From Microthyrium microscopicum (Eukaryota; Ascomycota; Dothideomycetes; Microthyriales; Microthyriaceae), in contig MU004230.1 in NCBI GenBank assembly GCA_010405405.1, positions 2,935,744 through 2,999,743 on the forward strand: a stretch of DNA of 64,000 bases, given 5' to 3'. Made by a program: the position numbers and the translations under genes. Numbering within the stretch: position 1 is the stretch's first letter; each line of letters opens with the position of its first letter. This document shows positions 1 through 64,000 of this stretch, piece after piece. The notes beneath the pieces were generated by a model. The model was not told the origin of the DNA and did not search any database. It saw only the letters and a list, made by a program, of their open reading frames with translations.

Positions 1-801
1 CATCCATGATATTGCTCCACATTCATGGGAACTGAACAAAATGCGTAACTTTGCCAATAGCCAGAGATATTCCGCACCTGACAGTAAGATTGCCCATGTC
101 TGACCATGGTTTTCATCAACGGAAGCATTTTCTATGGCGTCCTGTGATATACCATCACCATATGAGTCGCTATCTACTTCTTCAACTGGAGGTATCGATT
201 GTTTATGTAATAGAGGCTTTATGAAGTCAGTCGAAGACGCCTTCGTTTGAGTAAGTTTACTGACATCGTCACCTCTACTTCCAGCATCTGCCAAAGCCTG
301 GAGATATTCGTTCAATCTTTTTTCAAGGTCTCTCGCGATGGACCTAAGCGTCTTTAGTGACAGTGCTAGACAGTGCTATGTCCTAGAATGCTGGGGTGAA
401 TCGAGAAAGAGAATCATTCTCAGCTCTATAATCCACGCTAACAACCAGGACGTACACCAAAGGAGCATGGTAAAATCATCTTACTCTGCGTTGTCTCGGA
501 TGAGTGAAGCAACCTCACTGTGACCCTTTTGCCTGTACTTAAGATCCAATTTGTTCGAAAACTCCTTCAACAATAAGGTTATCGAGTGGTAGTTACGCCC
601 AGCCGAAATTATTCGGGGACTGTAGGCTTTGATCTCGACCAACACATGTCGGGTAAATCGAGACATGAGTATCTCATTGGATCTATGAGAATAGTGTAGT
701 TTTTTAATATGGGAGCCAGACGCTGCCTCTCCTATCGCTTGCGATGTATCGTCGCGAAAAAGATAATTCATTTCGAAGCGAGTCTGTTGGGCAATGTACA
801 A
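1..801 (-). CDS. partial unrecognised gene cut by the window edge
   Basis: Two open stretches on the minus strand look like exons of one gene that runs off the left edge. The distal one (about 485-800) has no usable ATG and has a stop just upstream in frame, so it is probably an internal exon. The proximal one (about 1-375) is open to the window edge and encodes a segment containing RDLEKRLNEYLQALADAG and many acidic and serine residues. A donor near 518 (A|GTGAGG) joined to an acceptor near 372 (TCTAG|CA) keeps the frame, but other joins are possible. I recognise no domain. It could also be a pseudogene fragment. Confidence 0.3.
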
Positions 802-1671
802 GATAATTGTGATCTTCGATTCGAGTTATGCTCCGTACTGAAATATAGCTTCTCAACAAGCATGCTAGCGATTATTGAGCTTGGAACAAAAGTACGACAA
901 ATGAATTGAGGAGCGACCGGATTTTAAGGAGTTCAGTAAAATGCCTCGCGTACATACTTGGTAGGTTGGGAAATGGCATCGGGCTGAGAGTGGCGCAGTG
1001 CATGCGTTTCTCAGGTGCAAGGCGTTCTCGGACAGTCAACGAATTGTTACGACGTGAAGTGCAGAAAATTGGTTGTCGTGGTTAGATCTGACCTTGAAGT
1101 ATTTCCGAATTTGCCATTCAGCCCTAAAGCTTGCAGAAGCCAATTCGCTTCAAGACTTGATTTTAGACTTCAAGGCGTTGAAGCTAAATTTGGTGGTTGG
1201 AAAGTAGCCAATTACCGTGGCCTGTGCCTGATGTTGGGCTTATAAGGCTGAAAACGACATCGGCTCACTGCGATCTACGGTAGACCTGAAATACAGGAAG
1301 CCACAGATATGGCGACTGCTTCCCAGAACTCGTCTGCCCTGAACTCGGAACCAGACAGCTTGACTTTGGCAAACGGGAATGCTTTCGAGAAAATGTAAAC
1401 ATACTAACATATGCATTGAATAGAATGTGTTTGGATTATATTACACACAAAAAGTAGGAAGAGAGCGACGAGTCTATAGTGATTTCGGGAAGTCTGTGGT
1501 AGCCTTGGAAGTATGGAGTTGCATCGTTTTCTTGATCTTTTCCAGAGCTGGAGCTGGCAATACAGTCCCAAAATGCAGCGAAGCTTTTCGATTGAAGGGA
1601 GGCCACAGCCTCACTATCAGATCGAACATTTTTGAAGAGGCCTGAGAAAGTTTCCAGACAACGGCCTAGAT
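802..1671. other. intergenic, no gene seen
   Basis: About 870 bp between the left-edge fragment and the 3' end of ERG24. The open frames here (for example 1015-1245 and 1427-1645) are short, lack splice context and resemble no family. The part next to 1671 should include the ERG24 3' UTR. Confidence 0.5.
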
Positions 1672-3233
1672 CTAGTAGATTCCAGGTAGGATACGCCATT
1701 TCACAATCTTCTTGTAGCGGGCCCAATCATCACCATATTTCTTTGCGCAGGCAGCATCGTCTCTGCCCTCACGATGGACGAGCAAAAAGGCAAAGTAGGC
1801 CACGTAGAAGTACGTGTAGAGCATACCCCACCCTTTCGCACCATCCTGAGCCACTATACGACCATCAAGCATTTTATTCACGCCCACGGTTGCCAACTGG
1901 CTGCCCGCCGGAAGAATGATGTAGCCAGAAATAGCAGTTGGCAGGCTGAACGGCGAGGCCTGAAGCCAGTCGCCAAAGTAATTGATATGTCGCGATACTC
2001 CCCACCATCCGGAGGTAAGAAGTCTTGTGCCTCGTTTTGTTTGAATGTAGGACAGGTTTGCAACACTTGGATCATTCGGATTGGTGCGGAAGGTGTACTT
2101 TTGAGAGTTGGAAGCGCGGAAGATAGAAACTCCCACGGCGAAAACGGCTGTGACAGCAGCAAGGCCTGTCCAGCCCAGTTGCACAGGGTACGTTGAGATA
2201 TAGCGAGTTTGAGTTGAGTACAAGAACGGCACCCAGACAATGTCTCCAAAGGTGAGCATGAAACCAAGGCCGTCTGTGGTCATGTCCATCATTCCTAGTA
2301 TGCCAGCTTCGGAGTATTGTCCTTCGAGCACATAGTAGGACTGAACAGCAGCGATGAAGACAATGCTGTCAGAGACATATCCGAAGTTGCGATATTGTTT
2401 TGCTATGAAAGCGAGGTCCATAAGGATCCATCCTGTCAATCCAGGGCGCATCTCAAGCCAACCCTTGATATCAACCTCCCCGAAAAATGGAAGAGTGATT
2501 CTTGGGTTAAGCTCACGGCCAATATAATAGTCGTAGATGAAGTTTCCAGTGTGTCCACCTTCGGCCAGCTCGCGAAGTTCACTATTGTCTTGCTTGACGC
2601 TAAAGCTGGCGATATAGACATAGGTTGAGATGATGTAGGCGCCAATAATGCTAGCCGTTAGGAGTTGCAGGTAGTTTTCGTCGATGAAAGTCCAGACTGG
2701 AAAGTTTGCTCCAAAGATGTATGTGCCAATTGCACAACCTGCCAACTGGAAGACAGTGGCATTAAAGGCTAGATATCATAGTAAGCACAATTTATGTCTC
2801 GTTAGTCAGCCAACTTTCTTACCATTGAATCTGTACTTGAGTGGTTTACCAGACTCGCGTAGTTTTGGTCCAAGAACCTCATGGGCAGGAAGCACGCGAT
2901 AGAGAACCAAGCTGAGCAGGTAATAGGCAAACAACCATCCAGTTGCTTTCCAGCTTGCAAATCCCCAGATGCCATTTTGAGGCCAGGGAATCTGAGCCTT
3001 CAGTCTGTCCCATGTAAGGGTACTAGGTTCAAGAAGAGCTGGAGCAGGACAGCCAGTGATGTCGTTGCAGGTGAAGAAGAAGAAATTTAGCAGTAGAGGA
3101 AGCCCAAACACAATTGCGGCAGCGCCCGGACTTTCAATTGACGAAGAATTAGTTGATATGTAATTGAGATGGAATGATTCGATGGAAGAACTTACGGGCC
3201 TCCGAATTCATATTCAATTTTTGGCTGAGCCAT
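1672..3233 (-). CDS. ERG24: Delta(14)-sterol reductase (ERG24)
   Basis: NADPH-dependent reduction of the C14-C15 double bond made by Cyp51 in ergosterol synthesis; an ER multipass membrane enzyme and target of morpholine fungicides (family knowledge). Three exons on the minus strand: 3196-3233 (MAQPKIEYEFGG...), 2823-3130 and 1672-2768, giving 480 aa, close to the usual size for filamentous fungi. Both introns are GT-AG with GTAAG donors (65 and 54 nt), and frame is kept across each. The N-terminal EFGGPPG and the internal LLTSGWWGVSRHINYFGDW, rich in the conserved Arg/Asn/Tyr/Gly/Asp of the ERG4/ERG24 signature, and the terminal WRILPGIY place it in the family. The N-terminal CNDITGCPAPALLEP region resembles ERG24 rather than ERG4. 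Several hydrophobic segments are visible. The UstYa-like gene lies divergently upstream. Confidence 0.93.
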
Positions 3234-4084
3234 GATCTAGACGCGTTTGTTACGCGATATATGTATCGATGGATTTGCAGAAATCAAGAAGAGGTTGAGA
3301 GTTGTATCATCTGGCTCTATACAGGTACAGAGTCAATTTATATGTATCTGAAGTCCCGCTCGGGTCCGTACTACGTAGAGTTCTCCGTACAAGCCGTAAG
3401 GAAAAAGTTGAGGAGATGCGAATTACGAAATACGAGACAGCAAAGCGAGGAGAAGTTGGAGGCAGGAGCCCCTGCTTAGCGCGGCGGCCCGTTCCGTGAC
3501 GCTAGCTATCCGATTGGGTCGTCCAATTTATCAGCATTCTTGCAACTTGCATCTTTCCATCAATTCGTATCTCTATTTTTATCTTTAGCTAACACCGGTT
3601 CTGCAGTCAAAAAGTTCGTCGAGCTGTCAGTCATCCTCTACTCATGAGGAAGTGGATGGTGCTGATAGGCACATAGGCTACATCGATCGTTGTTGTTTAC
3701 GCAGCCGTCCAAAAACAACGCTCATGGAACTTACGAACAGCTTGCTGGCCATTTCGCGAGAACAGATTATTCAGTCATCGTCCTGCGGAACTTCTTCAAA
3801 ACTCTAATCAGTTTCTCTGTGATGTGATATTGAGGAAGAAGAAGAGAAGGAAGAAAAGCATGTGATATCTCGTGTGGCCATGCAATGAAACAAATGGTGA
3901 CCCGTAACGACCAATGTGTCGTGTTGGTGAGAGAGCACCAAACAAGATCAAGGGAAGATAAAGCTGTTGAATCCCTTGAAATCTTGAAAAGAAAGACGAC
4001 TGGTTCTTTCTGCACCGCTCTCATTTCCAATATTTACTCCCCAAATCCTCCATCGTGGAGGATATTGCCAGAGGTCGTTTCAAT
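3234..4084. other. divergent intergenic region between ERG24 and the UstYa-like gene
   Basis: About 850 bp that must hold both promoters. No long open frame with family resemblance is seen. I looked for a sterol-response element (TCGTATA) and found only the near match TTCGTATC near 3565, which I do not call. Confidence 0.5.
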
Positions 4085-4777
4085 ATGTCGTTGCCTACCA
4101 GAGAAACCGAGCAACAACCTTTCTTGATGTACACCGATAGTCCTGCTATCGGCGAATTGGGCCCAAATCATCGATACCAAAAGACACAGAGCAAGCGAAG
4201 AAAGATCCTCTCTCACTGTCTGGTGTTCGTTGCCACTTCAGTCTTCTGGATACTAGCCATGACAGTCATATCTTCCAACAGCACGAATGGCTGGCATCCC
4301 CTCAACACAGCAAATAGTCGCCATAATGTCACATCACACGCCAGACTTATCACCTGCGGCAATACTACAGCAGAAGCAACAGCCCGTGGCTGCAAATACG
4401 ACATCCTGCTGAACAATTGGATACCTGCACAATGCCACGACCACGAATTCCTTGAAGAATATAGGGAAGACGAAAGCTGGGGCGCATTCGCCGACAAGAA
4501 CCTTACACAACGATTGAGAACAGTAGATGAGATGACTGATAGGGATCACTATTATACTTCAGTAAGGGATCACGTCAATCATTGCGCGATGATGTGGAAG
4601 AAACAGTTCTTTTACCTTTTCGAAGAGCGTCCGGCTTTCGATACAGTTATTGCCAGCCCTGGACATACGGATCACTGCGCTCAGTACTTGACTGACGCTC
4701 CATTCAGCAACCTGACTGAATCTACTATGGTTGAGGTGGGCTTCGCGGGATGTTGGGTGAGAGATGAGAAGCTATAA
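4085..4777 (+). CDS. UstYa/DUF3328-like membrane protein
   Basis: Intronless frame of 230 aa if started at ATG 4085; an in-frame ATG at 4055 would add 10 residues. After about 40 polar residues there is one hydrophobic segment (CLVFVATSVFWILAM), followed by a lumenal or outer part with several N-glycosylation sequons. Two HxxHC motifs, HVNHC and HTDHC, lie in the C-terminal half. Paired HxxHC motifs behind a single membrane helix are the hallmark of UstYa-family proteins (DUF3328), some of which are oxidases in fungal RiPP and other secondary-metabolite pathways. The overall sequence (GCKYDILLNNW then IPAQCHDHEF) looks like the broad, mostly uncharacterised branch common in Pezizomycotina. 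No precursor peptide or other cluster gene is seen nearby, so a biosynthetic role is not supported here. Confidence 0.7.
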   Translation: MSLPTRETEQQPFLMYTDSPAIGELGPNHRYQKTQSKRRKILSHCLVFVATSVFWILAMTVISSNSTNGWHPLNTANSRHNVTSHARLITCGNTTAEATARGCKYDILLNNWIPAQCHDHEFLEEYREDESWGAFADKNLTQRLRTVDEMTDRDHYYTSVRDHVNHCAMMWKKQFFYLFEERPAFDTVIASPGHTDHCAQYLTDAPFSNLTESTMVEVGFAGCWVRDEKL

Positions 4778-4786
4778 TCGTTGTAG

Positions 4787-4966
4787 AAATTCGCCTTTTG
4801 TAGATACCTTGCACTCTGAACGAAGGGCGGCTTGAAGCATGACAACCTGTACACAATGTAATTGATGAGAAATTTTACAGTACGAACTGGAGGAGCTTTC
4901 ATATCCACCGTGCGCTCTGAGAAGACCAAGATAATTCATCATATCCATTTTGCCAACAACCAACAT
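4787..4966 (-). pseudogene. possible remnant of a second UstYa-like gene, antisense
   Basis: A 60-codon minus-strand frame just downstream of the UstYa-like gene contains YCKISHQLHCVQVVML. HQLHC is the most typical form of the first UstYa HxxHC motif, usually followed by hydrophobic residues as here. No membrane segment, second motif or start is found around it, so at best it is a relic exon. A chance match is possible because the diagnostic part is only five residues. Confidence 0.25.
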
Positions 4967-5691
4967 TCTTGATGCTCAGCAATTGTATTTCGGGCTTATA
5001 GAATACCTTTTCCTCGCAAACACGTTGTTTTCCATAGTCCACTTGCAAAACCGCCAGTCAAATTCTCAATTTGGAAGGTAACTATATCTTTGTTACTAAT
5101 AATTAGAGGGTTGAGATTCGAGGTAATGAAAGTGTTTCTTATTTTCAAGACGCTACTGTACAAATTTTCGAGAATGACAAGGCGAACTTGTGGTTTAAGC
5201 AATACACTTATCGAAAGTATTGCCTGTTAGACCCAAGCTCTGAAGCCCTAGTAGTAAGGTTCTTGTTGATAGTATCACCCATTGGACTCCGGAATGTTGA
5301 GACTCGAAGCAAACTTCACGTTGTGTCTCACTACGATACTCTGTAAAATCGTTCTAGTAGCCAAAAAGCGGAGCCAAAGACAATCAAACTTGGTGTTCAA
5401 GACAATAATATTAACCTTCGCATCACCATCTGTGCGAACGATGGATCGCTATGCTAAACTAAAGCAAATAATAACAACATGATTTGTGAATAAAATCAGT
5501 CAAGCCCTTCTTCAACGACCATGATCAGAGTAAAAGACCCTTTTCTCATGTATACGGGGTATATAGAGATTCCTCAGCACTTGAGGTAAGGGCGAAAAGT
5601 TCCAAAGATGGATAATAACAACAGCAGCAGCCTTCCTATCAGCGTCTCTCCCAAAAGCCTGATATCTTACAACAACAATCATCTCCATAGC
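4967..5691. other. intergenic, no gene seen
   Basis: About 720 bp, fairly AT-rich, with only short unsupported frames. It includes the 3' UTR of the minus-strand PNUTS-like gene ending at 5692. Confidence 0.45.
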
Positions 5692-8600
5692 TTAGTTCTC
5701 GTGTCGATATGTACAACTGCTACCCTTTGTACACTTGCCCATGGGCCAAAAGCGACACGCTTGCGTGAATTTCTTGGAATCTGCTGGTGCACCACCAAAA
5801 CCTCCGCGTCCTTGGCTCCACTTGCCACCACGACCTCGGCCGGCGGCGTTGTTTTGGCGTTTGTTCCAGGGTTCGTCGTCCTCTTCATCGGCGGAGACTT
5901 CGCGGAATCGTTTACGTTCCGGGTTCTCGTAGGGGCCGGGTTGCGCAGTGTTTAGTTGTGGTGTGGCGTAGGCGTTGAAAGCGGCTGCTTGCGATGGTGC
6001 GGCTCCTAGACCGGCGAGGATATCTTGTACGCTTAGTGCGGGCTGCACAACGGGTGGTGTGGAGACTGGCGCGGGTGCTTGTATTGGTGCTTGGCCGCGG
6101 ATTTGAGCGAGGAAGGAAGAGATGTCGAGAGGAGCGGCGGGGGCTGGGGGTACCGGCGCGACTGGAGCCGGTGCGAGGGCTCCTAGCAGGGCGGCGAGTG
6201 GGTTGGATGTGTCGACGGGTTGGCCCATTGAATATGCAGCTGGTACTGCAGCGTTTTGAGCTGTCGGTTGAGCAGTGAGTGTATTTAGGATAGAGACGAA
6301 GTCGGGAACGGCTGAAGTGACCGGTAGTGCCTGAGCGGAAATTGGTTGTGGTTGCAATGGCTGTGCCATGGGCTGTGGGGTGCCAGAGCCAAACATTTTA
6401 AGCACTTCTGCGATATTTACGGGTGCTGTAGTGGCTGGCAAGATAGAAGGCACAGCTGTAGATAGGACACCTAGTCTCTCTAGCTTATGGCGAGTCTTAT
6501 CTTCTATGGGTCCAAAGTCTATAGGACCATATTTATCCAGAGTGCTGGTAGCTTCTACAGGGGAGTTTGGTCGAGATGGAATATCCGAGCGCTCGAGATA
6601 GACAGCTAAAAGTGAATTCTCTTCTCGCGTAACTTGTATCTTCCGTTCCTGGGATTCCGGTTCCAGTTTACCGCCGTAGCGGGAGTAGTTGCGGTTTTGC
6701 TCAGTGCCAATATCGGAGAAATCTACAGAAGAAGGACCGGTATACTCGCCAAAGGTCTCCTCACGTTCCTCCTCGTCTATCTCCATTTCTGTATCAACGA
6801 TCTCCATATGGTCCTTGTGTAGCTGCTTGAACATCCGTCCCTCGTTGCCAACATCGCCGACATCACGCATTGAGCTTTCAGTATGTCCAGCATCTTCATC
6901 AGGATCGTGGGTAAAATACTTGACGGCAACAAGCTCATCATCGCTCTTCCAGGATACACGAAGCTTGCGACGAGCCTCTTTGCGAAGCCGTTTGGTCTTT
7001 TGTTCTTCGGTTTCCTTGGGTCTCGCTGCTTCAGGTTTTTTCTTCTCCGTTTCTTCCGCCTTGGGATTTAGAATTCCTTCCATCATGCCACCGAAGCTGA
7101 AAGCAGGCTGAGGAGATGCATTCGCGGAACTCGAGCGTGATGGCAACGATGCGCCTCCTGCTGATGACTGTACTGACTTTTTCATGCCCGCGAGTATGTT
7201 TGACATGGACTTTGAGGCGCCTGTTGGAACCTTGGCTTTGGTTTGACCAATCGCACCTGTGGATGCGTTCGCTGATGACTTTGAACCAAGAGCAGACGCA
7301 GGGCGTTTGGCAGTGGCAGAAGCTAGAGATGCAGAATTGCCAATTGCAAGTCGCTTGACAGTTGAAGGTCGTGAGGAGTTAGAGTCTGAGGGTAGGGGTC
7401 TTTTGAGACTGGATCCATTGTTTTGGGTATCCGCGGATTTACTTGTCATCTTTGCAAGTGATGATGAGTTGCTCTTGCCATTTGGGGAATTTTTCATAGA
7501 TGAATCGCCATCTGAATCTAAGCTATTGGGTTTGGGAGTTCCATTTGAAACCGACTTCTCGGTATTTGCGGCAGCCATGTCAATGATAGACTTGACATGA
7601 CGCTTGATTTCATTGCCGCCTCGTTTGAGCATTACTTGAAGAGCCTTTTGAAGCTTTGTAACCTCGAGATCCTCTGTGGTGATGCGCGTTAAGCATGCAA
7701 GAAACTTGATAAAGTGTTAGGGCTGCACATTTGGAAATCTGGGAGAATCATACCTTCAAGGTGGTCACTGATAGCGAGCCATTCACATCTCCTTCTTTGA
7801 CGCGGTCAACGAGGATAGTATAAATCGCCGCAAGAAGCTTTTTGTTTTCACTGAGCCTGGCAAAACAGTTAGCAAAGATTGAGCATTTCTCGGCTTCTCA
7901 GATAAGAGATTTTTAGCCAAAAAAGATGAAACATATTTATTATGCTTTTAGACAGCACGAAAAGTGTAGCGCTTCAGTTGAAGTGGAATTTCTTTTTGAT
8001 TGTAGGATGCGGTAAGTGGGTTTGCAATCACAAAATTTACATGTGACTGTACACCCCAACAAGCCTATGAATCAACAAGCCATGATACTAAAGATCATTC
8101 TGGGCTTCCTGGGATTCCCAACTGAAAGTGATATAATAGTCGTATATAGATATGCACGAAGAGAGAAGGGCAGGAAAGAGAGGAAAAGGGGTGGACCTAC
8201 ATGTCGAGAATATGAGGATGACCATGCGTGACCGCAGCTTGTAGTGCAACCTCCAAGATGCCTCGATTCTGCTTAACCTTTGGCTTTAATATTTGGTCAT
8301 TCTGTTTCTTGTCTGTGGCAGCTTTGAGAGCTTCATTCGAAAACCGCCAGCGATCACGTAACTTAAAGAATTGTTCAGAGAATTGAGCAAGACGAGCCAA
8401 CAAAACATTGTCTTCAAGATATTTCGCCCGGGGATGCCATACGGCTTTTATCGTGTCATATTCTGCCAGCTTCACGGGGTCAGTAGGACGACTGGCTGGC
8501 AAAGGAGCATGCTCTTCAATCTCCAGTTCGTCGTCAGAGTCAGAATCCACAGATGATTCGCTATCACTACTAGTTAGACTGGGCGATGAATTCGGTGAGC

Positions 8601-9946
8601 CAGGAGATTTGGCTACAAGCATTCCAGATATAGACTTGACGCGATGTTTCTTGTCAAGTTTGCTTATCTTGGCTTGAGTGATATTAGCTGAGGGGTTTAT
8701 TAGATGATGAATTGATATGACCTTACCTTTTAGTTCTTTGTCCTTCTCAGCTACTTTGCGAAGCTCTCCTAATGTTTTACGCTGCTCGTACTTGGGTTGT
8801 TGAAAAACTAGGGGGGGATAAGCGGAATCACAAACACTGGAAAATAATTGCTTACCTTTGTTGTAAGGAAGCTCGAATGTCTGATTGCTCATGGCGAGAA
8901 ACGGCGCAACTCGGGAGGAGTTGTTGGCTCGAGGAGCCTGCTGAAGGTTGGCCATTAAAGAATTAGGACCAGATGAGTTGCGCGCAGGGACTGGCTCGAT
9001 AGCAGTGTCGTATTTTATTGGTGCAGGGTTGAAAGAAGTGGACGTATAAGGATTGGGTGGCAAACCAGGCGCCATGGAATTTTGCGGTGTTTGAGAAGCA
9101 AAGGAAAGCGGGGACTGGTAATTTACCAAATTATTGGCGAGTGATGTATGTTGTTGGTTAGGGAGCCGTGAGGTCACTGGTAAACCTTCCTGATAGTGAC
9201 CTGGAGCTACCTGTTTGGGTTGCAGAGCTGGATTGCCCGAAAAGGCGGATTGAGTTGCTGGTTTTGGAGCCAGTGAAGGGTGAGGTTTGAACATTGGTGA
9301 CTGTGAGGTCGTCTGTGATGGAGGGGTAGGAGCATGGGATGCGCGAGGCACAGAAGAGTAAGACTGCTGAGACGCCGGCATGTTGTGCTGGGACGAGATT
9401 GCGGTGGTTGGATTAGGAGATTGATATGGATTTGGTGGAAAGGCTGTAGACAAGGCTGAAGTGACATGCTGAGGGCCTTGTGATGGATTAGGCTGAGAAG
9501 CGACACCTGGCGGCCACTGAGACGACCGGGCAGCAAAGAATTGCTCGTAGGAGGCATAATGTGGGCCAGGGGTGGAATCTGCGTTTTGCACCATTGAGTT
9601 TGGTGGTTGCTGGGCCATTGGCATCTTCTTCACAAGGCCAGAATTAATGTTTAGAGACTGATTTTGGAGGTTCGCAAAGTCACGTGAGTTGTTTATGTGA
9701 GGGTCCATGGCTGTGATTGGCTGCATAGCGCGACCTTGCATTTGACTGGACGAAGCGCTGACAGCGCCGAGAGATCTGACTGACCTTGATGCAGCCAGCG
9801 ATTTTGGGGGGTGGATCAAATTGTCAGAAGCCTGGAGGCCCTGTTCCTGGGCGACAAATGCAGGTCGGGAATACCGAACGATGGATCCCAAGGTACAAAG
9901 TACGAAGATACCTGTTGGTTGCCCTGCTTGTTGATTATTGCTCTGC
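5692..9946 (-). CDS. PNUTS/Ppn1-like PP1 regulatory protein with TFIIS-type helical domain and CCCH zinc finger
   Basis: Large minus-strand gene of about 1,250 aa. Exons: about 9946 (5' limit uncertain)-8202/8201, 7754-7856 and 5692-7704; the last two joins are GT-AG and in phase. A Pro/Gln/Ser-rich N-terminal third is followed by a helical region spread over the three exons (around LSENKKLLAAIYTILVDRV and LQKALQVMLKRGGNEIKRHV), consistent with a TFIIS/LEDGF-type bundle. Then come a Ser-rich linker, an RVxF-type PP1-docking motif RVSW at 6949-6960 within KLRVSWKSDDEL, and a C-terminal zinc finger C-x7-C-x5-C-x3-H at 5695-5755. That order matches animal PNUTS (PPP1R10) and fission-yeast Ppn1, which bring PP1 to RNA polymerase II and the cleavage/polyadenylation machinery. 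Two stretches inside the first long frame look like introns of 48 and 54 nt that are open in frame. The start codon is not resolved: the frame is open to about 9946 without a convincing ATG, so a small first exon may lie upstream, or translation may begin near 9708 (MDPHINN). Confidence 0.72.
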
Positions 9947-11071
9947 CTGCTTTACTCAACTGGGTCCAAGACCTGATGCGCTGTACTTCTCAAGCAGCCG
10001 TTGAAAGCGGTACTGTGCTCAATGTTGCCACTTGATGAATCTTCCTGATACGCGTGCTGTATGCAGATGCCCCGTTTGAAAGGAGGATAACGCGAGAAAA
10101 GAGGACCTTTGATAGCACAAGGATCGGATTATTTTAGCGAGTTAGCCGCAGTGACTTTGGTTTGGTGTAGAAAAATCCTTCAGCAAAATGACAAGACTTC
10201 GGAAGCTTTCAACAATCTCCGTAAGAACCTTACCGCCAGTGTAAACTGAGCAGAAGACTCGCAACAAAGGTCGTGAGCCTGTTATTATTACCAGCAATAC
10301 TCCTTTATCCCTTGCAATTACAAAAATGCAGACGGCGAAAAGTGTAAGAGCCGTTGGACAGTTGAGATCTTGGATTTCCTCCTCCGCTGTCCCCAACGTA
10401 ATAGATCAGCGAACCCAACCCCAGAGGCTTATAGCTCAGATAATAGAGTGAAACGGGAAACAAATCACTTCATTTAATAGAGGACGACATTGCGAATGCA
10501 GAGAAAGGTATAGAGGAGATGGATTGACAGTGTAGAGGGGAGAAGGTGGATGGATGATGAAGATGGAGAGAGGGAGATGGCAGACTCGGTTGAGATGAAA
10601 GGAGACGGACGGAGAGTGACAGCTTTGACTTTGGACTTTGAGCGCTGGCCGCTGGGAAAGCTTTGTGGGGCGCCTGCCACCTGTGACCCGGATCGCACCT
10701 GACTTGTTTTGCCTCTGCATTTTAATGCGAATTATCTGATTGGTTGCTTTGCCAAGGGCACCAACGCTAGACACTTCTTTGCCTAGCGTCTAATCTCCCA
10801 GTTGTTACCACGCTGATATAATGAATGCAGTCCTAAAGAAGCCTAGCGTTATTCTTTCGCTAGAGCATCATCAGAATACATTGGTCTATTGAGCTTTGGT
10901 GGTTTGGATGTTGCCTACTACTACAAACCAAGCTCAAAGAACACCTATTCACAAGCACTTCTTTACCATCTCGAGAGCCCAGCGAGTCAAAGATACGCTG
11001 CCTCATCTTTCAGTTCATGATTTCCAATCCCGTCGCATAAAGTTGGGCCACAGAGCCGCTGCTCATTCAAG
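9947..11071. other. divergent intergenic region (PNUTS-like / SLY1)
   Basis: About 1.1 kb with no gene recognised. It may hold the undetected first exon of the PNUTS-like gene. A purine-rich (GA-rich) tract on the plus strand spans about 10,495-10,620, a common feature of fungal 5' regions. Confidence 0.5.
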
Positions 11072-13336
11072 ATGGCCTCTAATCACCACACACAGGCACT
11101 ACGCGATCGCCAGATAGGTATTGAATCCTCTGTTTTCAAGATCATAGATTGCAAAAGCTAACGTTAAGCCAGCGTCAATCGAAAAAATCTTAAGCTTGAA
11201 CCATACTACAGTCCATTCCGAAGACCACAACCCTCTCCACGCCGATGGTTTCCTCCCAGATTCAACCCCCATCATCAACGCCGATGGTGAGCCGATCTGG
11301 AAAGTCCTGGTCTTTGATAATTTGGGAAGAGACGTTATCAGCAGCGTTATGCGAGTCAACGACTTGCGATCATGTGGCGTCACGATACATTTGTGAGCAC
11401 TCGAATACTACATCTATAATGAATCTAATGGAATATAGACACATAAAAACACCAAGACATATGATACCCGATGTTCCTGTCATCTACCTCGTCGAACCAA
11501 CCTCGGACAACCTCAAACTCATAACTTCCGATCTCTCAAAAAAGCTGTACTCCCCAGCCTACATAAACTTCCTATCTTCCATCCCTCGGCCGCTACTAGA
11601 GGACTTCGCTACCGATACAGCTACCTCCAATACCTCCGAACACATCGCCCAAGTTTACGACCAGTACCTCAATTTCATAGTCAGCGAACCCGATCTCTTC
11701 AGCCTTGGCATGGGGAAGAATACATACTATACAATGAATAGTGCCAACAGTACAGACGAGGAAGTCGCCGTTGCTGTCGAGCGAATTGTGAATGGGCTAT
11801 TCAGCGTAGTAGTCACCATGGGATCCATCCCAATAATAAGATGTCCCAAAGGCGGCCCTTCAGAACAAGTGGCCATGCGATTAGATCGCAAACTCCGAGA
11901 TCACATCCTCAATTCAAAGGACCAAAATCTCTTTACTGGTAGTGGGCAAAAAGGCGGCGCAGCGGGAACCACGTCTTCAAGACCCGTTCTCATCATCATC
12001 GACCGAGAAATGGACCTGATCCCAATGCTTTCACATTCATGGACATATCAATGCCTGGTCCATGATGTCTTGAAGATGCGACTAAATCAAATCACCGTCG
12101 AAATACCGAGCGACGATACAGGAACCATCAAACCGGTCAAAAAACACTACGATTTGAAGGCGAATGACTTTTTCTGGGCGAAAAACGCTGGAGAGCCATT
12201 TCCCAATGTCGCCGAAGATATAGATACGCAATTGACACAATACAAGGAAGACGCAGCTGAAGTCACGAAAAAGACTGGAACAAGCTCCTTGGAAGAGCTC
12301 GCATCTGATTCCCACGCGTCAGCACAGCAACTAAAAGCTGCCATTACACTTCTGCCAGAATTAAGAGAACGAAAAGCCATACTGGACATGCACATGAACA
12401 TTGCCACAGCCCTCTTAACGGGTATCAAGGATCGACAATTAGACAACTACTTCCAACTCGAAGAAAACATCACAAAGCAACCCAAAGCCGAAATGTTAAA
12501 AATCATCAACGATCAAGACAAGGGCAACGATCCAATGGACAAACTCCGCCTATTCATAATCTGGTTCCTCAGCTCCGAACAAGAAGTCTCCCGCGGTGAC
12601 ATGGAAAGCTACGAATCCGCTCTCAAATCCGCCGGCGCAGACATTACCTCTCTCGCCTACATCCGCAAGTACGTGCCACCATCCTTTTATCCTTCCCCTA
12701 ATCCCTCAAGCCTACTAACAATCATCCAGAGTCCGCGAAATCACCCGCATGACAATGCTCTCCGCCCCCACTCCCGGTCCCGCTCAACCAACCGCATCCT
12801 CCGACCTCCTCAAAGGCTTCTCCTCCCTCTCCAGCCGTCTAACCTCCGGTTTCAAAGAAGCCGGCATCGGCGCCAACTTCGAAAACCTCATCTCCGGCGT
12901 CAAAAACTTCCTGCCCCAAAACCGCGATCTTACACTCACAAAAATCACTGAATCCCTCATGGATCCCGCCAACGCTTCCTCCGCTGCCATCGCGCGCACA
13001 GAACACTATCTCTACTTTGACCCGCGCTCCGCCAACGCGCGCGGCACAATGCCGCCTGCTAGCCGCAATGCTGGGGGTGCAGGAGCGGGTGCGAGGGGCA
13101 TGGAGGCGAGTTTCGGGCAGAGACGACAGGGCTTTAGCGAGGCGATTGTGTTTACGGTGGGCGGAGGGAGTATTGATGAGTATGGCAATTTGCAGGAGTG
13201 GGTTGCGAGGACGAGTGGTGGACCGAACCCGACGGCTGGTGTGGGGAAGAGGAGGGTTGTTTATGGGAGTACGGAGATTGTGGCGGCGGAGGACTTTGTT
13301 AATGAGGAGTTGGCGAGGTTGGGTAGAGAAGGATAG
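11072..13336 (+). CDS. SLY1: SLY1, Sec1/Munc18-family vesicle fusion protein
   Basis: SM protein that binds the syntaxin Sed5/Ufe1 N-peptide and supports ER-Golgi SNARE assembly on cytosolic membrane faces (family knowledge). Exons: 11072-11117, 11173-11392, 11439-12668 and 12730-13336; all introns are GT-AG, frame is kept throughout, and the product is 700 aa, typical for filamentous fungi. The N terminus reads [17 protein letters not shown], matching the conserved LRxxQxxxLxxML start of Sly1. Next come [46 protein letters not shown] and [19 protein letters not shown], all SM-fold blocks. The C-terminal part ([15 protein letters not shown]) is the typical SM C-terminal beta-strand region. 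It converges with the GH3 gene, with 333 bp between stops. Confidence 0.94.
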
Positions 13337-13669
13337 ATGGTGTAGGCAACAATATAATTTACCACTTGTGTACCAGTTGACAATGTGTTAGTGTGGTTTG
13401 GTCTTATGAGTTGGTATTGTGAACTTTATTACTATATACCGAAAAACGGGTACCTTGGAGAGATACTGTACGAGTCTACTGAGTGTTGTGCTAGATTATG
13501 ATATGCTGGAAAAGAGGGATCCTTCATAAAGACTGCGAGAGTACAATTTCGAGAACGTTGTTCTTAAACTTGTGCTCATGTAAAGCACTGTGGCACTCCT
13601 AGAATATGTATTGCCCGTTTACGCCCTCTACATGCTTTGATCTATTGTGCAAGCAGTATTACGAACATC
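13337..13669. other. short convergent intergenic region
   Basis: 333 bp between the stops of SLY1 and the GH3 gene; it must hold both 3' UTRs. Nothing else is seen. Confidence 0.6.
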
Positions 13670-16600
13670 CTAAAACACCCAGGTAAAGGAGCTTTCCAGC
13701 TGAAATGATGTGGAGCACCTGGAAACAGTAAGTAACATACACGGAAGAGGAGAAAGAGAACTAACCTAATATCAACAGACGATGCACCGATTAATATGTC
13801 AAACGATCCCTCTTCTGCAATCCACGCAGATATCGCAGTATCATAATACCCAAGCGCATGCTTATCAAGCACCATCTTGATGACTGTCGTCTCGCCGGGT
13901 TGTAAAAACACCTTTGCAAAGGCCTTCAACTCCTTCTGCGGACGCACCAACTTGGCTTCGACATCACGAACATATAGCTGCACTGTCTCATTGCCAGCCA
14001 CATCTCCCGTGTTCGTCACTGGCACTGACACTGCCATCTTCTCGTCCGCTGCAATGCGCCCTTCGACAGTGGGCTGGCCATAATCAAAGGTCGTATACGA
14101 CAGTCCATGTCCAAAGGCAAACAGCGGCTCAATCGCTCGAGCCTCATAGTGCCGATAACCAATAAACACGCCCTCCTCATAAACAACCTCCAAGTTCTCG
14201 CCCGGCCAATTCGCATAGCTCGGCGTATCTTCCAGCCTCTTTGGAAAAGTCGTTGGCAGCTTGCCGCCCGGATTATGTCGTCCAAACAGCACATCAGCAA
14301 GCGCATTACCCGCCTCCTGCCCCTGATACCACGCTTGTAGTATAGCAGGCGCCTGCTCAACCCACGGCATCGCCACAGGCGTACCAGACTGATTGACAAT
14401 CACGCAGTTTGGATTCGCAGCCAGCACGGCGGAGATGAGACGGTCTTGGCTGCCATGTTTGGGCAGGTCGAGAGTTTGGCGATCATATCCCTCTGATTCC
14501 CACTCTGCGTCAAGACCGACGACGATGATGGCAACGTCTGCGGCGGATGCAATGTCTACGGCTTCTTGTAGGAGGTTTACGCCAGACTCTTCCTGGTATC
14601 CGATGCGGCAGCCGCCGTATTTGTGGGAAAGGGGGCCGGTGGATTGTTTGGACAGGGGACGGACTTCGTTGGTGCTTTCAACGAGGAGGTCGACGGTGGT
14701 GTTGGCTTCGAGATGGATGGATTTGTGGACGTCTTGGGAGGCTTCGAACATGGCTTCGCCTTCCTCGGTCCAGTCCCAGTTGTCGATAAATAGCTTGCCG
14801 CCCACGTAGAAGCGGCCGGGTCCGACAGAGTTGAAGCTGAATGTGTGGTCGCCGGATGATTGGGGAGTGATGGTTGTCTTGACTCGGAAAGAGTATGCGG
14901 GCAGAACGGGTTTTGGCGCAGAGTCCCAGAGGAACAAGTCTGTTGTCTCTTTGTGCTGGATAGCAAATGGTTCGCCCTCAAATTGATCCCCCTTGTAGTA
15001 CTCCAATATTACACCTTGCTTGCCATCTGAAGTCTGGCAGTGCTCGGAGGCAAGAGGGAGCCATTTCGTGGAATCGCATCCTTGAGCGAAAGTCACCTCC
15101 GCGTCTGTAGCTGCCCGTATACCCTCGAAGGGCGTGACAGTGTACAGCGGGTTCAAAGTCGCACTTCCACCACCCGTGACAACATCCCGCTTGGCATTAG
15201 GTCCTATCACCGCAATCTTCTTGACATTCCTGATAGGAAGAAGGTTATTTTGATTCTTGAGCAAGGTCAACCCCTCAGCACCGGCTCTGCGGATCAACTG
15301 AGCCGTCTCGGGATTGTCCAGGGAACGTTCCGGGGGTTCAGGAGGGCCCTGAAGTCCTTTGGTCCGCTCCACCAGCTGGAGAACACGAGCAGCGGATCGC
15401 TCTACGTCTGCTCGGGACAGCTCGCCTTGAGATATTGCCTTCATGGCACGGACGCCTCTCCATTTTGCGGGTCCCGGCATTTCCAGATCGCATCCAGCCT
15501 TGATGGACTCGGCAACAGAGTTGGTCCCTGTCCAGTCTGATATGACTAACCTGTACTGGTGTCAGCTGGCGAAAAAGAGTATAAATAGGGCGCTAGATAG
15601 GTACCCGTCGTATTTCCACTCCCCACGCAGAATGTCCCTTAGAAGCCAGTCATTCATGTCTGAATGTACGCCATTCACGAGGTTGTAAGATGACATGACC
15701 GCCCATGGCGAGGACTCTCGGATAGCAATCTCGAACGGCTTCAGATATATCTCTCTTAGAGGCCGTTCTTCGATGATGGAGTTGATGGTCATCCGATGAG
15801 TCTCCTGCTCATTGCCGACAAAATGCTTGATTGTGGCGGATACATTCTTGCTCTGTAGGCCGCGGATGTAAGCGGCAGCCAACTTTCCGGTAAGCAGAGG
15901 ATCTTCCGAGAAAGATTCAAAGTTCCGACCACCTAGTGGAGAGCGGTGCATACAGACTGTTGGAGCCAAGAGCACATTGGCACCTCGAGCAAGTGTTTCC
16001 TCGCCGAGCAACTTGCCCAGCTGCTCAACCAGCTCGGTATTCCATGTAGCAGCGAGAGAGATACCGCAAGGGAACAGTGCGGCCTAGAGAAAATGAAACC
16101 TGTTAGCTGATGTCTGGACTTTACCGTAAAAGGAAAGCCAAGGGTGCATTTTCCAGTAGTATGGTAGTAATACATGCCACTGGTAGTGAGCTCATGTAGA
16201 CAAGAATGCTGTACATACCCTAGTGCCGTTCTTAAAGTACTCGCCCCTGGCACCACTCGGCCCGTCCGTTGTCTTAATTGAAGGTATACCATGCTCTGGC
16301 AAGGGTACACTGCGCCAAAAGTCGGCCCCTGCTAGAAGCGAAACCTACAAGCAATCCACGTGGTTAGCTTTTCTCCCCGTAAGATTTTGATAATACAAGG
16401 TTTTAATGCCCCGTTCCCGTCTTAGCATGCTTCAGCCTTATCAAGCTCAATGGGTATCCGGCTAGATATCGGTCCACGGTTCAACTATCGCAGCCGAGCT
16501 GTACTAGTCGTGATCCCATGGAAGTCGACGCGTATCGGCCGTCATTTTGAGTTCAGTTCCACTGTATATGTGATATTTCCAGAATGAGGCCAAGAGATCA

Positions 16601-16984
16601 ACGAAATAGCCGAGCCTTGCATTTAAGCTTTATCAGTCATGCGGACAGCTGGAATTAGAGGTAGGAGTTGATATATCGAGAGCCGGGGATGCGCCAGGAA
16701 CCATCTCCAATGAGCGAATGAAGTATTTCTGTTGAAGCTTGGGGGTCTTCTACCTAGCTCAAATGAAATTGCCGGGGAGCGGGCCGTCCTGGAGTTTCCA
16801 AGGGTCGCCAGAAGAGAAGACATTTTCCCCACAGGATCTGGATCAGGGCTCGGGAATTGTTACTGACCTGTTCCTCTAGTGTAAGCTTAGAGACTAGCTC
16901 TCGGACTTCTTGAGAGATATTCATCGTATCTCCAGCACCTGGAGAGCTTGTTAGTACTTGAATGGTACCCGGAGGTTTCGCCAT
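13670..16984 (-). CDS. GH3 beta-glucosidase with PA14-type insert, no signal peptide
   Basis: Glycoside hydrolase family 3 enzyme cleaving terminal beta-glucosyl residues. Exons: 16868-16984, 16219-16344, 15605-16083, 13766-15550 and 13670-13718; every join keeps frame and gives 851 aa. The protein starts MAKPPGTIQ without a signal peptide, so it is probably cytosolic. Conserved GH3 blocks are visible: LTLEEQ|VSLLAGADFW, DGPSGARG, KHFVGNEQE, the nucleophile Asp in VISDWTG, and FGHGLSYTTF followed by a fibronectin-like C domain. Between the two sugar-hydrolase domains there is an insert around GDHTFSFNSVGPGRFYVGG, as in PA14-carrying beta-glucosidases such as Kluyveromyces BglI. The last exon is short and encodes the usual end, with SSFTWVF at the C terminus. 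Intron 1 is 523 nt, unusually long here. Confidence 0.92.
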
Positions 16985-18824
16985 GATGAGATACCAGTCG
17001 TGTTGGAAACAGAAGGAGACAAGTGGTTCGAACTAGACGACGACCTATGAAGCTTATTCTCAAACTTCAAGGGATTGTTATCGTCGGTATTCTGTGCTCG
17101 TTCCACAGCTACGCCAATATTTTTCATATTGAAAAGGAGTACAGGATGGAGTATTAAGGTCTATTGGGAATCTAGCGTGGGGAAGTAGGAGGTAGTTGTC
17201 CACGACAATCGGAACTGGAGATAATTTGATGTGATAAGTTTGTAGTATTGAACAATATTAAGTAAAACCAGAATATAAAGTATTCAAGGAAGGAGATGAA
17301 GAGAGATATCCCAAGAAAGGGTTGACCAGGCTGAGATTTAAGTCTCAATAATAGAGGCACATCGACTTCCCTTTCCTGTAGCAAAGACAAAGACAATCTG
17401 CTGAGTCGGTGATCGCAACGGTCCATTGGCACTTGCTCCTGGAAATTAATAGCAGTACTATAATGCGGTGAGGTTAGGAGGGACCATGGAATGAAGCACC
17501 AAGAGGCTAGATGCTAGTGCCGCGCGATTTACGGTAAGCAGTTGGCCATTCTGCAGACCTCCAGCAACCAGCCAGACGAGCTCGCATGAATTAACGAGGC
17601 AGGATCAAAGGCAGATAGGCAAGTGTTTATTCACTTCTCCCCAGGTCAAGGAGAGTAACGTGATGGATGGTACATGGATGCCTGTGTCCCCGTCACCACG
17701 CTGAAGTTGTAAACAGGTTGAGGACTAGTGCTTGCACATGGATATGTCTTGTCGATTAAGATTACAAATACTCCAAGCGTAAACACAAGACGGTCTAAGA
17801 CTCCTGCGGATAGAATAAAGTCGAGAAGATCAATAGGTCAGCGATGGTCCTCAGAAAGGCAACGGTTAAGGAAGTAAAATGGGCATAATCTGACCGGAAG
17901 GTGCTGCAGTACCCAACGAGCTGGGAGAAATTTGAAGAGCTTGGATCTGTTCGCACCAAAACGAGTGCAAAAATCCAGAATGTGAGCGGATCCATGCTGC
18001 CGTTCCTTATTGAGGTTGAGTTTGAGCATGGTTTGATGCAGGGTGCTCCATGGGCCTAAAGTAGATAAATGTGTTGTGGTAGGGCACAAACTGGACCAGA
18101 TACCTCATGTTTCCGCAGATTGCAGGGCAATTGTCAGGTATCTAGATACTTGTTGAATCCCCGAGAGATTTGCGCCAGTGCTTGAGCGTAATGCAGGTAA
18201 AATTGGGTCGGAAAGTTCGGTCGACTGTGTGCACTGTGGAGTAGGTTGTGACTTGTACTGTTCCTGGTGCCTGTGCCCTCCTCATTTGTCCTCGTCGTTC
18301 GCCCACCGTTTGCCCGCTCCATGTAAGCGCACATCATCTCCTAGTATAAATCTATGAGGGCAGGCATCCACCGGTGCCGCCCATCTCTCGCTTGAAGGCA
18401 GCTCATGTCGCACGCTTGGGCAATGCAGTGTCAAAGATATTTGGCGACACGACCCCCCATTGACGCAGGACACAGGCTCATTGACCCAGAGGCATGGTTC
18501 GCGCTTCCATACCTGGAGCTCTCGTCCGAATAGACCGGGGATGACGATAGGCTAGGGTTTTGAAATAGCTAAAATTGGCTTTCTGTGTTGGCTATACCAG
18601 CAGCAGTTCCAGTAGTACTGCTTGTCGCATACTAGCAGTACATGATGCTCCACATGTATTCCCTGCTCGAGATTCCATCTTGGCACAGACCGTCTATCCA
18701 TCCTAGTTGCCTAGCATCATCCTATCTGGGGCAATCTCTTTGGTCAGCGATGCTTGGCGCTCCTCTATCCGGTCGCTATCCTAGACAGCCGCGTGATTCT
18801 TTACCCCGGAAAACAGCAGACGTC
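16985..18824. other. long intergenic region, no gene seen
   Basis: About 1.8 kb between the GH3 start and the 3' end of the myosin gene. Both strands have only short frames without family resemblance or plausible splice partners. The base composition is ordinary, and I see no repeat or tRNA. Confidence 0.5.
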
Positions 18825-21800
18825 TTACCAGTCGTCTTCTCGCTTCCGCGAGCTCATGGCAGCCTGGCGTGCTCGAAGTGCCTCTGCAAGGCTCCCCGCC
18901 ATGCTGTCGTGACTCGCATCACTACTACTCGCGGCCGAGCCGGAATATCCGCTGTCTCGTGCTGCAGGGGCGGGAGCCGGCTTCTTACCAACAGGACGCT
19001 TTGCGGGCGGTGCTGGAGGAGTGGGCTTGCCCCGGGTACCTGTGCCATTCGCGGCTACAGCGCCAGGAGGACCAGGCACGGGTCTTGACGCTGGAGGTGG
19101 CGGAGGCGGGGCTTGAATTTGTATTTCTTCTACATATGCAGAAGGGACCCAGCCTTGAACCGAAGGGTCATCAGCGACGCTCCCCTTTGGTCGTGCAAGC
19201 CACCAACCTGTAAGAATGTTAGTATTATGATTACCCGAATCTAGATTGACTCGCAATGAAGCTTAGGCACACTTACCATTGGCTTCCTTTCGAACAATGA
19301 TAATAACGTCACCCTTGGTGACGGTCATTTCCCCAGCGCTCTGGCCGGCAAAATCGTACAAGGCCCGAGCAGTTGGATCTTGGCTTGGTGGAGGTGCGGC
19401 AGGTGGGGGTGGGGGAGGTCCTCGCATGGAAGATGTTGATGCCGTGCGATCATGGGAAGGTCCATTGATCGCTGCTAGGGATTGAGGCACTGCCCTCGTC
19501 TGTCCCACTGGGTTAGAAGCCACAGGACGAGATTGCGCAGGACGTGATGCGAGCTTGGAGGTCGCCCCTCCAGGACCACCAGGCCGTAACAGCTTCCCTT
19601 TTGTGATTGCCTTGGCTGGAACCTGCTTTCCTCGTGGAGTTGGTTTGGATGTTGAATTAGGAGGCTCGCCCTGGCCGGTATGAATAGTCCCGCTCTTGTA
19701 AAGGTCATCTCGCGGTACGTTGGGATCCTTGACCGTTTTGACAGCCGAAGGTTTACCGGGTTTTTTGTTGTATTCAATCCTATAAGAGTTAAAATTAGGC
19801 CTGTCATATTGATGATCCGAATGGCTAGAGCACTTACGTGGCACCTATTCTTAGTTCAATTGATCCGCGGGAAGTGTTTTGAAGATGAGTAAAGAACTCG
19901 GTCTTGAACACACAGTTCAGAAGTGGGTCGGCTTCTTGCTGTGCACCAACGCCTATGGAAAACCAATCGTCCTTCAATGTTGAGCAGCTGACGTATTTAA
20001 TAGCGCCGAGACCGATGACTCGATCAGCTTGAATCTGCACCTGTCTTTGAACTGCAACCTGCTTGACAATGTAGACATTGCGTGGAGTCAATATTAGCAT
20101 TCGAGGTTCGGGTTTACTCGATCGTCCAAGTTTGGATACGAGTAATTCTGCTCGGCATGAAAAAATGACGGGCTCATTGCTTTGAAGATTGACGGCCGAG
20201 CGAACCATTTCACCCGGACCACCCGAATTGGCGATACCAAGATAATCTCCCAAGAATCTTCGATAGCCTAAAAGACTGAAGCGACGACGCTCTTTCCGAC
20301 CCTTGAGGACTTGATGACCTTGATCTCGTAGTTGAATAAACTCGAATCCACCATTTATACGTCTCCAAAATCTTTGTATCCGGATTGCACACTCTGTTCG
20401 GTAGCGGATATAATTCCGCCAAGCTCTCTGAATTCGAATAGCCATATTGTGCCAGTACCTGTCCCGCATAGTTTCCAAAGCGAACAGAGTTTCAGGTGTT
20501 TTGATGAAAGCCTTTGTCCGGCCCATTTGATATTCTTCAATGGGAATGCTGGTATCTTTCAAGATTTGCTTGGTTCCAGAAAGGTAGTCACCCGTCCAGG
20601 TGTAATCACCGGCGTATGATGTTTTGGGTGACAGAAGATAAAATCTTTCCACAAATTTTTCGAAGGTTTGACGATATGCAAATCCAGCTCGCCGTATACG
20701 AACGTTTTCTTGCAATCCAAGATATTTGATTTGGTGGAGGACGTTACCTTCGTTATACTCGGATGGAGACTTGTTTTCGTTCGGTTTGATTGTTCGAATG
20801 TATGACGGTGACGCTTTCATCAGAGTGGAAACCAAGTCGTTAGCGGAAGCCTTGATCTTGTCTCCTGCCGTGGGAGGTCGTCGCTTGTTGTCCTGATCAA
20901 CTGGGGCGGGGAATAATGTATGCAGGAATTTGTTGCTGCTTTGACCAATAAGGTTCAACAAGTCTTTCAATAGTTGGTCCTTGTTCTTGTCAGTCATGCC
21001 TTCTACTGCGTAAGCGACGTCTCCAGCGTAATGCTTGATGATGAATTGGCCCTGTCGGGGCTGGAAATTGGCATTCGCAGCTAAGGTGTTAAGTCTTTGG
21101 ACAAAAGTTTGATCTGCAGCAGCTGGGTCTGCGTGTGCAGTTGCGCAGGCATCATTGAGGACGGCAAACACGCCTGCAGGACGTCTTTCTTCGATGAGTT
21201 CGCACACCACCTTGTTGTCAAAGTACTTGATCGGTGTCCATTGGATCTGTTCTCTTTCGTATTCCTCTTGTTCGGCTTTAAGAGTCAGTTGAATGAAGAT
21301 TTGCTGAAGCTTTTCGTTGACATAGTTGATACACAGCTGCTCGAAGCTGTTCTTTTCGAAAATTTCGAATCCGTAGATATCCAAGATTCCAACCGATTGA
21401 GCCATGGCTCCTCGGGCTTTCAATGAGACGTTTACACGTTGAACAATCCAATCAAAGAGGTTAAAGTATATACCCTTGGCTAATGCATCTCGAACAGATG
21501 TTGCTTGGGCTGGATTCAGAGGAACATTGTACACCGAGCCACGGCGTCCTCCACGGCTTGTTTCCACAATTCTCTCGGTGAGCGCTTTGTCGACATGATC
21601 AGCTTGAACTTCCATGAGATATGCTACGAAATCTACGACCGAGCGGTCTATGATTTTCGCATTTCCTTCTTCGTTTTCACCAAATTGGACATTCCCCAAC
21701 CAAAGTATAGCAGCCAACATGCGGAAAATGTTGTCCTGTTCAGCCTGAGCAAGTCCAATAATCTTCATGGCATTGACAGTCTCCGCAAAGTCGCCATGAT

Positions 21801-22665
21801 CATCGATGCCATCCACATCCAAGCATTTCGATTTGCTGGTATATAGGTACGAGCCAGGTTGTTGCACGCCGAACATTTCTCGATAGTTTGAAGTTGCAGC
21901 TTTGGTAAATTGGTAGAATATATGAAAATTGCGTTCGTTTTTGATCTGACCGACTACACGAGATTTTTCGAGAAGGTAGTTGTTGATGTTAGCTCCAACT
22001 GGCTCACCTTGCGCATTAAATTGGATTTCTAGGTATTTTCCGAAACGGGAAGAATTGTTGTTTCGCAGCGTCTTTGCATTTCCGAACGATTCCAGGAGAG
22101 GATTTGTAGCCAAAACCATGTCCTTTATTTGCTGAATCGAGGAATCCGAGCCTCCGGAAACACTGGCAATATACTGCATGATTCTTTTGGCAGCCTCGGT
22201 TTTGCCCGCGCCAGACTCTCCTGAAATGATGATACATTGGTTTTCTTTATAGCCCTTCATATTGTAGTAAGATGATTCGGCAATGGCAAAGACGTGGGGA
22301 GGCATCTCCAGTCTGTTTTTCCCTTTGTAGCTGTCCAGCACAGCATCGGTGTATATCCCCAAGTCGCGAAAAGGATTGACGGAGACCAGCACATGGCCGA
22401 TGTATGTGTATATTTCAGCATTCTCAAATCTTTTTCTAAGATTGTCATTTATTGCCTCGTTGGAGATTTTGCTAATGAGAGTCAAGTCGGAGACGCCAAC
22501 CTCCTTCTTCTTGGTGGACTCGAAGACAGCTCGTTTGATAGGGCCTTTAGATTTGCTGGCATCGTTCGATCTCGAGGCGCCGGCGTCTTTCTTGCGACCG
22601 GCTCGTTTAGTTACAGCCTAAATTGGTCAGATAAGCATCAAATAATGAATGAGAGATTGTACCAT
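18825..22665 (-). CDS. MYO1: class I myosin (MYO1/MyoA, Myo3/5 type)
   Basis: Actin motor of cortical patches that drives endocytosis and polarised growth. Exons: 22663-22665 (ATG only), 19838-22617, 19277-19779 and 18825-19207; total 1,222 aa, the usual length. The motor head shows the P-loop GESGAGKT, switch [12 protein letters not shown] and switch [10 protein letters not shown]. It is followed by IQ-like segments ([16 protein letters not shown]), a basic TH1 tail, a Pro-rich TH2, an SH3 domain ([17 protein letters not shown] ... GWWLARP ... GWVPSAYVE, interrupted by intron 3) and a C-terminal acidic end EDDW that binds Arp2/3. The ATG-only first exon is required because the second exon is preceded in frame by a stop and has no early ATG. 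GTACAA is the donor of that intron and TTTAG the acceptor. Confidence 0.95.
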
Positions 22666-23640
22666 GATGGCGGCTGAGCCTTGTTCGACGCGGGGTGGTT
22701 TGGTCGCGCAGCCGATGGATGAGTGAGGAGAGAGGGATTGCCGATGACCAACGACTGATCAAAACAGTATGAAGTTGGTGATTGTGCAGATGGAGAAATG
22801 GCGGTTGAGTATAACAGGCTACAGGATTAAGATGTTGCGTTGCGTTGCGTAGCTTTGCTTGGCTGCGCTGTGCTGTGTTTGGTAGACCTGACGTGCGTAT
22901 GGAAGGTGCGGTGCGTGGGTGCGCGGCTGCCCTGGCCAGGTTGGGCAGTTGCTACCTTGGAAGCTTCTAAAGGCAGGAATCAACCGGCCGACGCCACACA
23001 TAAATCGGAAGGTGCCAAATCCGCTATCCCTTAACCTACCTCGACACTGCATTAGTGCGCGGGCACCTTACTGAAGAAGGTAACAAGAATACGCCTCAGC
23101 CCCGAAAACACTCCCAAAATCACCCCTTCACATACAAAATGTAGAGAAGCTAGTGGCTGACAGCTTGCTTTGTCACTGGCTCTTCATTTTTTTGGCTGAA
23201 AAAGGCGTGTCGAGAGAGGTTAAGGGATGGGAAACAGACTGATCTTTGATTTCCCATCGAATGCGCTGGGAGTTGAAGCACCTTTTCATTTAGTAGCTTC
23301 GGTGGGACCGATCGCACTCGATGGGAGTGTTGGAGCTTGCAATTGTACTCCATATCGCCCAGTCCATTGTATCTTACTCATTGTATCTTACTCTTACCAT
23401 GTATTTTGTTTCATCTCGATTCCCAAGGGTACCTCCCTCTTAACCTTTCAAGCCCCCTCTAATTTCTACATTAATTCTACCAGTGCGCCACCAACCCCTT
23501 ACGCCCATCAATCATCAATCCTTGAACTAAACTCACAACAACATTCAACAACATCATCTTATCTGGCGCTTACCTTCGTTTTTTTTCCACTGCTCTTACA
23601 ATAATGTAATTCTCTTCTGCCGGCACATTCTACATGTATC
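22666..23640. other. divergent intergenic region (MYO1 / disordered protein) carrying a MITE-like copy
   Basis: About 975 bp between two start codons. It contains the repeat copy at 23,028-23,226 described separately. A pyrimidine-rich stretch before 23,641 is typical of fungal 5' UTRs. Confidence 0.6.
23028..23226 (-). mobile_element. MITE-like element, copy A
   Basis: 199-bp non-coding element with terminal inverted repeats CCCTTAACCT / AGGTTAAGGG. Its reverse complement aligns over almost its full length with copy B at 32,189-32,419. Shared blocks include AAGCAAGCTGTCAGCCACT, a near-identical 51-bp block (one mismatch) around GTGAAGGGGTGATTTTGGG, and a 24-bp block around TGCCCGCGCACTAATGC. 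I see no clear target-site duplication. It sits 362 bp upstream of the MYO1 start and 414 bp upstream of the start of the next gene, so it may contribute promoter or UTR sequence. Confidence 0.75.
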
Positions 23641-26600
23641 ATGCCTTCAAACGTCCAAACCTCGTCCAATCAAACCCCGGGACTGAGCCACTCAGCAGCG
23701 AACCATGCATCCGAGCCAATATCTGTTGCCCAAAATAGAAACCCTGCAATACACAACAACGAATCCCCTAACTCTTTCGCCGCTCCTACAATGCCTCGTG
23801 CTACTACCAGTAGCCATGACCACCTTCTTGACCACGATGAAATAGTTCACAGTCCTGCAGACGCCCCGCAAGCTCCTCGTCGTGAGCAAGCTATCGAGTC
23901 CGAGCCAGCCTCTCCACCCGGAGAATCACCTATCCGCAACTTGCAATATTTCGAAGTATCCTCCCAGCAGCAACAACACCAGGCTATCCCAGCATCAGAT
24001 CTACAAGTTGTGAATAGTAGCACATGGGAAGAAGGACGAGAAGCCTCCATGTACGAACCTCAAGGTCAGAACGGACTGCAGCCCATGCCATCGCACTACA
24101 ATGCAGGCCTAGATCCAACGATGGATCGTCCAACCACCGCAGCCTCCACCGATACATACCAGCAAGCACAAACACTTTTTAGAGACTTTGATGGCGTTCA
24201 CTATGCACCGAGCATACTACAGCCAACCGTTGAGGAAGACGACTCGAGGCCGGATAGCAAGAGCTCTATGTTGAGGGAACCTCCACCGCTGGACAATCCT
24301 TTCCCTCCACCAGCCTCGGGCATGGTATACTATCCTGCGCCTGTCCCAACGACTTTATTACTACCGCAACGCTTATCCAAAGCTGCTCCTACCTCGATTG
24401 ATGCCAAACGTAGATCACAGATGATACAGACACTGGCTCCGGATGCTAGAAAGTCTGCTATATGGCTGAACGAGAGGCCAGGTTCGATACAGGCGTTTCC
24501 ACCAGAACAAGAGGACGATCTTTCACATTTGCAAGCTCTCAAGGCTCGTATGTCAACTTTGCCACCACAGCTTAGAGCATCCATGTTCTTTGAGAACCCT
24601 GCCACATTGCAAGACGTGGAAATCAAGGACAAGTCAGCTGTGGCAACACTAGAAGACCTCCTAGATGCTTCTACAACTGCGCCTGTAAGTGCATTCACGG
24701 ATCACCCATTTGCCGGAAAGGCAGGGGCAGCTGGTGTATATAAGAAAGAAGGGAGGGCCAAACGTCAATCACGGATGCCCAGTGGCGATGTTCAAAAGAT
24801 TCAGAATCGTCAAAGTAGCCACCTCATTAGTGAGGCGGAAGATGAGACAAAACGCCAAAGCAGCAACCCTATCATCGATACCGAAAAGCCCAAGAAGCGA
24901 AGAAGTTCATTTCTCGGTCTACGCCGCTTTTCCGTCTCGTCAACCGACGCCCTCAATGCTCCAGACAGCCATCTGAAGAAAAAGAGCAGTCGTGCTTTCA
25001 GCTTCGGGGGAGCCCTGGACGACACGGCATTAAATCGAGCCCCTGATGGCACTATTATTGGAGGTCGTTCTGGCGCGACAACACCTATGCTAGGCAATGA
25101 TCCTACCGGCGAGGAAGACGATGCTGAAGGTGGTGAAGAAGACGATCCAGACTTCCCCATGCCGGAGGACGGCGAGTTGGATTATCTACCTCCAACGACA
25201 CTTCTTGCTGAACTCCAGTACCGTAAAAAGATTCAAAAGACACGTAATCGTACTGCACTCGAATCGTTCCCCAATGGAATGCACTCTACACTCTTGCAGA
25301 TGGATGCAGTTGCACAGGTTCAGAAGAAAAAACGCCAGAATGCTCGAATTACTCTTGCTTGGGAAGATCCAGATCGCGTCAAGGCCACTGAAAATGCAGG
25401 TGGCGATGATGAAGACGTACCTCTGGGAATGCTGTTTGCTGGCAATTCCAAAGTTACTGAACAGTTGAAGGATCAAGGAATGGGCGGCTGGGATCGGCCG
25501 ATGGGCCTTCTGGAGTTGAGAGAAAGAGAAGAAAATGAGCCTCTGAGCTTACGAAAAGCTAGATTGAGGGGTGAGAATCAATTTGTTTCTCGCGGTCCCA
25601 GTCCTTCCATGTTTGGAGCCCCTCTCCTTCAATTGAACGGCGAAGAAGCAATTGAGAGCGATGATGAGCCAGGAGAATCGTTGGCTCAAAGAGCACAGAG
25701 ACTCAAGACCAAGAAAGAAGATGGTCAAACAAACGTTGAGGGTAGACCTATCAGTCAAGCATTCTCAGAGGAACTACTGGGTCAATTCTCTGCCAGTGCC
25801 AACAACTCCAAGGAGAATCTTTCGCCTGGCGTAGGTGATGCATCTTCTAACCGCAGTGCAAGCCCGGAAGGTGAAGAAGAAACTCTTGGTCAGCGCCGAG
25901 CAAGACTCCAACGTCAAAGCCAGTTTCCTCAGCCAGGCCCAATGGCCACGGGATCTACAGCCCCACACAACGTTCCCCAACAACGACCCGTACTTCGTGC
26001 ATCAACCAGTCTGGCAGATCTGCTCCACCACGTCCCAGTAGGCGCAACTCGCAAAGTATCAGACAAAGACCTAATCTCAGGCCTCCCAGCAAACAGTCTA
26101 CTCGCAAAGAGTGAGGAAGTACAAGCAGCCAAACGCGAACGCATGTCACGCCAAACATCCGGCCATATGCTAACCCAACCGCTCATGGATCTCGGCAACC
26201 TCAACAGAAACTCTACCGCCAACGCACCCATGAATCCAGGATTCCGTGGCGGAATGTATAATAACGGCGGGATGTACAACATAGGCTTCGGTGGCCAAGC
26301 ACCAGCAACTAATACCGCATCTATGATGGACCTGCGCCAAAGCATGTACGACCTCAACGCCCAACGCCAAATGCAGGGTATGTCCATGTATGGCATGCAG
26401 CAGCCACAAATGATGGCGTATCCAAATGCATATGCAGGTGCCACCAACTCCATGTCTCCAAACATGGGCATGATGGGGATGGGGATGGGCGCTGGCATGA
26501 GTATGCCGCCTGTGGGTATGATGGGTGGTATGGGCGTCCCTGCTGCATATAACCAGATGCAGCCCATGAACAACTTTCAGGCCGCATCCACTCCCAATCT

Positions 26601-26817
26601 GCTTAGTGGTATGAACAGCTTTGCGGGCGGATCAACTCCGAATCTACTGGGTGGGATGGGCACACCGCAAATGAATGCTTATCAGCAGCGTAGCTCGACT
26701 TTGATGGAGGGGAGGTCTGTGGCTCCTCCTATGCAGCCTGCTTTTGCGGAGGCGTATCTTGATGTCAAGGGGCGGAATCGGATTGATGAGTGGAGACAGA
26801 GTGTGCAGATGGGGTAA
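23641..26817 (+). CDS. uncharacterised large disordered protein with repeated RxxRL motifs
   Basis: Single uninterrupted frame of 1,058 aa. No enzyme domain is recognised. Composition is strongly biased: Ser/Pro/Gln-rich N-terminal third, charged centre with acidic patches (around residues 490-515), and a Met/Gly/Asn-rich C terminus from about residue 860 (repeated MGMMGMGMGAGM, STPNLLSGM and STPNLLGGM). Three copies of a motif of the form E-(P/S/T)-L-x2-R-x2-R-L occur near residues 632, 677 and 745 (EPLSLRKARL, ESLAQRAQRL, ETLGQRRARL). The segment RRSSFLGLRRFSVSS near residue 420 resembles a basic phosphorylation site. It is transcribed away from MYO1. The long frame and sustained codon order make it a real gene. 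Intronless status and disorder suggest a scaffold or regulator, but that is only inference. Confidence 0.85.
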   Translation: MPSNVQTSSNQTPGLSHSAANHASEPISVAQNRNPAIHNNESPNSFAAPTMPRATTSSHDHLLDHDEIVHSPADAPQAPRREQAIESEPASPPGESPIRNLQYFEVSSQQQQHQAIPASDLQVVNSSTWEEGREASMYEPQGQNGLQPMPSHYNAGLDPTMDRPTTAASTDTYQQAQTLFRDFDGVHYAPSILQPTVEEDDSRPDSKSSMLREPPPLDNPFPPPASGMVYYPAPVPTTLLLPQRLSKAAPTSIDAKRRSQMIQTLAPDARKSAIWLNERPGSIQAFPPEQEDDLSHLQALKARMSTLPPQLRASMFFENPATLQDVEIKDKSAVATLEDLLDASTTAPVSAFTDHPFAGKAGAAGVYKKEGRAKRQSRMPSGDVQKIQNRQSSHLISEAEDETKRQSSNPIIDTEKPKKRRSSFLGLRRFSVSSTDALNAPDSHLKKKSSRAFSFGGALDDTALNRAPDGTIIGGRSGATTPMLGNDPTGEEDDAEGGEEDDPDFPMPEDGELDYLPPTTLLAELQYRKKIQKTRNRTALESFPNGMHSTLLQMDAVAQVQKKKRQNARITLAWEDPDRVKATENAGGDDEDVPLGMLFAGNSKVTEQLKDQGMGGWDRPMGLLELREREENEPLSLRKARLRGENQFVSRGPSPSMFGAPLLQLNGEEAIESDDEPGESLAQRAQRLKTKKEDGQTNVEGRPISQAFSEELLGQFSASANNSKENLSPGVGDASSNRSASPEGEEETLGQRRARLQRQSQFPQPGPMATGSTAPHNVPQQRPVLRASTSLADLLHHVPVGATRKVSDKDLISGLPANSLLAKSEEVQAAKRERMSRQTSGHMLTQPLMDLGNLNRNSTANAPMNPGFRGGMYNNGGMYNIGFGGQAPATNTASMMDLRQSMYDLNAQRQMQGMSMYGMQQPQMMAYPNAYAGATNSMSPNMGMMGMGMGAGMSMPPVGMMGGMGVPAAYNQMQPMNNFQAASTPNLLSGMNSFAGGSTPNLLGGMGTPQMNAYQQRSSTLMEGRSVAPPMQPAFAEAYLDVKGRNRIDEWRQSVQMG

Positions 26818-28514
26818 TAGTTTTGGAGATATTCTAATTTGGTCTGCGTTGTGTTGGTGCATTTCAGCATGGCATTGTATGGAGTTTTGGTTTGGGTTTG
26901 GCATTTTCAAGTAGCGAGTGAGCGAATCTCGTTCGCATATCTTCTCATGTAAACAGAGGAAGTTGGCGAATCAGCAAAAATAATAATGTTGGGTCTAGCT
27001 TGGGATTCTGGTAATAACGGCTCTCTGCATATGTTGGGCGGGTATTTTGATCGCGTTGCCCAACGGGGATATAACACGATTCAGCTAGTATAAACTTAAC
27101 GTACTTCTCCGCAGTCAAAATCCAATGACACAGTATGGTCTTTCAAGGCCTGGTTAGACAAATCTTTATTCAGAAAACAACACTCGACACGACATGCGTG
27201 AGCAGCTATATCATCAATGCAGCAGAATCTAGGTATTTCTCTTGAACTTATTTACATCAAGTATTTCCACCCCTTGCAATTAGGTACCTACCTAGGTTCA
27301 TGAACGGAACGGTGCATATCAATTGACGCACATATATCTTTTCGCAATCCCTTGTCCAGTTTTGGCCTATCGAGATCTTTATGATGAAACTATTACAATC
27401 CGAGATATACATCAACTACTACTACTGAAGATATGGATTTATTTGTAAGTCGTCATCTGCTGGCCGGCGCTAGCTTTAGGCGCGGGTGTTTGGCGCTAGT
27501 CATCTCGTGCTTCGTTAAAGAATTAGCGCGCTATTATTGGCTGCATAATGCATCATCGACTAAACAGGAAAGAGCAAGAGAGTCTACGGTAGAGGCCAGA
27601 ACTGCAACTCTGCAACTCTTTGAGGGGAGGACTTGATGTATAACACATGTTACTCCCATTGAGAGTGCAGACAGTTGCTTAAGATTGATCAAGATGGTGG
27701 AATAATTGTACTCTCGTAATAACGTGCGGTACTATCCATTGTAGGTGTTACGTATGTGTCGTGTTTTGTCACCCTGTCGCGCTACTTCACCGCGAACTTG
27801 TGGCTACTTTACGCTGCTCTGATTTCCTGTAATATTATAGGCACTAGTTGCCAATACATAGTCCATATACTACACTCTTTTGACGTGGTAGAGCGGTAGA
27901 CTGATATCGCGCTTAATTCTTTTTATAGCTCTCAACCCTGTGCGCTGCGCTTGACCTTTTGGGCAGATAATAAACTCGAAAGTACGGAAAGGGCAAAGGC
28001 CAGACCAGGCAGGCGCTACGGAGTTTGCTGCTGGGGGATTTGCTCAGAGAGTGACGGACGGCTCTTGCCTTGTGCTGGCCTGCAACTGCAACTGCAAGTG
28101 GACTGCACCAGTGCCAAGACTGCTCCTGCCTGCTCCTGAGGTGGAGGCGACTTTCTCCGAGCGCCAACTTCGAACTCAACAGTGAAGACGACACTTTAAA
28201 CCAACACCACCAACATCTTCGCTCCCCAATAACTCTATTCCCAACTCGCAATTCTCCCGAGTGCTCTATATCCGCGCCACCGCTATTCTTCCCCACCACT
28301 CCTCGTTTCGTCCTCTTCCCGCGCCGCCTCCTCACGTCGCGAACTCCTCATCCACGTGCCCAAGACCCCAAAGACCACCCTCGCCACTACCTCATCGCAT
28401 CCACCAACAAATTCGCTGTCGAAGTCCTTTTTCTCGCGTTGCCCTTGCCGGGCAGAGCCGGTCCGGGCTCTTGAATAAACCCCTAGTTGGCTAGTTTCTC
28501 GACGAGGTGCAGCC
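26818..28514. other. intergenic, no gene seen
   Basis: About 1.7 kb. Short frames such as 27,433-27,636 and 28,070-28,474 have no support. The last 300 bp before 28,515 is C/T-rich with CCACC-type runs, consistent with the PSY2 5' UTR and promoter. Confidence 0.5.
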
Positions 28515-31427
28515 ATGGAGAAGAGACGTGTCAAGGTACGGACAACTCGCCGCGCCCCGTTACTTCATACTAACAGTTACAGGTGTATACCTTGGTCGCG
28601 AGTGATTGGTAAATATTATAACCGGATCGCGACAATGACCTTGGATTAACCGATACTCTAGGTTTGACAAAGGCACTGGCTTTTGTGTTGGCACAGTCGT
28701 CAATGTGAGTTATAACATTGCGCGCGCACGTCGCACTTTGACAGCATACTGATCTCTTTGCAGGATGAAGCGCGAATACACGTGCAGTCCGAAGACGAGC
28801 CCGAACGAACACTTTTAGACACGATAATCAGCAAAGATGATGGATATCAGAAACAGCAAGGTAAACTTGACGTCACGACCCCTCAACAACTGCTAATCGT
28901 CATTTAGACACCCTGATAGTATGGACAGATCAAAATGTTACGGACATGGCGCTCAGCTTCCAAGAGGCCGAGGGATGTGCGGCGATCTGGTATGCCGTCA
29001 TACTCACCGCAAGTCATGCGCAATGCTAATGATCAAATAGGGAATTTGTCAGTGAAGCTCAGGCGAAGATGGGAGTTAACAGTAACAATGGTAGGAAAAT
29101 AGATCCTCGCTTGTTCTGTATGCAGCTAACAACTATGCAGACGATGGACTATCGGACGAAATCCTCGACGGAAGCCAGCTAAATCTTCCCGAACCCGAAA
29201 TGGGTAGTATTAGCGAGATAGAAAATACCATGCGAATGGCAAACAACAGCACAGGTGGTCGAGAAGCGCTTGCAAAGTTTGTGGTTCAAAACGAGTACAT
29301 ATCAAAACTGGTACCACTCGTTGAAACTGCCGAAGACTTGGAGAGCCTAAACGATTTGCATCGACTCTGCAATATCATGAAGACCATAATTCTACTCAAC
29401 GACAATGCGATCATGGAGCAAGCCGTTCGTGATGATCTGATCCTAGGAGTCGTGGGCGCATTGGAATATGACCCTGATTTTCCAAGTCACAAGGCCAACC
29501 ATCGTAAATATCTTTCCAACGCGTCACGGTTCAAGCAAGTCATCAAAATGGACGATGCAGCTGTCGAACAAAAGATCCATCAAACATATCGACTACAATA
29601 CCTCAAAGATGTCGTTCTCGCCCGCATAATAGACGATCCTACATTCTCCGTTCTCAATTCCCTCATATACTTCAACCAAATCGAAATCGTACAACATGTG
29701 CAGTCAAGTCAGAACATCCTCAAGGCACTTTTTGGAATATTCAGAGAGCCAACCGAAGATCCGCAACGAAAGAAGAATGCTGTTTTATTTATACAACAGT
29801 GCTGTCAAATTGCGAAAGGACTGCAACCGCCCGGGCGGCAAAGCTTGTTCAACAACTTTGTTCAATCCGGTCTTTTCCAAGTCATCACATTTGCTCTTAA
29901 GCATTCGGAGCCTCAAATACGAGTAGCAGGCACGGAGATACTTATTGCGTTGATCGACCATGATAACCTGTTTCTTCGGGGCCAGATCTTCAAAGCGGTT
30001 AACGAGAAGTCCAAGCCGCTGACGGATACGCTCATCGAATTATTGTTACAGGAGCCGGATCTGGGAGTAAAAGCACAAATGGCGGATGCGATCAAAATAT
30101 TACTGGACCCAGTGCTAAATGCTCAGTCCATCGACCACATGAGTCGCACCAATGCGGAAGTGATGGCGAAATTTCGAGGACCCAATATCATGTCAAACGG
30201 GAACAACGAATTTGTTCAAGCATTTTACGACGAGTCCTCAAAGAAACTGTTCAAGCCACTTCGAGACTTGGTTCATCGAGAAACAAGTATGCTCATAATT
30301 TCCCTCAAATCATAATATACTAACTTCATGCGTAGTGGCCGATTTGACACCACCGGAAAATGCACTATATGCCCATCTCGTCGAAACGCTCATGTATTTT
30401 CTAAGACAGCATGCTTTCCGGACGAAGGGATTCCTTCAAGTTAACGAATTGAACGCTAGAGTCGCTCAGCTTTTTAGCTCGCCGGAGAGATATTTGCAGC
30501 TCACGGCCTTGAAATACTTCAGAACATGTTTAGCCATGAACGATCCGTGGCATCAGCAACAAATGGTTGAGATTCGGGTCATGGAACCGATTTTGAACAT
30601 ATTGGTGGAAAGTATGCCACGAGACAATCTCCTCAATTCTGCCTGTCTGGACTTCTTTGAGTTTCTCCGTAGAGTAAGTAATCTTTTTCCCTATGTGTAT
30701 CTTCCTTCACTAACAAATATAGGCGGATCACCTTAGAGAGATGGTGCAGCACCTGTTAGAAAACTTCAGAGAGCAGGTTGACAAACTGGCCTACTTTGAA
30801 ACTTTCAAAGTTTTGGTAGCCAAATATGAACAGATGACGGCGCCTATTCCCGATGAGCTATCTTTTACCACCGTGGAAACCGAACAACCTCGAAGCCAGA
30901 TCGCTTCAAATGGTCAGAGATGGCAAGGACTTAGAGACGTGGATCCTGATGAAGAAGCCTACTTCAATAGTGATGAACAGGAAGAAGAAACAGTGTCCCC
31001 GAGCGCCACTCCCAAAACGCTGTCCAATGGCGCATCTCCACTGAAACCTCTGGTGGACTATCCAGATGACGATGATGATGAGCCAGAGATACCTGCCACA
31101 AATGGAGACCACGCAATAGCATCCAGCGACGAGAAGGAGAACTCGAGTCCATCAACAGCACGAAGCCAAACGCCTCCACCACCTGAACGACTGTCTGAAA
31201 AGCGGCGACGCGAAGAGGACGATGAAGACGATGAGCTAGGCCGCCTTGTCTCCCAGCCAAAGCGCCGCAGCTCACTCGGCAGTAACGGCAGCAACACCAG
31301 CTCGGCGAGCCAAACACTCAAGCGCAAGAAGAGCATGAGCACTGGCAAAGACGGCGCGGGCAAAAAGATTAATATCTCGCTTGCCGTCAAGCCAGAGAAT
31401 GCGCAGGTCGAGGGCGAGTCGTCATAG
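28515..31427 (+). CDS. PSY2: PP4 regulatory subunit 3 (PSY2/SMEK)
   Basis: Targets protein phosphatase 4 (Pph3-Psy4) to substrates such as phosphorylated H2A and Rad53 in DNA-damage recovery (family knowledge). Nine exons: 28515-28535, 28583-28608, 28662-28704, 28764-28860, 28908-28989, 29041-29090, 29141-30286, 30336-30673 and 30723-31427. All joins are GT-AG, frame is kept, and the product is 835 aa. The N terminus (RRVKVYTLVASDWFDKGTGF) is the RanBP1/PH-like domain that binds FxxP peptides. It is followed by the SMK-1 block (NLPEPEMGSISEIENTM, FVVQNEYISKLVPLVE) and ARM/HEAT-type helices (KYLSNASRFKQVI, TALKYFRTCLAM). The C-terminal tail is acidic (DDDDDEPEIP) with basic clusters such as SEKRRREE and LKRKKS, likely nuclear-localisation signals. 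The gene has unusually many small 5' exons compared with its neighbours. Confidence 0.95.
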
Positions 31428-31663
31428 TGGACTACCCAGTCCTCTTCCTCCAGCTAACTTGCGTCTCGCACCCAACCTCCCTTTTCTACTTCGTCCCGAT
31501 GCATGGTCGCGGTTCGGTTGATACCCCTTCGTTGTCGGCGAAATCGGTGTTTTTGTGACAAGAAACTTCGCGCACAGGGAGTTTCTTTGTCAAGGCGTTT
31601 TGCTCATCTTCTCCTCAACATCACCAACAAATACCCCATGAGGGGAAAACAGTCCATTGTTAC

Positions 31664-31694
31664 CCTTCTTCTTCTTTTTCTTCTTTTTCTTTTG
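31664..31694. repeat. CTT/T-rich microsatellite
   Basis: Imperfect run of CTT units with T interruptions in the PSY2 downstream region, soon followed by a short GTT run at about 31,714-31,735. A simple sequence repeat, likely length-variable between strains. Confidence 0.8.
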
Positions 31695-32188
31695 CGCCCA
31701 CTTGCATAAAGCCGTGTTGCTGTTGTTGTTGTTTTGTTTTAGTATTCCCAGTAGGCGCGCTATTCTTTTTGGTACACGTCCTGGGAGCATGGCTTGGGCT
31801 TTATTTATATATATTCTTTTGGCGGGATCAGAGTGCGTGGCATGGATTGTGCTATTGATGACTGAGTGGCGGCAATGTGGTTTGTAGCGACTATGAATAT
31901 CAGATGATGGTTTGGGTGGTCAAACCGGATTGAATAGGAAATATCGATATTTTCATTCTGTGCTGATGCTTGTGCATAAGTGAGGACGATCGGCGAATGT
32001 TGCGACAATTCATGATGCCCGTTAACGACTTGCACGAAGCGGTAGCTTGCAAGGCCTTAGGTCACTAAGGGCTAGTGGCTTGGAGATGCACAACACCTAC
32101 GAGATAGGTTCGAGGAAGACATGGGCAAAGTATTCAATACTATCCTGAAGGATTTCTTAATGAGGAGGAAACTGAGCAAATCGGCGAT

Positions 32189-32419
32189 CCCTTAACCTGT
32201 AGCGACATTGCGGCTTGAGCTAGCAAAGCCCGACAGCCAGTTACCAAGCAAGCTGTCAGCCACTTTCCAACAGTAGCGTCGAAATAATTTGTATGTGAAG
32301 GGGTGATTTTGGGTGTGTTTTCGGGGCTGAGGCGTATTTTACGTTGGAAATCTTGCCTTCTTGAGTAAGGTGCCCGCGCACTAATGCACCGTCGCTTTCT
32401 AGCGCCTACAGGTTAAGGG
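32189..32419 (+). mobile_element. MITE-like element, copy B
   Basis: 231-bp element with perfect 14-bp terminal inverted repeats CCCTTAACCTGTAG / CTACAGGTTAAGGG. It matches copy A (23,028-23,226) in inverse orientation across most of its length. It encodes nothing, which together with the inverted termini fits a miniature inverted-repeat transposable element. No convincing target-site duplication is visible: the left flank ends GGCGAT and the right flank starts TTATAT. It lies about 760 bp beyond the PSY2 stop. Confidence 0.78.
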
Positions 32420-33379
32420 TTATATAACCTTGGAAGTGAAGTTTGAATCGCAAGCCACAATCTCAGCCTTGCGTTATGTGATTGGCTCATTTTCATTTGC
32501 TCAGCCTTGTCAAACCTCCTGGTACCAACATAGCCAGCGCTTCATGTCTTCAGTACGTGAACGCATTAGTGAAAGACCTTAGTCCATTGATTTCATGGGG
32601 TAAAATATAGCGCGGAACAGTCGGAGCCAGCTACCGATATAGATCGACGTATCCTTGACCCCTTGAAGCCATTAGATTAATAATAACACGAAGTTTAAAA
32701 TATAAACTCCGCAAGCAAAAGCCAGTATGAGCACAGAACTCGATGTATATGTAGGAGAAATAGCGCAGTCTGATCTGAATCTCTGAGATTTTCCCTTTCC
32801 TAATATTCGAGCGAACAATCGTTCTAAACGATCTGGACTTGCGGTATAAGGTATACCCAATGCCCTATAAAAGCTTTAAATGATAGCACCAATCTATAAG
32901 CAGTTTCCAACAATCAAAACTGGTCTTTTCTTTTCTTCTTAAACCCAATCTTTCAGGACTACTCCTGCAATGTAAGTCAGCGGTAGCTTGTCCAATTAGA
33001 TATCCTACTCGCACATCACTCTAAATCTCAGACACTTGTAGCGCTTCCGAGCACCACCACGTGAGTTTTTAGTTCACATCTCTAGAATCGGCCCTTTCAG
33101 TTTTTGGGTTTCTACCGAGATTTGACGCCCAGAGATCGGATATTGAGAGACCGACGAAGATGCTCATTTGAACGTGCGCCTCTGAGTGGGCTGGCCTACG
33201 GCGAATTCTTTTCCCTGGTACCTGAAATCTTGCGCAATGAATGTACATCTAGTCACTTTGCCCTTTGCTCGAACTGTTGAACGGAAGAAAGCGTCTTGGG
33301 CAATGGTAGATGTATCAAATCGACTGCTTTCTCGTGCTCGCTCTTCCATCGTCAATATTTCATATTCGTAACCTATATC

Positions 33380-35466
33380 ATGCCAGCTTCATCGCTGCTA
33401 TATGTCGCGCTGGTATGCAAAATAGTCGGAGTAGGCAAGTCTTCCCATCTGAAGCCAAGACAACGCATATAACAGCCTTTTTGACTGACAAGTCTAGCGT
33501 CACTCGAACCAACAGCGGAACCAGGCTCGATCAGCTCAAGCTTTATACCCGAAAGAACCGGCAGCGCAACACCACACAATACATACAATCCTACTCCATT
33601 GCCACGATCTGAGAATGATTCGCCGACAATCCCATCCACGCCGAATATCAAAGCGCTTGCAGGACCTGGCGATGGAGGAGGGCATGGTAAAAAAGGACCA
33701 CCAAAATCGCCTCCAAAAGGCAAAGGTCCAGTCCCAGTACCACATCTTGGCAATGGTGGAGTCCCAGTTTCTCACAGCAGTTGGCCAAGTGTAGGTCCAG
33801 CGGCGCCAAAGCATACTCCTGAAGATGACTCGGATGAAGAAGGATATGGCCCACCTCCTCCTCCTGCGCAGACAACAGTACATCCTCCAAAGCCGATTAC
33901 GCATGCTCCAAAGCCAAATACTACGCATCCTCCGAAGCCAGTAACTACGCCTCCGAGGCAGACAGGTCCACCGGGGCCTAAGCCTACTAACTACTGGAGC
34001 GGGATTTTTCAATGGCCTGGAAAAGGAGCACCTTGGTTGCAGGATGGGTCTCGGAATGGCACACAAAGTGGAAACAAGGGAGGCAATGGAGGGCGCAATG
34101 GAGGAGGAGCTGCTGCCGGTAGGTCAATGATGATCTAAAATTGCTATATTGAGCGCTGATGAAATGATCTAGGTCTCCCTGACTTGGAGCTCCATGGCGG
34201 TGGTGGAATGCACAGAGAACAATTTTGCTCTTCGCTGATCGCTACTGCGTTCCCGAAGGTCATGATGTCCTTTGCCCAAGGGCATCCAATTGCCTCCCAA
34301 TCCGTTACCGTAACACTGCCAGGTTATGATCGCCCTGCGAACTCTTGGAAAGAGTGTATGCCGGCATATGGTCCGTTTGCATGGACTGGTGGGCGGGCGG
34401 CACCTTGGGGAGACGGACCACCGCCCGTAATTGTGGTTTCTGGAGGAAACCCATCCCCTGATGAAGAAGTCTGTAAAGCTGCATCTGCTACTCTGGGTGA
34501 GCAAGTCCAGTCGGTTTTCGCTAGTGCTTCTTCGTCTAGAATTGCGCATACCGCGTATGGGCCGCTGGGCGGAAGAGCTACTGCAACAATACACGGCGGT
34601 CCTTGTATCAAGGCTAGCACTTATCCAAATGGCCGAGTCCCTGGAATATATCCTTCCACTGCTGTCAGTCACGGATCAGCGGTTCCTGGTGTTGCTCCTT
34701 CCACTGGTGTATCTGGCGCAACAATGACACCAGCCCAAACAGCCGCTCCAACGACAGAAAACAGCGCTGCGCCAACTCCAGAGGGTAAACTTGGGCCACT
34801 CGAAGTTATGACGGGAGACATCGCAATTTGCAGACAGTATCCCGATTTCCTGACTAACGATTGGAGTCATGTATACACGCTAGAACGACATACAGTGTTC
34901 AAATCGGATTGTTGGTGAGTTTTGACTGCTCGCATGCCGAGATGTACAAAGCAAGCTAATTGATATAGGACTGTGGCTTCTTTGCCCGGAGAAATGGGTT
35001 CTATCCAGGGCAGCAACATTTGGCTGCATGACTCAGAACATAATTGCTGGTTCCATGATCAATTGCTTGCAGATCCCGTCGAGAATATTTCAAAAAAGTT
35101 GCAGTATTGTAAAAGTCCGGGTCGCTTTGTCGCAGGATTATTGCCACAATACTCGAGGCAAGACTGTTATGACGGTCCATCGCTGGATGCGACTTCAGTG
35201 AATTTAGGATCTGGTGATTATGTGGATGTAAGCTGCCAGATATTTGGAGAAGAAGTACGAGGGAACCAGTAAGTTCGGTCCAAGATAGTGGAAGTGTACG
35301 TTGCTGATTGTGAAAGCACATGGATCAAAGCAACACAGGGCTGTTATATGCCCGGAGCCGTATTCGACGAGAGCAAATGGAGAGGTAAGTTCTAACTCTA
35401 AGGCCTGTCATGAATATCAGATATCCTCTAACAAGGCCAGGATCTGCTCTTCAACGCTGTACATAG
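33380..35466 (+). CDS. predicted secreted Pro/Gly-rich protein with Cys-containing repeats, function unknown
   Basis: Begins MPASSLLYVALVCKIVGVG, a plausible signal peptide. An intron with a weak GTCTTC donor (about 33,434-33,492) would lead in frame into LASLEPTAEPG and a long Pro/Gly/Lys-rich region; this first join is uncertain. Firmer exons follow: to 34,118, then 34,173-34,915, 34,970-35,268 and 35,317-35,384, all GT-AG and in phase. A final short exon is unresolved: acceptors near 35,432-35,443 give different short C termini, so the end is approximate. The second half holds two similar segments, GSIQGSNIWLHDSEHNCW and GEEVRGNHTWIKATQGCY, each Gly-x2-x-Gly-x2-x-Trp then Cys-aromatic about eight residues on. 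This layout resembles SH3-like cell-wall modules, but I do not identify a family. It faces the sedolisin gene tail to tail. Confidence 0.65.
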
Positions 35467-35826
35467 ACAGATATTCCGCATTATATACCTTCAGCCAAAG
35501 GACTGGCTTAAAATTTATATTTGTTTTCATCAGAAGCGCTACAGTTCCCAGTCCAAATGATATAGATATCGAGAAAAGAGCTAAAGATAAGCACGACACG
35601 ATCGTTTATATGATAGGTCTTCATAAATTATTGCAGAGCTTATTATCTCGAAATATAACAGCTCAAAGCTGCCCTCTGCGACATCAGATATTGTCTGATA
35701 TGATAATACAGGTCAAGCCATTCGTGACCCTTTCGCGACTACTTATGTCTCTTCTTATCCAGCTCTCCACCCGTCAACTTCACCAGCGCTGGGAATACCT
35801 GAGATGCAAGTTAGCTTAACAATCGT

Positions 35827-37715
35827 TCATAGGTGACCTATCTCTCTTACTGGAGTTCCAAAACCGGTGACGGCATCCCACCCCTTGACTGCTGGAAAGC
35901 CTGGCGAGTCACAGCCAACGGCACTACCACCAGTGATATCCGTAAAACCAAAATGTCCTTTTTTATATAGCCAAGGATTTAGAAAACCAAGGGTTGGCTT
36001 TCCAGCAGCAATCAAAGCATCGTTGACCAAGGCAATGATACCAGAGAACAGTGGTGTAGAGGCACTTGTTCCACTGATTCTTTCTTCAGTTCCGTTCCAA
36101 AAGATCGCGAAGTTTTGGCCTTGTGCCGAGATATCTGGGAATGCTCTGCCAGATTTGTTGTACAAACCGTTGAATTTCCCGCCTAGTCCCTCGATATACT
36201 TGTGTACAGCATCGACCTGATACATTGGTTTGGGGAAATAGTTGGAGAATCCGCCTCCGCTCGAGTAAACACCTCCAATAGGATTACCATTCGCGTCTAG
36301 GCTTCCACTGAATGCGGCAACTTCAGGTTGGAATTGATGCGTGGCTCCAACGGCAGTTACATAAGGACATGTTGCTGGAAATCCAGGGAGAAATCCGGTG
36401 GTGTTCGTATTCTGGAGTTTGCATCTCTTCCCGTTTGGCCCAACGCCATCATCACCAGAGGCAACCAACAAACTGATTCCTCGAGCACCAAGTTGAGCAA
36501 ATCCTCGACAAACCCTCATGGCATAATCGAGTGGAACAGACTGCTCGTCATCGCCATAGCTTGTGGACACTACTGGCGGTGTGTCATCTTTGTCTAGCAC
36601 GTAATTAATCCAGGTAAGATATGGCTCGTTGGTATTAGTTGTGCTCAAAGGTCCTGGAATAAAAGGTGGTTCTCCACCCGTCGAGTATGCGATCACTGGG
36701 GTAGGAGAGCTGATACCTAAAATAGCTTGCACGTCAAGATTTGCTTCTTGGGATATGCCCGTGAGAGCCTGCGCATATGTCAAAGGTCCGTCTTGCGTTG
36801 GCCCTCCGTCTATGGATATCTGCGGGAATGAATTGGCTTGCTCCAAAGCGTCCTTACGATACTTGTTGACAAATTCTAGAGCATCTGGACGAATGGGGAT
36901 CTCGCCCAAAAAGTTATTGAATCCGATGCTGTTTTCATCGTCCGATTGGACTTCGTAGTTCGCTGTCTTGTAAAGAGCCTGGAAGCATTGCGGAGTCACG
37001 AGAGTAATGTTGCACACTTTGGACAGTGTCGGATCTGAAGGAGGCACATAACCCTCCGGAATCTGTGCCTCCACGCCAAAACCAATCGTGTTACTCTTCC
37101 TAGGCTTGTAGCGCAGGAAAGAAGTTGTTGGCTGGATAGTGTCTATGTGCGCATGGAGATGCTGTGGAAGTGACCAGCCTAGTGTGCGAGCAAGTCTTGT
37201 GCCGTCTTCATGCTCATAGGCAGAATATTTAGTCTGTAACAAATTCTCAACATCTTTCAAGGGCAGTGATACGCGAATCCAATCTTTAGCAGGGCTGTGT
37301 TCAAGTTGTTCTGTAGAGATTCCGCTCTGTTTTAGCCACGCATACACCAGATCCAGTGATTCCTTAGTCGGTTTGATCAGCTCAGTCACTTCTTTGCTAC
37401 TAAGGTGCTGTCCATATCTAGCATGTTCAGGGTCGGAAACTGTTGCGTAAATTATCAGCCAGGATAAAGACGCACACTTGTATTCAAGTTACCTTCATAC
37501 AAATGTCGCTCGAGCTCGTCAAATCTGGATTGTTTGACCCCTATTTGTAGTTGGAGATGACTGTTGTCCGTTTCCAAAGGTATCGCGGACCTTTTCCATC
37601 CTCTAGGTAGCGTGTGTCTTTCCCTGATCGTATAGGCACTTGTCGCTTGTACCGGAGTTCCAGACACCAGGTCCACCACCAACGCAAAGAATGTGAGTTG
37701 CCAACTTCCCAACAT
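35827..37715 (-). CDS. secreted sedolisin (S53) peptidase, tripeptidyl-peptidase type
   Basis: Acid serine-carboxyl protease that removes tripeptides from protein N termini after secretion. Exons 37,493-37,715 and 35,827-37,439 join through a GT-AG intron of 53 nt, keeping frame, and give 611 aa, the normal size for fungal TPP-like sedolisins. MLGSWQLTFFALVVDLVSGTP is a signal peptide. The pro-kumamolisin domain follows (HARYGQHLSSKEV, then LARTLGWSLPQHLHAHI). In the catalytic domain the Glu/Asp pair lies in QEANLDVQAI and the nucleophile Ser in SGTSASTP. An Asp near the C terminus (FTDITGGSAVGC) belongs to the calcium site. It is the last gene before the AT-rich block, and such enzymes serve protein degradation at acidic pH. 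Confidence 0.93.
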
Positions 37716-39396
37716 GATGAAGAAGCTGGTGAGAATCGTAGTGAGTAGAAAGAGCGCCTTGTTATTCTTATTATATATTGTTATTCTGATATCTGCTATC
37801 TTCAACCTTGCTTCTAAGGTCTTGGTTATTAAAATCTAAATATGTACCCATGAAGATCTCCACGGAAGAGTCGTTAGACATATTGAATCCTTCAGCACAT
37901 AGTACAGTGCCAATATGTCGCAACAAACAACACAAGAAGAGGATTCCAATGATTCCGAGATATGAATCTTGAACAAAGCTCAGTTGACCTATTGACGAAC
38001 AGGCGGCAAAGCAATCCTTTTCTCTAGAACGTGTCGTATGGACGGTAGATATACCTGGTAGGCAATTTAAGAATTGAAATGAAGAAAATGCTGGCATTAC
38101 TGGCCAAGATAGTTTCCTTCATTAGCATTCAACTTGCAGCAGAAACTTCGATTTTTGACTCTCAAGAGAGTTTCCATACAACTCTTCCCAGAGATACCTT
38201 TAGCGTGTCCGCCATAGCCAGATTCACGAGTTGAGACGCAATTGGGTACCTATCTTTTGAGCTTTGATGCAGAAAGCAGTGGCCGAACTTCCTAATCTAG
38301 CTAGAAGTTCATATGTTGAAAGAAACCATCGACCAATCGATGAATTGCACGGCTCTAACATCTCGCCAGCTCTCTGTTCAGACCTGAACGTATTTAGAAA
38401 TTACTGTGGGGCGTCAAGCTTGCCAAAATTAGGCAGGAACCGTACCCTAGGTCTAGGAACCGTTGTTTTGACCGGCGCAATGGTCGCTGCGATGTCTTGG
38501 ATGTGTATAGACGGAATGCTTTGATGCTGTTGGATGCCGATATATATTAGACCAGACAAGGATTGCCCATCCACTGCTTGCGACCGCCATTATGCGAATG
38601 ACCAAGTATTTGTCTAGGACAGCTCTCCCACCGTCAGGCGAAGTGGCTGGTCGCTCATCATTACGTAGTGGTAAGATATGTGCTTGTTGTGCTTGTAGCT
38701 TGAGGCTCTGGTATCGAGATGACAAAATGCCATATCTGTTTCTTGCATACCAAGCTAGTCTCCCTTCCTTAACAAGGTACCTTGATAGCCCTCTGTTGAT
38801 ATTAACCATCCAGCTCTCAATAGAGTTGGTAAAATGATATCACATAACGTTTTTAGAGATCTTCTATAATATCAATTTCTAGTGTAGGGATAACATTCCT
38901 GACGCTCGAAGAAGCATTTCAAAGTTGAATATGGTTCCTGAATCAGTGCCAAAGGTGTAGTACAATTATATCATGTTATTAGGCGCACTGTGCACATATT
39001 CTCTGACTACAGTTGGTGTTACCAGAAGATATTCCCCTGAGCGGCCGAGCCTCATCATTTTGCGTCTAACTCAGGATTGATCAAGTAACAATGGCGTCGA
39101 TCTTCGACGTAAACATCCTGTATAGCCCGTATTTGTCTCCTTGAGTGGTCACATCCAGTATGTGTGCCCTGAAAAATAGCTACAGTCTTCAATATCTTCA
39201 TCAAGTGTGACTGGATACCAGTCAGTTGGTTTTAGCTAACTATACCGATCCATATCGAGGTCCCGAAATATCAAGAATTCGTAGAACGAGGACAACTCCT
39301 TCGGTTTTGAAGACTGCGATTGATCGCGAATTAAGTAATTCATACTAAGTGCTAAGTTCATGATGTATAAGGTGTTTACGCTATAAAGAAGGATTC
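37716..39396. other. intergenic region between the sedolisin and the AT-rich element
   Basis: About 1.7 kb of ordinary composition that becomes AT-richer toward the right. Short frames (37,771-38,097; 38,264-38,524; 38,453-38,809) overlap each other on both strands and resemble nothing. It includes the sedolisin promoter. Confidence 0.5.
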
Positions 39397-39404
39397 TTAA
39401 ATAC
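39397..39404. repeat. left target-site duplication
   Basis: TTAAATAC, directly outside the left inverted repeat. It differs from the right copy only at position 2 (T versus C), the change expected of CpA to TpA mutation by RIP. Confidence 0.55.
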
Positions 39405-39515
39405 TATGCTAAGGCATAGGTTGGGTAACCTATTAGGGTTAACCTAATATATATAGATTCTTAGCATTAGGTTAGGTTTTAAAAATATTTTATAAAACCT
39501 ATACCTAACCTAAGC
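39405..39515 (+). repeat. left terminal inverted repeat of the AT-rich element
   Basis: Starts TATGCTAAGGCATAGG and continues through repeated GGTTAGG-like words into GGTTAGGTTTTAAAAATATT. It pairs with the right end (54,105-54,215), with differences mostly of the C/T or G/A kind. Confidence 0.65.
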
Positions 39516-40445
39516 AAAATAAAATTATTATAGGTTAAACCTAAGGAACCTAAAGGACCTAAATTAGAAACTTATTAAGTAAGATTTATTTAGTACGTAA
39601 CCTATTTAGGTTATAAAAGAAGAGTTACTATATCTAATATAATTAGTAAAAGCTAAGTAGATAGAAATAATCTAGTATATAAATTAGAGAGTTAGAAAAG
39701 TATTAATTAAAATATTTAGTATAGTATATAGATTAAACTATATATTAACTAGCTATTACTACTAAAATCCTAATAACTAGTTTAAACCTTCTTCTTCTTA
39801 CTAACCTTACTAAAGACTATACCTATTAGTAGTTACTTTTACTTATTCTCTAATTCCTACTAAAAAGTAGACTTAAATATTAGTTTATAAACTCTTCTAC
39901 TAGTAGCTATTATAAGTAAAAGCCTATTAATATCTTTTAGTAATTATCTATAAAAAGAGTCTTAAGTATTACTATTCTCTATCTTATTACTATTCTTATT
40001 ACTATCTAAATCTATACTATAGAATCTAGAAGAGGTCTTTAAGCTTATAGATTTACTAGTACTAATACCCTTAAGGTTTTCTTTCTCTTTAGTAAATCTA
40101 AAACTAGTATTATTTTTATTATTAAAACTATCTTTACTAGCCTTATCTACGTCCTTATCTAAAATATTATTATCCTTACTTAAATTATTTAAATTATCTT
40201 CCTTATTAGAAATAATAAGCAACTTATCTAAATCTTTATAATAAGTTATATAATTAAATATCTAATAGTATATAATATTAGGATTACTAAAATAAATATA
40301 ATTAAGTAGAGTATTTATAAGTTATTTTATAATTATATTAATATATTTTTTATATATACTAATCTCTACTTTAATCTTATTAGAACTACCTTAATAGTCT
40401 AAAATATTAGCTATTAATTTAGTAAACTTATTATTATTATATTAG

Positions 40446-40520
40446 NNNNNNNNNNNNNNNNNNNNNNNNNNNNNNNNNNNNNNNNNNNNNNNNNNNNNNN
40501 NNNNNNNNNNNNNNNNNNNN
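40446..40520. other. assembly gap (75 N)
   Basis: Run of N inside the AT-rich element. True length and content are unknown. Confidence 0.98.
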
Positions 40521-41053
40521 TAAATTATAAATAATATAATAATAAAGATATACTACTTTTAAAGTATTATATAAACTTATTAGATAAAGATAAGCTAGTT
40601 AAGCTATTATCTATTATAATATTATTATTATCTATAATTAGTTCTATATTATTAGATTAAGTATTTAAATTACTATACTTCTTAAGCTAAACTTTATAAA
40701 AGTCTTTAATTATTATGTTATACTAAGATAAACTATTTAAACTAGGATAGTCCTTTTACTAAGGATTAGTAAAGGTAAACTTAGCTATATAAGGAGATAA
40801 TAACTAACTAAAAGTATAAATACGCTATAATTAGATATTAATTTATATTAGGTTAAAGTATACTTATAGTTTTCCTTAAGCCTCTTTTAAACTAGACTAA
40901 AGTTTACTCTACTAATATAATTAAGTACTTACTAGTATATATTTACCTAGAATAGCCTCCTTATTATTAATATATTAAAAGAGCTTTTAGAAGTATAAAA
41001 GAACTTTATAGATAAATAAAGCCTTAGATCTACTAAGAATCTAGGTTATAGCG

Positions 41054-44000
41054 TTAAATAGAGTAGTAAGCTAAACTAGATACCGTAAGAAAATAGTAAG
41101 TTAAGTAATGTAAAGGCTACTTAAGCCCTACAATTTTAGGTAGCGTTATAAGGGGCGTCAAAAATATAGGGCTAGTAAAATAGGTAGTATCTATTTTTAA
41201 CGCCCCTTTGGTGTCTAGATATTATTACTAAGTAAGCTATTTTGTCGTTTTTAAAGCTAATCTAAACTAATTCAAGTAGGATGTTATTATTTTAATAGTA
41301 GGGGTAGATTTTGCAATTAGGCTAAAGCTATAGAAGAACATTTATATATAGATTTTGTAGTAGAATTCTATATCGTTCTTTATACTAATTAATATTCTTA
41401 AAATCTAATTCTTTTAACTCTAAACTAATTAAATACTAGGAATTTAACTATTACTATGCTAAAGGCGCTAAAGAAAGTATACTAAAATTATTAGCCTTTT
41501 GCTAAATTAGATTTAAATGTTGTAGGTTTAACCTTTAGTTAATCCTCTAGGGCTAAATTACATGCTAGGAAGCATAAATTACTTTTATTAAGGAAATAGT
41601 ATACTAAATAGGCTAAAATGAAGTCCTAGAATTGTTCTTCTATAGAACGCTAACTAGAGGTAGTAGGGTAGATAATATAATAATATATTCTACTTAAGAG
41701 GGGTGAATAGCAATATAAACTACCTAAAGGTATAAAGTAGAGTAAATGTCCTAATGCTTATTGCTAGTAGCGTCCTGCTAGATGTAGTAATGCTATGGAA
41801 TTCTTTAAGGAATCTTATTTAATAGTATTAAGATAGTAGACTTAGCGAGTAGCTTTATAGATTACTAAGAATTAATTCTATTATATTATTAACTCTCTAA
41901 AGTGCTCTAAAGACTATTCTAGACTTAAAGATATAATCTATATCTAGTATTACGAGCAAAGAGAAGAGAAGAAGTCTATTAGTACTTATTAATTGCTTTA
42001 GTATATAAATAACGTATAGCAATATATTTATACTACTAAGATTGCTTATAGTAAGCTTCTAAAAGACTAAAAATTAACAAAAGGCTAGCTTTAAAGATTC
42101 CTATTCTGTTAGAGGATTAGTTAAAGGAAGGCTACTTGTCTTACTTAATAGTTACTAAAATTATAAGTAGATATATGCTAGGACTTTATTACTTATATAA
42201 GGCTTACTACCTATAGAGCTATTAGACCTACTAGTAGTAAAAGAAAGAATATTAATACTATCTCTAACTAGGATTTAGAAGTAATAATATAGCCCTATTA
42301 AATAGTTAATATAGATAAGATACTAATACTTTTTTGTAACTTTAATAGTTATACTTTAGCAAATATAGGCTCTAAGACTATTGCTATTTATACTTATAAA
42401 GATAAAGATAAGAAGCGTTAGATAATAATAGTTCTAGCTATTACTATTAACGGCATCCTTTAAATTCTACTGCTAATTATCTTCTATAGAACTAAGAATA
42501 AGAAGAAGGGTCGTATTAATAAGAAGGAGGGCCTATACTACTATAATAGCGTTTATATAAAGTATAATAAGATAGCGTAGAATAATAATAAGTTAATATA
42601 GTAGTAGTTAAAGGAAGTATATTTAAAAGGAATAGATAGAGCCCTAGAAGGGTATTCTAGAGGTCCTAGTAGTCCTAATAGCTCTAAAGATATTCTATAG
42701 CCTTCTATCTTAGGTAATTCTTCTCTTATACCTTTTTAAAATAAAAATATTTTAGTACTAACTATAGGATCTAGAGCTTAATTTAATAATATCTCTACTA
42801 AATTCTAGCCCTACTATAATATCTTTAATATCTTGCACCTCTTTAATATCTATAACATCTATAATATCTACTTCTAACTCTTCTATTCTTATTATAGACG
42901 CTTTCTCTGTTTATAAAATAGACTTTATTAAGCAAATCTATAAAGATAATAATATTATTATTATTATTATTTCTCTTAGTTATATATCTAAAATCTAACT
43001 ACTTAATATTAGTATGAATAAGCCTTTTAAATAAATAGTTAAGGAATTATAAGATATATAGGTCCCTATATTCTACTAATAGGATTACTTTAAAGACTTC
43101 CCTAATATAAAATCTATAGAACCTTTAGAATAGACAACATCTTAATGCTGCATGTTTATAATATATATTATAGGATAAGTATAGAATTAAATACATACTT
43201 ATAATACTAAAGTTATTAGGCGCTCCTTTACTACTACGGGATTAAATAACTAGTTAAATACTATCGTTACGGAGGAGAAGTATAACATTAGTATTAAAGA
43301 TTTACTAGTACTACTAGACCTTTCAAACTAGCGTTTAGTAAAGCTAGAATTTGTTAAAGCTACTGCTGCTAAAGAGGATAATAAGCAAGAGAAGGATAAT
43401 AATCCTATAGTACACGTATCTAACGTTAGTAACGATAATAGCATAGAATATTATAATAAAGATAAGATTACAACATCTAATATTAATACTAAAGATACTA
43501 AAAATACTATAAATATTAAAGTTATTTAAGATATTAAAGATACTAAAGACACTACTATAGATATTAAGTTAAACAAAGATAAAGATAATAGATTTATAAC
43601 GTCCTTTATAGCGATAATAAATGCTCTACTGTAAAATTTACTTATACTTATTTTGCTAGAAATATCTCTATCGTTTATTATGCCTTAGCCTATTCTTCCT
43701 ATTCTTCTAATTATATAATCTCTTTACCTTTAGAATTAGTATCTAATACTGCTATCTAATACCCCCTCCTAAATTAAATCCTATAGCGGACTTAAAGAGT
43801 TAAATCCTATTTATTTTGTATAGCAGAATACTTATAGGTTACTAGAATAGACACTTAAAGACTAGTATTAATAGCTTCCTAAATGGGTCTATAATCCTAC
43901 TCTAGAACCTACCTAAAATATTAAGATAGTATATCTAATAGTAATATTCTATTAGTAATAGGACTCGTAATATTAGTTGTTTAGCGTTAAATTAGGTAGT

Positions 44001-44364
44001 ATTCTTGACTTATAGTAAATCTAGTAGAGTTAGGAAAATTATTAGTAACGACTAGGTAATATTAGTATTAAAAAGAGCGCTTTAATTTATATACTTATAT
44101 ACAATTCTATACTATCTAGTTCTTAATATCTTGAGCTTTAAATATATCTATTTTAGTGTTAGAATTCCTTATTTAAAAGGATATAAAGTTAAATAGGATT
44201 ATAGGGTTCGTAGTTATAAAAATAGATTAGTAGTAATTTACTACTAGGAGCATTTCTATAGAAACTACGCTAAAAACGCCTTTAAATGCCCTCTCCCTTT
44301 ATAACTTATATTGCTTAACTTACTATTTTCTTATAGTACTTAATATTAGCCTATTCTATATTAA
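41054..44364. mobile_element. nested RIP-degraded element with about 50-bp inverted termini
   Basis: Left end (from 41,054) and right end (to 44,364) are inverted copies over about 50-60 bp, with the best-conserved core TAAGAAAATAGTAAGTTAAG at both ends. The remaining differences are mainly transitions, as RIP would leave. The interior (3.3 kb) is less AT-rich than its surroundings and contains long stretches that look like former coding sequence interrupted by TAG/TAA codons (for example around 42,540-42,740). The class cannot be told. The exact outer boundary and any target duplication are not resolved. Confidence 0.5.
41150..41208. repeat. 17-bp stem hairpin in the nested element
   Basis: AAGGGGCGTCAAAAATA (41,150-41,166) is the inverse of TATTTTTAACGCCCCTT (41,192-41,208), with one mismatch and a 25-nt loop. 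The GC-rich stem stands out in the AT-rich block. It may be a subterminal repeat of the nested element or a tiny separate insertion. Confidence 0.7.
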
Positions 44365-47300
44365 ATGGTGTAAGAATTCTTACCTATTGCTAATCCTTCT
44401 TTTTTCTAGCTTTATAAGCTTTAGTAATAAGGAAGTATATAAGGAGTATCTTAATAATTTAAAGGCAAAGTTCTATTATTATTATTAAGTCCTAACGTAT
44501 TTTAATATCTTAGATTAGCTAAAGGTTACTACAAGGATTAAGATTATTCTAATATTTATTAATAGAGTATAGATTAGACATTTAGGATTTATTAGAATAA
44601 AAACTAGCTAAGTTAGTAAAGAACCTAAGAAGATATAGTTTAAAGGAGCTAATATACTTAGTAATACTACGAGCCTAGACTATATTAGCTATTTTAATTA
44701 ATACTTTTTTAACTTACTAAAAATAAGAACTAACTTATTTTATATAAAGTAAAAGTAACTAAGCTATATTTTATAATAAGTTTCCTCTTCTTTAAAATAT
44801 CTTCTTTAATAAATACTTATTTAATTTCTTTATCTATAGATTTATAGCTAAAATAGGAAAGTAAAGCGCCTTATACTAGTTAAATAATATAAGATATATA
44901 AAGAACTTAAATAATACTTATAGTATACTTAAAGTATTAATATATATTTAATACTTAGGTACTATTATCTTATTATTACTAGTATTATTAACTATAATAA
45001 AGTAAACCTTCTTAGTAATACTATATTAATTAAATATATTACTTATAAGTTTAGCATAAGCCTTACTTATAGACTTTCTAATAGTAGAAAGAAAGCTAAG
45101 AAGCCTCTCCTTTTATTCCTACTATAAAGTAATTTATTATCTAATAATAGCTAAGTACTCTTTATAAGTAAAATTTAAAGACTACCTATTTAGCTAAATA
45201 CTAATATATATATTATTACTTAGCTAAATAAACTTTTCTTTTAACTTTATAAGATTAATTATAACTTATTTTATAACTTCTAAAGTAATAATTTTCTATA
45301 AAGTAAATTAAGGTTAAATACTTAGTAGTATATAGTAGTTAATAACTTACTATATAAATTATAATTTAAATATACTAAGAAGAAGACCCTTAGCTATAAT
45401 TAAACGTGCCTATAAAGTAAGAAAATCTTATAGTATAATCTTATATCTATTAAAGCTATAAGTAGCCTTAAGCTTTATATTATATATTTATAAATATTAT
45501 AATTAGTAATAGTATAGTATAATAGGAATTAAATATACTAAAGTTATAGTTAATCTTATTTAATTAAGTATAATCTAATCTTTATTACCTTTAGCTATAA
45601 TAATATTATTATAATCTTAAGAAGTAATATACTTATTAAGTAATCCTTACCTAATAAGGAAAGTACTAGTATTATCTTTATAAAGGTAATAGTATTTAAG
45701 AAACTTATAATAATAAATATAGTAATAATAAGGCTAGCTAGTAGACTTAAAAGCGCTTACTTATATATTATCCTAAATAAGGCTTTTTTTCTTACTATAC
45801 TAATAAGAATCTATTTATATAAGAATTAGCCTTTCTTAGTTAGTAGTAAACTAAAATATAATTTATTACTAAGTCTAAAAATAGTTATTAGTATTCTTAC
45901 TCTATAAATACGCTTTTTTTCCTTAATTACTAAATTCCTTTAATACCTTAAGTATTATACTAGAAATAAAAGAAGTAAGTACTAGTAAATTAGAAGGTAA
46001 TATGCTAATAAGAAAGTTTAAAATAGTACTATTAGTAATAGTACTTCTATCTTAGATAGTAAGTTATAATAATAAGAAAGAAGTTATTAAGCTAGCTCTA
46101 AATATAAAGGAATTAAAGGTAGAAGCAAAGGAAAATATAATTTAGGATAGCGTTAACTTTATTAAAAAAACCTAGAGTTCTAAAGGAATAAAATTAATAA
46201 GTTAAAAAAGTATTAATTAGAAATCTAATACTATTTATATTATTTTATAATATTATTTATAGAAACTTCTATTTATTCTTCCTCTTCTTTTAATATTAAT
46301 TAATTATACTCTATATTCTAATTATCTACTTTCTAATTACGCTAATTTAACTAATCTAGTAATTTAGGAAGTAACTAATATAACGCGTTTCTTCTCCTAA
46401 TTTCTTATATTACTATACTATTAAACTCTTTCTTAATTTATTATATTTTTTAGCTCTTCTTAGAACTACTTAGCTTAGTCTTCTTTCTCTAAAAGTAATT
46501 TTATAAACTAAAGATTTATAAAGTTATTCCTTTATATAATCTATACTTAGTCTAATTATTACTAGTAGTTAGCTATTTTATTTTTCTTAATTAGTATATC
46601 TACTAAAAAGTAATACTAATTCTACTTAAGTAGTTATAATACGCTATATAAAATATACTAAATCTAAAAATTATTTCTATAATTAACTTTATTATACTAC
46701 TTAATATAATATTTAAACCTTAAAGTAAAAATATCCTAATAGTCTATTAATTTCTATACTTAATTTAAAAAGATAATATACTAATTAATCTCTATTATAT
46801 TTTCTTTATTATAGTAATAAAAAATACTATCTAAATTAACCTACTTATATTTTTATATCTAAATAATAATTAAATAGTAGAGAATATTTTAGTCTAAAAA
46901 TAATTATAAAGCTAGAAATAGGTAACTAAGGTACTCCTTACTTTAATTATCTTTAGTTATAAAGATTATACTACTAGAAAAAATTATAACTATTATTAAT
47001 AGCTATTTAAGAAGTATTACTACTAAAGTACTTACTAAAAAATAATAATTAGCTACTTATAGATTATATAGTACTTTTATATAGAAAGTTTTAGAACTAT
47101 AGTCTTAAAGAGTAAATAAATATAGATATTAATAATAGAAAGCATATATAGTATTATTATTATTATAATAATTTAAGTTTATATTATTTATACTAACTAA
47201 AAATATTTATAATAAATTCTTTAAAGTTTATTATATAAAAGTATATAATTATAGTAATAAGAGTTTACTTAATATAGTAAAATAACTTCTACTATAATTT

Positions 47301-48009
47301 ATTTCTAAGATTTACTACTTAGAAAAGTAGTAAAATAAATATAAATATTACTAAAAATTTAGTAAAAAAAAGAAAATAAAAAAATAATAATAAGTAAAAT
47401 CTAAAGTAAAGAATAGAGTTAGTATTATAACTTAAATAAACTTATAAAAATTAGAAGGTTATATAGACTTAAAGAGTTTAGAGTTATAGTCTTAGAGTAT
47501 AGTTATATTTAGTAATAATATATAAATAATTTATTATAAAAAGTTAAAAATAATAAAACTTATTAAGACTAGCGTCTTATAATTAAGATATATTAAACTT
47601 TATACTAGTATTAAGCTACTATTAAGGCTAAGTTTTAAAGAGTTATAAAAATATTAATTAGAATTTAGAAAGTTTATTATAGCTTTTACTTTCTAAAATA
47701 TTTATTTATTATAGTATTCTTTTCTTATTAGTTTAAACTAAGTTCTACTAAGTTAAAAGTTAATATTCTAAATATTCTTATTTACTATAAGTTATAAATT
47801 ATTCTATAGCTTACCTTATTAAGTTATTTACTCCTTTTAATTAGTTACTATATAATCTACGCTTTATTAATCTTTATTATATTATTTTAGCTTACTTTAT
47901 TATTTTAACGTAACTATATTCTTCTTAACTTTATTTACTTACTTCTTAGAATTTCTTTCTTAATCTTAAATTTTTTATATTTACTATACATACTTTTATT
48001 CTTTTTTTC

Positions 48010-48235
48010 TAATCTATTTATAATCTTATACTCTTCTTTATATACTATACTCTTTTTTATCCTTTTCTTTTAATCTACTTATAACTTTATACTTCTCTTT
48101 ACTTACTATACTCTACTTTATTTTTTTCTTTTAACTTACTTATAATCTTATACTTCTTTTTATTTACTATACTCTACTTTATTACTCTCTTTATATCTAC
48201 TTATAACTTTACTTTCTTATTTTCTTTTTATTTAT
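48010..48235. repeat. 61-bp minisatellite
   Basis: About 3.7 tandem units of a C/T/A-rich sequence begin at 48,010, 48,071, 48,132 and 48,193, exactly 61 bp apart. Each contains the words CTTATAA, TTATACT and TTACTATACTCT with scattered C/T changes. A poorer copy may precede it (from about 47,950). Confidence 0.75.
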
Positions 48236-48429
48236 CTCTTCTTTATTAATAAAAGTAAGCTATAAAACTCTTACTATCTATCTTATAACTTTTTATTCTT
48301 ATTCTTTATATATTTCTAGTATTATTAAATAAGTATTATTATTTAAGTTATTTTTTTTACTAATATTCCTTATAAATAATAATATTAGTAGTAAAGAAAA
48401 AAATATATATATATATAAATCTCTTTATT

Positions 48430-50350
48430 ATTTAATATATATAACGTACTCCTTAGGGTGCTTCTATAGGTAGTACTAATGGGCCTAAGCAGACGATACC
48501 TCTAAATATAGTAAATAAACCCTCTAGGGAAGAAACTACTATAGTGCACCTAGGAGGGGCTTTACTAGCCTTATAGAGTCTTTTTACCTCTTATAAATGC
48601 TTATAGTTTAATCTATAGATTAGAACTATCTTATTATATATTTATTCTCTTTAATTCTCTTCCTCTACTTATTTATTAATATATCTATAACCTCTTTATC
48701 TATTTCTTTAACTTTAGGAATAATCCTTAGGCTAGTAATAGTAGCCTACAAAGCTACTAGTACTAATATAGTAATACTTCCTCTAGAGACTACTAAAGGC
48801 GTTAATGCTAAAGTGCTTCGTATAAAGCTTATAAAGTTAAGAGGCTATTATCCTAATGCCTTTACTATAAAAGCTAGGGCTATTAGCCTTTTAGTACCTT
48901 TTATAGGTAAGGCTACCTAGGTAGTAGTAGAGGGTTATTTACCCTTTAGTAGTAATAGTAGTAGTAGTAGTATACTAAGTATAGAAAACTATACGTCTTT
49001 ACTATAATTCTATAAAGCTAATATATATTTAAATAGAGAGGCTTAGAGAGCCTCTACTACTATAGTATTATTCTTATACTTACTATAAGATTTATCCTAA
49101 TAGTTATACCCCTTTTTAAAGCAGTTAGAGCATTATTTCTTCCTTTTTTAAGTATAATCCTATGTATTATAGCCCTTTATATAATAGCTATATTATAGCT
49201 ATTCACTATAGATAGATTAGGTATAACCTTAGTACTTATAGTAATAATACTATACATATACTAGTATAGTATCCTATAGCTTATAGCTATACTATACGTT
49301 CTTAATAGTTAGTCCTTAGGCTATAGTAATCTCTTATAAAGCCTCTATAGGTAGATAGACGATAAGGAATAATCTCTTTTTTCTTAAGATTATTATCTTA
49401 TTGCTATAAATCTAGCTTACGTAGGAAATAGCTAGTATATATCTATTAGCCTTATATAGGCTCTTAATAAAGCCTAAATTATATTTATCTACTTCCTTAT
49501 TATAACTAATCTTATTGCTAATATGTTTTATAAGAATAGTAGCTATTTTAATAAGATAGTCTTACTAGAGTACTTACGCGCCTTATATAGTATAGCCTAT
49601 AGCTTAGGTGTAATCCTTTGCCTTAGCGTCTCTAAAAATAAGTCTTAGATCGCTACTTTATAAGGGTTTAACGCCTAATATACTTATAAATATCTTTTTA
49701 AGTTCCTTAAGGACCTCTAAGGAGGTTTTAGTATATTTATCTTTATCTAGTTATAAGATAATTAATTATCCTTTTAGTTTACTTATAAGTAGTTTATTAT
49801 AGAAGGCAACGTGTACCTAATTCTATATATTTAGGGCTAGCATAGTAGGTTTATACTATACTATAGCCTTAATCTTATCTAGCCTTTTTATAATTATATT
49901 TAGATTAGTAGAAGGATTAAGGAGAGGATATTTATTAGCTATAGGCTTTTTAGTAAGCTTATACTTATAGATATAGTCCTATAGCGTAGCTAGTCGCTTT
50001 AGTATAAGCATAAGCTTCTATTTAAGAATAACTATTTCTAATCTAATTTGTTGCCCTTATTAGAATTCTAAGGCTATCTAGCCTATAGTAATAACTATAT
50101 AGAGTTCTTTTAACGTCTTAAAGGAGACTAAGCTACTATTATAACTCTTAAAGTTAGAGTCTCTCTCTTCTATTTAGTAATTTAGTAGTAAAGTTTCTAC
50201 TATTTAGGCTCTTTTGCTATAATAGCGTAGCGCCTACGTGTATCTAGCTAAATTTTAGATATATTTATACTGTAGAGCGTTCAAAGAGATTCTAATAATT
50301 TAATTAAATTAAACTACTAGTTTAGTGTAAAAGTAGCCATGTATTAAGCT
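48430..50350. other. less AT-rich segment inside the dead element, possible nested insertion
   Basis: This 1.9 kb stretch keeps noticeably more G and C (for example AGGAGGGGCTTTACTAGCC near 48,550 and GCGTAGCGCCTACGTG near 50,225) than the DNA on both sides. It reads like a former coding sequence broken by many TAA/TAG codons. No family could be recognised and no clean terminal repeats were found. Confidence 0.35.
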
Positions 50351-53040
50351 AAAGAAGGTCTCTAAAAAAAATATATAATTAATAAACTACTAATATTCTA
50401 TATTCTAAAGAAATATTTATTTACATTATATTAGAAGTTTTTTAAGCTACTAAGTTAACTTTACTAATACTAACCTATTATTAATACTATATTTAAGTTA
50501 TAATAAAAGTTTCGTTATATCTATAAAATAATTCTTCTTAGGCTTAATTATTACTTACTACTAATATTATTTATATATACTCTTTTTCTTAAATAACTAG
50601 GAGCTTAAATTTAGACTAAGCTATTTATACTAATACGTTCTTAGAGTAATCTCTTAGTAAATAAATATTTAAGATATAAGAGAAGAATCTATAAGATAAA
50701 AAGATAGCTTAAGAAGTTATAGAAGAAATTATTATATTTCTATCTTATTAGTCTAACTATATAAAAGAAACTTATAGTAATAAGTTAAAGACTTATAGCT
50801 AATAAGAGTAGTATAAATTTATAATATAGCTTATAAATTAAAGGTCTTAGCTTTTAAAATAGAACTAGTATCTTTAATTAAAGCTAATAATAAATAATTA
50901 GAAAATATAACTATTTATATTAAAGCCTAACTACTTATTATATTAGGATTATAAAGTTAAAAATAGTAAGTTAGATTTATATAAGTTAGAATAAATAGTT
51001 TTATTTTAGTATTTTAATACTTTAAATAGTACTATATCTATAATCTTATTTTCTAATTAATATTTAATTATACTTTATTAAGAAAATATTATTTTCTAAA
51101 ACTTTAACTAGAGCTAATATTAATTAATAAGTATTTTTATTTTATCTAAATTAAGTATTAGTTATAATAAATTAACTTATATTTATTAAAGGAACTAGAA
51201 AGAATTTTACGCTTAAAGCTAAATATAAGTAAATCTTTATTACTAATTTCTTAAACTTTACTAGTATCTTTTATATTAACTTCTAAGCTTTTTTCTAAAG
51301 CTTTAAGGTAAATAAACTATTAATCTTTTAAACTTCTTAATCTTCTATTTTTTAAATTGCCTTATTAAATAGTATTTTTTCTTAAAAGTTAAGGTATTAA
51401 GTTATTAAATTTATAATTACTCCTTACTCTATTTTAGTAAAAATAAGACTAATACTAGGAGAGTAACTACTATATTTATAATAAGTTTAGAAATTTATTA
51501 GTATTAATTTTAGTATTAGTTTTATTATATTTTATAATTACTTTATAGAATAATTTTAGAAGTTTCTTCTAAGTATAAGTTAATAGCTAATATCTATAGT
51601 TAAAGTCTACTAATTCTTAATTCTTTTCTTAATTCTTTATAGTACGTAATTTAGTAAAGTCTAGAAAGTGTTTCTTATATAGTATTAGTTAAATTTATAT
51701 ATACTAAGTATAAAAAACTTATATTAAGAGTTTTTATAAGAATAAGAATCTAAAGATAGTAATAGTCCTTAATAAAGCTAGTTTCCTTATTAGCTAAATC
51801 TTTAATAGCATAATTAATAAAGAAAACGTTATAAATAGCTTTTTACTATCTATAGATAAAGTTAACTTAAGAGAAGAATAAAATTTATAAATTATACTCT
51901 TAGTAACTATACTTATAAAAGAGTTAATAAAATTTTAAATTAAAGGTAATTTAAGAAGCCTCCTTAGAAATAATATAGCTAATAGTAATATTATAATTAT
52001 AAGTAATATCTTTATTAGTATTAATATATATATTATACTACTTAGACTTCTTATATTTTATTTTTATTAATTCTTAATAGTAAGCTAATAAAGTAATAGT
52101 AGTAAAATATAGTCTAGTTTAATAAGTAGTATACTTAGGTTTCTAGCTAAGTAATTCTATAAATTTGCTAGTATTAATACTAAAAGAAATTAATAAAAAA
52201 AATCTAATAGTAAAAAAATATATACTACTTTTATTTAAAGAGTTTTATATAAGTAATAAGAATAGTAATATATTAGTTTTTAAAAGCTTCTTAGTATTCT
52301 ATAGTCTTACGCTTTTTATTATTTTTATAATTAATATAAGTATTATTATTCTTCTTAAGGTAATTATATTCTATAGTATAGCTATTAAGATTAGTATAAT
52401 AAGCATAATTCTTAATTATATAAGGATTTTAAAATAATTAATTTATAAGCTTCTTAGTACCTATATTAAGAGAATAAAGTTTTAAAGAGTTAAATAAGTA
52501 TTAATTAGGCTAAGAAACTAAAACTAAGACTAATAAAGAAAATATAAGAATTATTATTACTAATTAAAAGAAAGTATATAAAAGAAATTAAAGTATATAA
52601 GTAATATAAAGTAGTATATATATATAGTCTCTTAGGTAATACTCTTTAGAATATATTAATTTTAGTACTAGATTATAATACTTTTATTATTTTAGGTTAG
52701 CTCTATTATTACTTATTCTTCTTTACTACTTTACTCTTTTTAATTAGTTAAGCTTTTAAAGTTTTAAATTATACTAGTTTAATACTTTAAATATTTTCTC
52801 TCTATAAAGGAATATTAAGAAATAGTTTTTAATAAGTAATAAGCTTACCTCTTATGTCTTTAAAAAATTTATCTATTTCTTTTTCTTTAATTCTTTCTAC
52901 TTTTTTAAGATTTTTAAGTCTTTCTTACCCTTACTATTTAGACCTTTACTACTTTAAAGAGCTTTATTACTACTATAGTATACCTAAATAATCTTAATTC
53001 TCTTCTCTCTATACTTCTTTAGACTCTAATAAACTTTATA

Positions 53041-53260
53041 ATACTCTAAACCTTTTTATATAACCTTTATAAACTACTCTAGCCTAGTAATAATTTTTAT
53101 AGCCTTTAAACTTCTTTATAAATCTTTTATAAACTACTTTAACTTAATAGTAACTTTTATAGCTTTTAAACCTCTTTATACTACTTTTATAAATTACTTT
53201 AACCTAGCTATAATTTTTATAAACTTCTATATATTAATAGTAACCTTAATAAACTACTTT
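53041..53260. repeat. 60-bp minisatellite
   Basis: Units starting at 53,041, 53,101 and 53,161 are in exact 60-bp register, with a partial fourth to about 53,260. Shared words are TTTATAAACTACTTTAAC, TAATTTTTATAGC and TTTAAAC. The period is a multiple of three, so it may once have encoded a 20-residue repeat. Confidence 0.8.
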
Positions 53261-54104
53261 ATATTAATAACTAACTTCTTAATACTAATAAAACCTAGCT
53301 ATAACTTATAGAAACTATTATAAAAAAGCTTTAACTTATAAAAACTATTATAACTAGTAAAATACTTATTATTATATATTTTAATATACTAAACCTAGTA
53401 ATAAGTTTTATATACTCTATTTTTTTTATAAATATTAACTATAATACTAGTAAAAGCTTTATATAAAATTTACTAAATTTAGAAAGCTTATAATCTTTTA
53501 ATTCTTAAAATACTATTTATAAAATTAGTTTATAAAATTTATATTACGTTCTAAGAAACTTCTAGTAATAGTAGTAGTTTAATAAATTTAGATATATATT
53601 AGTAAAGTAATATAATTTAATATCTATAAGAATTAGTAAAAGCTTATCTTATTATATACTTTAAAAATAAGTTATACCTCTATTTTCTAGATTATAAGTT
53701 ATTAATTTTTATAAACGCTAACCTTTATATAATTTATATAAAGAGAATAATAATTTAATAAAAGGATATAAACTTAGTAAAAGCTTTATATACTAGCTAA
53801 GTTATAAACTATTAAATAAGTATTTAAAATTAACTAGTAACTTTATTATAGAGAGGTAATTAGAACTAGTAAACTTTAAAAAATAGAAAAGAAATTATAG
53901 TTATATAATTATTTATAAATAATAGAACTAATAAACTAATTCTAAATCTTAATTAATACTTTTATAACTTATTAAAAAAGTAGTAGTAAAATATAATTAT
54001 TAAATACTATACTAAACTTTTTAAGTTAACCTAAATTATATAGCGTTAGTCTTTTATTTAGGTTATCTATTAATAAATACGACCTATAAGCTAAACCTAT
54101 AGAA

Positions 54105-54215
54105 ACCTAATCTATTTAGGTTAGGTTATAATATTTCTAAAACCTAACCTACGTAGGTTATAAAAATATTTAGAGAAACCCATACCTAACCTAACCTAAC
54201 CCATGCCCTAGCATA
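54105..54215 (-). repeat. right terminal inverted repeat of the AT-rich element
   Basis: Reverse complement begins TATGCTAGGGCATGG, followed by several GGTTAGG units and GGTTAGGTTTTAGAAATATT, matching the left end at 39,405-39,515. It keeps more G than the left end, so RIP hit the two ends unequally. Confidence 0.65.
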
Positions 54216-54223
54216 TCAAATAC
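54216..54223. repeat. right target-site duplication
   Basis: TCAAATAC, directly outside the right inverted repeat and seven of eight bases identical to the left copy. Confidence 0.55.
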
Positions 54224-55497
54224 GAGTGTTGGCCGAAGATCCATTGGCTATTATCATACATCAATACAACACATATTGGAGGTGACACAGGATTTCAAGT
54301 CTAGGATTTACGACAAGGGCAAAAAATGATATCATCTTACTCGTTGATGTACTACTATGGTGTGACAAAACGAGACCTAACGACTGAAATTACCTTGCTA
54401 GTCAAGTACTTGACAGTTAGTTTTGTCTATCTCGGGTTTCGTAGCCATTCTCTAGCTAGTAAGTAGGACTTTGAGACTATATCAACATTTGGTCACTTCA
54501 AGAGCGTCAGTTATCATGCCCACATGAGACGGGAGTGCTCATTCCTGGCTTCATCAAGGTATTCATGACTTGCAACTACCAAAATCTTGCTCGATCATGG
54601 AAGTGAGTGGTCTATTGGAACTGTCATCTGATTCCGTGTCGGAAATTGCAGATTCTCTTTGAAATTGCTGGTTGGGTAGCATTCACACTCGCCGCAGCCA
54701 AGCACAGACAAACTGGTACATCACTTTAGTTTGCCTTTGTTTTCTTGTTGAAGGTCAAACTAGAAACCCATGGCTACTTGGCCTGAATAAGGCATGTGGC
54801 TCCCATGTACTATTCATCTATCGTCGCTCATATTGTGTGAGACCCACTTTCTCCAGGAACTCCTCGCTCGTCTAGCGGAGCTATGGTTGGCACATGTTGG
54901 GTGAAGGACTTCATATCCTGGAGTAGCAGGTTTGTAGTTCAATCAGATGTCAGCGATCCTCGGCATTACACTATTTTGGCGTGATTACTCGCATAGATGT
55001 TGGTGACATCCGAAAGTATTGGCTTAACTTTTGTGCCTCAACATCCCCACAAACCACCGCACTAGGTTACTTGAAAATCTCTAATGAGTGGATTCGACGA
55101 TTCCCGCATTGTGTAAGAGAATTCCTGGAACAAGAGGATATTGTTGCTCCTCTTGTCTCTTTGGAGGATGGGTGTTGTGACCCTTGTAGAATATCAATCC
55201 CCAGTTAATTTATATCCCAGCGCTTTGGCCAGACCAGGCAGGTGTTCATCGACTGGGGACCTGGCTCTTTCGCAATGTAGCAGGGTTACGACTCGATCAA
55301 GACTGTTGACAGACGAGAAGAGATGAGCAATTATGGCAAATCCATTCATGACATCTGATTCTGATTGCACAGAGGCAATAGTTATAAAGCGTTGCTGTCT
55401 GTCGGTTTGAGATTATTTCTATCATCACACCAAATTCTCCAGGAAATCCAACCACTTTTCAGCCTTATCTAATATATCACCTGTCTTTATCCTCAAA
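54224..55497. other. intergenic region right of the AT-rich element
   Basis: About 1.3 kb with normal base composition beginning sharply at the element end. Small frames (54,672-54,875; 54,981-55,208) lack support. The last 130 bp, C/T-rich with CACCAAATTCTCC-like words, is the likely HsbA-gene promoter and 5' UTR. Confidence 0.5.
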
Positions 55498-56318
55498 ATG
55501 AAGTTCTCCAACATCGCCTCAGTCGCTACTCTAGCTTTGGGAGTCTCTGGCAGTCTTTATCGCCGTGACTTGACCACTATCAATGGCGTCCTCACCACCA
55601 TTGGCACCAAGCTCAGTGCTCTCGACTCTGCTGTCAACGCCTTCAGTGGTGATATCTCAGCCCTCCAGTCCGCCAGTGACGATGTTATCTCCACCCTCAA
55701 GTCTGGAACTTCCACCATTTCTGGAACCGACACTTTGAGCCAGACTGATGCCGTTGGTGTTGCTACCTCTGTTCAAACCCTGGAAACCTCTGTTCAAAAA
55801 GCTGTCAACGACATCATCTCCAAGAAGAGCGCCATCGTCGCTGGAGGATTCGGTGGACAGGTCTTGAAGGCACTCCAGGATCAGCAATCTGGTTCTGATG
55901 CTCTTGCCAAAGCCCTCACCTCCAAGGTCCCAACCGAGTTGCAATCAGTTGCTACCCAGCTTTCCGCTGGAATCCACACCGACATCCAAAAGGGTATTGA
56001 TGCCTTCCAGGGTACTGGTGGCTCTGCTCCAGCCTCCAGCTCTAGCAAGGGAGGAGCTGCTCCAACCTCAACCAAGACCTCCGCTGCTACCTCCGCTGTT
56101 TCTGCGCCAACTGGCTCCGTTGCACCAATCTCATCTGGCTCATCTCCCTCAGGCACAGGTAAGCTCATCTATAGTCACAGTTAAAGTGCATGAAACTGAT
56201 TCATTCTCTAGTCAGCAGCGCTCCATCTTCTCCAGCTGTCCAGACTGGTGCCGCCGCTCCAGCAAAGACTGGCTCAGCTTTCCTTGCCGTCGCCGCTGTC
56301 ATGGGACTTCTCCTTTAA
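55498..56318 (+). CDS. HsbA-like hydrophobic surface-binding protein, GPI-anchored form
   Basis: Two exons, 55,498-56,158 and 56,212-56,318 (GT-AG, 53-nt intron), give 255 aa. MKFSNIASVATLALGVSGS is a signal peptide, with RRD just after it. The following 160 residues (TTINGVLTTIGTKLSALDSA ... VQTLETSVQKAVNDI) are helical, Ala/Ser/Thr-rich and lack Cys, as in HsbA (PF12296) proteins that coat hydrophobic surfaces and recruit hydrolases. A Ser/Thr/Ala/Pro linker follows, and then the C terminus GSAFLAVAAVMGLLL, which without the intron would be lost. That tail, preceded by small residues, is a good GPI-attachment signal. It probably sits on the cell wall or plasma membrane. It is the first gene to the right of the dead element. 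Confidence 0.87.
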
Positions 56319-57623
56319 ATCCAGGTTTCGAATGATCTGACTTTTCTGGGAACAATGAATCCCTTCATTGCATCTGGTGCGTCTGGAGCTACATATGGGT
56401 ACTCCGTAACTTGTAATATTCTACACATTCAGTCGATTTCCTCGCAACCATTGTAAATAATTAGGCTTGAAAATGTACTTTTAAAAGAACTTTAGTTTCT
56501 TTGTATGCAACTACTTCCCATACTATTCCAGTTCTAGTAGCTACCTAGATCACTTCTGCTAGTAGTCAGTTCATGGCTTGTAGGCGAAAGCGACCTCTAG
56601 TGCGGCTCAAGAGAGGTTGCGGAGACCTCGTGGCAGGACTTAGACTCCGTCGATATGACGCACAAACCCGTCCGCGGACCCATTTCAGCAATTCCTTTCC
56701 AAACCGAGGATAGTCGTTCTGTTTCTGGGGTACTGACTGGGGTTCCCACGACATGGATTGGCAGTGATTCAGGGGTACAAGTTTGAATCTTCCTGGTCAA
56801 GTAGTTCGTACAATCTAGGATAATTCAACGGCAAAGCATGGTTCGGCGCCTAGCGAAGTTACATGGACTTCAGAGCTACCTAGGCATGAGCTAGTTGTAG
56901 CTGGCTTGTAGTTGGTTCCTGTTCCCATCAGCAGACGTTTCTGATATAGGGCAGTGTCCCCATCCGCTGCGACCCGGTGTAGAACACTAAGATCGGAGAC
57001 GGTAACAACGTGGACTTTGCTAGATTATAGCACTTTGCGGGGATGGGAGTACAGCTAACGGCTCCGGGGATGAAAGTGGTAATGGTTGGTTGTTTGTTGT
57101 CGTGACTCGACATTCTTTGCACGTCTTCACAGCGCATTGCTTCTAATCCATGCCTCTGATCTTGCTGCACAAGGCCAGGAGGGAAAATTCAATGGATTCT
57201 GAATCCTGAAGTCAAGATGACTTTCTTAATTGCATCATTGGACGGTTGACTCATGAAGCTAGAAAATAATGCCACCCCAGTGACAGAAGTATTCAAAGTG
57301 GAGGCTCAAGTACAAATGTATGCGATCATTCACTATAGAAAACGTTAGCTATCGTTTGTTGTCTACATCGTAATAGTATGATTTGAATCCCCAGTAAGCG
57401 AAAGACCAAGTTTAGAAATATAAACCACCAAATAACTGTCCGCTGAGGGGAAGCTGTCCATGCACTCGATCCAGACTATCCATCATATCCAAGCCTACGG
57501 CCTTAGAATCGAAAGCTTTTAAGAGTTGATTATATTCACCAGTCAAGGAAAGGGTATCAATTAGCAAAAGCACAATTACGAGCCTACGGACCACAAGAAA
57601 CACAAAGCTTCTCATATACAATC
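56319..57623. other. intergenic, no gene seen
   Basis: 1.3 kb between the convergent HsbA-like gene and IPI3. It holds their 3' UTRs. The short minus-strand frames (56,566-56,800; 56,928-57,170; 57,412-57,627) have no family resemblance. Confidence 0.5.
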
Positions 57624-59170
57624 TCACGTCCGCCCTAAATCCTTCAAAAAGCCATCCCGCTCTTTTCTCAACTCGCGCATAATCCTAAAGCTTTCGCGCT
57701 GTGTATTCTGCAAACTCTTGACTTGTTGCCGTAACATCTCCACCTCTGAAATTCCTTGTTGTTCCTTATCGTCTTGTAGAGCTATGAAGTCCTCCTCTTC
57801 CTCTTCGTTAGCCTTGCCATTTGTTTGGCGGGACTTTTCTTCGTTCTTCGCTTGTAAATCTAGTACGCCGGCCCAGAGTAGGTCGGCTGGAAAGCCCGGG
57901 TATGCAAGCGCTGCGCTGAATTTCGATTGCGAGCGCACTTGATCTGCCATACTGGAGAATGTGACTCTTTGTGACTCTGCTGAAATATTCGCGTCGAACT
58001 TTGGCTTGATGACTAGATGAGATACTGAAGAACATCCGATTCGTTGAAGAGGGTTGACGGGTTGGATGTTTGTTACTGCGCCAGGAAGTGTACACACGTC
58101 GCCTTCGAAGGTGCCGTTACCCACTGCCCAGCTGCCAATTTTGCCATTGGAGTAGCCCACTAGAAGACGGGTGGCGTCAAATGATAGTGCCATGCAGTTG
58201 ATGGTTGGAGCCTCGTCCTTGGAGTCCGTTGGAGCAGGCCATGCTGAGAGAGCGGAAACGTCGATTGCCGATTGGGTTGATGAGCCTTGTTCAAGTATAC
58301 TGGATTTTGAGGTTTGTGAATAGAAATCAATAAGTTGAATGTTGCCGTTGTCGTAGCCGATGTAGCATGCTCGATCTGCTGGATCCAAGACTAGAGTCCT
58401 AGGTATTTGGGGAAGGAGATACGTCTGTAAAAGCACTCCTTGTGAGATGTGCCATATCAGCATAGACCGGTCTTCTGATATACTGATCGCGAAATTGGAC
58501 GATGACTGGGAATGGCCAACTGCGAGAGCTGTGATTGGAGCTCGATGAGCAGTAAGAGTGTGCACTGGTGTCCTACTAGAAGATGTACTGAATGCTTGAT
58601 CCGATGTCTGGGAGTGCGACAGAATTGAAGCAAACGTCCATATCAATACAGTGCTGTCTAAAGATCCGGTTAGAAAATATTGTGAGCTCTTGTCCACCGC
58701 GATGCTGGTTACAGCTTGCACATGAGATTGTTGAGTTTTAACCACTCGTCCAGAATATGTCTTAAAAGTAATTAGCAATGTAAAAGGCATCAAAAGCATT
58801 TTGTCCATACCTCCCAAATGAGCACGCTGCCAGACTCTGTACCGCACACGACCCAGCTTCCTCCATCGCCACCAGTTGCGAGTGCCGTCACACGCTCGCC
58901 AAACGGTACTGTGAGTTCTTGGGCGCCTTTTTCTCGGTTGTAGACATGGATCACGGCCTTGTCAGCTTGAGCGGCAAAGACATGATTATCGCTAAGAGCG
59001 ACACAGCATGGCCGCGAGGAGGATTTTTTGAAGACTGCTGATTGGCTGAAGTGAGGACGAAGAGTGAGATGAAAAATTCCAGCGTCTTTGACTACTGGAA
59101 CGCTGGCTGCTGCAATTGTTTTGGTAGCGGATTGCGATTGAATCGAGGCGAAAATCTCTTCCGTCAACAT
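57624..59170 (-). CDS. IPI3: IPI3, pre-60S ribosome assembly WD40 protein
   Basis: Subunit of the Rix1-Ipi1-Ipi3 (WDR18 type) complex that acts with Rea1 in pre-60S maturation and ITS2 processing, and also in replication licensing in yeast (family knowledge). Exons 58,811-59,170 and 57,624-58,760 with one 50-nt GT-AG intron; 498 aa. WD-type blocks are visible: ESGSVLIWE|TYSGRV, FLTGSLDSTVLIWTF, AISISEDRSMLIWHI and LLVGYSNGKIGSWAV. The C terminus is an acidic stretch (EEEEEDFIALQDD) followed by a coiled-coil (EVEMLRQQVKSLQNTQRESF), as in Ipi3. It lies in the same orientation as GAR2, 424 bp downstream of the GAR2 stop. Confidence 0.9.
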
Positions 59171-59594
59171 TTTGTGTTATTTGACAATGTTGGAGGATGT
59201 AGATGGGTGAGTTGTTGATGAAGATTTTAGCAGAGCTGGAAAAGTCAACACCAAATTTTTAGCATCACGACCTCACGTTTCTTGCTCTGGTACACTTAAT
59301 AAGCAATCTCCTGTAGAAACACCTGGACATTTTCACGTATATTTAGCTGGTCAGAGAAATGTCACGAGGAAAAGAAGCAGGCTTATTCCAAAACAGGCTT
59401 CATTGATCATACTGGACAAGTCCATCAATAGAGTACAGCGGGGATTTAATATCCCAAGAACCAGCAAATAACCATACTCCCCAAACAACCGACCCTTTTT
59501 TCTTCAGTCAATGCTTTGCCGGAGCAGCAGCACTAACTTGTCCCAAACCGACTGAATATAACAATAGTATAGAAGACAACCATATTTCGGCCTT
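59171..59594. other. intergenic between GAR2 and IPI3
   Basis: 424 bp holding the GAR2 3' UTR and the IPI3 promoter. No other feature is seen. Confidence 0.6.
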
Positions 59595-61272
59595 CTAGAA
59601 GCTCATTTTCTTGCCAGCGAAGTCACCGAAACCACCACGATTGGTGCCACGACCGCCGCGAGGAGCACCACGTCCTCCACCACCACGGCCGCCAAAGCCT
59701 CCTCCACCGCGACCACCAAAGCCTCCACCGCCACGGCCACCGAAACCTCCACCACCACGACCTCTGAAGCCACCACGATCGCCACCACCGCGACCGCCGC
59801 CGAAGCCTCCACGGCCACGGCCTCCTCCTCCTCCGCCGTTGTCCTGGCGGGGTTGGGAGAAGTCAAGTCTCATCGGACGACCACCAATTTCGCCTCCACG
59901 AAGGCTCTCAACAGCTTCTTTGGCTTGATCCACAGATTCATATTGAACGTAAGCAAATCCCTTTGGAGTCTCATCCTCTCTATTCGTAGGAATGGAGATA
60001 CGGATGATACTTCCGAATGACTCAAATGTCTCTTTGACCATATCATAAGTGGCATCGAATGAAAGATTACCCACAAAGATGGTGTCTGAAGGAGCGCTCT
60101 CAACGTCTCCAAATCGCTTGCCTCGCGAATCACTCTTGGCGCGGAAGTCTTCTTTGGACTTGTTCGCGTTGAAAGGTTGAGTAAGATCAACATTGATCTC
60201 ACGGCCATCAATCATCTGGTTATGCATAGCATCTTTAGCAGCAGCAGCTTCTTCAGCAGAAGAAAATTCAACAAAGCCAAATCTAGGAAAATGTTAGAGT
60301 AAAGACGCCATGAAAAACCAGTGAACTTACCCCTTGGACTTTCCAGTGTCCTTGTGATACATGATCTTGCAAGAAGCAATCTCACCAAATTCTTTGAATG
60401 CCTCGTACAGTGCATCATCATCTGTACCCCAGCTGAGGCGGCCAACAAATAGAGTTGCGGATGGGGCAGACTCTGAATTCTCATTATCATCAGTCACTTT
60501 ACTCTTCTTTGCGGCGGGCTCCGCAGTGTCATCTGCCTTGCGCTTCTTTTGAGGCTCAGGCTTTGTCTCTTCATCACCATCAGAACTCGAATCATCAGAG
60601 TCTTCGTCAGCAGACTATTGAAGTTAGATAAATTGCAGTGGCGGATAGAGAGGTGCTTACCGAATCCTCTTTAGCAGCACCGTTGGCTTTGGCAGCAGGC
60701 TTTGGGGCTTCTTCATCAGATGCGGAATCGTCAGAGTCATCGGAATCTTCTTCGGAGGCATCAGAATCTGGCTGGAATTTGCTAGTTTCGACAACGTTAT
60801 CGTCATCTGACTCACTATCATCTGAGTCGGACTCGGAGTCGTCATTTTTAGCAGCACCAGCTACGGCAGCAGCAGCAGCACCATTAGCCTTGGGCTTTGG
60901 TGGGACCTCATCATCGGATGCTTCGGAGTCGTCTTCCTCGTCGCTAGATTCATCGCTCTCAGCAGCCTTATGGTTTCCGTTTACGCCGTTTGTGCCGTTG
61001 GCCTTTGGTGCGGGAGCTTCAGCCTCGCTTTCAGATGCATCGGAGTCTTCAGAGTCGTCGCTAGGCTCGGATTCTGAGTCGGACTCGGAGTCGTCAGAGT
61101 TGGCAGGCTTAGGGGCACCCTTCTTGGCGACTGCCTTAGCTAGGTCCTTGGATTTGGCCTTTGCGGATTGAGAAGGTTTGGCAACACGACCATCCTTGAC
61201 GCCGTTGAGAACCTTAGCAGGTGTAGCGACCACTGGAGCAGCGGCTGATTTGGAAGATTTTGATTTAGCCAT
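59595..61272 (-). CDS. GAR2: GAR2/NSR1 nucleolin-like nucleolar protein
   Basis: Nucleolar factor for 18S rRNA and 40S subunit production. Exons 60,661-61,272, 60,331-60,614 and 59,595-60,282; both introns are GT-AG and in phase; 527 aa. The N-terminal half is lysine-rich, then carries long Ser/Asp/Glu runs (SDDSEDSDASESEAE) that are typical casein-kinase II targets, followed by a bipartite basic signal (KKRKADDTAEPAAKKSK). Two RRM domains follow: RNP2 LFVGRLSW with RNP1 KGFGFVEF (split by intron 2), then IFVGNLSF with KGFAYVQY. The C terminus is a Gly/Arg-rich RGG tail with tandem GGRGGGGF units (59,640-59,830). This order is diagnostic for the nucleolin/Gar2/Nsr1 family. Confidence 0.95.
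59640..59830 (-). repeat. coding RGG/FGGRGGGG tandem repeat in GAR2
   Basis: Short GC-rich tandem units (24 bp each) encode GGRGGGGF and related RGG sequence at the GAR2 C terminus. Copy number is likely to vary between strains. The antisense and alternative frames of this repeat give spurious poly-Pro and Ala/Val proteins. Confidence 0.85.
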
Positions 61273-62088
61273 GACTAGATATTGTAGCAGTAACTATAAT
61301 CTGAAGAGCATCATGTTAGCAAAACGTTAAGCGCTTAAGCTTGAGCTCGAACGAGCTCAGACTAGCAGGATAAAGCAGGAAGCGTAAGATATTTGTCGGA
61401 GGCAGAGGTAGAAAGCTCGTAGTTGAGTTCAAAGCACACCACGAAAGGATGCAGGCAGCAACCGCGGTAATGACCAGCGGAACTTGCGAGGCGCGATCTC
61501 ACAATCTCGAGAAAAGCAAGGGCGAGGATATGCAGAGTTTGGTGACCGATAGCGATGTTGAGGCGCAGTAATTAGATCAAGAGTAGCTTACAGTGGTCAA
61601 AGGTGCAAAGATTGCAAGTAGGTCCAGTAATGAGACTGGAGAGTGTTCAATGAAGAACTAAAGAAGAACAGCAAGAAGTTGTTCTGAAAGGTGGTGGAGG
61701 ATGTAGAGGGTTGGAAAAAAGTTCTGAACTTTATTGGCGGTGAGAACTTTTGTGTGGCAACCGATTCCAAAGAAAAAAGGTTAGAGAATTTTTTTTGTGC
61801 CAAAGGCTCGGACCAGCCCAGCCCCACCTTTGGTCGCTCTTGACCTTTTCGAGGAAGGTGCGAGGTTGGTGCATTACGCTAGTGTTTAAGTAGCTAGCTT
61901 CCGAAAGTAGCGTGACATCCTTGCTCAATGCAACTCCCTCTCCAAAAACTGCATCAGCATTTGATATTCAATCTCAAGGAGGCATAACAGAGTGCGCTCG
62001 TCGAGTCTTGAGTTAATTCATTCTTCAATGCCTTTCGCATACATGTTACTGCGCAAAACCTGCTGTATATGATTGTTTAATCAATATC
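61273..62088. promoter_or_regulatory. divergent promoter region GAR2 / ALG6
   Basis: 816 bp between two start codons, so both promoters must lie here. No other gene is recognised; the minus-strand frames at 61,597-61,928 are unsupported. I could not point to a particular factor site. Confidence 0.5.
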
Positions 62089-63856
62089 ATGGCTCCGCGT
62101 CCTCCTCCCTCCTCGCACAAACCACGCAACAAGCGACGGCATCACCTTTCCATATCATCGCCCGACTTTCCGCTCGCTGCCTTTCTATGGCCTGCACGAA
62201 CCGGTGTATCATCATGGATTCTACTACCTCTGATACTGATGGCTGCTGGTCTGTTTCGATGGGCCACTAGCATCTGGCCGTACTCTGGCTTCCAGTCTCC
62301 TCCCATGCACGGAGATTTCGAAGCTCAGCGACATTGGATGGAGATCACCACACATTTGCCAATATCAGAATGGTACTTTCACGACTTACAATGGTGGGGC
62401 CTAGACTACCCTCCATTGACTGCGTATCATAGCTGGCTTGTTGGCCAAATGTATGTGTTCTGTTCCTCCTGTGACCTCCGCGTTAACACCACGTAGCGGT
62501 AACTTTATCGACGGGACTTGGTTTACCCTATACAAGTCGCGCGGCCTTGACGATCCCATTCTAAAGCTATATATGCGCGCTTCCGTCCTCGTATCCGAGT
62601 ATCTTATATATGTTCCCGCCATTGCTGTTGCTGCACGTTGGTTTGTGCGTCTGGAACATGTCAATTTCGTTGAGTTTGCCATCGCCCTCACAGCCATCCT
62701 GATGCAACCAGCTACCATTTTGATCGACCATGGCCATTTTCAATATAATACGGTGATGCTCGGATTAGCCGCCGCGACGATCTCAAGTCTAATGGCTGGC
62801 CGAGTTCGTTGGGCTTGCGTCTTCTTCGTTGGAGCTCTCGGATTCAAGCAGATGGCTTTATTCTATGCGCCAGCAGTCTTTGCCTACCTTCTTGGAAGCT
62901 GTATCACCCCGAAAATAGATGTGGTCCGTCTCTTTACCATCGCTTTGACGACTATACTCTCTTTCGGGGTGCTTTACGCACCCTTACTTCTTGGCTCCAT
63001 ACGAGATGCATATCGCAAAATCGCAATCGAGGAATATCAAATTCCACCTCTTTTGGCATCACTGCCGTTCGACGTGGACCAGCAAAACATGCTTCATAGG
63101 CCTTTGATACAGCTCGCCCAAAGCATCCATCGCATCTTCCCATTCGCGCGTGGTCTCTTTGAAGACAAAGTTGCCAACTTCTGGTGCGCAATTCACACCT
63201 TCCACAAGTTACACCAATACTCGAGCTCTACGGTCCAAAGGGCCGCACTTGTCGCCACTCTATTTTCAATCACTCCCCCGTGTCTTATCCTACTCTTCAA
63301 GCCCAAAAAAGACCTGGTTCCTCTCGCCTTTGCCGCGACTTCATGGGGATTCTTCTTATGCTCCTATCAAGTACACGAGAAGAACGTGCTTTTGCCACTT
63401 CTACCCATGACACTCATATTGGCCTCTCAAGGAGGTTTACTCCCGCCTATTCGCGCCTGGGTCGGATTCGCTAATATCTTGGCCTGCTGGACCATGTATC
63501 CTCTGCTACGGCGAGATGGACTTCAGCTACCGTACTATGTTCTTACGCTACTTTGGGCATACCTGATGGGACTTCCTCCTACTTCTTTATCGACATATTT
63601 TGGGACGAAAGAAGCTGCTGGTGGTTTGACAGCATTGCTTCACCTACCATTTTATGCGGCGATGATGGCATGGCATGTGGCGAACGAGTTTGTCGCTCCA
63701 CCGGCCAACAAGCCAGATCTATGGGTCGTAGGAAATGTACTGATAGGCGCTGCTGGCTTTGGTTTGTGCTATTTATGGTGTCTGTTCTCACTTGCACAAA
63801 AAGCGGGCCTACTTTCATGGTTTAAAAAAGAAACTGAAAAGCAGAAGACGCTGTAA
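62089..63856 (+). CDS. ALG6: ALG6, Dol-P-Glc:Man9GlcNAc2-PP-dolichol alpha-1,3-glucosyltransferase
   Basis: ER membrane enzyme (GT57) that adds the first glucose to the lipid-linked N-glycan precursor. Exons 62,089-62,450 and 62,497-63,856 (46-nt GT-AG intron, frame kept) give 573 aa. The first lumenal loop carries HGDFEAQRHWMEIT and DYPPLTAYHSW, with the acidic residues conserved in the GT-C fold. DHGHFQYNTVMLG, KQMALFYAP and the late SYQVHEKNVLLPLLP are further family motifs. About ten hydrophobic segments are visible. ALG8 shares several motifs, but the WWGLDYPPLTAY and DGTWF combination and position of the blocks favour ALG6. The downstream 144 bp to the window end is 3' UTR or intergenic. 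Confidence 0.92.
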
Positions 63857-64000
63857 GCCTGCAAGGTTCTATTTAGGTTGTTTTGGCGTCATATACCCTT
63901 GCAATTGGAAGCTATTTGAGCGAAGATTACCATCTTTGGTGTAATATTATAGTATACAATATGTAAAATGTAGAGAGGCTCAAGGTCAGGTGAAATCTAT

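What the first reader, a model, noticed from the sequence alone, without database searches (positions are those of the whole stretch)
39397..54223. A 14.8 kb dead element bounded by inverted repeats and a RIP-compatible 8-bp target duplication
Seen: inverted ends TATGCTA(A/G)GGCAT(A/G)GG at 39,405 and 54,215, with TTAAATAC and TCAAATAC directly outside them. The only difference in the duplication is CpA versus TpA, the change RIP makes. Established: 8-bp duplications are typical of hAT, P and Merlin DNA transposons. Inference: the whole AT-rich block arrived as, or grew inside, one TIR element far larger than usual, possibly a cargo-carrying or repeatedly invaded one. AT-rich blocks in fungal genomes are mostly described as piles of retrotransposons, so a single bounded unit is unusual.
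Basis: partly seen in the sequence, partly recalled or inferred. Interest (0 to 1): 0.72.

Follow-up and report, generated by a model that had tools for sequence, protein, structure and literature searches.

The report
RIP-killed transposon family with nested insertions
The AT-rich block is one of 13 two-ended copies found of a roughly 10-kb fungal cut-and-paste transposon that the fungus's own mutation defence has wrecked, enlarged here to 14.8 kb by two later insertions; it is a real and cleanly bounded element, and its transposase type stays unknown.

Summary
The end sequence occurs in the genome as 13 inverted pairs. All 13 carry an 8-bp target duplication: 7 exact, 6 differing only by transitions; mismatched pairs and other lengths show no such signal. 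The window copy is not one 14.8-kb unit. It is a core of about 9.6 kb, collinear with the uninterrupted C13 copy, plus two less mutated inserts: a 3,254-bp TA-flanked TIR element and a repeat of about 1.95 kb. Four fully read copies differ pairwise by 751-843 transitions and 2-14 transversions, so they spread as near-identical copies and were then saturated by RIP (inference). Short GC-rich relatives with the same kind of ends and 8-bp duplications are little mutated. No known transposase domain was found. RIP-mutated hAT transposases of the same genome are still recognised by the same scan, which speaks against a canonical hAT. The superfamily is unassigned. I rate it a new member of a known kind, of moderate interest.

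The parts
39397..39404 (.). left copy of the 8-bp target site duplication, TTAAATAC (RIP-type T)
54216..54223 (.). right copy of the 8-bp target site duplication, TCAAATAC (CpA kept)
39405..39428 (+). left terminal inverted repeat, about 22-24 bp, TATGCTAAGGCATAGGTTGGGTAA
54192..54215 (-). right terminal inverted repeat (reverse complement TATGCTAGGGCATGGGTTAGGTTA)
39405..41082 (+). core element, left segment (RIP-saturated)
   Evidence: 93% identical to the C13 copy in two aligned pieces; differences between whole cores almost all transitions
39905..40404 (-). coding-like remnant, minus strand: the matching stretch of the C4 copy has 1-3 stops per 100 codons and strong 3-base periodicity; no family match
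   Evidence: C13 copy; C4 copy
41083..44336 (.). nested insert 1, 3,254 bp, inverted ends CCGTAAGAAAATAG / CTATAAGAAAATAG, TA target duplication at 41081-41082 and 44337-44338; less RIP-mutated than the core
44337..48408 (+). core element, middle segment; includes a 61-bp tandem array at 47978-48222 that is longer in the C13 copy
48409..50360 (.). nested insert 2, about 1.95 kb, borders uncertain by about 15 bp because of an A/T run; dispersed repeat whose longer matches elsewhere are 67-72% identical; type not assigned
50361..54215 (+). core element, right segment; 60-bp tandem array at 53047-53277

Best explanation
A family of cut-and-paste DNA transposons of about 9.9 kb, with terminal inverted repeats that start TATGCTAGGGCATRGG in most long copies and 8-bp duplicated targets, spread as near-identical copies to at least 14 places in this fungal genome. 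Shown: inverted ends, 8-bp duplications, near-absence of transversions between copies, RIP-type changes, two nested inserts in the window copy, and short relatives with related ends. The transposase was either encoded by the element in a form not recognisable after RIP, or supplied in trans.
For: 13 inverted pairs; 8-bp duplication in 13 of 13 pairs against 156 off-pair comparisons; core collinear with an uninterrupted copy; 751-843 transitions against 2-14 transversions per pair among the 4 copies read in full; core GC 0.178 with 0.24 CpA+TpG per 100 bases, against 0.261 and 2.64 for insert 1, 0.284 and 1.69 for insert 2, 0.481 and 14.1 for the left flank; among those 4 copies 999 of 1,379 C/T or A/G columns lie in CpT/ApG and 103 in CpA/TpG; TA at both ends of insert 1 in 3 of 3 copies inspected; short relatives with 8-bp duplications; both flanks (1.5 kb examined) of ordinary composition beyond the first 100 bp in 10 of 13 paired copies.
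Against: No transposase domain was found in six read-through frames of the window copy or of nearly all of the C4 copy, so the mobilising enzyme is not shown. One of 14 copies (C14) has no detected right end. Only 4 of 14 copies were read in full. In the coarse column count, 222 of 2,080 left and 392 of 1,824 right columns are neither invariant nor RIP-type; I ascribe them to nested inserts and one copy (C17) that does not align, from the restricted counts. No empty-site allele could be examined.
Confidence: 0.93

Rival explanations
1. On the open question of the enzyme: the core was autonomous and encoded its own transposase, of a superfamily not recognisable after saturating RIP or not in Pfam (KDZ/Zisupton-like, P-like or undescribed).
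For: Coding-like segments with few stops and 3-base periodicity occur in the core; two such regions match only this family's 14 copies among the matches listed; 8-bp duplications are reported for Zisupton (PMC12730594, passages); RIP-saturated hAT domains are still recognisable here.
Against: No Pfam match even at E 10. The KDZ model found nothing in the genome, but it also rang in none of the 14 control genomes, so that negative is weak.
Confidence: 0.5
2. On the same question: the core is a large non-autonomous element mobilised in trans by a hAT transposase of the same genome.
For: 8-bp duplications with a T2/A7 excess (19 of 36 positions from 18 sites, p about 0.0006 before correction for 16 tests; T3/A6 is also raised, 18 of 36, p about 0.002); 17 hAT-domain matches exist in the genome; CAGGG or TAGGG lies five bases inside the end.
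Against: The hAT copies at L078 and L080 end in ...CACAACCCTG (border by eye), unlike TATGC; none of the 32 end sites lies at a hAT locus; the terminal five bases do not fit the hAT YARNG rule (recalled).
Confidence: 0.3
3. The core is a composite or cargo-carrying element in the manner of ToxhAT or a Starship.
For: Size, nested inserts and AT-rich RIP context resemble ToxhAT (PMC6737239, passages).
Against: No un-RIPped gene or recognised cargo inside; 13 two-ended copies with target duplications, whereas the ToxhAT paper reports that searches revealed none; protein searches with two core regions listed only this family's own copies. A cargo gene erased by RIP is not excluded.
Confidence: 0.1
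4. Chance inverted repeats around a pile of unrelated insertions.
For: AT-rich sequence gives many weak inverted repeats.
Against: 13 of 13 pairs with 8-bp duplications and a collinear core.
Confidence: 0.005

Closest known systems
ToxhAT of wheat-pathogenic Dothideomycetes (PMC6737239; passages seen)
   Same: TIR-bounded 14-kb-scale unit in AT-rich RIP-mutated DNA, enlarged in some hosts by later transposon insertions, with RIP-degraded ends
   Different: ToxhAT has 74-bp TIRs, carries genes, and searches there revealed no target site duplication; this family has TIRs of about 22-24 bp, 8-bp duplications in 13 of 13 pairs and no recognised gene
hAT superfamily (Dimer_Tnp_hAT, PF05699)
   Same: 8-bp target duplication with a T2/A7 excess
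   Different: no hAT domain detected although RIP-mutated hATs in the same genome are; terminus TATGC instead of CAGGG/YARNG (recalled rule)
Zisupton and Dileera (KDZ group; PMC12730594, passages seen)
   Same: TIR elements (Zisupton) found in fungi with 8-bp target duplications
   Different: no KDZ domain found, but that test had no working control; TIR sequences were not compared
RIP-degraded repeats of Stagonospora nodorum resolved by deRIP (PMC3017866; abstract and one passage seen)
   Same: repeat families made unrecognisable by RIP
   Different: identity of this family with any of those repeats was not tested, and no deRIP was done here

Membership tests
TIR class II DNA transposon | inverted terminal repeats at both ends in multiple copies | tested here: met
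   13 inverted pairs
TIR class II DNA transposon | target site duplication of fixed length | tested here: met
   8 bp in 13 of 13 pairs
TIR class II DNA transposon | DDE-type transposase encoded or supplied | tested here: inconclusive
   no domain found after RIP
hAT | hAT transposase with C-terminal dimerisation domain | tested here: not met
   none of the 17 matches lies in the 14 copies (the tool scores best candidates only); no hit by phmmer or HMM from 8 hAT loci against 4 copies, while the hAT loci recognise each other. A trans-mobilised element would also lack it.
hAT | 8-bp duplication, nTnnnnAn (recalled) | tested here: inconclusive
   8 bp met; T2/A7 excess 19 of 36, p about 0.0006 uncorrected
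hAT | terminus YARNG (recalled) | tested here: not met
   termini read TATGC or RIP-type TATAC/TATGT; a hAT of the same genome ends CAGGGTTGTG
KDZ/Zisupton | KDZ transposase domain | tested here: inconclusive
   no hit, but the control genomes gave none either
KDZ/Zisupton | 8-bp target duplication | tested here: met
   the feature is taken from PMC12730594
Mutator-like (MULE) | MULE transposase domain | tested here: not met
   20 matches in the genome at E up to 1 (17 over the cut-off), none inside the 14 copies (best candidates only)
Tc1/mariner (insert 1 only) | TA target duplication and TIR | tested here: met
   3 of 3 copies inspected
Tc1/mariner (insert 1 only) | DDE transposase domain | tested here: inconclusive
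   no Pfam match in six read-through frames

The most novel reading that the evidence does not exclude
The family belongs to an undescribed superfamily of large TIR transposons (8-bp duplications, TATGCYAGGG ends, about 9.9 kb, genes without recognised relatives) that is overlooked in fungi because RIP erases its long copies while short relatives keep the readable ends.
Probability: 0.2. Interest if true: 0.6.

Novelty: new member of a known kind. Interest (0 to 1): 0.42.

Why it matters
At least ten AT-rich islands of this genome are exactly bounded DNA transposons, some with nested inserts, set in DNA of ordinary composition (1.5 kb examined on each side), not piles of retrotransposons; the depletion of CpA stops within roughly 100 bp of the border there. 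The family also offers a natural comparison for RIP: long copies are saturated, three relatives of 455-475 bp keep GC 0.46-0.47, and one of 432 bp is fully converted (GC 0.12).

Tried and rejected
Reading the block as one 14.8-kb unit: rejected by the uninterrupted C13 copy. A hAT identity from the 8-bp duplication alone: not accepted. MULE: no domain in the copies. KDZ: no hit, uninformative because the control genomes gave none. Pfam on six read-through frames of the window copy (E up to 1) and of L083:57-9678, nearly all of the C4 element at L083:60-9895 (E up to 10): nothing. PDB on all six frames of the C4 copy (E up to 1): hits in 2 of 6 frames, a LAGLIDADG endonuclease group at E 0.0026-0.18, read as AT-rich composition, and a designed protein at E 0.95. 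One search used a wrong reading frame by my mistake (4 hits at E 2.2-2.3) and was repeated in the right frame as (1 hit at E 4.2). Protein queries from two core regions listed only the family's own 14 copies, so no host gene donor was seen. Literature searches; the TIR 16-mer is in no paper of the held library, which lacks most subscription journals. An earlier count gave 8 of 13 exact duplications; the right count is 7 of 13.
Full report
The window lies in an unnamed 36.9-Mb genome in 20 contigs (contig C1, positions 2,935,744-2,999,743). A search with 116 bases of the left end returned 15 main hits and 4 weak opposite-strand hits. A search with 396 bases listed 14 full-length left ends among 21 matches, and 236 bases of the right end gave 14 matches, 13 at 89% identity or more and one at 78%, a short relative. 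A 24-base pattern with up to 3 mismatches found 32 sites and 0 for the pattern read backwards. Twenty-six of the 32 are 13 inverted pairs at spacings of 9,837, 14,811 (the window), 9,831, 9,562, 18,305, 9,836, 9,769, 9,899, 9,679, 20,607, 9,861, 9,897 and 17,329 bp. The other six are one left end without a partner (C14) and five ends of short GC-rich relatives or fragments.

All 13 pairs carry an 8-bp duplication. Seven are exact; in six there are one or two differences, eight in all, every one a transition. Pairing the left flank of one copy with the right flank of another gives 64.5% mismatch on average (156 comparisons, two of them with as few as 2 mismatches), and no other length from 5 to 12 shows a signal. 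In all six altered duplications the A/T state is on the left. The first 100 bases outside hold on average 9.1 CpA+TpG per 100 on the left (14 copies, one of them in an AT-rich flank) and 11.5 on the right (13 copies), against about 13-14 further out. RIP therefore seems to leak a short way out of the element, perhaps more on one side.

The window copy is nested. Against the uninterrupted C13 copy, the core aligns from 39405 to 41083, from 44337 to about 48408 and from about 50361 to 54215. Insert 1 (41083-44336) has inverted ends and a TA duplication, also seen at both ends of the two other copies inspected; one search lists 12 matches longer than 1 kb with at least 81% identity, the window's own included and several of them pieces of one copy. 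Insert 2 (about 1.95 kb) is a dispersed repeat with relatives at 67-72% identity. One of these relatives lies inside another long copy of the family (C11:507230-527836), and protein searches show interruptions in the C3 18.3-kb and C11 20.6-kb copies as well. The core has GC 0.178 and 0.24 CpA+TpG per 100 bases, insert 1 has 0.261 and 2.64, insert 2 has 0.284 and 1.69, and the left flank has 0.481 and 14.1. The inserts are thus less RIP-mutated than the core, which fits later arrival (inference).

The copies are young by ordinary mutation (inference). Among the four copies read in full, pairs differ by 751-843 transitions and 2-14 transversions. In the left 1,030 alignment columns of 14 copies there are 8,338 transitions against 130 transversions over 93,730 compared sites; 45 of 91 pairs, all those among ten of the copies, have no transversion. 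The right-end table has 2,798 transversions, of which 2,730 come from the 12 pairs with one copy, C17, that does not align there. The cruder column count gives 222 of 2,080 left and 392 of 1,824 right columns that are neither invariant nor RIP-type, nested inserts and the C17 copy included.

In 10 of 13 paired copies both flanks have ordinary composition beyond the first 100 bp (1.5 kb examined, all bins GC 0.36 or more). The exceptions, in element orientation, are the left flank of C1:278629-288465, the right flank of C11:507230-527836 and the right flank of C17:151772-169100. In these 10 cases the AT-rich island ends at the element's ends.

Short relatives share the ends: C5:2614078-2614552 (475 bp), C11:585929-586403 (475 bp, 96% identical to the first) and C3:2289251-2289705 (455 bp), with GC 0.46-0.47. 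Their duplications are GCTCTAGA/GCTCCAGA, ACTCTGCT (exact) and CTTGCAAT (exact). The two 475-bp copies differ at 21 positions, all transitions, 15 of them in CpA/TpG context, so RIP has touched them lightly. Over the left 165 bases the C5 short copy differs from each of four long copies mostly by C/G in the short and T/A in the long one (27-32 of 36-43 differences), with 8 transversions; over the right 95 bases there are 10-21 such changes but also 15 transversions. They are therefore relatives with diverged ends, not simple deletions of the present copies. A further short copy on C17 (432 bp by my reading of the border, duplication TATAAGGC/TATAAGAC) is fully AT-rich (GC 0.12) in flanks of 0.44-0.45. 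Size alone therefore does not decide who is spared.

Function. Six read-through frames of the window copy gave no Pfam family up to E 1, and nearly all of the C4 copy none up to E 10. This is informative for hAT: 17 hAT-domain matches were found in the same genome, none in the 14 copies, and the three of them that I scanned, one at GC 0.19 with 0.4 CpA+TpG per 100, are recognised by the identical read-through scan. Eight hAT loci recognise each other but none of four copies of this family. Most of the eight hAT loci are less mutated than the core, so the control is strict only for the most mutated ones. MULE: 20 matches elsewhere, none in the copies. KDZ: no hit, but the control genomes gave none either. 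The core does contain coding-like stretches, best on the minus strand near the left end (1-3 stops per 100 codons at element positions 501-1000 of the C4 copy, with strong 3-base periodicity). Part of the periodicity near the right end may come from the 60-bp tandem repeats. Thus either an unrecognised transposase or mobilisation in trans remains possible.

Comparison. The nearest described parallel that I saw is ToxhAT, a 14.3-kb TIR unit with nested insertions in RIP-mutated DNA, for which searches revealed no target duplication (PMC6737239, passages). Zisupton elements make 8-bp duplications (PMC12730594, passages). The hAT features YARNG and nTnnnnAn are recalled, not taken from a call. 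I conclude that this is a real, multi-copy, RIP-inactivated TIR family with nested inserts; the superfamily is open.

Noticed in passing
C17:454097-454528 (L022) versus C5:2614078-2614552, C11:585929-586403, C3:2289251-2289705: Short relatives of nearly equal length: one fully AT-converted (GC 0.12), three little converted (GC 0.46-0.47); size alone does not explain it.
   Followed up: partly
C8:1457055-1457129 (L070): A possible 75-bp relative with both ends, six extra bases at one end and an apparent 8-bp duplication CATGAAGT (read by eye).
   Followed up: no
13 insertion sites: In 6 of 6 altered target duplications the RIP-type change is on the left copy, suggesting that RIP leaks out of the element asymmetrically.
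   Followed up: partly
L083:6001-6165 (element positions about 3731-3895, minus strand): Weak match to the homing endonuclease I-MsoI (E 0.0026), probably a product of AT-rich composition.
   Followed up: no
L078 and L080: A hAT family of this genome seems to end in ...CACAACCCTG, that is CAGGGTTGTG, a canonical-looking hAT terminus (border by eye).
   Followed up: partly
window 29200-37389 and 55498-63856: Ordinary host genes on both sides: PP4R3, a pro-kumamolisin/S8 protease, an HsbA-like protein, a WD40 protein, an RRM protein, an Alg6/Alg8 glycosyltransferase; 3 of 9 ORFs scanned had no family.
   Followed up: no
window 47978-48222 and 53047-53277: Tandem arrays of 61 and 60 bp inside the core; the 61-bp array is longer in the C13 copy.
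   Followed up: no
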